A stretch of 34,724 nucleotides of DNA from Victivallaceae bacterium (GTDB taxonomy: Bacteria > Verrucomicrobiota > Lentisphaeria > Victivallales > Victivallaceae), in assembly GCA_024405675.1 (NCBI GenBank), contig JAKSOH010000007.1, forward strand, positions 1-34,724. Reading direction: 5' to 3'. How positions within the stretch are numbered: the first letter of the stretch is position 1; each line of letters opens with the position of its first letter. The notes beneath the pieces are model-generated. The model did no database searches. It had not been told where the DNA came from and worked only from the letters and a program-made list of their open reading frames with translations. Positions 1 to 34,724 of the stretch are shown here, in pieces. A program made the position numbers and the translations under genes.

Positions 1-568
1 CCGGCGAGTAGACTGCCCGAATTCCCGTGGTGACGTGATGTTCCTTGAGGCGGTTCCTTAATGGCTTGGCCAGGCGACAGCCCGTGCATTTTGATATGTC
101 CGCCACTTGGATCATCGTCGGATCCATGCGGCCGCCGGCCCCCATCGACGATACCACCGGAACTCCTCGGCTTGCGCATTCCACCAGGATGGCCGCTTTA
201 GTTGGCAGATCGTCGATGCAATCCACCACCAAGTCGTAGTCGATTACCATCATTGAATCTTCTGGCGTCAGTTGACGTACCTGGGCGTTGAACACCCCCT
301 CCGGATTGATTTCTCTGGCCCGCTCCACCATCAGTTCCGCTTTCGCTCGGCCGACCGTCTTTTTGAGCGCCACCAGCTGGCGGTTTCGGTTGCTGTCTTC
401 GACGACGTCCCCGTCGACGAAATCAATGCGCATCGCGCCGGATCTCACCAGGCATTCCGCGGCGAATCCGCCGACTCCTCCGACCCCGATGAAGAGAATC
501 CTGGCCTTCATCAGTCGAAGCAGCCCTTCCGCCCCTATGAGCGGCATTTCCCGGTCCAGCCAGCTCAT
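1..568 (-). CDS. tcdA: E1-like ATP-dependent activating enzyme, TcdA (CsdL) type, partial
   Basis: TcdA-type enzymes adenylate tRNA N6-threonylcarbamoyladenosine and dehydrate it to the cyclic ct6A form. The reading frame is open from an ATG at 568 to the window edge (about 189 residues), so the C-terminus is missing. The translation starts MSWLDREMPLIGAEGLLRLM and continues with a nucleotide-binding GVGGVGGFAAE loop, the acidic strand end DFVDGDVV, an N-R-N-R-Q motif, and a central VVSSMGAGGRMDPT stretch followed by VADISK and a basic LAKPLRNRLK segment. This order is typical of TcdA rather than ThiF or MoeB, which usually carry CxxC zinc motifs. The start overlaps the stop of the upstream phosphoesterase gene as ATGA (565-568), so the two are translationally coupled. 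Family assignment is from memory of motifs; other E1-like MoeB/ThiF homologues cannot be fully excluded without the C-terminus. Confidence 0.85.
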   Translation of the reverse strand, partial: MSWLDREMPLIGAEGLLRLMKARILFIGVGGVGGFAAECLVRSGAMRIDFVDGDVVEDSNRNRQLVALKKTVGRAKAELMVERAREINPEGVFNAQVRQLTPEDSMMVIDYDLVVDCIDDLPTKAAILVECASRGVPVVSSMGAGGRMDPTMIQVADISKCTGCRLAKPLRNRLKEHHVTTGIRAVYSP

Positions 569-1404
569 TTGGCGTCTCCAGTCACGTCTATGTAGACCAC
601 TTCCCGACGGCACATGAACCTTGCCTTGCAGGTCAGGCCGCGGAGTCCCGATGACACGATCATCTTGAGTTTCATCGTTGAATTGGAGAACAGCCCGTAG
701 TCGAACTTGCGCCCGTATATGCTCGGAATCTTGAGCGCCCCGAACCATGGGATTCGGACCTGGCCGCCGTGGAAATGTCCGCAGAGTGCCAGGTCGAACC
801 GGTTTAATCCAGCCATTCCGTTGTCCAGGTATACCAGTTCATCCGGATTGTGGGTTATCACTATCTTCATCAGCTTCCTGTCGCCGGATTCGTCCGTGAG
901 TTCCGGATACCCGGCCCCGATTTTCCCTGTGCCGCGGACGAGCACCCGCTCGTCTATGAACGACGAGTTGTCCAGCCAGCCGATGCCGGCGCTTTCCACC
1001 CGTTTCTTCCAGTCGTGTATCCAGACCTTCGATATCTCCCAGTTGCCGGGCGCCGCGAGACGAACCGGTACTCCTGTTCCCAGTTCCTTGAGCATGCCGG
1101 GAAGTTTCGGCAGTTCATAGGCGGCTCCGGAGATGTCTCCGCCAATTAGAAGATAATCCGGTTTTCTGGCCTCCAGCGATGCATTGACCGCGTCGAACAC
1201 CCTGTGGAAATCAGGGGTGTCGGAGTGATGTATGTCCGAAATGAAGGCGATGCGAAAACCGGATGCCGAGCATGCCGGCATCCGGTAGAATGTCTCGTCT
1301 ATGGCACCGGCGCGATGTGCATCGACCTGCCCATACGACAGCACCTTTTTAAAGTGCGCCGCTTGGGCGGGGCGGGGATCTTCCGTCGGCCGCCTGATGC
1401 GCAT
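565..1404 (-). CDS. Calcineurin-like metallophosphoesterase (YaeI/LpxG-like)
   Basis: A 279-residue predicted metal-dependent phosphohydrolase. The metal-ligand blocks appear in order: ISDIHHSD (D-x-H), LIGGDISG (G-D), APGNWE (normally GNHE), ITHNPD (His) and CGHFHGGQ (G-H-x-H). The spacing and the ending PWFGALKIPSIYGRKFDYG are typical of the YaeI-like branch. Members of that branch act on membrane or lipid substrates, and the chlamydial LpxG, a UDP-2,3-diacylglucosamine pyrophosphatase, is a related phosphoesterase. A lipid A role here is therefore possible but not shown; no lpxH or lpxI is visible in the window. The replacement of the GNHE histidine by Trp is unusual and could alter catalysis. 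The start lies 4 bp after the greA stop with a weak AGGA, and the end overlaps tcdA by ATGA, so greA, this gene and tcdA look like one transcript. Confidence 0.85.
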   Translation of the reverse strand: MRIRRPTEDPRPAQAAHFKKVLSYGQVDAHRAGAIDETFYRMPACSASGFRIAFISDIHHSDTPDFHRVFDAVNASLEARKPDYLLIGGDISGAAYELPKLPGMLKELGTGVPVRLAAPGNWEISKVWIHDWKKRVESAGIGWLDNSSFIDERVLVRGTGKIGAGYPELTDESGDRKLMKIVITHNPDELVYLDNGMAGLNRFDLALCGHFHGGQVRIPWFGALKIPSIYGRKFDYGLFSNSTMKLKMIVSSGLRGLTCKARFMCRREVVYIDVTGDAK

Positions 1405-1408
1405 TGTC

Positions 1409-3541
1409 CTACTGCTCGTCGAGTTCGGCGATGAGTTCCGGCGGTAGCATTTTTACCGCGGAAATCTTACCGCTCTTTCCGAAGACGGTGATCTTGTCTC
1501 CGACGATGTGCTTCATGAGCTCGCGGCCGAGCGGTGCGTCGTAGGAGATCATCTTGCGGTCGGGGTCGCCGTCCCAGATTCCCACGACGTAGACGACTTC
1601 TTTCGTTCCATCATCCAAATCGAAGTCGACTTCGCAACCGGGGACCGGCCTGTTGTCGATCTTGACCAGGCCCACTTTGAATATTTGCGTCATTTCGATA
1701 TTTCGTTCCAGTTCGCTGCGACGTTTCAGCAGGAAGACCTTGCGTTCCTTGGCTGCACCGAACTCCGAGTTCTCCCGGAGATCCCCGTGCTCCCTTGCTA
1801 CGGCGATGGCCATGCGATTCTCAGGCAGCTGCACGTTGACTAGATTGTCCAGCTCCGCATTGAGATTCTTGATCGATTTCGTGCTGGAGACCATCGCTTC
1901 TACAATGCCGGTCTCGAGCTTGTCGCCGCGGTTCACGCCACGTCCCGCCTTGAGTATCTTCTCGGCCGCTCCGCTCTCCAGTAGTTTCTGCACTTCCGGG
2001 GAGACCCTGGCGAGTTTCATGAGCAAACTCTGGCGTTCCGACGCCGAGAGAAATATCGCACAGCTGAGCGGTCCGCCAAAACGGTCCTCGAAGCCTTTCG
2101 CCGCTTCGAGCAACGCCTTTTGATAGTCGGCGTTGTCCATGAACAGTGTCCTGAGCTCGCGCCATGCCGCCGCCCAGATCTTGTTGGACGGCTCGGTGCC
2201 GAGTGCCTGGATGGTGTTGTCAAGGTTTATGAGGCTTTTCAGCGCTCCGATGTCCTTCCTCTTGCGGTTGCGCCACACCCAGCACATGACGTCGCTGCTG
2301 ATGCTGTGGTGCTCGATGATAACGGCCTCCACGTCGCTAGGCATGACCAGCATTCCAACCGCGTTCAACGCCTTGAGCGGGATGCGTGTCATGAGCAATG
2401 CGAGATAGTCGTCGTCGATCGCCCACTGCGTGGCAACGGCCAGCTTGGCCAGTGTCTTGGCCGGAAGCCCGCCCCAGACCTCGAACGGATCGTCCTTGGC
2501 CTTGGTGATATCGGCCGGCCAGAATATGGCTTTGCCACTCAGAAGCGGTTCAACCATCGCGTGAAACGGGCTGGCGTCGCAACGATCGACGATCGCTGCT
2601 AGAATCGTGGCGAGCCTGGCGGGCTCGCGTGCCGCCGATTCCGGACGCAGCTTGGTGAAGAATTCGGTGAATTTCTGGACTTCCTCTTCGGTGAACTTTC
2701 CGGCTCCGGCCTTGATTTCATCGTTGAGAAGTATTTCTACCTCCTGCATGTTACGCCCCTCGCAGCTACGGCGCTTTGCCGTCGGTGCCGCGGTGACTTC
2801 GGAATCCCAGTAGGCTTTGAAAGCGTCAGGGGTCATCTTTCTGGCGCATCCGTTGAGCGCCATGACCTTGGCCGTGGATGACGATACCGGGGTTTTTGCC
2901 GCTTTGGCGATGATTTCGCGGACCTTGGTTGCCGGAATCGGCTTGTCGGTGGGGATGAGCACGTTGCGCAGCTCTTCCATCGGGGCGAATACCGCACATT
3001 CCACCAGTACCCGGTCTAGCGGGATGACCATGCAGGAACCATTGCCGCGGAAGAGTCCAGTGACCAGCGTTCCCGCGAGGGTGTCGATCGTCTCTACTGA
3101 TCCCCATTTGCCGGAGGACGGAAAGAATACGACATTGCCGCCGGTAAGCGTCTTGATCCGGTTGAGGCGGTTGATTATCTCGCGGACCTGGAGTTTCTCA
3201 TCGCGAAGTCCGGCGGCCCGCGTTACCGAGGAACGTCCAAGATTCGGTCCGAGCGCAAGTCTCGCGGCGCCGAAGAGAACCTTGCGGAAGATAGTTCCTG
3301 GTTCCGAATCATATTTCGCGGCCGCGATTAGCACCAGATTGCTCTGGCGCAGCGTGCATTTGCCTTCTTCGATGTTGTCCTGCGAGAAGAGATCTTCCCA
3401 CGCGTCCCACAACACCGACAACTGGTCAGCCGTAGCCTTGTCTATGCGCATGTTGCCAAGAATACGGGCGAGATTGTCGATTTGCTCGTCGGATCCGGTT
3501 TCCGAGATTTCAAGAATGATTTCTTCGATGTTTTCCGCCAT
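1409..3541 (-). CDS. greA: Transcription elongation factor GreA with long N-terminal extension
   Basis: A 710-residue protein. Residues about 550-710 form a complete GreA. A coiled-coil hairpin carries the tip sequence AREHGDLRENSEFGAAKE, whose acidic residues enter the RNA polymerase secondary channel and promote transcript cleavage. An FKBP-like C-terminal domain follows (VVYVVGIWDGDPD, then a KSGKISAVKMLPP ending). The first about 550 residues are mostly helical and unlike ordinary 158-residue GreA. Similarly long GreA proteins are known from Chlamydiae, which supports a PVC-superphylum origin. The extension's function is not known to me. The start is supported by an AGGAGG at 3549-3554, 7-8 bp upstream of the ATG at 3541. 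It is the first gene of the minus-strand greA-phosphoesterase-tcdA run and is divergent from the AT-rich island. Confidence 0.93.
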   Translation of the reverse strand: MAENIEEIILEISETGSDEQIDNLARILGNMRIDKATADQLSVLWDAWEDLFSQDNIEEGKCTLRQSNLVLIAAAKYDSEPGTIFRKVLFGAARLALGPNLGRSSVTRAAGLRDEKLQVREIINRLNRIKTLTGGNVVFFPSSGKWGSVETIDTLAGTLVTGLFRGNGSCMVIPLDRVLVECAVFAPMEELRNVLIPTDKPIPATKVREIIAKAAKTPVSSSTAKVMALNGCARKMTPDAFKAYWDSEVTAAPTAKRRSCEGRNMQEVEILLNDEIKAGAGKFTEEEVQKFTEFFTKLRPESAAREPARLATILAAIVDRCDASPFHAMVEPLLSGKAIFWPADITKAKDDPFEVWGGLPAKTLAKLAVATQWAIDDDYLALLMTRIPLKALNAVGMLVMPSDVEAVIIEHHSISSDVMCWVWRNRKRKDIGALKSLINLDNTIQALGTEPSNKIWAAAWRELRTLFMDNADYQKALLEAAKGFEDRFGGPLSCAIFLSASERQSLLMKLARVSPEVQKLLESGAAEKILKAGRGVNRGDKLETGIVEAMVSSTKSIKNLNAELDNLVNVQLPENRMAIAVAREHGDLRENSEFGAAKERKVFLLKRRSELERNIEMTQIFKVGLVKIDNRPVPGCEVDFDLDDGTKEVVYVVGIWDGDPDRKMISYDAPLGRELMKHIVGDKITVFGKSGKISAVKMLPPELIAELDEQ

Positions 3542-3649
3542 GATACATTCCTCCTATGCGATTATGTGCGATAATTTCTTATAATCTACCTTGGTTGTGT
3601 GTAGTTTGCAATTTTGAGAAGCGTTTTCGTTTTGTTGGGAAATTATAAG

Positions 3650-3677
3650 TTGCAATTCGCTTTGCCAAAGTTACATT
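3650..3677 (+). promoter_or_regulatory. Candidate promoter for the coiled-coil membrane protein gene
   Basis: TTGCAA at 3650-3655 and TACATT at 3672-3677 are separated by 16 bp in an AT-rich divergent intergenic region, about 75 bp before the GTG start at 3751. Both hexamers deviate from the sigma-70 consensus, so this is a moderate prediction. Confidence 0.35.
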
Positions 3678-3750
3678 AGATTTCAACATGTTTGTGGGAG
3701 TTTTTTGTTCGTCAATAAGGATGGATTTAGAGAAATAGAGGAGAAAAAAC

Positions 3751-4956
3751 GTGGAATCTAATATGGAAAAGGCTAAGGCCGGAGCAAAGGGGTTTTTCTT
3801 GAACATATTCAGCGATGAGTTCAGTGATAAGATAGCCGGAGTTATACGGGGAGTGCTGCTGGTTGTTCAAGCTTTAGCCATGGCATTTACCGCGTTGTGC
3901 ATAGTGATCGCATTGTTTAACAACGGATGCTCTTTGTGCCACTTCGCTGCGAGAGAATTGGCAGTTTCCCCGCGTGCGCCTAGTGTCCCAGATGCGGAAT
4001 CATTCATGGGAAAGTCCAGTAGAGAGTATGACGCCGCCGAGTCTCTTGTGGAATTGCGCAGAAGTCAAAACAATGCCAGAATTGCCGATCGCAATCGATG
4101 CATGTCGGATTTGGAAAACGAAAAAGGTGAGTTGAACACATTGAAGGAAAGTGAAGCCGCCTTGTCTGCATTGATTGAACCATTGAAAAATGTTACGACT
4201 AGGTTACCGGAACTGGAGAAGAGAAGGGCGGTCGTCAAGGAGCAATGTGCGGAACGCGCGAAATCGGTTCCGGAACTCAGAAATAAATTTTTTGAATTGC
4301 TGGCGAAGGTCAAGGCTGAAAGGAAAAATACGAAAAATGCCGAAAAAGAGGAGGCGAGCTCGGACATTGTGACTATGGAACTGGTAATAGGAACCGAGGC
4401 CGAGCCGGCGTTTGATGCGTGGTTCGATAGTCTTGTTCTTCTGAGGGAATCGAGATTGGAGGAGATTGCCGTCAGCAAGATGATTGATTCGCTCAATTCC
4501 AAAACACTTCCGGAAGTTACGGACGAACTGAGTGAAGTGCAATCTAAAATCAAGGAATCTCAGCGGAAGATTGTAGCGGCGGAGGCATCATTGAAGAAAT
4601 TAATCGCTGATTGTGATGAAACGAAGAAGTCTCTTGACAAGTCCATGGCGGAATTGAAAAAGAAGGAGGCCGCTTTGAATGCGGATAGGACGAAATACAA
4701 TGCCGTCATGGAACGTTATTACCAGAAAATGCGCGAGTACAATGTTGCCTACGATGAGTATCAGAGAAGTATGTATTCACATAGTATGGACATTGAGAAA
4801 CATAACGGGTGGGCCTTGTTGTTTTGGTACGGGGCAGGTGCTGGTTGCTGCGGAATTCTCGCATTCGCGTTCTTGTTTCTTTTCGCAAAGATTGAACGAA
4901 ACATGCGCCGTTCGTTTGAGCAGTCTCCGGCCGCTTCCAATGACGAATGCAAATAG
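3751..4956 (+). CDS. Coiled-coil protein with two membrane anchors, unknown function
   Basis: I do not recognise a family. The 401-residue product has an N-terminal membrane segment at roughly residues 26-53 (GVLLVVQALAMAFTALCIVI core) and a second near the C-terminus at about 353-379. Between them lie about 300 residues rich in Glu, Lys, Arg, Ser and Leu with clear coiled-coil character, including long alternations of K and E. This predicts a protein held at both ends in the inner membrane with a periplasmic or cytoplasmic coiled-coil loop. GTG at 3751 is chosen because GAGGAG at 3738-3743 lies 7 bp before it; an in-frame ATG at 3763 would be 19 bp away. The Sel1 lipoprotein gene starts 27 bp after its stop, suggesting co-transcription. 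The gene is visibly AT-richer than its neighbours, which may mean recent acquisition. Confidence 0.75.
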   Translation: MESNMEKAKAGAKGFFLNIFSDEFSDKIAGVIRGVLLVVQALAMAFTALCIVIALFNNGCSLCHFAARELAVSPRAPSVPDAESFMGKSSREYDAAESLVELRRSQNNARIADRNRCMSDLENEKGELNTLKESEAALSALIEPLKNVTTRLPELEKRRAVVKEQCAERAKSVPELRNKFFELLAKVKAERKNTKNAEKEEASSDIVTMELVIGTEAEPAFDAWFDSLVLLRESRLEEIAVSKMIDSLNSKTLPEVTDELSEVQSKIKESQRKIVAAEASLKKLIADCDETKKSLDKSMAELKKKEAALNADRTKYNAVMERYYQKMREYNVAYDEYQRSMYSHSMDIEKHNGWALLFWYGAGAGCCGILAFAFLFLFAKIERNMRRSFEQSPAASNDECK

Positions 4957-4983
4957 TATTTTAACATTACAGGGAATGTCATT

Positions 4984-5361
4984 ATGAAAATTAAAAGTTT
5001 GATGGTTGTTCTTGTGGCGATATTTGCTTCGTTGCTGGTCGGTTGCGGAAAGGAATCTAAAGAGTTTACGAAGCTGAAAGCAGATGCTAATCGTGGTGAT
5101 GCCGTTGCCCAGTGCAAGCTTGGTGACATGTATGCGAACGGAAACATGGTGAAACAGGATCTCGGCGAGGCTGTGCGCTGGTATGAGAAATCGGCCGCGC
5201 AGGGAAATGGCGATGCCCAATGCCGCATGGGAGACTATTGTTACGGAAAGAAGAGCTATGCCCAGGCGTATCATTGGTACTTGCTTGCTAGCGAGAAAAA
5301 TGATAACCAGGATGCCGCCGTCAAGGTTAAGGAATTTGCCCAGATATTCAGAACGAAGTAA
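4984..5361 (+). CDS. Sel1-repeat lipoprotein
   Basis: A 125-residue secreted lipoprotein. The N-terminus is a lipoprotein signal peptide with lipobox LLVGC, placing the acylated Cys at about residue 22. The mature part has Sel1/TPR-like repeats: AQCKLGDMYANGNMVKQDLG followed by EAVRWYEKSAAQGNGDAQCRMG and AYHWYLLASEKNDNQDA. Sel1 repeats are protein-protein interaction scaffolds; with about two and a half repeats this is a short example. The partner may be the membrane coiled-coil protein encoded 27 bp upstream, but that is inference from adjacency. Like that gene it is AT-richer than the surroundings. Confidence 0.85.
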   Translation: MKIKSLMVVLVAIFASLLVGCGKESKEFTKLKADANRGDAVAQCKLGDMYANGNMVKQDLGEAVRWYEKSAAQGNGDAQCRMGDYCYGKKSYAQAYHWYLLASEKNDNQDAAVKVKEFAQIFRTK

Positions 5362-5711
5362 TTCGCTTACGATTAGACTGCCGCGGAAAGCTGATGTTTT
5401 TTACATGGCTATTGTCTTGCTTCGCCCACGTGGTTGTTTCACTGACATGGGACAGATATTGAAGTCATTCGCTACCATGTCGTCATTGAGCGTTCGGTAG
5501 GTTTTATTTCTGTCCCACGCATCAATCACGTTGCAGAAACTGGACATGCGAAACGGTTCGTTTCCATGTCTTGCCACATATTCATTTCGCAGTCTCGTGC
5601 ATTTCTTAGCATGTCCGGTCTAGGATTTATTAGAGAAAGCTCGCGTTTTTCATGCTGTCCGCTACGCCGAATCGGCTCCTGTGCCGGTGAATATGCATGC
5701 TTTGAAATCCG
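5362..5711. other. Intergenic stretch between convergent genes
   Basis: About 350 bp between the Sel1 lipoprotein and gmhB, which converge here. It holds no complete convincing gene and no obvious strong terminator. The only structure I see is a 72-codon open stretch on the minus strand (listed separately) that reads like protein but lacks a credible start. Confidence 0.5.
5401..5619 (-). pseudogene. Possible 3' remnant of a protein-coding gene
   Basis: On the minus strand, from just after a TAG at 5620-5622 to a TAA at 5401-5403, a 72-codon frame reads with plausible protein composition (for example NEYVARHGNEPFRMSSFCNV and AWDRNKTYRTLNDDM). It has no start codon with a ribosome-binding site near its 5' end; the first in-frame ATG would give 48 residues. 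I do not recognise the family. It could be a decayed gene end left in the AT-rich island, or a chance frame. Confidence 0.25.
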
Positions 5712-6260
5712 CTATTCGGCCAGAAATCTGTCCACCAGTTCCCTGAATCCGTCGACCACCGGGAATCCGGCTTCCACGGCCTTCGGGGATTCCTTTTCCC
5801 CGTACCCGGTGCGGACCATTACCGATTCCATGCATCCCGCATTTCTGCCGCAGAGGAGATCATCGAATTTGTCCCCGCACATCGTCGACTTCGATATGTC
5901 TATGTCCAGCTCCCTGGCCGCCTGCAGTATCAGTCCCGGTTTTGGTTTGCGGCAGTCGCAGTCCAGGTCGAACGACGGATGATGCGGGCAGATGTAGAAC
6001 GCGTCGATCCTTTCTCCGTTTGTCTCGAGAAGCATTTTTTGTATCTTGTCGTGTATGCGCTCTACGTCTTCCATCGTGAACATTCCCCTGGCGATGCCGG
6101 ACTGGTTTGTTATCACCACGGCCAGATGACCTGCTTCATGAATCCTTTTGATGCCGTCGGCGACGCCTTTTTCCAGTTCCGCCAGCGCGGCGTCCTTCAA
6201 ATAGGCTATTTGCTTAATGACCACTCCGTCCCGGTCCAGGAAAAGCGCCCGTCTGCTCAT
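5712..6260 (-). CDS. gmhB: D-glycero-D-manno-heptose-1,7-bisphosphate 7-phosphatase
   Basis: GmhB removes the C7 phosphate from heptose 1,7-bisphosphate on the way to ADP-heptose for the LPS inner core. The 182-residue length fits the family. HAD motif I is FLDRDGV (nucleophile D9, acid/base D11), motif II region ITNQSGIARG, then a zinc loop with C91-x-H93 and C101-x-C103 before RKPKPG, and motif IV around GD130-KFDD. The start overlaps the ispE stop as ATGA (6257-6260), so it is the last gene of a coupled three-gene operon. The matching heptose kinase (hldA) is in the 24-34 kb operon, so the ADP-heptose pathway is split between two loci. Confidence 0.95.
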   Translation of the reverse strand: MSRRALFLDRDGVVIKQIAYLKDAALAELEKGVADGIKRIHEAGHLAVVITNQSGIARGMFTMEDVERIHDKIQKMLLETNGERIDAFYICPHHPSFDLDCDCRKPKPGLILQAARELDIDISKSTMCGDKFDDLLCGRNAGCMESVMVRTGYGEKESPKAVEAGFPVVDGFRELVDRFLAE

Positions 6261-7126
6261 CTTTGTCCTCCAAGTACGTAAAATGGGATGTCCGGCATCT
6301 CCGTTGCCATCGATTTTGCGAGTTCCTTCGCCTGTTCATGGTCGCGCGTCAGCGCCAGCATCGAGCTTCCACTGCCGCTTATCATGGCGCGTAGCGCCCC
6401 ATGTTTCTCAACCGTCTCTCGCAGGACCCAGTAGATCGGACACTTTTCCTCGATCGCTGGGGCCAGGTCGTTTTCCATGAGTCCCGCCAGTGTTTCCATG
6501 TCTCCGGCGTCCAGCGCCGAGATGATTTTCTCCGTTGTTCCGGCGGGGGAGGGGGCTATGAGTTTCGGATCCACATGCTGGTAGGCCCATTTCGCCGTTA
6601 TCGGGAATCCCGGCGCCGCCAGCACCAGCGGCACGTCGTGTCTGCCGCGGTATTCCAGTTCTTCGCCACGGCCTGCCGCGACAGCCGTTCCTTCACAGAG
6701 GAAGAACGGCACGTCCGAGCCGATTTCCGCCGCGATGCCCAGGAGCGTCGTTTCGTCGAACACCTTGTAATGTTCGTTCAGCGCCCGGAGCACCCGGCCC
6801 GAGTTCGCGCTGCCGCCACCGACTCCGCCCGCCACAGGAAGGCGTTTCTCTATACGTATCGATATAGCCGGCTTGATATCGGCCGCTTCGAAGAAACGTT
6901 CGGCCGCCTTGCCCGCCAGGTTGGCGGTTCCGGAGGGAAGTCCGGGGAAATCCGACTCTACTTCGATCCCCGGCCTGGCGGCGAACGATATCGAGATCGT
7001 GTCGGCCGGGGAGTGGAACGGCAGGAACACCGTCCTGATGTCATGGAAACCATCCGGCCGGCGTCGTTCCACCTTCAAATAGAGGTTGACCTTGCCGCCG
7101 CAGGGTATGGAAATCTTGTCCGTCAC
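6257..7126 (-). CDS. ispE: 4-diphosphocytidyl-2-C-methyl-D-erythritol kinase
   Basis: IspE phosphorylates CDP-methylerythritol in the non-mevalonate isoprenoid pathway. The 289-residue product has the GHMP-kinase layout: a substrate-binding start with GGKVNLYL and RRPDGFHDI, the glycine-rich ATP loop PVAGGVGGGSANSG at about residues 95-108, and a C-terminal MISGSGSSMLAL motif. The active-site lysine near the N-terminus (K in GGKVN) is present. Its start overlaps the upstream oxidoreductase stop and its stop overlaps gmhB, both by ATGA, giving a strict three-gene operon. Isoprenoid and envelope genes are plausibly co-expressed because undecaprenyl carriers serve LPS and peptidoglycan synthesis. 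Confidence 0.95.
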   Translation of the reverse strand: MTDKISIPCGGKVNLYLKVERRRPDGFHDIRTVFLPFHSPADTISISFAARPGIEVESDFPGLPSGTANLAGKAAERFFEAADIKPAISIRIEKRLPVAGGVGGGSANSGRVLRALNEHYKVFDETTLLGIAAEIGSDVPFFLCEGTAVAAGRGEELEYRGRHDVPLVLAAPGFPITAKWAYQHVDPKLIAPSPAGTTEKIISALDAGDMETLAGLMENDLAPAIEEKCPIYWVLRETVEKHGALRAMISGSGSSMLALTRDHEQAKELAKSMATEMPDIPFYVLGGQR

Positions 7127-8127
7127 TGCAATAGGAACTTCGTGCAGTCTATGTTGCGGTTCTTGCAGTAGATCCTCGCCTCTTTCTCGATGGCCACGGC
7201 GAGTTCCAGCGCCTTGAATCCGTCTTCTCCGGTGACTTTCGCCGGCGCGACCTTGCCGGTGGCCTTGGTCTCACTGACCGCGCGGAGGAAGTCGTCGAGC
7301 TCGTCCGCAAGGGCGTTGCGTTTTTCCAGGGCAATGTCGTTGCCGGTCATTTCGTTGATTTTGCAGGTTTCCACCGATACCATCGCCTTCACGCAGTCGA
7401 GATGGTATATGTTCGAGTCGGTGTAGATCTTGAGCGTGCGCTCTGGATGCCGGCTGATCCTGCTCGCGGAGATGTCCGCCGTTCCGCCGTTGGCGAAATG
7501 CAGCCGCACCGAGGCCACGTCCTCCGACTGGCTGAGCACCGGGGCTCCTATGACATCCATCTTGACGACCTCCGACTTCATCAGCGAGAGCACCAGGTCG
7601 AGGTCGTGGATCATCAGGTCCAGTATCACACTGACCTCGGTGCCGCGACGCGGCATCCCTTGCCGTGGCGGCGGATAGGGGGCCAGTCGCTTCGCCTCTA
7701 CATGGAGGATGCGTTCGTTTTTTATCGATTTCTCGACATATGTCATCGCCGGATTGAAACGCTCCACGTGTCCTACCGCCAGCACGACGTTGGACTTCTT
7801 CGCCGCTTCCAGCATCTTCTTCGCCCCGTCCAAATCGGACGCCAGGGGTTTTTCCGAAAGAATGTGCTTGCCCATCTCGAGCAGCGGTATCGTGGTCGAC
7901 GCATGGTACGTGGCCGGCACGGCCACGCTCAGTGCCTCGCATTTCTCCGCCAGCTCCTTCCACGTGTCGAAGACCGGGATTCCGAACTCCGCGCCGACTT
8001 TATCCGCGTTGTCCTTCTGGACGTCGAAAACCCCGACGACCTCGGCCGCCTCCGACTCCTTGTACAGCCTCGCGTGATGCCTGCCCAGCGCCCCGACCCC
8101 AATGATTCCGACCTTGATCTTGTCCAT
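7123..8127 (-). CDS. Gfo/Idh/MocA oxidoreductase, similar to UDP-GlcNAc 3-dehydrogenase (GnnA)
   Basis: A 334-residue NAD-dependent sugar dehydrogenase. It has an N-terminal Rossmann motif VGIIGVGALGRHHARLY, the EKP signature (HILSEKPLA) with its catalytic Lys, GHVERFNPA, and the IHDLDLVLSL block. The order GHVERFNPA, RLAPYPPPR, DLMIHDLDLVL resembles GnnA-type proteins, which make a 3-keto sugar used for amide-linked acyl chains in lipid A; no gnnB aminotransferase is visible here, so the substrate remains inference. ATG at 8127 is chosen over an upstream frame extension because AGGAGGT lies just before it and the Rossmann motif starts right after. It heads the operon with ispE and gmhB. Confidence 0.85.
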   Translation of the reverse strand: MDKIKVGIIGVGALGRHHARLYKESEAAEVVGVFDVQKDNADKVGAEFGIPVFDTWKELAEKCEALSVAVPATYHASTTIPLLEMGKHILSEKPLASDLDGAKKMLEAAKKSNVVLAVGHVERFNPAMTYVEKSIKNERILHVEAKRLAPYPPPRQGMPRRGTEVSVILDLMIHDLDLVLSLMKSEVVKMDVIGAPVLSQSEDVASVRLHFANGGTADISASRISRHPERTLKIYTDSNIYHLDCVKAMVSVETCKINEMTGNDIALEKRNALADELDDFLRAVSETKATGKVAPAKVTGEDGFKALELAVAIEKEARIYCKNRNIDCTKFLLQ

Positions 8128-8193
8128 CGCGGACCTCCTAGGTTTCCAACGTTGATTATTTTCGCATAATATACTTTTTTTGCCGTGCGCTGG

Positions 8194-8290
8194 CAAACTT
8201 GAAGACGGCGTTTGGCATAGGTGTATCATTGCTGAACTTGAGACCAAACACAAGCAGTGGAACCGCTGAAATGTCTGATGAACTCGATTG
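8194..8290 (+). repeat. Degenerate duplicate of the malic enzyme promoter, leader and start
   Basis: This segment aligns with 9233-9329. Shared blocks in the same order are CAAACTTGAA, a GTTTxGCA / TGCTxAAC inverted repeat with a 12-nt loop (8210-8217 and 8230-8237), AAACACAAGCAG, and TGAAATGTCxGATGAACTCGA. The distance from CAAACTT to the ATG is 77 bp here against 78 bp in the intact copy. Here the -10 is TGTATC instead of TATATT and the AGGAAGGA ribosome-binding site is lost, so the copy appears non-functional. Only about the first seven codons stay similar. Confidence 0.8.
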
Positions 8291-8320
8291 CACGTCGATC
8301 GCGATGTCCGTGACACGGAA

Positions 8321-8356
8321 AACGGGTCTCCGGATGTTCGTGTCCGGAGACCCGTT
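8321..8356 (-). terminator. Hairpin terminator for the lipoprotein gene
   Basis: A perfect 14-bp stem, AACGGGTCTCCGGA (8321-8334) and TCCGGAGACCCGTT (8343-8356), with an 8-nt loop. Read on the minus strand it is followed by TTTTCC and lies 65 bp past the lipoprotein stop, fitting a rho-independent terminator with a short U-run. Confidence 0.7.
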
Positions 8357-8421
8357 TGCCCCTTGCGGGGATGCGCAGGCCGTGCGGTTCTTCGACGGCA
8401 TGCCCTAGGAAAGCGGAATGA

Positions 8422-8868
8422 CTACTTTGTCAGTCCGTTCAGCTTCGCGCCGGTGCCGGAAACGGTGCAGCTGATTTTCTTGAAGACGAAGTAGTCCTCG
8501 GTGTCGACGCGATACTTGGCGCCGAGAACATAGTCGACCTTCCCGGATTCGCAGGCCTTGTAGGTCGCTCCGCGCTTCGCGGCGGTCACGCCGTCGACAA
8601 TCTTGAAGAGCGGGAACCCCGAGGAGGAATTGGTCTCGACGAACGCGTTGTCGGCGAACTCGTTGACTCCCCAGGTGATGATGCCGAACAGGCAGTTTGC
8701 CTTGGCGCTTCCGGATACGTCGCCGACGAGGCTGTAGTCCGGCTTGAAGACCATTTCCTCGATCTTGACCGGAGCTTCCTTGGCGACGTCGTTGGTGTTG
8801 ACGGAGGTGCAACCGGCCATGATGACGACTGCCGCGGCCGCGGCGATGATGGTGAGAATACGATTCAT
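8422..8868 (-). CDS. Small lipoprotein, weakly TRL-like
   Basis: A 148-residue lipoprotein of unknown function. The signal peptide is alanine-rich and ends in lipobox VIMAGC, with acylated Cys at about residue 19. The start at 8868 is set by AAAGGAG just upstream; a longer frame to 8967 lacks one. The mature part includes CLFGIITWGVNEFADNAF, which vaguely recalls the TRL-like small lipoprotein family (CxxxLGLxxxGDASIE-type block); this similarity is weak and should not be taken as identification. The gene is transcribed alone, ends at the 8321-8356 hairpin, and is divergent from the malic enzyme gene. Confidence 0.8.
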   Translation of the reverse strand: MNRILTIIAAAAAVVIMAGCTSVNTNDVAKEAPVKIEEMVFKPDYSLVGDVSGSAKANCLFGIITWGVNEFADNAFVETNSSSGFPLFKIVDGVTAAKRGATYKACESGKVDYVLGAKYRVDTEDYFVFKKISCTVSGTGAKLNGLTK

Positions 8869-9237
8869 TTTTTCACTCCTTTGTTTGTTTCGATACGGTT
8901 TGTTGTTGTTTCCAGTCGCGCTATCCGGCGTGTCGCAACAATATGGATTGCTGTCTGCCGTCGACATCCGCCGTGTCTGGTTCCGGAACGGAATCCGGCC
9001 ACCGCACTAGATGCGATAGTTCCCAATCTGCCTCCTTTCGTGAGAACATTCCCATAAAATAAATTATGTTTTTCATGGGAAACCGGTGTTTGCTTTTATC
9101 CGCACGCCAGACTTGTGATATCCGACTGTTTCTTTCTCCATAAAGGACTACTACTTGCAATTCAAGTCAAGCGGATTTATGTGTTTTTATGCATTTTTAT
9201 GAAAAATATTAATCGAATTTCCCATATTTTGTCAAAC

Positions 9238-9266
9238 TTGAATATGTTGTTTAGCATTGGTATATT
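9238..9266 (+). promoter_or_regulatory. Promoter of the malic enzyme-luxS operon
   Basis: TTGAAT (9238-9243), a 17-bp spacer and TATATT (9261-9266) form a good sigma-70-like promoter 45 bp before the start codon. The predicted transcript starts near 9273. Confidence 0.65.
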
Positions 9267-9276
9267 ATTGCTAAAC
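9249..9276 (+). promoter_or_regulatory. Inverted repeat spanning the malic enzyme promoter (candidate operator)
   Basis: GTTTAGCA (9249-9256) and TGCTAAAC (9269-9276) are perfect 8-bp arms flanking the -10 box with a 12-nt centre. The position over spacer, -10 and start site suits a repressor site. In the decayed copy at 8210-8237 both arms changed once, each to a G-T pair. Confidence 0.5.
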
Positions 9277-9310
9277 ACAGAACTAAACACAAGCAGGAAG
9301 GATAATTGAA

Positions 9311-10654
<1,344 letters not shown>

Positions 10655-10667
10655 GAAAGGATTTTTC

Positions 10668-11234
10668 ATGAAGAAGAACCTTGGAAAGCAGAGCGCCCTC
10701 TGCCCGATGCCGGTGCTCATCGTCGCCACCTGGAACGAGGACGGCACACCCGATGCCATGAACGCCGCCTGGGGTGGCATCCACGACACCGACCAGATCG
10801 GCGTCTGCATCGCGCCTGAGCATCGCACCGCCGCCAATCTGCTCCGCACGGAATCGTTCACCGTTTCCATCGGAACCGCCGATACCATGGTCTCTTGCGA
10901 CTACGTCGGCATCGTCTCCGGCAACAAGGTCCCCGACAAGGTGGCCATGGCCGGCTGGCATGTCGACCCGTCGTCCTTCGTCGACGCTCCGGTGATCCGC
11001 GAGCTCCCGCTCGTTCTCGAATGCAGGCTCGTCAGCTATGACAGGGAGACGGGCTGCGCCGTAGGCGATATCGTCAACGTCGCCGCCGACGAGTCGGTCC
11101 TGGGACCGGACGGCAAAGTCGACGTCGATCTCCTCGGCGCGATTTCCTTCGACCCGTTCCGCAACCGCTACATCAAGATCGGCGGTGTCGCCGGGACCGC
11201 GTTCTCCGTCGGAACCGCGCTGTTGAAGAAGTAG
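10668..11234 (+). CDS. Flavin reductase/flavoredoxin-like FMN-binding protein
   Basis: A 188-residue protein of the flavin reductase-like split-barrel family. It opens with MKKNLGKQSALCPMPVLIVA and continues with DAMNAAWGGIHDTDQIG, APEHRTAANLL and an SFTVSIG segment. This is the FMN-binding pattern of flavoredoxins (P-V-x-I-V and T-x-x-N block). Such proteins transfer electrons via bound FMN, often in anaerobes. The ATG at 10668 follows TAGGAAAGGA, where TAG is the malic enzyme stop, so it is the second gene of the operon. luxS starts 2 bp after its stop. The physiological partner is unknown. Confidence 0.88.
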   Translation: MKKNLGKQSALCPMPVLIVATWNEDGTPDAMNAAWGGIHDTDQIGVCIAPEHRTAANLLRTESFTVSIGTADTMVSCDYVGIVSGNKVPDKVAMAGWHVDPSSFVDAPVIRELPLVLECRLVSYDRETGCAVGDIVNVAADESVLGPDGKVDVDLLGAISFDPFRNRYIKIGGVAGTAFSVGTALLKK

Positions 11235-11236
11235 CC

Positions 11237-11728
11237 ATGGAATCCAGGAGCTCGATCTCATTCGACGTCGACCATCTCCGGATGACGCGGGGCATCTACA
11301 TCCCCGCGGTCGACCGCATTGAATCGGTCGTCGTCACCACTTTTGACATCCGCGTCCGGCGTCCATACGCCGAACCCGTGATGACGGAGGGCGAGGCGCA
11401 TACCGTCGAGCACATGCTGGCCACCGGACTCCGCTCGCAAAAGTCGGATCGCCTGATCGTGCTTTACTTCGGCCCGATGGGCTGCATGACCGGATTCTAC
11501 CTTTTGTTGGCGGGCGAGGCGAGCAACTCGGAGAAGGCCGATTTCATCGCCGCCGGCGCCGAGGCGGCGCTGGCGATGGAGGAGGTTCCGGCGAGAAACG
11601 CGAGGCAGTGCGGCAACTACGGTTCGCTGCTGGACGTGCAGGCTGTCAGACCGATTCTCGAGGAGATACGGGACATGGCCCGTTCGATTTCCGGGCGCGG
11701 CGCCTTCGACGCCTATCCCAGCAAATAG
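11237..11728 (+). CDS. luxS: S-ribosylhomocysteine lyase
   Basis: LuxS cleaves S-ribosylhomocysteine to homocysteine and DPD, the precursor of autoinducer-2, in the activated methyl cycle. The 163-residue length is normal. Metal ligands H55 and H59 sit in AHTVEHMLAT, C125 in RQCGNYG, and the catalytic C83 in GPMGCMTGFYLLL, all at the family positions. The gene starts 2 bp after the flavin-reductase-like gene and its last 16 bp overlap the convergent hydrolase gene. No pfs nucleosidase is seen in the window. Confidence 0.97.
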   Translation: MESRSSISFDVDHLRMTRGIYIPAVDRIESVVVTTFDIRVRRPYAEPVMTEGEAHTVEHMLATGLRSQKSDRLIVLYFGPMGCMTGFYLLLAGEASNSEKADFIAAGAEAALAMEEVPARNARQCGNYGSLLDVQAVRPILEEIRDMARSISGRGAFDAYPSK

Positions 11729-12675
11729 CGTTCGACCGCCTGCGCGGTCAGGAGATTCGAGCACATTCCGTGGTGTCCAACTGGAAGCATCTCCCTGACC
11801 ACGCACTGCGCGTTGTCCACTCTCAGGCTGTTTTTCGGCACCTTGAGGTCGAATGCTCCTCCAATGATGGTGATTTCTCCCTTGTAGTGGGCCGGCGGTC
11901 CTATGTATCGTCCAACCCCGTCCGGAGCCATGCGCAGATCCGAGATGGCGCGGTCGAACGCGTCCGCTCCCAGCATGGTCAGCAGATCCGCCCAGGGCGA
12001 TCCTCCGTTCGGCGGGGCGAGGAGTATCACCTTTCCGATTCTGGAGCTGATGAGATCCTTCGTGTCCTGTTCCAGCGCGACGCGCAGCAGCAGTCCGCCC
12101 ATGCTGTGGGTGACGAAGTGGATATTCTGCTTCAGCTTGCAGAACCGCTGCGCCGCCTTTAACAGCAGTTCCCTGCCGTGCGCTGATACTCCGGCCGTCG
12201 AGCTCATGTAGTCGTACACCAGGACGTCGTAGCCGCACGAGGATAGATGGGTCGCCATCTTGTGCATGCTGACCGCCCGGTTCACCCAGCCGTGCACTAG
12301 CACCACCGTCTCGTTCCTGCGGTTGTTCGTGGCGAGATAGGTGTAAAAGCTCTTGTAGACGGTGTCCGGAACCGTCATGATGTTGACGAACCAGTTCACC
12401 GGCCGATGCAGTATCCTGCGGAATACCAGTTCATCCGGACCGCACGACTGGCGGATTCCGGAGGGATCGACTATGCGCAGATGGTGGCCGCATCCGAATC
12501 TCTGGATGCGCCATCCGGAATTCACTGCTATGTCATGCCACGTCGTCGCCTGCCGGTGGTCCACCGCGGACTCGGCGTTGCAGTTGCATTGGCTGTCGAG
12601 TACCGCCTTCAGTGTTCCGTTGGTGACCAGGCGGTTGAACTCTGCCAGGGCGTCCCGCTTCAAAATCGTATCCAT
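11713..12675 (-). CDS. Alpha/beta hydrolase (lipase-like)
   Basis: A 320-residue predicted serine esterase or lipase. The oxyanion region is VVLVHGWVNRAVSMHKMA, the nucleophile elbow is FVTHSMGGLLLRVAL (G/T-H-S-M-G), and VILLAPPNGGSPWADLL follows, as in triacylglycerol-lipase-like hydrolases. A His is available near the C-terminus (VGHHGMCSN). About the first 110 residues are not part of the fold and are unrecognised; there is no signal peptide, so it is probably cytosolic. The ATG at 12675 follows AAGGAG. Its upstream region contains the same operator and -10 arrangement found in front of the triad operon, so it is predicted to share WYL control. It converges on luxS with a 16-bp overlap. 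Confidence 0.88.
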   Translation of the reverse strand: MDTILKRDALAEFNRLVTNGTLKAVLDSQCNCNAESAVDHRQATTWHDIAVNSGWRIQRFGCGHHLRIVDPSGIRQSCGPDELVFRRILHRPVNWFVNIMTVPDTVYKSFYTYLATNNRRNETVVLVHGWVNRAVSMHKMATHLSSCGYDVLVYDYMSSTAGVSAHGRELLLKAAQRFCKLKQNIHFVTHSMGGLLLRVALEQDTKDLISSRIGKVILLAPPNGGSPWADLLTMLGADAFDRAISDLRMAPDGVGRYIGPPAHYKGEITIIGGAFDLKVPKNSLRVDNAQCVVREMLPVGHHGMCSNLLTAQAVERYLLG

Positions 12676-12702
12676 TTGTCTCCTTGTAGATGTTCAGAAC
12701 AT

Positions 12703-12736
12703 AACATATCATGCGTCCGGTGACATTTTGTGTCAC
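12703..12736 (-). promoter_or_regulatory. WYL-type operator plus -10 box of the hydrolase gene
   Basis: GTGACATTTTGTGTCAC (12720-12736) has perfect GTGACA/TGTCAC arms. Read on the minus strand it is TGACACAAAATGTCAC, followed after 11 nt by TATGTT (12703-12708), about 28 bp before the hydrolase ATG. The same operator and the same 27-nt operator-to-hexamer distance occur three times at 15742-15956. Protein binding is inferred. Confidence 0.65.
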
Positions 12737-12974
12737 TGCTCCCGCGCCGTTTTATTTTTCAAGGCGCGGACTGCCAGTTTCGTAGCGAAGACAATCGAAC
12801 GTAAACGGGGACTGCCATGAACGCGATTGCCATAGGCCAGTTTTTCATTGTCCTGATTGCTGCGAACACCTGATGCTGAATCCTTTGCCGCAGACGGCTG
12901 TCGTTCCCGATTGTGCAGGATCGCTGCTCTTGGCCAATCTCTCCATCGGGTAGTTGGTCGGCCCCGTTATGAAT
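12737..12974. other. Intergenic stretch upstream of the mini-lipoprotein array
   Basis: Contains a GC-rich hairpin at 12743-12768 (CGCGCC/GGCGCG arms, 14-nt AT-rich loop) with no T-run after it. From 12770 to about 12970 I see nothing recognisable. Confidence 0.4.
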
Positions 12975-13003
12975 TTGATTTTCAAAAGTATATTTGCTAT
13001 ATT
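12975..13003 (+). promoter_or_regulatory. Promoter of the mini-lipoprotein array
   Basis: TTGATT (12975-12980), a 17-bp spacer and TATATT (12998-13003). The predicted start near 13010 gives a leader of about 100 nt carrying the two palindromes at 13015-13034 and 13063-13077. Confidence 0.6.
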
Positions 13004-13014
13004 AGTTATAACGG

Positions 13015-13034
13015 GTGATTCCCGCTGGAATCAC
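13015..13034 (+). promoter_or_regulatory. Perfect hairpin in the array leader
   Basis: GTGATTCC (13015-13022), loop CGCT, GGAATCAC (13027-13034). It falls at the very 5' end of the predicted transcript and could stabilise the mRNA. Confidence 0.5.
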
Positions 13035-13062
13035 TGTGTCGCAATGGTTTTTCTATTGGTTG

Positions 13063-13077
13063 TCAACACAGTGTTGA
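13063..13077 (+). promoter_or_regulatory. 15-bp palindrome TCAACACAGTGTTGA
   Basis: Perfect 7-bp arms around a single central base, 35 bp before the first lipoprotein start. It could be an operator or a leader hairpin; the one-base centre favours a DNA-binding site. Confidence 0.45.
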
Positions 13078-13111
13078 TACCGGATTTCAAAATCATGAAA
13101 GGAAAAAAGAG

Positions 13112-13288
13112 ATGAAGAAGATGATGCTGATGCTCGGTGTTGCTCTCGTTGTCGCATCCCTCGCTGGATGCGGATCCCTGCGCACCCCGGGCGAAGGAAA
13201 GAACGCCAAGAAGAACTACTATGAGACGTTCTTCGGCCTCTCCATCGAGAGCGCTGTCTACGGCGATGGTTTCATCGTCCAGAACTGA
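13112..13288 (+). CDS. Mini-lipoprotein, array copy 1
   Basis: A 58-residue lipoprotein, too short for many gene finders. It begins MKKMMLMLGVALVVASLAGC, a signal peptide with lipobox SLAGC and acylated Cys20. The mature 39 residues contain SLRTPGEGKNAKK and the block FFGLSIESAVYGDGFIV shared with copies 2 and 3. It has YYETFF where the other copies have YYCTFF. The ribosome-binding site is AAAGGAA. Function is unknown. All three copies keep length, frame, lipobox and C-terminal block, so they are real genes and not chance frames. Confidence 0.85.
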   Translation: MKKMMLMLGVALVVASLAGCGSLRTPGEGKNAKKNYYETFFGLSIESAVYGDGFIVQN

Positions 13289-13336
13289 GTAGTTCGGTAG
13301 TCAAGTCAACTGTTTAACTAGAAAAAGGAAAAGAAA

Positions 13337-13525
13337 ATGAAGAAGATTATGATGATGCTTGGTGCTGCCCTCGTCGTTTCCACCCTCGCCGGATGCGGAT
13401 CTCTCCGTACCCCGGGCGAAGGCAAGAATGCTGACAAGGTCTACTATTGCACCTTCTTCGGTCTCTCCATCGAGAGCGCTGTCTACGGTGACGGATTCAT
13501 CGTTTCCCCGATCTCCAACAAGTAA
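13337..13525 (+). CDS. Mini-lipoprotein, array copy 2
   Basis: A 62-residue paralogue of copy 1. Signal peptide MKKIMMMLGAALVV, lipobox TLAGC, then GSLRTPGEGKNADKVYYCTF and the shared FFGLSIESAVYGDGFIV block. The C-terminus is longer (SPISNK). The YYC motif adds a second cysteine in the mature chain besides the acylated one. The gene starts 48 bp after copy 1 with AAAAGGAAAAG upstream. Confidence 0.85.
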   Translation: MKKIMMMLGAALVVSTLAGCGSLRTPGEGKNADKVYYCTFFGLSIESAVYGDGFIVSPISNK

Positions 13526-13570
13526 CGCTTTCTGATGGCATTACCCGATTTTGGGTACGAAAGGAAACAA

Positions 13571-13753
13571 ATGAAAAAGCTCATGCTTCTGCTCGGAGCG
13601 GCTCTTGTCATTTCTTCCGTTGCCGGTTGCAGGTCTCTGCGCACTCCGGCCGAAGGCAAGAATGCCAAGAAGGTCTACTATTGCACGTTCTTCGGCCTCT
13701 CCATCGAGAGCGCTGTCTATGGCGATGGCTTCATCGTCCAGAACGCCAAGTAG
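13571..13753 (+). CDS. Mini-lipoprotein, array copy 3
   Basis: A 60-residue paralogue. Signal peptide MKKLMLLLGAALVIS with lipobox SVAGC; CRSLRTPAEGKNAKK replaces the CGSLRTPGEGKN of the others. The same VYYCTFFGLSIESAVYGDGF block follows, ending VQNAK. ATG at 13571 follows AAAGGAAACAA. The array ends 25 bp later at a strong terminator. Synonymous differences between copies are many while the protein block is nearly fixed, which suggests selection on the peptide. Confidence 0.85.
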   Translation: MKKLMLLLGAALVISSVAGCRSLRTPAEGKNAKKVYYCTFFGLSIESAVYGDGFIVQNAK

Positions 13754-13777
13754 TTCACTTAGCTGTATTCGACTTTG

Positions 13778-13812
13778 CGCCCGCCCGGTTTTCCGGACGG
13801 GCGTTCTTTTTA
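13778..13812 (+). terminator. Rho-independent terminator of the mini-lipoprotein array
   Basis: CGCCCGCCCGG (13778-13788), loop TTTT, CCGGACGGGCG (13793-13803) with one C-A mismatch, then TTCTTTTTAT. Only the plus orientation has a T-run. Confidence 0.9.
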
Positions 13813-13844
13813 TATCGGTAATTCTCGATAGGGGAGAGCGCTTG

Positions 13845-14672
13845 TCAGCAGGGGAAGGGGAGCGCGTCCTTCAAGTGGATGCATCTGCGGTACCTTCCGT
13901 CCGGACCTACCGCTCCGAACAATGTTCCGCACGTGCATGAGAAATCCTTGACCCCATACCTTGCGCGCATTGCGCGTGGCATGTCGCGGCATTCGCATAC
14001 GAGTTCGTCGCAGAAATTCGGCTTCATTCGCCGCGGTAGCTTGAGTTTTTCCACTTCGCGACGTATTTCATTCCATTCACCGCGTTCCAGCGCGAGTTCC
14101 GGCGTGTTCGCCGCTCGTCCGCAAAGCATCGCCGGTTCCACCATCACCGCTCCGGCCCCGGCTTCGGCCGCGGCCAGCACGGTCTCTACGGCTTCGAACG
14201 CGTTCGTCCGGTTCCCCGTTATTCTTACAGACATCGCCCACTTCGATTTCGCGGCCTGTCTTATCGACTCCAGTATACGCTCCCGGCCGCGTCCCCTCCC
14301 GGTCATTGCACCATAGGTTGCGAGACAGGGCAAACTGGTCCCCACGATTACGCTTTTCCTTTTGAGAAAGGCGAAGCGCCTCGGTGTCATCAGCGTTCCG
14401 TTGGTGAAGAGCATCAAGCCTCCTGCGGGGAGCAATTCTCGCGCATACGACACCAGGGTTCCGATGTCCTTTCTCAGCAGAGGTTCCCCTCCCGAGAACT
14501 GGAGCACAAGCGCCCCCGCGTCGACGCAGTGGCGGATGATCTTCCTCCAGGCCGATGTCGGGAGATCCTCCGGGACCGTTTCACCTTCCTCGTGCCAGTT
14601 GCAGTAGCAGAACGGACACGCATGGTTGCAGCGCGCCGTCAGTTCCAGTATTATTTCCGGCGGGCAGGGCAT
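13845..14672 (-). CDS. Radical SAM enzyme with short SPASM-like C-terminus
   Basis: A 275-residue radical SAM protein. The [4Fe-4S] motif CNHACPFC (C-x3-C-x2-C) lies near residues 14-21, preceded by EIILELTAR, and the SAM-binding FSGGEPLLR motif lies at about residues 59-67. The C-terminus has CECRD, then CTCGTLFGAVGPDGRYRRC, resembling the SPASM auxiliary-cluster signature, and the protein stops a few residues after the last cysteine (LPFPC). It is shorter than typical 350-400 residue SPASM enzymes, so the auxiliary cluster site may be incomplete. Substrate unknown; many relatives modify peptides. Its start lies 22 bp inside the WYL regulator gene, indicating coupled expression. It converges on the three mini-lipoprotein genes. 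Confidence 0.88.
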   Translation of the reverse strand: MPCPPEIILELTARCNHACPFCYCNWHEEGETVPEDLPTSAWRKIIRHCVDAGALVLQFSGGEPLLRKDIGTLVSYARELLPAGGLMLFTNGTLMTPRRFAFLKRKSVIVGTSLPCLATYGAMTGRGRGRERILESIRQAAKSKWAMSVRITGNRTNAFEAVETVLAAAEAGAGAVMVEPAMLCGRAANTPELALERGEWNEIRREVEKLKLPRRMKPNFCDELVCECRDMPRAMRARYGVKDFSCTCGTLFGAVGPDGRYRRCIHLKDALPFPC

Positions 14673-15670
14673 TTGCGGATTTCGTTCGTCTTGGCCGCCT
14701 CGAGCGCTTCGTCATGGACGCGTCTGCGGATGTTTTCCGGCTCCAGCACCTCGACCTTGCCTCCTTCCGCCAGCACCCAGCGCACGATGTCGAACTCGGT
14801 CGACGGTCCAAGCGTCACGTCCAGGCTGCCGTCCTTGTTTTCCTTGATGGTGAGTTTCTTCTTGTATTGCTGCTCGCGGATGTAGAAGGCGATCTCCTTC
14901 GCGCATCTCACCTTGACGTTGGAGAGCTTTGGATAGTCGAAGAGACCGTTCTTCCTCGTGTCGTCCAGTATGTCCTTGCGAATGTCGAATCTGATTCCAT
15001 AGGTGTCGACCGACTTTATCCGGAAAATCGCTAGTATCAGCACCTTCTTGTCTGCTATGTTCACCCCCTTGACATACCAGTTCCCGTTGCGGCAGGCGAT
15101 GATGTGGGGTTCGAAACGCATCTCCTTCGGTTCCTCGTCGGCGTCATCCTTCCCATAGGTCAGCTTGAGCGGTTTGCGTTGGCGCCACCCCTCGAACACC
15201 GTGTGGAATATCTTGGGATCCACGTCGGTGTTCGCTCCCGAGAAGATGAGCAGCGACTCCATGTACGTCACGTCGAAGAAATTCGAGTTGTTTCCCGCCA
15301 GCTCGTTGTCGACCGCGTCGCGTATCGTGGTCTTTACCGGTTCCGGCATCACGTCTTCAGCTATGCGCGCGCCCAGCATGCTGCTGGCGATGTATCCGTC
15401 GCAGAACGTCGGCGCCTGGAACACCCAGAACGGATTGTCGAGATAGTAGCCGTTGTTCTCCTGGGAGAAGACTATCGGCGCCTGGAACTCGCTTTTCAAC
15501 GCCTCGATGTCTCTCTTAATCGTGCGCTCGCTGCACGCGATGTTGAGATTGTCTACCAGCTCCGCGCGCTTCAACAACTTGGCGAAACTCGCCGAGTTGG
15601 GGTAGTTGTTCTGGCGCATTTCCGCTACCAGCTTGATCATTCTCTGTATCTGTTTCTTGTTCACCGGCAT
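14651..15670 (-). CDS. WYL-domain transcriptional regulator
   Basis: A 339-residue regulator of the HTH-WYL-WCX type. Residues about 1-90 hold a DeoR-like winged helix (NIACSERTIKRDIEAL, then NNGYYLDN). A WYL-like domain sits around LKLTYG and FEPHIIACRNGNWYVKG, the last giving the family's W-Y-V/L core. The C-terminus (FDIVRWVLAEGGKVEVLEPE) fits the WCX domain. WYL regulators respond to nucleotide-type ligands and often control defence or stress loci such as BREX and CBASS. The ATG at 15670 follows GAAAGGG; an upstream frame extension to 15847 runs through the operator repeats and is rejected. It overlaps the radical SAM gene and is divergent from the TerY-P operon. A promoter with TTGTCA and TATCTT (15706-15734) abuts operator 1, suggesting autoregulation. 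Confidence 0.9.
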   Translation of the reverse strand: MPVNKKQIQRMIKLVAEMRQNNYPNSASFAKLLKRAELVDNLNIACSERTIKRDIEALKSEFQAPIVFSQENNGYYLDNPFWVFQAPTFCDGYIASSMLGARIAEDVMPEPVKTTIRDAVDNELAGNNSNFFDVTYMESLLIFSGANTDVDPKIFHTVFEGWRQRKPLKLTYGKDDADEEPKEMRFEPHIIACRNGNWYVKGVNIADKKVLILAIFRIKSVDTYGIRFDIRKDILDDTRKNGLFDYPKLSNVKVRCAKEIAFYIREQQYKKKLTIKENKDGSLDVTLGPSTEFDIVRWVLAEGGKVEVLEPENIRRRVHDEALEAAKTNEIRKCPARRK

Positions 15671-15705
15671 GATCGAGCCCTTTCGGTTGAAGTGGTTTTT
15701 ACCAT

Positions 15706-15734
15706 AAGATAGCACCGCCGATATGCAGTGACAA
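15706..15734 (-). promoter_or_regulatory. Promoter of the WYL-radical SAM operon
   Basis: On the minus strand TTGTCA (15729-15734), a 17-bp spacer and TATCTT (15706-15711). The -35 lies inside a GTGACAA half-site 7 bp from operator 1. Confidence 0.55.
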
Positions 15735-15774
15735 TTTGCAATGACGCAAAATGTCACTCCGCCGGAAATACATT
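15728..15774 (+). promoter_or_regulatory. WYL operator/promoter module, copy 1
   Basis: TGACGCAAAATGTCAC at 15742-15757, then 11 nt, then TACATT at 15769-15774. An extra GTGACA half-site lies at 15728-15733. No TTGACA-like -35 precedes TACATT; that position is inside the operator, which would fit activator-dependent transcription or direct occlusion. Confidence 0.65.
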
Positions 15775-15830
15775 GTGTGTCGTTCGTTCCGGAACCATCC
15801 GCATTGTCGCGAGCGATGGGCGGACGGACG

Positions 15831-15864
15831 GTGACGCAAGATGTCACTCCGATGAAATTACATT
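15831..15864 (+). promoter_or_regulatory. WYL operator/promoter module, copy 2
   Basis: GTGACGCAAGATGTCAC at 15831-15847 (GTGAC/GTCAC arms), then 11 nt and TACATT at 15859-15864. It lies 90 bp after copy 1 with identical internal spacing. Confidence 0.65.
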
Positions 15865-15923
15865 AGGCGGCGTTGGTTGGAAAAAGCGGATTTCGCATGA
15901 ATCGGAATGGAGGTGATGGGCAG

Positions 15924-15956
15924 GGACACAAGATGGCACGGCATCCCTGGTACATT
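15924..15956 (+). promoter_or_regulatory. WYL operator/promoter module, copy 3 (degenerate)
   Basis: GGACACAAGATGGCAC at 15924-15939, 11 nt, then TACATT at 15951-15956, 92 bp after copy 2. Operator arms are weaker but spacing is unchanged. It is nearest to the first triad-operon gene, 65 bp before its ATG. Confidence 0.55.
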
Positions 15957-16020
15957 GTGCGTTGTGTCGTATGACGGCACTGGAAAAGTAGAGGTTTTCA
16001 TTAAGGAGGAGGTTTTGGAA

Positions 16021-16494
16021 ATGACGGAAAAGGAGAAGAGGTTTTACAGATGGTCACTGTGGGGGCTCGTGGAGCAGGGCTGCCACGTGCAGACGATGAT
16101 CATGAGCAACATGTCGTTGTCCTTGCGCATCGTCCTGGAGGATGGCGCGGTCGCCGACATCGACAGGCATCGCTACCTCGAGCGGCTCGAGAGCGCGTGG
16201 AAGCTGGTGCAGCTCACTCACGAGGATGCCGTGGCGGCGGCCGACGAACTCGGACACGCCGAGATGATTCCGGAGCTCCCGGAAATCGACGTCGATATGT
16301 CGATGTGGGACGATGGAATCGATGGCGAGCAGAAGGTCACCAATGCCGTCGCGGACACCGCGATCAGGATCAACGAGGCGCTCTTCAAGCTGATGGACGT
16401 GCTCGATCCCGTGGAGAAGGAGTCCGAGAGCGAGGAAGATAAGGAACCGGTAGCCGGCGAAGAAACGGCCGCCGAAACGGAAACTGACAAATAG
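16021..16494 (+). CDS. Small acidic-tailed protein, first gene of the TerY-P operon
   Basis: A 157-residue protein I do not recognise. Residues 1-70 look like a compact alpha/beta domain (KRFYRWSLWGLVEQGCHVQT, then RIVLEDGAVADIDRHRYLER). The last about 35 residues are a Glu/Asp-rich disordered tail (KESESEEDKEPVAGEE). No signal peptide or membrane segment. ATG at 16021 follows a strong AAGGAGGAGG; the frame is open upstream to 15907 but that part overlaps operator 3. It opens a run of seven plus-strand genes ending with the kinase-VWA-phosphatase set, so a role in that system is inferred. Confidence 0.75.
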   Translation: MTEKEKRFYRWSLWGLVEQGCHVQTMIMSNMSLSLRIVLEDGAVADIDRHRYLERLESAWKLVQLTHEDAVAAADELGHAEMIPELPEIDVDMSMWDDGIDGEQKVTNAVADTAIRINEALFKLMDVLDPVEKESESEEDKEPVAGEETAAETETDK

Positions 16495-16505
16495 GAGGTA
16501 TGGAA

Positions 16506-16919
16506 ATGGGAGACATCGAAGACATCTTCAGGGGAATCGGAATCACAAAGCCTGGCATCGGAAGGCACGGCGGAGTGCCGGGCATCCTCGCCGGGCTCGC
16601 AGCTCTGGGAATCGGGGTCGGCGTCGGCGTCGCGGCAATCGCCGGAATTGCGAAGGCCGTCTCCAACGACGACGATGATGACGACGAGGACATCGAGGAC
16701 GATGATTACGAGGATGACGAAGAGGAGTCCGACGACGAGGATGAGGATGCGGAGGACGATGACGATTCCGACGATGACGATTCCGACGAGGAGGACGGGG
16801 ACCTGGCCGACCAGGTGCTAGACGATGCGGTCGATCGTACCATGAAGTCCTGCAAGGAAGTGGTGGAGCCCTTTGAGAAGCTCTTCAGCTTCGGACAGAA
16901 GTCCCGGACTTCGAGGTAG
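16506..16919 (+). CDS. Membrane-anchored Asp/Glu-rich protein
   Basis: A 137-residue protein, family not recognised. A glycine/alanine-rich hydrophobic segment (about residues 25-47, LAGLAALGIGVGVGVAAIAG) predicts a membrane anchor. It is followed by about 50 residues that are almost only Asp and Glu with some Ser, then DQVLDDAVDRTMKSCKEVVE and a basic end. Such a tract could bind Ca2+ or other cations or a basic partner; the kinase encoded downstream has a lysine-rich N-terminus. The ATG at 16506 is preferred to that at 16500 because AGGAGG at 16493-16498 is 7 bp away. It starts 11 bp after the previous stop. Confidence 0.75.
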   Translation: MGDIEDIFRGIGITKPGIGRHGGVPGILAGLAALGIGVGVGVAAIAGIAKAVSNDDDDDDEDIEDDDYEDDEEESDDEDEDAEDDDDSDDDDSDEEDGDLADQVLDDAVDRTMKSCKEVVEPFEKLFSFGQKSRTSR

Positions 16920-16925
16920 ATGCCG

Positions 16926-17114
16926 ATGAATACGGAAAAGTCCGGCAATGTCTGTCCGAACTGCGGATATAGGAAGCCGGCCCGTCCGGTGTTTCCATTC
17001 CGTCCGTTGTCGGGCGTGATTGCGCCGCCATATTGGTTGGGAAAGGAATTGCTCGACAGGCTGTTTCGGGCGTTCTGCCCGCGTTGTGGAACCAAAATGA
17101 AGAAGGAGAAATGA
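16926..17114 (+). CDS. Small zinc-ribbon protein
   Basis: A 62-residue protein with two CxxC knuckles, CPNCGYRK near the N-terminus and CPRCGTKMKKEK at the C-terminus, separated by about 35 residues. This is a zinc ribbon fold by pattern. The middle part (PLSGVIAPPYWLGKELLDRL) is unrecognised. ATG at 16926 has GAGG 9 bp upstream; ATG at 16920, directly after the previous stop, is the alternative. Zinc ribbons are often found in or beside TerY-P kinases, so it may be a separated accessory domain; that is inference. Confidence 0.65.
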   Translation: MNTEKSGNVCPNCGYRKPARPVFPFRPLSGVIAPPYWLGKELLDRLFRAFCPRCGTKMKKEK

Positions 17115-17116
17115 TT

Positions 17117-17665
17117 ATGAGCGATTTTTCTGATTTGATATCTGAAATCGGAGATGCGACGAGCGAGCTCGTCGAGAACATCGGCCAGGCCTGGCGCGAT
17201 CTTGTCGAGGACATTGATTCCATCGGTCGCGCGAGGTTCGTCCGCGGCGGCGGAGTCTGTCGCTGCAAGGCCGGCGGCAAGAAACGCTACGCCATCGTGG
17301 CCACCGAGGGTTCGGTCATCGCCATCAACAAGGAGGGCATCGCCGAGATTATGGACATGACCGACTTCATGAAGATGTATGGCGCCGACTCCATCAAGGT
17401 CGCCGGCACCGACGACATGGGGCTTGGCGACCGCCACGTCCTGAAGAAGGCCTTCATGCTTACCGATGGTAAGACCTACCGCAGCACCCGCGAGTTCGTT
17501 CTCGAGTGTCTCGGCGCCGAGCCGAATCTCAGGGTCGACCAGGCCTTGCACGACATGTTTGAAGATTTCGACTGGCTGAAGTTCAGCCCCGTCGAGGATG
17601 ACGACGAGGATCTCGGTAAGGACGAGGAGGAGGACTCCGAGTCCAAGACCGAAGATGGCGAGTAA
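17117..17665 (+). CDS. Acidic-tailed protein of unknown function in the TerY-P operon
   Basis: A 182-residue protein, not recognised. It starts with an amphipathic helix (SDLISEIGDATSELVENIGQ), then RFVRGGGVCRCKAGGKKRYA and IVATEGSVIAINKEGI, which reads like a small beta-rich domain with a C-x-C pair. The final about 25 residues are an Asp/Glu tail (VEDDDEDLGKDEEEDSE), the third acidic tail in this operon. ATG at 17117 lies 8 bp after GGAG (17105-17108). The last 11 bp overlap the kinase gene, so the two products are probably made together. Confidence 0.7.
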   Translation: MSDFSDLISEIGDATSELVENIGQAWRDLVEDIDSIGRARFVRGGGVCRCKAGGKKRYAIVATEGSVIAINKEGIAEIMDMTDFMKMYGADSIKVAGTDDMGLGDRHVLKKAFMLTDGKTYRSTREFVLECLGAEPNLRVDQALHDMFEDFDWLKFSPVEDDDEDLGKDEEEDSESKTEDGE

Positions 17666-18794
17666 CCCGCGTCCGAATTGGTTCGTCAGATGGTTCGGCT
17701 CCCCGTCCGCGGGTAGTCCGAAATCACCTGCGCCGAAGAAGAAAAAGAAAGAGAAGGGAACTCAAGTGGGAATGGATTGGCAGCGCCAGGGCGCGGGAAT
17801 CGATCGGACGATCACCGTCTACGATCCCCACGGCAAGCCGCTCAAGTTGACTGCGAATGACCGGCTGACTGACGGCGGCGAGGGCGTCATATATAACTGC
17901 CCGCTCAATCGGAGCATACTCATCAAGATATGCAAGCCGGAGGTGATGGGTAACGCGCCCGCCATGAACCGGTTCCGCAGCCGGCTTCAGGCGATGCTGG
18001 GGCTTGCGGAGTGCACCAATTCGCCGTTTCTCGCCTGGCCCCGGATGAAGGTCCTGGACAAGCCGAACGGCCAGCCGATAGGATTTGTCATGAACAAATT
18101 CTCCGGTCGGAAGCTCCGGGCGTTGTTCTGTGCCGATCAGGTGACCAAGTTCTTCCCCGGATGGGACCGGCTGTCCGTGGCCCGTGTGGCGCTTAACCTC
18201 GTCGACGCCATCCGCATGCTGGCCAGGTATCACGTGCTGGTGAACGATTTCAATCCGGACAACTTCATGGTCACTCCGAGTGGCGAAATCGGATTGATTG
18301 ACTGCGACAGCTACCAGATCCCCGCCGGCGGTTGGGTGCGCAAGGCGTTTCTGACCTCGCTGCATTTTCCCGATTACGCCGCTCCGGAACTTCTCAAGGA
18401 CAAGAAGCTCCTGGATCAACCTCGTACTCCGGAACAGGTGAGGTTCAGTCTGGCGGTGCTGGTCTACTCGCTGGTGATGTGCGGACTGCATCCGTACGCA
18501 AGGCTGGGAAGTAGCAAGGAGCAGTGGCAGAATCTTATCGAAGGAAAGTTCCCGCTCGATCCCAGATCCGGCGCGAGGATGGCGCCGTACTGGGAGACCG
18601 TTGCCAGCTGGATGCCGGACAGTCTTGTGGATTATTTCGTCCGCATGTTCGGTCCCGGACATTCCGATCCAGCCGTTCGTCCAAGCGTTACGGAGTTGCA
18701 TTCGGAACTTGAGAATTTCATCGCCGTCATGGAGCGCAGTCGCATCGCCGACCAGCGCGCTCTCAAGCCGTCGAAGAAAAAAAGAAAAAGATAA
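17655..18794 (+). CDS. Atypical Ser/Thr protein kinase of the TerY-P triad (YegI-like)
   Basis: A 379-residue kinase. The glycine-rich loop is GGEGVIYNC (residues 73-81) with the lysine in ILIKICKP (K91). The catalytic loop is VNDFNPDNFMV (D198, N203), and metal-binding IDCDSYQI is at 215-222. The exchange of HRD for V-N-D and of DFG for D-C-D-S is characteristic of kinases linked to TerY and PP2C genes. An N-terminal extension holds proline-rich sequence and a Lys run (KKKKKEK, residues 28-34); the C-terminus is also basic (KKKRKR). No membrane segment is visible. The start is chosen for coupling to the upstream gene (11-bp overlap); ATG at 17772 is an alternative that would remove the extension. 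Confidence 0.87.
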   Translation: MASNPRPNWFVRWFGSPSAGSPKSPAPKKKKKEKGTQVGMDWQRQGAGIDRTITVYDPHGKPLKLTANDRLTDGGEGVIYNCPLNRSILIKICKPEVMGNAPAMNRFRSRLQAMLGLAECTNSPFLAWPRMKVLDKPNGQPIGFVMNKFSGRKLRALFCADQVTKFFPGWDRLSVARVALNLVDAIRMLARYHVLVNDFNPDNFMVTPSGEIGLIDCDSYQIPAGGWVRKAFLTSLHFPDYAAPELLKDKKLLDQPRTPEQVRFSLAVLVYSLVMCGLHPYARLGSSKEQWQNLIEGKFPLDPRSGARMAPYWETVASWMPDSLVDYFVRMFGPGHSDPAVRPSVTELHSELENFIAVMERSRIADQRALKPSKKKRKR

Positions 18795-18853
18795 ATTGGT
18801 TTTAACGATACAATGGAAGAATCCAAGACAACCCAAAAGGAAAGGAAGAGAAA

Positions 18854-19543
18854 ATGAGTGATTATGCCAATGAAAACCTTGATGTGACGAATCCGGCGCC
18901 GCGGTGCCCGGTGGTGCTGCTGCTGGACGTTTCCGGCAGCATGGGAGGCCGGCCGATTCGCGAGCTCGAGGAGGGCGTCAAGCAGTTCCTGGACGAGACC
19001 AGCAATGACGAAACCGCGAGCGTGAGCGTCGAAGTCGAGATCATCACCTTCGCCAACGACGCCGAGGTGGCGGTTCCGTTCTGCCCGGTGACCCAGGCCG
19101 CGGCCAATCCTCCGACCTTCACCGCCAGCGGCTGCACTTCGCTTGGCGCCGCCATCGCCCTCGCGGATGACGAGTTGCGCAATCGCCGCAACATGTACAA
19201 GAAGAACGGCATCTCCAGCTACCGTCCGTGGATCGTCCTGATGACCGACGGCGGTCCGAATGACGAGTGGAAGGAACCGGCCGCCAGCATGAAGTCAGTG
19301 GCCGAGACCGGAAAGCTCCAATACATCGGCATCGGAATCGGCGATGATGCCGACTTCACAACGCTGGCCGAGATCGTTCCCGAGCATCCCGGACCGGTCA
19401 AGCTGAAGGGGCTCCGCTTCAAGGAGTTCTTCCGCTGGCTGACCGATTCTCTGCGCAGTGTCTCCGCCGGCAGCGTCGCCGATCAGGACAAGGCGCAACT
19501 CGGTACCGTCGACAGCTGGGCCGATCTTTCCGGAACTCCGTAG
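18854..19543 (+). CDS. TerY-like von Willebrand factor A protein
   Basis: A 229-residue cytosolic VWA protein. The metal-ion-dependent adhesion site is complete: LLLDVSGSMGG (D25-x-S27-x-S29), the Thr in GCTSLGAAI, and the Asp in LMTDGGPND. The GRPIRELEEGVKQF and GIGDDADFTTLAEI regions match TerY/YegL proteins. In TerY-P triads the VWA protein is thought to act as a metal-sensing scaffold for the kinase and phosphatase. The start follows AAAGGAAGAG, 59 bp after the kinase stop. The stop TAG is directly followed by the ATG of the PP2C gene. Confidence 0.93.
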   Translation: MSDYANENLDVTNPAPRCPVVLLLDVSGSMGGRPIRELEEGVKQFLDETSNDETASVSVEVEIITFANDAEVAVPFCPVTQAAANPPTFTASGCTSLGAAIALADDELRNRRNMYKKNGISSYRPWIVLMTDGGPNDEWKEPAASMKSVAETGKLQYIGIGIGDDADFTTLAEIVPEHPGPVKLKGLRFKEFFRWLTDSLRSVSAGSVADQDKAQLGTVDSWADLSGTP

Positions 19544-20773
19544 ATGAGAAAGCTCACTGGATTCGCCGCGTCGGTGCCCGGAAACGGGCACCTGCAACGC
19601 GAGATACCTTGCCAGGACGCTTCCGGCGTCTGGCTCTCCCCGCGTCCTGTCGCCATCGTCTGCGACGGGCGGGGCAGCGCGAAGCTGTCACACTTCGGTG
19701 CACGGGCCGCGGTGAAGGCGTTTCGCAGCCAGTGCGCAGTCCTCGAGGACCTGCTTGGCATACTGGACGAACCGGAGGTCGCGGAAGGGGAGTGGGAGTG
19801 CATCTGCCAGTTGCTGGTAAAAAGCATGTGCCAGCAAAAGCTGGAACTTGCCGAGGAGTACGGATGCGGCGAACGCGAGTTCGACTATACCGTTGCGTTC
19901 TGCGTCTGGGGCCGGCGCCATGTCGGTTTCTTCCAGGTCGGTGACGGGGCGATTACCCGCCGTTCTCCAGAAGGCGAGTTCTCAACGGTGTTTCCGCCGG
20001 ACAAGGGCGAGTTCGACAACATCACGACTTTCCTCAGGCTGGACGCCACGGGACATTGCTGTCCGTTTCATGCGGTTACCATGCCGCGGGCCATGGTGAA
20101 TGCGGTGGCGATTACCAGCGACGGACCGGAATACCTGATGTTTCATCTGCCGTCGATGGTCCCCGGACCGATATTCGGGAAGCTATTTTCCGACATGGAT
20201 TCCGGGGAGCTGACGCGCCAGAACATCCTTGACTACCTGACAGCGGCGAAATGGGCCACCGATCCGCGCGGCCGCGATGACCGCAGCCTCGTGGTGATGG
20301 GATGGTCCGGCGAACCGGAACCTTGCGAGGAACCGGCCGCGGCGCCGGCGGCGGAGCCAGGCGCGGAATCTGCTGCAACGCCTGTTGCGGAACCTGCAGC
20401 GGAGACCGGCAAGGAACCCGAAAAGGAACCCGGGGTGACGCCTGGGCAAGTCGATGGAGCCGACGAGAAGTCCGGCGGGGAATCGGAGGAACAGTCCCCG
20501 CCTGTCACGAAACAGGAAGGACCTGTGAATGACGGGCCGGAGTCGGTCGAGCCATCGGCTAAAACTGACACCGATCCGAATCCGGAACCTGTCGATCCCG
20601 CGTCATCTCCGGCGCAGGATGCCGGCAATCAGCCGAATCCCGGCGCCGGCGATAGTGAGTCCATTATCCGGACCATCGGCGGGCAATGTGATGTGAAGAC
20701 GTTTATCGGCGACGCCAGGCAGATTTGCGTCATGGTGTTCTCTGTGATAAAGCGTAGCCTGTCGAAATTCTGA
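19544..20773 (+). CDS. PP2C-type Ser/Thr phosphatase of the TerY-P triad with long C-terminal tail
   Basis: A 409-residue protein. Residues about 1-255 are a PP2C-like catalytic domain: CQDASG (D25), VAIVCDGRGSAKLSHFGA (D41-G42), VGFFQVGDGAI, AITSDGPEY and the C-terminal RGRDDRSLVV metal site. It presumably reverses phosphorylation by the kinase two genes upstream. Residues about 256-380 form a disordered Pro/Ala/Glu-rich tail with repeated EP and AAE units. The last about 27 residues (DARQICVMVFSVIKRSLSKF) are hydrophobic with basic residues and could be an amphipathic membrane contact. The start is fused to the VWA stop with no gap. No obvious terminator separates it from the convergent helicase gene. 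Confidence 0.9.
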   Translation: MRKLTGFAASVPGNGHLQREIPCQDASGVWLSPRPVAIVCDGRGSAKLSHFGARAAVKAFRSQCAVLEDLLGILDEPEVAEGEWECICQLLVKSMCQQKLELAEEYGCGEREFDYTVAFCVWGRRHVGFFQVGDGAITRRSPEGEFSTVFPPDKGEFDNITTFLRLDATGHCCPFHAVTMPRAMVNAVAITSDGPEYLMFHLPSMVPGPIFGKLFSDMDSGELTRQNILDYLTAAKWATDPRGRDDRSLVVMGWSGEPEPCEEPAAAPAAEPGAESAATPVAEPAAETGKEPEKEPGVTPGQVDGADEKSGGESEEQSPPVTKQEGPVNDGPESVEPSAKTDTDPNPEPVDPASSPAQDAGNQPNPGAGDSESIIRTIGGQCDVKTFIGDARQICVMVFSVIKRSLSKF

Positions 20774-20862
20774 CACCATTTCAAAGTGTCCATCTCCACC
20801 GGTGTTCGTGTCGTTTACGGCGCGGACGCCGGTTCTTCTTTATATCTGGACAGGGGGTGCCG

Positions 20863-22632
20863 CTATTTGTCTAAACCACATTGCGCTCGATATTTATGTA
20901 TTAGTTTCGATACTGTGTCAAGTTGCGGTTTCGTTATCCAGCCGTCCGCTTTGTATTTTTCCGCAATCTCCGATAGCACCGGCGCGTCGAACTTGTTGAA
21001 TCCGATCTTGTTCTTTTGTTTCGTCATGCCACGTGCCTTTTCGCCACCGGTCTGGTTGCCGTATACCATCATCAGCATGTTGATGTCGGGATGCCGGTAT
21101 ATGCGTTCCGGTTCGGAGTATTCCGTGAAAAGGCGCGGCGCCTCCGTCGACGGATTGGGATTCGCTGTCACCGGTTTCGCTCCGGCCAGCTGCGCCAGTA
21201 GCGCCCGGACCGCGGCTTCGTGTTCCTTGGGAATCGCTATGTTGACGGTCTGCTTTTCCGGTCCCGGGGCGTCCATGCTGTTGTAGAAGTCGACCACCGC
21301 GTCATCCAGAATGACGTCGCCATGATATAGCTTCCTGTCGATGCTGAGTCCGTCAAGCGATCTGCATCGCGACAACGCCGTGTAGAACTGCCCGTGCGCG
21401 AAGCAGCCGTTGCCCATCCTGATGTGCACGGCGTCCAGACTCAGCCCCTGGCTTTTGTGGATGGTTATCGCATAGGCCAGTTTGAGCGGCATTTGGGTGA
21501 ATTTTCCGACTTCCCGCTGTCTTATCACTTCCTTGCCGGAGTTTTCGTCGCGTTCAAGGACATACTCCTTGTATGACCACTGGTTGGCGGCGATGGAACA
21601 GATTTTGCCGTTGTCGAGCTTTACCGTCACCGTGGCATCACGATTGATTTCCTCGACTATACCGACGTCGCCGTTGACATATTCCATCGTACCGTCGGGC
21701 AGGTGTTTGTTGACGAGTAGCATCACTTTCGCTCCGGCACATAGTGTAAGTTGCGACGGGGCAGGGAGTTCCTTTTGTGGAAACCGGCCGGTTAGCTCCG
21801 CGTTGAAAATCTTCCGTTCCCCGTCCAGCTGGCTTTCCCTGAGATCGTTGATCGTCTGCGCCTCGCGATTGGTGGTGCAGAGGCATATCGGATCTTCCGC
21901 CTTCGGCGCCGTAGTGACGCAGAGATGGTTCAGCGACTCCAGGACGTTGAGCGGTTCTCCGCTCGGTTCCACCTCGATATCGCGTTCATCCAGCTTTCCG
22001 GAACGGATGTGGTTGAGCAGACTCATGAACAACGCGTCGTTTTTCTGACGATGTATGGTTTTCAGTCTCACGCACTGGAAATTCGCCTGCCTCCAGAGTT
22101 CCGACTGGAACGCGTAGGATCCTCCGAAGGTCTTCTCGAGGAACGTTTCCTCCGTTTCCGTCTTCACCACCGGCGGCAGCTGGAAGAAATCCCCTACGAC
22201 GATCACCTGCCGGCCGCCGAATGGCTTTCCCGACGCCTTGCCGCGAGCCACGCTTCTCAGTCGTTCGTCGATTCCCCAGAGAAGATCGCTTCGCACCATC
22301 GATATCTCGTCGATGACGATGACCCTGGCTTTGGAAATGAGCGACTTGCGTCGCGAACTGCCGAGCTCCTCCAGCGGCTCGCTGCCGAGCAGTCCTGGCG
22401 GTAGGAGAAAGAAACTGTGTATGGTTTGTCCCTCGATGTTCACGGCCGCGATGCCGGTCGGGGCCAGGAATACGCATTCCTTCTCGCATCTCCGACGGAA
22501 CTCGCGCATGATCGTCGACTTGCCGGTTCCGGCCTCTCCAGTCAGGAAAACGTTCTTTCCCGACAGCATCAGCTTGATCGCGGATTCCTGTTCCGCGGCA
22601 AGCTTTATCTGCCGGGCATTGTCTTTCGCCAT
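20863..22632 (-). CDS. Pif1/RecD-like DNA helicase
   Basis: A 589-residue superfamily 1B helicase. Walker A GEAGTGKST (residues 32-40), APTGIAA, Walker B VIVIDEISMV, GDFFQLPPV (motif III), the HRQ motif in KTIHRQKN, AITIHKSQGLSLD and YTALSRCRS (motif VI) are all present, in Pif1 order. The extra about 100 C-terminal residues (from about PGPEKQTVN) contain a final helical part (LSEIAEKYKADGWITKPQLD) not typical of the core. Such helicases work on stalled forks, G-quadruplexes or in defence systems. The ATG at 22632 follows AAAGGA; the extension to 22677 is rejected for lack of a site. It converges with the PP2C gene, 89 bp apart, so linkage to the TerY-P operon is positional only. Confidence 0.93.
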   Translation of the reverse strand: MAKDNARQIKLAAEQESAIKLMLSGKNVFLTGEAGTGKSTIMREFRRRCEKECVFLAPTGIAAVNIEGQTIHSFFLLPPGLLGSEPLEELGSSRRKSLISKARVIVIDEISMVRSDLLWGIDERLRSVARGKASGKPFGGRQVIVVGDFFQLPPVVKTETEETFLEKTFGGSYAFQSELWRQANFQCVRLKTIHRQKNDALFMSLLNHIRSGKLDERDIEVEPSGEPLNVLESLNHLCVTTAPKAEDPICLCTTNREAQTINDLRESQLDGERKIFNAELTGRFPQKELPAPSQLTLCAGAKVMLLVNKHLPDGTMEYVNGDVGIVEEINRDATVTVKLDNGKICSIAANQWSYKEYVLERDENSGKEVIRQREVGKFTQMPLKLAYAITIHKSQGLSLDAVHIRMGNGCFAHGQFYTALSRCRSLDGLSIDRKLYHGDVILDDAVVDFYNSMDAPGPEKQTVNIAIPKEHEAAVRALLAQLAGAKPVTANPNPSTEAPRLFTEYSEPERIYRHPDINMLMMVYGNQTGGEKARGMTKQKNKIGFNKFDAPVLSEIAEKYKADGWITKPQLDTVSKLIHKYRAQCGLDK

Positions 22633-22772
22633 TTGGTGTCCTTTCCCTCCGCCGGTTTCCTTTCGAACATGTGACAAATTTCATGCCATGCGCTTATCAC
22701 GGAAAGGCGATGTGACAATGCGCTTGAAAAATGAACTGCGCTGCTTTGTTTTTGACCGTGCGCCGCCGCGGA

Positions 22773-23759
22773 TTACAGGAACGTGATTGTGATCCTGCTC
22801 TCGATGTCGCGCGCCGCCGCCATGCTGAATTCCGCCGGCTTCAACGACAGGCAGTTGGCGCATCCGGCGCCAAGTGCAAGGGCGAACGACTTGATGGGAT
22901 CCTTTCCTGTGACGAGTCCCACCGCCCACACCGCCGATACCGTATCGCCGCTGCCGATCGGGTTGACGACTTCTCCGATGTTCGGGATTTCATAGGCGGC
23001 CATTTCGTCGCCGTGTATCGCGTAAGCCAGGTTGGGGCCGTCGGTTATGCCTATCGCCCGGAGCCTGGGATGCTTTTTCGTGAGCTCCTGGAGAGCCGCC
23101 GGGACGTCGTCCGTTCCGGTGAGTTCCGCCAGTTCGTCGCGGTTGATTTTCAGATACGCCCCGCAGCAGTTGTCCAGCTGCTTGTCGATGTTTCTGTAGG
23201 CGTCGAGGAAAATCGGCACGTCATGGCTGGCCGCGAGCTCCGCCGCGCGGTCGTAGAAGTCCGGGGAAGTCGCCCCCGGCGTCGTTCCGCAGAATGCGGC
23301 CAGCATGCTGTGATCGAGTTCGCCCGCGAACATCTTGAGAAGTTTGTCGACTTCCCGGATGGAGGCCGTCGCCGACGGATCGATGAGTTCCGTCATCCCG
23401 CCTTTGGCAAGGCAGGTCGTGCAGCAGCGGGTGGCGCCAGCCGTCTCGGAGACGGCGAAGCGCATCTTTTTCTTCTTGAGTTCCGCCTCCACTTTGCGGC
23501 CGTTCTCCCCGCCGAGAAACTGCAGCAGGCAGATGTCGACTCGTTCGCCGGTGGTCATCGCCGCCCGGCAGAAGTTTATCCCCTTGCCGGATGCGCATTC
23601 CATCGCGTTGGTAGCCCGGTTGATTTTGTTCGGAATGAACTCGTCGAACGTCAGTGTCCGCTGCCACGCCGGATTCGGTCCAAGCACGGTTATCTTCGGA
23701 GTCCTGAAGTAGATCTTCGGCACGATTTTGTTCAGCAGGTCGTTAAGTTTGTCTTCCAT
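22773..23759 (-). CDS. PfkB-family sugar-phosphate kinase (1-phosphofructokinase/tagatose-6-phosphate kinase type)
   Basis: A 328-residue ribokinase-fold kinase. Typical marks are ITVLGPNPAWQRTL with NKINRA near the start, ASGKGINFCRA for sugar binding, and the anion hole/catalytic motif NPIGSGDTVSAVWA with its Asp base. The layout matches FruK/LacC-type hexose-phosphate kinases (NPAxD..GKGxN) rather than ribokinase. About 25 extra N-terminal residues (DKLNDLLNKIVPKIYF) precede the first strand. ATG at 23759 follows AAGGAG. The substrate cannot be fixed from sequence. It is divergent from the Kdo/heptose operon. Confidence 0.88.
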   Translation of the reverse strand: MEDKLNDLLNKIVPKIYFRTPKITVLGPNPAWQRTLTFDEFIPNKINRATNAMECASGKGINFCRAAMTTGERVDICLLQFLGGENGRKVEAELKKKKMRFAVSETAGATRCCTTCLAKGGMTELIDPSATASIREVDKLLKMFAGELDHSMLAAFCGTTPGATSPDFYDRAAELAASHDVPIFLDAYRNIDKQLDNCCGAYLKINRDELAELTGTDDVPAALQELTKKHPRLRAIGITDGPNLAYAIHGDEMAAYEIPNIGEVVNPIGSGDTVSAVWAVGLVTGKDPIKSFALALGAGCANCLSLKPAEFSMAAARDIESRITITFL

Positions 23760-23822
23760 TTTACGCTCCTTGTGTATCGTAGTCGTCATGTACGGAGAGA
23801 AGATAGTTCGGAAAGAAGTCGT

Positions 23823-23851
23823 TTTCAATTTCGCGCGCGGGGAAGTATATT
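23823..23851 (+). promoter_or_regulatory. Promoter of the Kdo/heptose operon
   Basis: TTTCAA (23823-23828), 17-bp spacer, TATATT (23846-23851), with the ATG 36 bp further. It is an AT-rich island in a GC-rich intergenic region. Confidence 0.55.
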
Positions 23852-23886
23852 AACTTGAGGAATTATTGTTTATTGGGGGGATCCGT

Positions 23887-24561
23887 ATGATTGCTCTTGC
23901 GGTATTCGACATGGACAACACGCTCATCGGGTGCGATTGCGATCTCACCTGGAAGCGTTTCGTCGTCTCCCACGGGCTCGCCCCCGAGTCGGCGCTGGCC
24001 GAGGCCGACGCCCACATGGCCGACTACGATCTCGGCAAGCTGGACGAGGAGAAATTTCTCGACTTCCAGCTCCGCGAGTTTCGCGGCAGCACACCAGGGC
24101 GCATGGCCGAACTCGCCGAACTGCATTTCAAGGAGGTCGTGCTTCCGCGCTGCCGCCGGTCGGCGCTGGCCGAGGTTTCGAAACTAAAGGCCTCCGGTGT
24201 CGCCGTGTGGATGCTGACCAGCACCTGTTCCGTCATCGCGGCCCCCGTGGCCACCTACTTCGGATTCGACGCGTTCCACGGCGCCGAGCTTGAAATAGAT
24301 GGCGGATTGTATACCGGACGCACGACGGGGATTTATCCGTCCGGCCCCGGCAAGGTGAAGCTTGTCCGCGATTACGCTGAATCGCTCGGCGTCCGGCTGG
24401 AAGAGACGGCCGCCTACGGCGACAGCGTCAATGACCTGCAACTGCTGGAAGGCGTCGGTTTTCCCTATGCCGTGAGCCCGTCCGCCGGACTCGCGGCCGC
24501 GGCGGCCGCCGCCGGATGGCCGGTCCTGGATTGGAGAATGAAAGGAGAGAGGGATGCCTGA
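23887..24561 (+). CDS. HAD family IB phosphatase (SerB-like)
   Basis: A 224-residue HAD hydrolase. Motif I is FDMDNTLIG (nucleophile D9 by position), motif II MLTSTCSVI, motif III Lys in PGKVKLV, and motif IV AYGDSVNDLQLL. The cap between motifs I and II is helical (MADYDLGKLDEEKFLDF), as in HAD-IB phosphatases related to phosphoserine phosphatase. The exact substrate is unknown; it is not KdsC or GmhB, which are encoded separately. The ATG at 23887 follows GGGGGG. It is the first gene of the operon and overlaps the next by 8 bp. Confidence 0.88.
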   Translation: MIALAVFDMDNTLIGCDCDLTWKRFVVSHGLAPESALAEADAHMADYDLGKLDEEKFLDFQLREFRGSTPGRMAELAELHFKEVVLPRCRRSALAEVSKLKASGVAVWMLTSTCSVIAAPVATYFGFDAFHGAELEIDGGLYTGRTTGIYPSGPGKVKLVRDYAESLGVRLEETAAYGDSVNDLQLLEGVGFPYAVSPSAGLAAAAAAAGWPVLDWRMKGERDA

Positions 24562-25024
24562 CAAGCCAAATAGCAGCATCGGTCTTTCGGCCGAGTTCAA
24601 ACGCGACTACATCGCTTTCATCGCGATATCGAGTTTCGTCGTCATACTCATCGCCGAGGTCGCCCTGGCTGTGGGCATCCCGTGGTATCTGCACCGCGAG
24701 GACACCATGGCCAACCAGGTGGCGCGCTTGGAGTTCCTCGACAAGTTCGACCGTATGCGCGGTCAGATCAATCGGATCCATCCCAAGGACGATACCGCGG
24801 AAGCGGAGATCAAGCTGGTCTCGTGGAACCTCAACCTTCTGGCCGATTACCTGCGGAAGGAGTCCGCCCAGCTCACTATGGACGAGATAAAGTCGCTCAA
24901 CCGGTTCCTCGACGCGATGGCCACTCCGCTGGCGTCCGCCAAGGAGAATCGCCCGGTGTCGGTGGAGAACAAGCTCGACACCTCGAAATACGTCAACGGA
25001 CTGATACCAAAGAAGGACAAGTGA
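24554..25024 (+). CDS. Small membrane-anchored protein, unknown function
   Basis: A 156-residue protein with one N-terminal transmembrane segment at about residues 21-44 (YIAFIAISSFVVILIAEVAL) and a soluble helical remainder (LEFLDKFDRMRGQINRIHPK, EIKLVSWNLNLLADYLRKES). I do not recognise it. The orientation is probably N-in with a periplasmic domain. The start follows AGGAGAGGG inside the HAD gene. It sits between the phosphatase and heptose kinase genes, so an envelope role is plausible but inferred. Confidence 0.75.
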   Translation: MPDKPNSSIGLSAEFKRDYIAFIAISSFVVILIAEVALAVGIPWYLHREDTMANQVARLEFLDKFDRMRGQINRIHPKDDTAEAEIKLVSWNLNLLADYLRKESAQLTMDEIKSLNRFLDAMATPLASAKENRPVSVENKLDTSKYVNGLIPKKDK

Positions 25025-25026
25025 AC

Positions 25027-26016
25027 ATGGCTGTTGATTTCAAAAGCTTGATCGAGACGTTCGGCGACCGCCGCGTGGCGGTTCTCGGCGACGTCATGCT
25101 CGACGTCTATCTCTGGGGACAGGTGAAGCGCATCTCCCCGGAGGCCCCGGTTCCCGTTGTGGACGTCGTCCGCCAGACCAGCTGCCTCGGCGGCGCCGGC
25201 AACGTCATGCGCAACATCGCAACTCTGGGCGGACACGCCTTCGCCTTCGGAGCCATCGGAGACGACGCGGCGGGCAAGCTCGTCGGAGAGTACTTGGACG
25301 AACTGGGCATCGATGGTTTCGGAATGCTTCGCGACTCCGGGCGCTGCACGACCGAGAAGCGCCGCATCATCGCCGGAAACCAGCAGTTGATGCGCGTCGA
25401 CTTCGAGAACAGCTCGGAGTTCGGCGACGACTTGAGGAGGCGGGTCGCCAAACCATTGCTTGAACTTATTTCCAATGGTGGCGTCGATGCCGTGATTTTC
25501 GAGGATTATGCCAAGGGGTTGCTAGGCCATGACATGGTCGACGAGATCAACCGCGCGGCGAGGAGCCACGGCATAATCACTGCGCTCGATCCGAAGCCCG
25601 GACGCCTCGATCCGGTCCAGGGCATCACCGTCATGAAACCCAACCGTTCCGAGGCCTTCGCATTGGCCGGCATGCCGGACGACGGCTCCTTCGAACGTCT
25701 GGGGGAGGTGGCGGGTGAACTCAGGAAGCGGTGGAATCCCGATTATCTCATCATCTCGCTGGCCGCACAGGGTATGGCGATATTCGGACCGGACGGTGGA
25801 TGCCGGGTCATCCCGACCCGGGCCCGCGAGGTCTTCGCCGTCTCCGGAGCCGGCGACGCCGTCATCGCTACTTTCGCGCTTTCGATGGCCGCCGGCGCCG
25901 ATCCCGCATCGGCGGCCGAACTGGCCAACCTGGCCGCCGGGGTGGTGGTGGGCAAGGTCGGAACGGCGCCGATCATGAAAAACGAGCTTTTGGAGGCGGT
26001 CGCCTCCGCAAAATAG
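25027..26016 (+). CDS. hldA: D-glycero-beta-D-manno-heptose-7-phosphate kinase (stand-alone RfaE domain I)
   Basis: Phosphorylates heptose 7-phosphate to the 1,7-bisphosphate, the substrate of GmhB. The 329-residue ribokinase-fold protein has VLGDVMLDVYLWGQVKRISPEAPVP near the start, CLGGAGNVMRNIATLG, EKRRIIAGNQQLMRVDFE, and the catalytic AVSGAGDAV close to the C-terminus. The usual VTGAGDT is changed to VSGAGDA but the catalytic Asp remains. It ends after the kinase domain and has no HldE-type adenylyltransferase domain, so the nucleotidyltransferase must be encoded elsewhere. The ATG at 25027 follows AAGGACA with the previous stop in between. Confidence 0.92.
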   Translation: MAVDFKSLIETFGDRRVAVLGDVMLDVYLWGQVKRISPEAPVPVVDVVRQTSCLGGAGNVMRNIATLGGHAFAFGAIGDDAAGKLVGEYLDELGIDGFGMLRDSGRCTTEKRRIIAGNQQLMRVDFENSSEFGDDLRRRVAKPLLELISNGGVDAVIFEDYAKGLLGHDMVDEINRAARSHGIITALDPKPGRLDPVQGITVMKPNRSEAFALAGMPDDGSFERLGEVAGELRKRWNPDYLIISLAAQGMAIFGPDGGCRVIPTRAREVFAVSGAGDAVIATFALSMAAGADPASAAELANLAAGVVVGKVGTAPIMKNELLEAVASAK

Positions 26017-26029
26017 GGAGATTTCAAAA

Positions 26030-26767
26030 ATGGCACGCAGCGCGGTTATCATTCCCGCGAGATACGGGAGTACGAGATTCCCAGGCAAGCCGCTGGCCCG
26101 TCTGGCGGGAAAGAGCATGATCCATCACGTATACGACCGGGCGTCGGCGTCCAAGGCCGATGTCGTGATCGTCGCCACCGACGACGAGCGCATTGTCTCC
26201 GAGGTCGAGTCGTTCGGCGGCAAGGCGATGATGACCAGTCCGGACTGCCAGAGCGGAACCGACCGCATCGCCGAAGTCGCGGCGGGCATGCCCGAACCTC
26301 CGGAGATCGTCATCAACGTCCAGGGCGACGAGCCCCTCATGCCCAGCAGCGTCATCGATCGGCTGATCGACCTAATGGCCTCCGATCCGTCGATCGGCAT
26401 GGCAACGGTTGCCGTTCCGGCCGACCGTTCGAAGATGACCAGCGACAACGTCAAGGTCGTCTTCGGGACGAACGGCGATGCGCTCTACTTCAGCCGCTGC
26501 GACATTCCGTTTGTGCGTTCGGGCGGTGTAGCGGCTCCCATGTATCTGCACTGGGGCATTTACGCCTACCGCGCCGATGTGCTGCGCCGGTTCGTGTCGC
26601 TGCCGCCAAGCGCGCTTGAGAACAGCGAGAAGCTCGAGCAGCTCAGGGCGCTCGAGAACGGAATAGGAATCAAGGTCATATGCTCCGAGCTGGAGACCAT
26701 CGGCGTCGATACGCCGGCGGACATCGAGCGGGCGGAGCGCAAACTCATGGAGTTCGCATCGAAATGA
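26030..26767 (+). CDS. kdsB: CMP-Kdo synthetase (3-deoxy-manno-octulosonate cytidylyltransferase)
   Basis: Activates Kdo with CTP for transfer to lipid A. The 245-residue protein carries SAVIIPARYGSTRFPGKPLA, IVATDDERI, SPDCQSGTDRIAEVA, INVQGDEPLM, LHWGIYAYR and the SENSEKLEQLR-type block (LENSEKLEQLRALENG), all standard for KdsB. RBS GGGAG lies 8 bp before the ATG. The stop overlaps the kdsA start as ATGA. Confidence 0.97.
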   Translation: MARSAVIIPARYGSTRFPGKPLARLAGKSMIHHVYDRASASKADVVIVATDDERIVSEVESFGGKAMMTSPDCQSGTDRIAEVAAGMPEPPEIVINVQGDEPLMPSSVIDRLIDLMASDPSIGMATVAVPADRSKMTSDNVKVVFGTNGDALYFSRCDIPFVRSGGVAAPMYLHWGIYAYRADVLRRFVSLPPSALENSEKLEQLRALENGIGIKVICSELETIGVDTPADIERAERKLMEFASK

Positions 26768-27576
26768 AACCAGTCGAAATCAAGAACCGCTTTTCAATCG
26801 GAGACGGAAAGCTCGCCGTCATCGCAGGCCCCTGCATGGCGGAGTCGCTCGACGTCTGCCTGAGAACCGCCGAGTTTCTCGTGAAACTATGTTCCGAGCT
26901 CGGCGTCAACTACGTCTTCAAGGCTTCCTATGACAAGGCCAACCGCACTAGCGCCGGCAGCCGCCGCGGCCCTGGCATCCAGGAGGGACTTGGATTTCTC
27001 CGCGCCGTCGCCGAACGCTTCAACGTCCCGGTCATCACCGACGTTCACGAGAGCGGCGACGTTCCAACGGTCGCCCAGGCGGTCGACATGCTCCAGATAC
27101 CGGCTTTCCTGTGTCGTCAAACCGATTTGCTGGTCGCCGCCGGACGTACGGGGCTGCCGGTCAACATCAAGAAGGGGCAGTTCATGGCCCCGGAGGACAT
27201 GAAGGGCGCCGTCGAGAAGGTGCGCTCGGCAGGCAACGACAAGGTCATGCTATGCGAACGCGGAACCAGTTTCGGATACCACAACCTCGTCGTCGACATG
27301 CGCGGCCTCATCGCAATGCGCGGTCTCGGCGTGCCGGTGGTCTTCGACGCCACCCATTCGGTTCAGATACCATCAGGCAACGGAGGCTGCTCCGGCGGGC
27401 GCCGCGACCTCGTCTATCCGCTGGCCGGAGCCGCGGCCGCGGTCGGCATCGACGCACTTTTCTGCGAGGTGCATCCGGATCCCGACAACGCGTTTTCCGA
27501 CGGTCCGAACTCGCTCGACTTCGAATTGGCGCGCCGGGTCATAACCAGGACAAAGGCCATCCATGATCTCGACTGA
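26764..27576 (+). CDS. kdsA: 2-dehydro-3-deoxyphosphooctonate aldolase (Kdo-8-phosphate synthase)
   Basis: Condenses arabinose 5-phosphate and phosphoenolpyruvate to Kdo-8-phosphate. The 270-residue TIM barrel has VIAGPCMAES, FKASYDKANRTS, GPGIQEGL, VITDVHESGD, CRQTDLL, NIKKGQFMAPEDM, FDATHSVQ and CEVHPDPDNAFSDGPNS. Cys24 in AGPCMAES marks the metal-dependent class (as in Aquifex), whereas E. coli-type enzymes have Asn there. The start overlaps kdsB (ATGA) and the stop overlaps kdsC by 14 bp. No kdsD isomerase is seen in the window. Confidence 0.97.
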   Translation: MKPVEIKNRFSIGDGKLAVIAGPCMAESLDVCLRTAEFLVKLCSELGVNYVFKASYDKANRTSAGSRRGPGIQEGLGFLRAVAERFNVPVITDVHESGDVPTVAQAVDMLQIPAFLCRQTDLLVAAGRTGLPVNIKKGQFMAPEDMKGAVEKVRSAGNDKVMLCERGTSFGYHNLVVDMRGLIAMRGLGVPVVFDATHSVQIPSGNGGCSGGRRDLVYPLAGAAAAVGIDALFCEVHPDPDNAFSDGPNSLDFELARRVITRTKAIHDLD

Positions 27577-28081
27577 ACAATACGCCAAGATCAAGGCGAT
27601 AATCACCGACGTCGACGGCGTCCTGACAGATTGTCGGGTCGGATACGGACTTGACGAGCTGGTCAAGTTCTTCCACTACCGCGACGGACATTGGATCAAG
27701 CTGGCGTTGCGCGCCGGACTCATCGTGGGCTGGCTCTCCGGCAAGTCCAGCAAGGCCAATCGCGATCGCGCGGCCGAGCTCGGAATCACCTTCCTCGAGG
27801 AGAACGTGCACCGGAAGATCGATGGTTTCGGACAGATATTGGAACGCTACAACCTCTCCGCCGACGAATGCCTCTATATTGGCGATGATCTCATCGACAT
27901 GCCGGTCATGCGCCGCGCCGGAATCGCCGTGGCGGTGGCCGACGCCATTCCGGAACTCGACGAGGTCGCACACATGCGTACCAAGGCCATTGGAGGGCAC
28001 GGCGCCGTGTGCGAGGTGATTCGCGAGCTTCTCATCGCCCAGGGCAAGTACGAGGCGGTAACGGAGCGCTACTATCAATGA
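27563..28081 (+). CDS. kdsC: 3-deoxy-D-manno-octulosonate 8-phosphate phosphatase
   Basis: A 172-residue capless HAD phosphatase that dephosphorylates Kdo-8-phosphate. Motif I is IITDVDGVLTD, followed by the typical KFFHYRDGHWIKLAL, motif II WLSGKSS, motif III Lys in NVHRKIDGF and motif IV YIGDDLIDMPVM. Length and order fit KdsC. The start is inside kdsA (14-bp overlap) and the stop overlaps the next gene (ATGA). Confidence 0.95.
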   Translation: MISTEQYAKIKAIITDVDGVLTDCRVGYGLDELVKFFHYRDGHWIKLALRAGLIVGWLSGKSSKANRDRAAELGITFLEENVHRKIDGFGQILERYNLSADECLYIGDDLIDMPVMRRAGIAVAVADAIPELDEVAHMRTKAIGGHGAVCEVIRELLIAQGKYEAVTERYYQ

Positions 28082-30105
28082 GACTGCCCCTGCTGTTAGT
28101 CGCGTTGATCGCCGGAACGGGGCTCTTCGCCGCCGGCGACATCGACGATTTGCGCGGCCTCGAGCTGCGCAACGCAAAGATTCCCGTCAACCAAGGCGGG
28201 CGTCTGCAGATGATGGTCTACGCCGACCATGGCGTGCGGCAGGGCATGTCCATCGACGGCCGCGAGGTAGTGCTGGAGGTGATCCGCAAGAAAGTCGACG
28301 TCGATCTAATCGGCGATGGCTGGAACACCAGGTACTACAAGCTCGGGGCGCCGCTTTCCGAGGTCTCCGATTTCTGGCGGAACCGCATCGCGTACAGCGA
28401 CGGCGTGATGATCACCAAGCGGGCGCTGCTCGACCAGGAGCACGGCCGGGCTCTCGGAAGCTATCCGGTGTTCTTCCGCAGTCCGGAGATCGATCTCGAC
28501 GGCGTGGGATTCGTGGCCGACTTCGACCACCGGACCATGCAGGTCGAGAGCGATGTGAAAATCGTGATGCGCGAGGCCAAGTACGACCCGCGTAAACTCT
28601 TGTCGTCTAGCAAGATACCTCCGGACTACAAATATATTTCCGCTGTCTGCGACACCTTGCTCATCGACAATGCCCGCGACCAGATCATGCTGATTGGAAA
28701 CGTCGAAATCAAGACCGACGTCTCGACGGCCGTCCCCGGTGGCGAGCGCACCATCGACAGCGACCGTTTGATTATCTTTCTCGGCGACGCCGGTGAAGAG
28801 GAGGATGACAACGCCTCCAGCATCGGAGGCAGCTCCAGTTTGTCGAGATTGCTCGCCGAGGGCAACGTCGTGATGACCGATTCCAGCGGACACAAGGCCT
28901 GGTCCGACACGCTGCTCTACGACGCCAATCACCGCACCATAACGCTCACCAGCCGCGATGCGAGGAAGGGCGCCAACCGCGCCATCGACCGCAACCGGCA
29001 GGTCCGGATGGCCTATGACCGCTATCGGTTGCACGGCGACCGCGTCGAGTTGTTTCTGGCCGAGAAATCCGGTGAAATCGACCGCTGCACATGCGATGGC
29101 AACGTCTTCATCGTGGCCTCCAGCAAGGATACCGGGGCCGATGGTTCCAGGCTATCTGCCTCTCACGCCGAATTTTACAACGACCGCGATTTCGCGGTGT
29201 TCTCCGGCAAGGTCCATTGCGTGGACAGCGGAAGCTCCATGGATTGCGACCGGCTCGATCTCTTCCTGGCCGAGGCCGCCACCGGACAATCCGACTCGGT
29301 CGTCGGATTCGGCGGCAACAAGAGCCTTCGCAAAAGCGTTTCCATCGGCAACGTACGTATCGTCGAGCCGAACCACTTGCTGAACACCGACAAGATGGTC
29401 TGCAACTTCCGCGACGCCGTGGCCGGAGAAAAGCAGGTGAGCGGCATGTTGCATACCGGCAGCAGTCATCTGGCGACGGTCGACTGCGAAGGCAGCGTTT
29501 TCGCCTGCAGCCTCGAAAAGAGTTCGCCCCCCGGCACCACCGGCAGGGCGCAGGCCAGCACGCTCTACTGCGACAAGCTGCATAACGACCGCGACACCAA
29601 CTACACCGAGGCCCACGGCGACGTGGTCATGTTCGATGCGAGACATCGGCTCGACTGCGGACACATGATTGTCTACAACAAACACATCGAACCTGGCGCT
29701 CCTGTCGCTAACCCGGACGATGACATCAACGCCGATCCGTTTGCGCTGGACACAGGCGAGAACGAAGTCGCTTCGCGCATCATGCTCGACGACGACGATC
29801 AGCTCGACCGCATCGAATGCGAAAAGGATGTCGCCGTGACCGGACTCGACGGCAACGACGATTTGATGCGGGCCGAGGGCGACCGCGGCGTCTATCTCTC
29901 CGATGAACGTACATTTACCATCACGAGCCAGGCCCCGTCCTACAGCAGGCTGCGCGCCCAGCGCCGCATCCAGTTCTGCGATTACATCATCTACTACGTC
30001 GACACGGAGCTCTTCCGCTGCGGAACCACCACGAAGCGCACCCGCTATTCCGAGATGGATCCGCTGCCAGTGCCGCCGATTCAAGAGAAGAGGAGACGCA
30101 AATGA
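28078..30105 (+). CDS. Long periplasmic LptA/OstA-like protein
   Basis: A 675-residue exported protein. Residues 1-19 (MRLPLLLVALIAGTGLFAAG) form a signal peptide. The mature chain has several repeats of the OstA/LptA beta-jellyroll type, each with a pattern like LLAEGNVVMTDSSGHKAWSD followed by TLLYDANHRTITL; further ones appear near CDTLLIDNARDQIMLIGNVE, AEFYNDRDFAVFSGKVHC and TEAHGDVVMFDARHRLDCG. It probably works in LPS transport across the periplasm (LptC/LptA role), given its place directly after the Kdo genes. Ordinary LptA is about 185 residues, so this is unusually long and may span a greater distance or combine LptC and LptA parts. A longer frame to 28009 overlaps kdsC and is rejected. 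Confidence 0.8.
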   Translation: MRLPLLLVALIAGTGLFAAGDIDDLRGLELRNAKIPVNQGGRLQMMVYADHGVRQGMSIDGREVVLEVIRKKVDVDLIGDGWNTRYYKLGAPLSEVSDFWRNRIAYSDGVMITKRALLDQEHGRALGSYPVFFRSPEIDLDGVGFVADFDHRTMQVESDVKIVMREAKYDPRKLLSSSKIPPDYKYISAVCDTLLIDNARDQIMLIGNVEIKTDVSTAVPGGERTIDSDRLIIFLGDAGEEEDDNASSIGGSSSLSRLLAEGNVVMTDSSGHKAWSDTLLYDANHRTITLTSRDARKGANRAIDRNRQVRMAYDRYRLHGDRVELFLAEKSGEIDRCTCDGNVFIVASSKDTGADGSRLSASHAEFYNDRDFAVFSGKVHCVDSGSSMDCDRLDLFLAEAATGQSDSVVGFGGNKSLRKSVSIGNVRIVEPNHLLNTDKMVCNFRDAVAGEKQVSGMLHTGSSHLATVDCEGSVFACSLEKSSPPGTTGRAQASTLYCDKLHNDRDTNYTEAHGDVVMFDARHRLDCGHMIVYNKHIEPGAPVANPDDDINADPFALDTGENEVASRIMLDDDDQLDRIECEKDVAVTGLDGNDDLMRAEGDRGVYLSDERTFTITSQAPSYSRLRAQRRIQFCDYIIYYVDTELFRCGTTTKRTRYSEMDPLPVPPIQEKRRRK

Positions 30106-31736
30106 CATCGTCCTTCGGAGTCAAACGCGAGGCGTTCCGGGTGTTCTTCTGGTCGCTCGTGCTTTTTCTCGCCTGCCAGATCGGCCGGGAGATACTGATG
30201 ATAGACACCCGTTTCGCATTGTTCGTCCACGAATACATCGAGAATCCGTATTCGTTGTTCCCGATCCTCTACGGCAAGCCGTATCCCGACTATACCAGCG
30301 TCCCCGTGACGCTGATGCGATGGAGCACCGCGTTGTGCGGCGGAGTCAACTACCTCTCCATCGTGTTGCCAACCGCGCTCTGCGGTGCGCTTGGATGCAT
30401 GCTGTGCTATCTCATCGGGCGACGCATGGTTTCCCGGACGTTTGGACTCATAGCGGTGTTCATGCTGGTTGCCAGCAACGAATTCTTCAACATCTGCCGA
30501 TCGGTGTCGATAGACCTCTACGTCATGCTGGCCGCGCTTTTCGTGTTCTATCTTCATGCCGTCGAGCGTTCGAGCGGAAAAAACATGCGGTCGATGCCGC
30601 TGTGGGTGGCGCTGGCCGCCACGGCCGGATTCGTCACGCGCGGCATCATCGGTACCATCCAGGTCGCCGCTGTGAGCGTGGCATTGGACGCCGTCTCGTT
30701 CCGTTGGAAACGACTCTTTCTCAATGGTGCGATATGCGCGGCTATCGGCGCGGTGTTGTCGGCAGGGCTCGCTTATGCGGCGTTCCGGTTCCACGGCGAC
30801 GGGTTCTTCCATTCGTTCATCTACATGCAGGTGTCCAACCGGATCGACACCGGCGACCACGGACCGTTCTACTATTTCACGATGGCGGCCGGATCCTTCG
30901 CCCCCACCTATGTGATGGCCATGGCTGTCCTCGCGTCGCTCCTGATATGGAATCGTAGCGCGCTCTTCTCCCATGACACCGACAACGCAGGATGGCTATT
31001 GCGCGCGTCGGCCGCGGTTTGGATTGTCGTCGCCGTCGGAATGAGCGTCCCTAGTACCAAGCACCTGCGCTATATCGCGCCGGTGCTGCCGGAGGTGGCC
31101 ATGATGTCGGCGTTCCTCTTCGTGCGCACTCCGCGACGTGTCCCTCTGCTCAGGATAGCGCGACTCGTGACACTGACACTCGCTCGCCTGGTGCCGGTGG
31201 CGCTGCTCGTCATCACCATCACCGCCTATATCGTGATTACCCGAAGCGGCATCACCTCGGGATCCGGAGCCAGATACTACTTCAGTCCGCTGCGTCCGAT
31301 TCTGGTTCTCTCAGTGTTTTCGGCAGCTTCGTTCGCAATCTGCAAGGTGGAGTCATACCGCGACCGGATGCTTTGCACGCTCTGCATCATGGCATTGTCG
31401 CTTTCCGTTTTCACGATCACGGTGCTGGAACCATTGAGCGAGAGCCACATGAGCAGCCGCGGTTTTGTCGCGGAATGCGAACGCGTCCGCGCCGGACGGC
31501 CGCTCCTGTTCCACAAGATCGGACTGGACGGAGACGTCAACAAGTACATGGTCCACGTTGCGAGGCCGCTGGCGTTCGTCCCGCGCGACATGCCGGCCGA
31601 CCAGCTGCCGTCGCTGGCACCTGGAAGCCTGGTGGTCGCCAGACCCGACCGGTTCAAGGACAGGAATGGTGATTTCGAGATAATCGTCGAGGGGCGTCTT
31701 GCCCGACGGCGCGTCAATTTGTACAGGAGAAAATGA
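30102..31736 (+). CDS. ArnT/PMT-like polytopic glycosyltransferase
   Basis: A 544-residue inner-membrane protein with about ten or more hydrophobic segments. After the first one (VFFWSLVLFLACQIGREILM) comes a periplasmic loop with DTRFALFVHEYIENPYSLFP and GKPYPDYTSVP, the acidic/aromatic layout of GT-C enzymes related to ArnT and Glt39 that use polyprenyl-phosphate sugars. The C-terminal about 110 residues are soluble and probably periplasmic (FVAECERVRAGRPLLFHKIG). A function in modifying lipid A or core is inferred from family and operon. The start overlaps the LptA-like stop (ATGA). Confidence 0.85.
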   Translation: MTSSFGVKREAFRVFFWSLVLFLACQIGREILMIDTRFALFVHEYIENPYSLFPILYGKPYPDYTSVPVTLMRWSTALCGGVNYLSIVLPTALCGALGCMLCYLIGRRMVSRTFGLIAVFMLVASNEFFNICRSVSIDLYVMLAALFVFYLHAVERSSGKNMRSMPLWVALAATAGFVTRGIIGTIQVAAVSVALDAVSFRWKRLFLNGAICAAIGAVLSAGLAYAAFRFHGDGFFHSFIYMQVSNRIDTGDHGPFYYFTMAAGSFAPTYVMAMAVLASLLIWNRSALFSHDTDNAGWLLRASAAVWIVVAVGMSVPSTKHLRYIAPVLPEVAMMSAFLFVRTPRRVPLLRIARLVTLTLARLVPVALLVITITAYIVITRSGITSGSGARYYFSPLRPILVLSVFSAASFAICKVESYRDRMLCTLCIMALSLSVFTITVLEPLSESHMSSRGFVAECERVRAGRPLLFHKIGLDGDVNKYMVHVARPLAFVPRDMPADQLPSLAPGSLVVARPDRFKDRNGDFEIIVEGRLARRRVNLYRRK

Positions 31737-31741
31737 AACTT

Positions 31742-31759
31742 GCGCCATCTGGATGGCGC
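31742..31759 (+). promoter_or_regulatory. Palindrome before ddh
   Basis: GCGCCATC (31742-31749), TG, GATGGCGC (31752-31759): perfect 8-bp arms with a 2-nt centre, 6 bp after the glycosyltransferase stop. No T-run follows. It may be an mRNA processing or stability hairpin, or a protein-binding site. Confidence 0.5.
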
Positions 31760-31777
31760 GGAATATGGAGGTTTGAA

Positions 31778-32776
31778 ATGCAGATCAGGGTTATGATCGT
31801 CGGCTACGGCAATGTCGGCCGCGGCGTCAGGTGTTCCATCGAAAGACAGCCGGACATGATGCTGTGCGGAATCGCCAGCCGCAGTCCGCAGCGCGTGATG
31901 AAGGAGGTCTCGGACGTTCCAGTGATGGACGTTTCCGACATCGACGGCTGGCTCGCCAGGTTCCGTCCGGACGTGGCCATCCTCTGCGGCGGATCCAAGG
32001 ACGACCTGCCGAAGCAGGGTCCGGAGTACTGCCGCGTCGTCAACACGGTCGACAGCTTCGACAACCACAGCCGGATTCCGGAATACTTCCACACCATGGA
32101 CGACGCGGCCCGCGCCTGCGGCCACGTCTCGGTCATATCGACCGGCTGGGATCCCGGGATATTCTCGCTCGAACGCGTACTCGGCGGTTCGTTTCTGCCC
32201 GGCTCCCGCGCCTATGGTTTCTACGGTCTCGGACCGGCCGGCGGACTCAGCATGGGACATAGCGACGCCATCCGCACCATAAAGGGCGTGGTGGACGCCA
32301 GGCAGTACACCCACGCGGTTCCCGAGGCGGTGGAGCGGGTCCGCCGCGGGGAGAACCCGGACTTCAAGCCCGGCGACATGCATACCCGCGAGTGTTTCGT
32401 CGTGGTCGAGGAAGGCGCCGACAAGGCCCGCATCGAACGCGAGATACTCGAGATGCCGGGCTATTTCGCGCCGTATCGCACGGTCGTCAACTTCGTCTCG
32501 AAGGAGGAGCTGGCGGAACGCTGCGCCGGTTTCCCGCATGACGGACTGGTGGTCACCGCCGGCGTCACCGGACCGAACTCGAACCCGGCCGTCGCGGAAT
32601 ACCGCTGCAACTGGGGCAGCAATCCGGAGGCCACGGCCAACGTGCTCGTGGCCCATGCTAGAGCCGCATTCCGGCTTTCCGAGGACGGATGTAGCGGCGC
32701 GTTCACCATACTGGACATTCCGCCGGCCTACTTCAGCGCACATGACCGCGAGGAACTTTTGAAACACTGGATGTGA
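31778..32776 (+). CDS. ddh: meso-Diaminopimelate dehydrogenase
   Basis: Makes meso-diaminopimelate from tetrahydrodipicolinate in one NADPH-dependent step, for peptidoglycan and lysine. The 332-residue protein has the Rossmann motif VMIVGYGNVGRGV, then CGGSKDDLPKQGPEY, VNTVDSFDNHSRIPEY, STGWDPGIFS, the LSMGHSDAIRTI substrate block and GVTGPNSNPAVAEYR, all as in known Ddh enzymes. ATG at 31778 follows ATGGAGG; the frame extension to 31733 runs over the palindrome. It is in the LPS operon, linking two envelope pathways. The stop forms TGATG with xseB. Confidence 0.95.
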   Translation: MQIRVMIVGYGNVGRGVRCSIERQPDMMLCGIASRSPQRVMKEVSDVPVMDVSDIDGWLARFRPDVAILCGGSKDDLPKQGPEYCRVVNTVDSFDNHSRIPEYFHTMDDAARACGHVSVISTGWDPGIFSLERVLGGSFLPGSRAYGFYGLGPAGGLSMGHSDAIRTIKGVVDARQYTHAVPEAVERVRRGENPDFKPGDMHTRECFVVVEEGADKARIEREILEMPGYFAPYRTVVNFVSKEELAERCAGFPHDGLVVTAGVTGPNSNPAVAEYRCNWGSNPEATANVLVAHARAAFRLSEDGCSGAFTILDIPPAYFSAHDREELLKHWM

Positions 32777-33060
32777 TGAAAATGGAAGAAAACAACGAAA
32801 TCAAGATGACGTTTGAGCAGGCGCTCGCCAAGCTGGAGGACCTCGTCCGCCGCATGGAGAACGGCAACCTCACGCTCGAGGAGATGATCACCGGATACGA
32901 GGATGGCAGCCGTCTGGCCGCGTTCTGCCGCTCGCGGCTGAACGGTCTGGAGGAGAAGATAAAAGTCCTCACCGACCGCGACCGCGTTGCCGAGGGCGAG
33001 TCGGCGTGGAGCGAAATGCCGGTTCCGGAGGCGGCCGCGCCACAGGGGGACGGGAACTAG
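32776..33060 (+). CDS. xseB: Exodeoxyribonuclease VII small subunit
   Basis: A 94-residue protein with the XseB core MTFEQALAKLEDLVRRMENG, then LTLEEMITGYEDG and LAAFCRSRLNGLEEKI, a helical hairpin that binds the large subunit XseA. A short Pro/Ala tail follows. ATG at 32776 overlaps the ddh stop (TGATG); GTG at 32773 and ATG at 32782 are alternatives. xseA is not in the window. The gene seems a passenger in the envelope operon. Confidence 0.93.
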   Translation: MKMEENNEIKMTFEQALAKLEDLVRRMENGNLTLEEMITGYEDGSRLAAFCRSRLNGLEEKIKVLTDRDRVAEGESAWSEMPVPEAAAPQGDGN

Positions 33061-33063
33061 GCC

Positions 33064-34458
33064 ATGTCTTCGTTCGTCACCCTGCGCGGGCGGGGCGGCG
33101 TTGGAGACGTGCTCAAGGTGGCGACGCCGCTGATCGTCGCCAATCTTGGCCACGCCTTCATGCTGTTCATCGACCGCATGATGCTATCGCATTATTCGCC
33201 GGCCGCCATGGGCGCCGCCGTTTCCTCTGGAATGGTGGCGTTCGCCACTTGCTGCGTGTTTTTGGGAACCGTGGGATATGCCAGTACTTTCGTCGCTCAG
33301 CATTCAGGGGCGAATCAGGACGACCACATCGGTCGTGTCATGTGGCAGGCAGTGTTCATGGCGCTATTCGGTGGAGCCGCCGTCGCCTGCTGTACCTTCG
33401 CCTCGGACTGGGTGTTCCGCATCTGCGGCCATTCCCCGGAGATGCAGAAGTTGGAATCGTCGTACTTCAGCATCCTTTCCATCGGAACCGTGACTCCGCT
33501 GATGGCCATGGCGCTCTCCTGTTTCTGGAGCGGCCGCGGCAAGACCAGGACGGTCATGGTGGCGAACCTGATTTCGCTGCTCGGCAACGTGCTCTTCAAC
33601 TATATCCTCATCTTCGGTTGTCCGGCGTTGCACATCCCGGACATGGGTATCCGCGGAGCCGGATACGCCACTGCGCTTTCGGAGTTCTTCGGCTCTACTT
33701 TCTACATCTGCGTGGTGTTGTGCGACCGCAAGCTGGTGGCTAGGTACCGGCTCCTTGACTGGCGGCCGGATTTCCGGCTCATCGGACGCATGGTGCGCTT
33801 TGGGTTCCCGAGCGGCCTGCAGATTCTGCTCGACGTCACTGGGTTCACGGTGTTCACCGTCTATCTCGGCAAGATTGACGACGCGGTGCTCATCTCCGCC
33901 GGACTGGTGCTTTCGGTCTATTCCATAGGATTTCATCCGATGATCGGCCTCGGAATGACCGGGGCAATCATGGTTGGGCAGGGCGTCGGAGCCAGGGACA
34001 TACAGTTCGCGAAGCGCTCGGTGCGCAGCGCCATGGTCCTGGCGCTTGTCTACGCCGCGCTGTTCCTGTTGTTCTGCACTTTGTGCCCTGAGCTGGTGAT
34101 GCGGATATTCGGCGTGGCGGCCAGTTCGGAAGTGGCGCGCCTGACTAGGATGCAGCTGCTTTTCGTCTCGCTGTATCTCGCGGCGGACGGCGCGGGACTG
34201 CTGTTCTCCAACGCGATCAAGGGGGCGGGAGACACGAGATTCGTCATGTGGATCGTCATCGCGTTGAGCGTTTTCGTGCTGATCGGTCCCACCATAATGA
34301 CTTTCCACTTGTGCAAGGCCTTCTGGCCCGGCGTCGGAAACGACGCGCTGATGATGATCATGTGGGGATTCGTCGGGCTGTATTCGCTGATATTTGGATT
34401 GGGAACCTTTGTCCGCTACCTCGGCGGCAAATGGCAGAAAATGAGCATCATCGGATGA
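33064..34458 (+). CDS. MATE family efflux transporter
   Basis: A 464-residue protein with about 12 membrane segments in two homologous halves: VATPLIVANLGHAFMLFIDR begins the first and VRFGFPSGLQILLDVTGFTV the second. The MATE N-terminal pattern (P-L-I, then the D-R-M-M-L-S-H-Y position) and FSNAIKGAGDTRF near the end of the second half support the family. It exports small cations or drugs in exchange for Na+ or H+. Starts 3 bp after the xseB stop. It is the last gene before the strong terminator at 34479. Confidence 0.92.
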   Translation: MSSFVTLRGRGGVGDVLKVATPLIVANLGHAFMLFIDRMMLSHYSPAAMGAAVSSGMVAFATCCVFLGTVGYASTFVAQHSGANQDDHIGRVMWQAVFMALFGGAAVACCTFASDWVFRICGHSPEMQKLESSYFSILSIGTVTPLMAMALSCFWSGRGKTRTVMVANLISLLGNVLFNYILIFGCPALHIPDMGIRGAGYATALSEFFGSTFYICVVLCDRKLVARYRLLDWRPDFRLIGRMVRFGFPSGLQILLDVTGFTVFTVYLGKIDDAVLISAGLVLSVYSIGFHPMIGLGMTGAIMVGQGVGARDIQFAKRSVRSAMVLALVYAALFLLFCTLCPELVMRIFGVAASSEVARLTRMQLLFVSLYLAADGAGLLFSNAIKGAGDTRFVMWIVIALSVFVLIGPTIMTFHLCKAFWPGVGNDALMMIMWGFVGLYSLIFGLGTFVRYLGGKWQKMSIIG

Positions 34459-34478
34459 CGGCGATTCCGTTTGAAACG

Positions 34479-34527
34479 CAAGTAACCAGTTGCAGGTAAA
34501 TGGCTTGCAATTGGTTACTTGTTTTTT
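34479..34527 (+). terminator. Rho-independent terminator of the envelope operon
   Basis: CAAGTAACCAGTTGCA (34479-34494) and TGCAATTGGTTACTTG (34506-34521) pair over 16 positions with one G-T, loop of 11 nt, followed by six T residues. Confidence 0.93.
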
Positions 34528-34540
34528 AGCAAATCTTTTT

Positions 34541-34623
34541 ATTGCGGAAAAAACCCACAAATATTGCCGCCGATTTGCGGAAAAAATCCGCAAATTGTTT
34601 CTAAAGATGCAATATTGTTGCAT
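34541..34623 (+). promoter_or_regulatory. Palindromic elements upstream of the terminal ATPase gene
   Basis: ATTTGCGGA (34573-34581), five A, TCCGCAAAT (34587-34595) is a perfect 9-bp inverted repeat. A degenerate half copy, ATTGCGGAAAAAACCCACAA, begins at 34541. A second inverted repeat ATGCAA/TTGCAT with a 5-nt centre lies at 34607-34623, 14 bp before the first ATG. They look like operators. Confidence 0.5.
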
Positions 34624-34637
34624 TGGAAGATACGTCC

Positions 34638-34724
34638 ATGGGGGATGAAATGCGACAGATATTGACAGAACTGATAATGGAGTTTTGCGAGCGGGAATTG
34701 CCGTCGTTGAAGAGACGAGATGTG
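34638..34724 (+). CDS. Start of a probable AAA/DUF4143-type ATPase, partial
   Basis: Only 29 codons are in the window: MGDEMRQILTELIMEFCERE then LPSLKRRDV. The E-F-x-E-R-E-L-P-x-L-x-x-R-D pattern matches the leader of many AAA_14/DUF4143 ATPases just before their Walker A loop, which lies outside the window. ATG at 34650, with GGGGG 5 bp upstream, is an alternative start. The identification is from a short motif only. Confidence 0.45.
   Translation, partial: MGDEMRQILTELIMEFCERELPSLKRRDV

Follow-up and report, generated by a model that had tools for sequence, protein, structure and literature searches.

A predicted WYL-activated variant of the TerY-P-like kinase, VWA and phosphatase system in a Victivallaceae bacterium, with a probable LRAT-fold pseudoenzyme

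Organization of the locus

The window, that is, the whole stretch of 34,724 nucleotides analysed here, is a complete contig of a Victivallaceae genome of 1.64 Mb that is 71% complete. The genes called here A, B, C, D, kinase, VWA and PP2C follow one another in this order on the plus strand. Because they overlap or are almost contiguous, they are read as an operon; a WYL gene lies divergently on the minus strand. Every feature described in an earlier note on this DNA was found where that note had placed it. The features are the following.

11713..12675, minus strand: alpha/beta hydrolase, lipase/esterase-like (Abhydrolase_1, E=2.8e-8; box upstream)
12721..12735, minus strand: hydrolase WYL box TGACACAAAATGTCA, then 12 nt and the -10 element TATGTT
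14651..15670, minus strand: WYL-WCX transcription factor with N-terminal HTH (Pfam: WYL 1.1e-8, WCX 4.1e-14)
15734-15706: WYL promoter, adjoining box 1
15742..15756, plus strand: WYL box 1 TGACGCAAAATGTCA, -10 TACATT at 15769-15774
15832..15846, plus strand: WYL box 2 TGACGCAAGATGTCA, -10 TACATT at 15859-15864
15924..15938, plus strand: WYL box 3, degenerate, GGACACAAGATGGCA, -10 TACATT at 15951-15956
16021..16494, plus strand: A, helical-bundle protein of 157 aa with an acidic tail (AlphaFold; co-occurrence with D)
16500..16919, plus strand: B, 139 aa, with a Gly/Ala-rich hydrophobic segment and an Asp/Glu tract (window only)
16920..17114, plus strand: C, small zinc ribbon with two CPxC knuckles (sub-cut-off Pfam matches, alignments)
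17117..17665, plus strand: D, 182 aa, probable LRAT-fold pseudoenzyme with an N-terminal helix and an acidic tail (HHalign, Foldseek)
17655..18794, plus strand: Ser/Thr-type kinase of the TerY-P kind (Pkinase 1.2e-5, invariant residues, tree)
18854..19543, plus strand: TerY-like VWA protein, MIDAS intact (Pfam, residue check)
19544..20773, plus strand: PP2C phosphatase with a Pro/Glu-rich linker and a short C-terminal segment (PP2C_2, 3e-30, Pfam)
20798..20833, plus strand: terminator-like hairpin of 16 pairs, closing the operon

The flanks of the window hold genes that we take, reading the names from sequence alone, to encode malic enzyme, LuxS, KdsB and KdsA, and they look like housekeeping DNA. 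The flanking PfkB protein is 36-47% identical among genomes of the same genus, which are therefore too diverged for an empty-site comparison. There is an overlap between the radical SAM and WYL genes, which may be co-transcribed; the radical SAM gene is not conserved at that place. The earlier note had counted the radical SAM enzyme and a helicase in its combination of genes. As partners of the operon, the radical SAM enzyme and the helicase, a neighbouring PIF1 gene, had to be dropped, since neither has a real counterpart at related loci, where radical SAM proteins gave two weak general matches.

The kinase, VWA and PP2C genes

The TerY-P triad reportedly consists of a TerY VWA protein, a PP2C phosphatase and a Ser/Thr kinase, and is said to have been described by Anantharaman in 2012 and by Gao in 2020, with CoCoNuT-associated forms besides. 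The window carries these three enzyme and scaffold types side by side, with intact sites and a homologous kinase. The kinase is a divergent protein kinase whose Pfam match lies under the curated cut-off, and its Lys91, Asp198, Asn203 and Asp216 are invariant across seven relatives. The VWA protein (VWA E=2e-12, Pfam) retains its MIDAS residues (D25-S27-S29, T95 and D132), and the metal-site residues of the PP2C (Asp41-Gly42, Asp193-Gly194 and Asp245/246) are intact; both sets are invariant across relatives. In PADLOC, neither the VWA protein nor the PP2C has a good match. TerD was not found in the source genome or in six relatives carrying A and D (seven genomes), and neither TerD nor DNA-processing genes are linked to the window triad. 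As far as TerD is concerned, the earlier view of a TerY-P-like triad devoid of Ter genes stands.

Several features set the window apart from the TerY-P triad. Its gene order is kinase-VWA-PP2C, as opposed to VWA-PP2C-kinase; its operon lacks DNA-processing genes, and the locus gains WYL, A and the LRAT-like D. Pfam finds no zinc ribbon or OB fold fused to the C-terminus of the kinase, where a Lys-rich tail follows soon after the kinase domain, and the zinc ribbon C is encoded separately. A TerY-P-type locus of Sphingomonas panacis, for comparison, has a C4 zinc-finger kinase in the VWA-PP2C-kinase arrangement.

The relatives of the window kinase come from metagenome-assembled genomes (MAGs) of Victivallales and Lentisphaeria, many of them from the guts of ruminants and other animals. 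In a tree of 82 kinase sequences, the window kinase falls within a fully supported Lentisphaerota clade of 11 members and is basal there to two sister groups, one carrying A and D, the other consisting mostly of loci with active-looking LRAT proteins. The closest outgroup triads in this tree are kinase-VWA-PP2C loci of Lentisphaeria and Kiritimatiellae (L055, L057-L063), which differ in having an extra upstream VWA gene and no A, C, D, WYL or box. Triads with long kinases in the VWA-PP2C-kinase order lie far from the window kinase, and two kinase matches in viral contigs are of that VWA-PP2C-kinase type. Related triads have Cas13b, Cas1, BrxL, PglZ, Cas10 and a TIR protein among their neighbours; these defence genes lie mostly on other branches of the triad tree.

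The small proteins A, B, C and D

The earlier note had grouped the four small proteins upstream of the kinase, as candidate substrates or sensors, into one set of unrecognised proteins. A set of four is not supported, A, C and D being conserved and B occurring in the window only. A matches no family, and D proved recognisable as a probable catalytically dead LRAT fold. For A, searches of Pfam, NCBIfam and PADLOC gave no match. Its AlphaFold model (pLDDT 86.9) consists of three long helices and has no significant fold match in the PDB. In relatives, A and D have shorter acidic tails than they do in the window. B reaches a maximal Kyte-Doolittle value of 2.34 over 19 aa in its Gly/Ala-rich stretch, and 18 of 20 residues of its tract are Asp or Glu. 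No relative of B turned up at the loci surveyed, and it was rejected as a conserved component; several WYL-box loci (L047, L051, L052 and L170) encode only analogous acidic, Gly-rich transmembrane proteins.

C has two CPxCG-type knuckles, and its zinc-ribbon matches in Pfam fall under the cut-off. The window and five relatives encode it as a small zinc ribbon of its own; no C was found at two A/D loci, L056 and L167. In two others (L169 and L170, genomes G291 and G235) C and D form one fused ORF that matches both proteins (C at 2.9e-8 and 2.7e-12, D at 1.9e-50 and 8.4e-48); the fusion points to a joint function.

D likewise matches nothing in Pfam, NCBIfam or PADLOC. Sister triad loci (L046, L051-L053) encode LRAT-family proteins directly after PP2C, that of L051 matching PF04970 at 5.6e-6. 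Two independent methods relate D to this fold. A D profile aligned with the sister-locus LRAT family over 116 columns (HHalign probability 81%, E=1.2e-5; 0.2% for the reversed control). D as modelled by AlphaFold (pLDDT 77.8) retrieved human HRASLS/PLAAT structures as its best PDB matches in Foldseek, with probability 1.00 and a modest best E of 3.7e-3. Unlike the LRAT/HRASLS (PLAAT) permuted NlpC/P60 enzymes whose fold it shares, D lacks the catalytic residues of the family (PMC3142127): in all ten D proteins the His, the polar or second His and the Cys are replaced by Tyr, Ser/Ala and Thr/Ser. Given the fold and these replacements, D is most likely a diverged LRAT-fold (permuted NlpC/P60) pseudoenzyme. 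Carriage of D by phages or plasmids was considered and set aside: none was found, and the viral contigs contained no D.

The WYL regulator and its promoter box

The regulator has the HTH-WYL-WCX architecture, its HTH_11 match lying under the curated Pfam cut-off, and its orthologues in two A/D loci of the same genus are 51-55% identical to it. Upstream of A lie three near-repeats, spaced 90 and 92 nt. Each box is a 15-bp imperfect palindrome, TGACRNAARATGNCA in its exact form, followed by 12 nt and a TAnnnT -10 element; box 2 belongs to a 47-nt stretch that directly repeats the box 1 region with 79% identity, 90 nt away. The same arrangement, with TGACRNAARATGNCA or a close variant, precedes A in the related loci that were read.

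In pattern searches of the 1.64-Mb source genome, TGACRNAARATGNCA has three exact matches against 0.10 expected from base composition, and all three are at the locus, two before A and one before the hydrolase gene. A looser pattern matches about once per genome elsewhere in the genus. All locus sites have TAnnnT after exactly 12 nt, as do only 2 of the 29 matches that were read away from the loci in the genus. Since the locus sites themselves went in part into the pattern, the independent evidence lies in the hydrolase site and in sites not used to build it. Such sites were found by scoring in L047, L048, L051 and L056, and those of L048, L051 and L056 precede YbjN-like genes, an operon of septin-like GTPase-DUF697 proteins (L051) and an FGE-like gene. 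The triads with two VWA genes, which lack this WYL gene, yielded no high-scoring box.

The box thus appears to be a promoter element shared by the A operon and the hydrolase gene, and WYL control, proposed in the earlier note, gains support from it. That note had listed the hydrolase as a mere neighbour; nearby it is, and the promoter box links it to the operon. Its box lies 46 nt upstream of the ATG, with the usual spacing to TATGTT and a good ribosome-binding site. The protein has an N-terminal extension of about 108 aa, family relatives matching residues ~109-318 only. As the remaining exact site precedes this gene, we read the regulon as the A operon plus the hydrolase, the latter a proposed second transcription unit.

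No good -35 element is visible at the box promoters, where the palindrome overlaps the expected -35 position and keeps a constant spacing to the -10. DriD, which is activated by ssDNA, has sites that overlap poor -35 elements and are likewise set at a constant spacing to the -10 (PMC12340889); SiwR recognizes a palindrome between -35 and -10 (PMC10693628); PafBC, also activated by ssDNA, acts at -26 (PMC11804915). The window regulator fits these WYL activators: it shares with them the HTH-WYL-WCX architecture, a divergent target operon and a palindrome overlapping or just downstream of the -35 at a fixed -10 distance, and it differs in box sequence and in its predicted targets, a kinase/phosphatase operon and a hydrolase. 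By this analogy, the WYL protein, which presumably binds the box itself, is likelier to activate than to repress.

Distribution in related genomes

Both A and D are present in 3 of 78 genomes of the family, all three with a triad, and among 388 sampled genomes of the phylum they occur in exactly the same nine; G044 brings the number of loci to ten. In 9 of the 10 A/D loci the same kind of WYL gene is divergent or nearby (about 5 kb off in G044). The exception is G265 (L047), with no WYL gene within the 16.5 kb read and with WYL boxes present. A triad, or the start of one cut by the contig end, adjoins A and D in 7 of the 10. Since A and D recur elsewhere with WYL and usually with the triad, the set is more than a chance assembly. 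Absence of such co-occurrence had been named in advance as fatal to the idea of a module; A, C and D do co-occur with the triad.

Three loci depart from the full arrangement. G396 (L167) keeps WYL, A and D, followed by a kinase remnant and a transposase, presumably IS256-like. At L169 and L170, WYL, box, A and the C-D fusion are present and the triad is missing, and kinase-profile searches of both whole genomes returned weak matches only, with no clear triad-type kinase. The triad is therefore not obligatory. Conversely, triads without A or D are widespread. The patchy presence of A and D and the IS-linked loss in L167 resemble an accessory defence island.

A possible mechanism and its alternatives

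The best reading of the locus is a TerY-P-like kinase/phosphatase/VWA system in a variant form activated by WYL, one that probably serves a membrane-directed stress or anti-phage response. In view of the fit to WYL activators, the likeliest model is one of nucleic-acid-triggered transcription followed by a kinase/phosphatase switch on a complex of VWA, A, C and D. In the first layer, the WYL protein, probably an activator like DriD or SiwR that works as a homodimer, would sense a nucleic acid such as ssDNA, bind the boxes over the missing -35 at their fixed distance to the -10 and switch on the A-B-C-D-kinase-VWA-PP2C operon together with the separate hydrolase gene. In the second, kinase and PP2C would set the phosphorylation of a complex with A, C and D as adaptors on a VWA scaffold, and the dead LRAT fold of D and the predicted membrane-anchored acidic protein B would direct this complex to the membrane. 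The effectors there might be the hydrolase in this genome and, in a sister locus, the septin-like GTPase-DUF697 proteins under a box of the same kind. The likely purpose would be protection against phage or DNA-damage stress. The model builds on the observed gene content, conservation, shared box, fold and missing catalytic residues of D and intact triad sites; activation, ligand, membrane targeting, phospho-switch and defence role are its inferred parts. We consider the chances of this two-layer inducible model, taken as a whole, to be evenly balanced.

Some related triads have the defence neighbours named above, TerY-P has been reported to be active against T7-like phages (PMC7699616), and we hold defence to be somewhat likelier than general envelope stress. 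The housekeeping-looking flanks and the membrane-oriented satellites count against defence. They would suit a triad that, with its satellites (DUF697/septin-like GTPases, YbjN-like and FGE-like proteins and the hydrolase), repairs or remodels membranes when metals, antibiotics or bile have stressed the cell. DUF697 GTPases, YbjN-like proteins and acidic transmembrane proteins are indeed found behind the same box or next to the loci, relatives of the host are animal-gut bacteria and TerY-P has a historical tie to metal stress (PMC11090510). Against this reading, which we regard as unlikely, stand the lack of TerD in the seven genomes tested and the island-like patchiness (9 of 388) with IS-linked loss. 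It also sits poorly with the regulator, as WYL proteins often control defence or DNA-damage genes. The regulator might itself be a repressor of the BrxR/CapW type, silencing a potentially toxic abortive-infection operon until infection. BrxR and CapW act as repressors. As WYL regulators they belong to defence operons (PMC9122589, PMC9122588), and here too the WYL gene adjoins a presumptive defence operon, though one without BREX or CBASS genes. Boxes over the -35 region could serve a repressor too, and the position of the WYL promoter next to box 1 makes autoregulation possible. Yet the promoters have no recognisable -35 with which to work without an activator, an activator would be expected to keep a fixed N12 to the -10, and the boxes drive dispersed genes and not a single operon; repression thus seems improbable to us.

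A different question is where the core of the system lies. WYL, A, C and D alone might form a separable sensor/adaptor cassette that can be joined to several output modules, the triad among them. L169 and L170, devoid of a locus triad or a clear triad-type kinase in the genome, the kinase remnant and transposase of L167 and the many triads without A or D all speak for this, while the triad adjoining A and D at most loci speaks against it, as does the membership of L169 and L170 in one family, where the triad may have been lost secondarily. We find this doubtful, though worth serious thought. We are a little more inclined, still tentatively, to see in WYL-A-C-D an undescribed cassette with its own box, the dead LRAT protein as a membrane or acyl-chain adaptor and interchangeable outputs (the triad, hydrolases, other operons). 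A chance neighbourhood of unrelated small ORFs could account for B, found in the window only, and for the unlinked PIF1 and radical SAM genes; for A, C and D it is refuted by exact co-occurrence, conserved order, C-D fusion and the common box, and as an account of the locus it is exceedingly improbable.

Significance

TerY-P-like triads are widespread, and to our knowledge neither their triggers nor their downstream partners are known. The preferred reading, a WYL-activated TerY-P-like system, may represent a new form of these systems, equipped with a WYL-A-C-D cassette that is perhaps separable from the triad. The locus offers a compact and testable case: its regulator and box are predicted, the gene set under the box is defined, and among its small conserved adaptors one has the recognisable fold of a dead lipid enzyme. 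It also points to control of kinase/phosphatase signalling by WYL activators, which would tie nucleic-acid sensing to protein phosphorylation in bacteria.

Neighbouring genes

Small or C-terminal glycine-zipper-like domains recur near triads (TerY-P-like kinase, VWA and PP2C genes) in L036 and L037, both of them two-VWA loci, and are also found near the triad-less cassette of L169, in which a WYL gene accompanies the helical-bundle gene A and a C-D fusion. The similar cassette of L170 lies near a gene for a repeat protein of 1824 residues ending in zinc ribbons (5751-11225). In L034, a triad shares the locus with a Cas13b-like protein (4737-7718), which is encoded beside Cas1 and BREX genes. 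The window itself carries two tandem, near-identical small lipoprotein genes (13337-13525 and 13535-13753, both +), and its hydrolase (11713-12675, -) possesses about 108 additional N-terminal residues that are absent from family relatives.

WYL boxes and the WYL gene promoter

In L047, a WYL box at 3560 (+) is followed, after N12, by TATATT; no obvious gene follows in its direction, and the LRAT-like gene downstream is antisense to it.

In the window, WYL box 1, upstream of A, is abutted by a promoter:

15706-15734 (-), sigma70-like promoter of the WYL gene, TTGTCA-17-TATCTT

With this juxtaposition, the WYL gene could be autoregulated.
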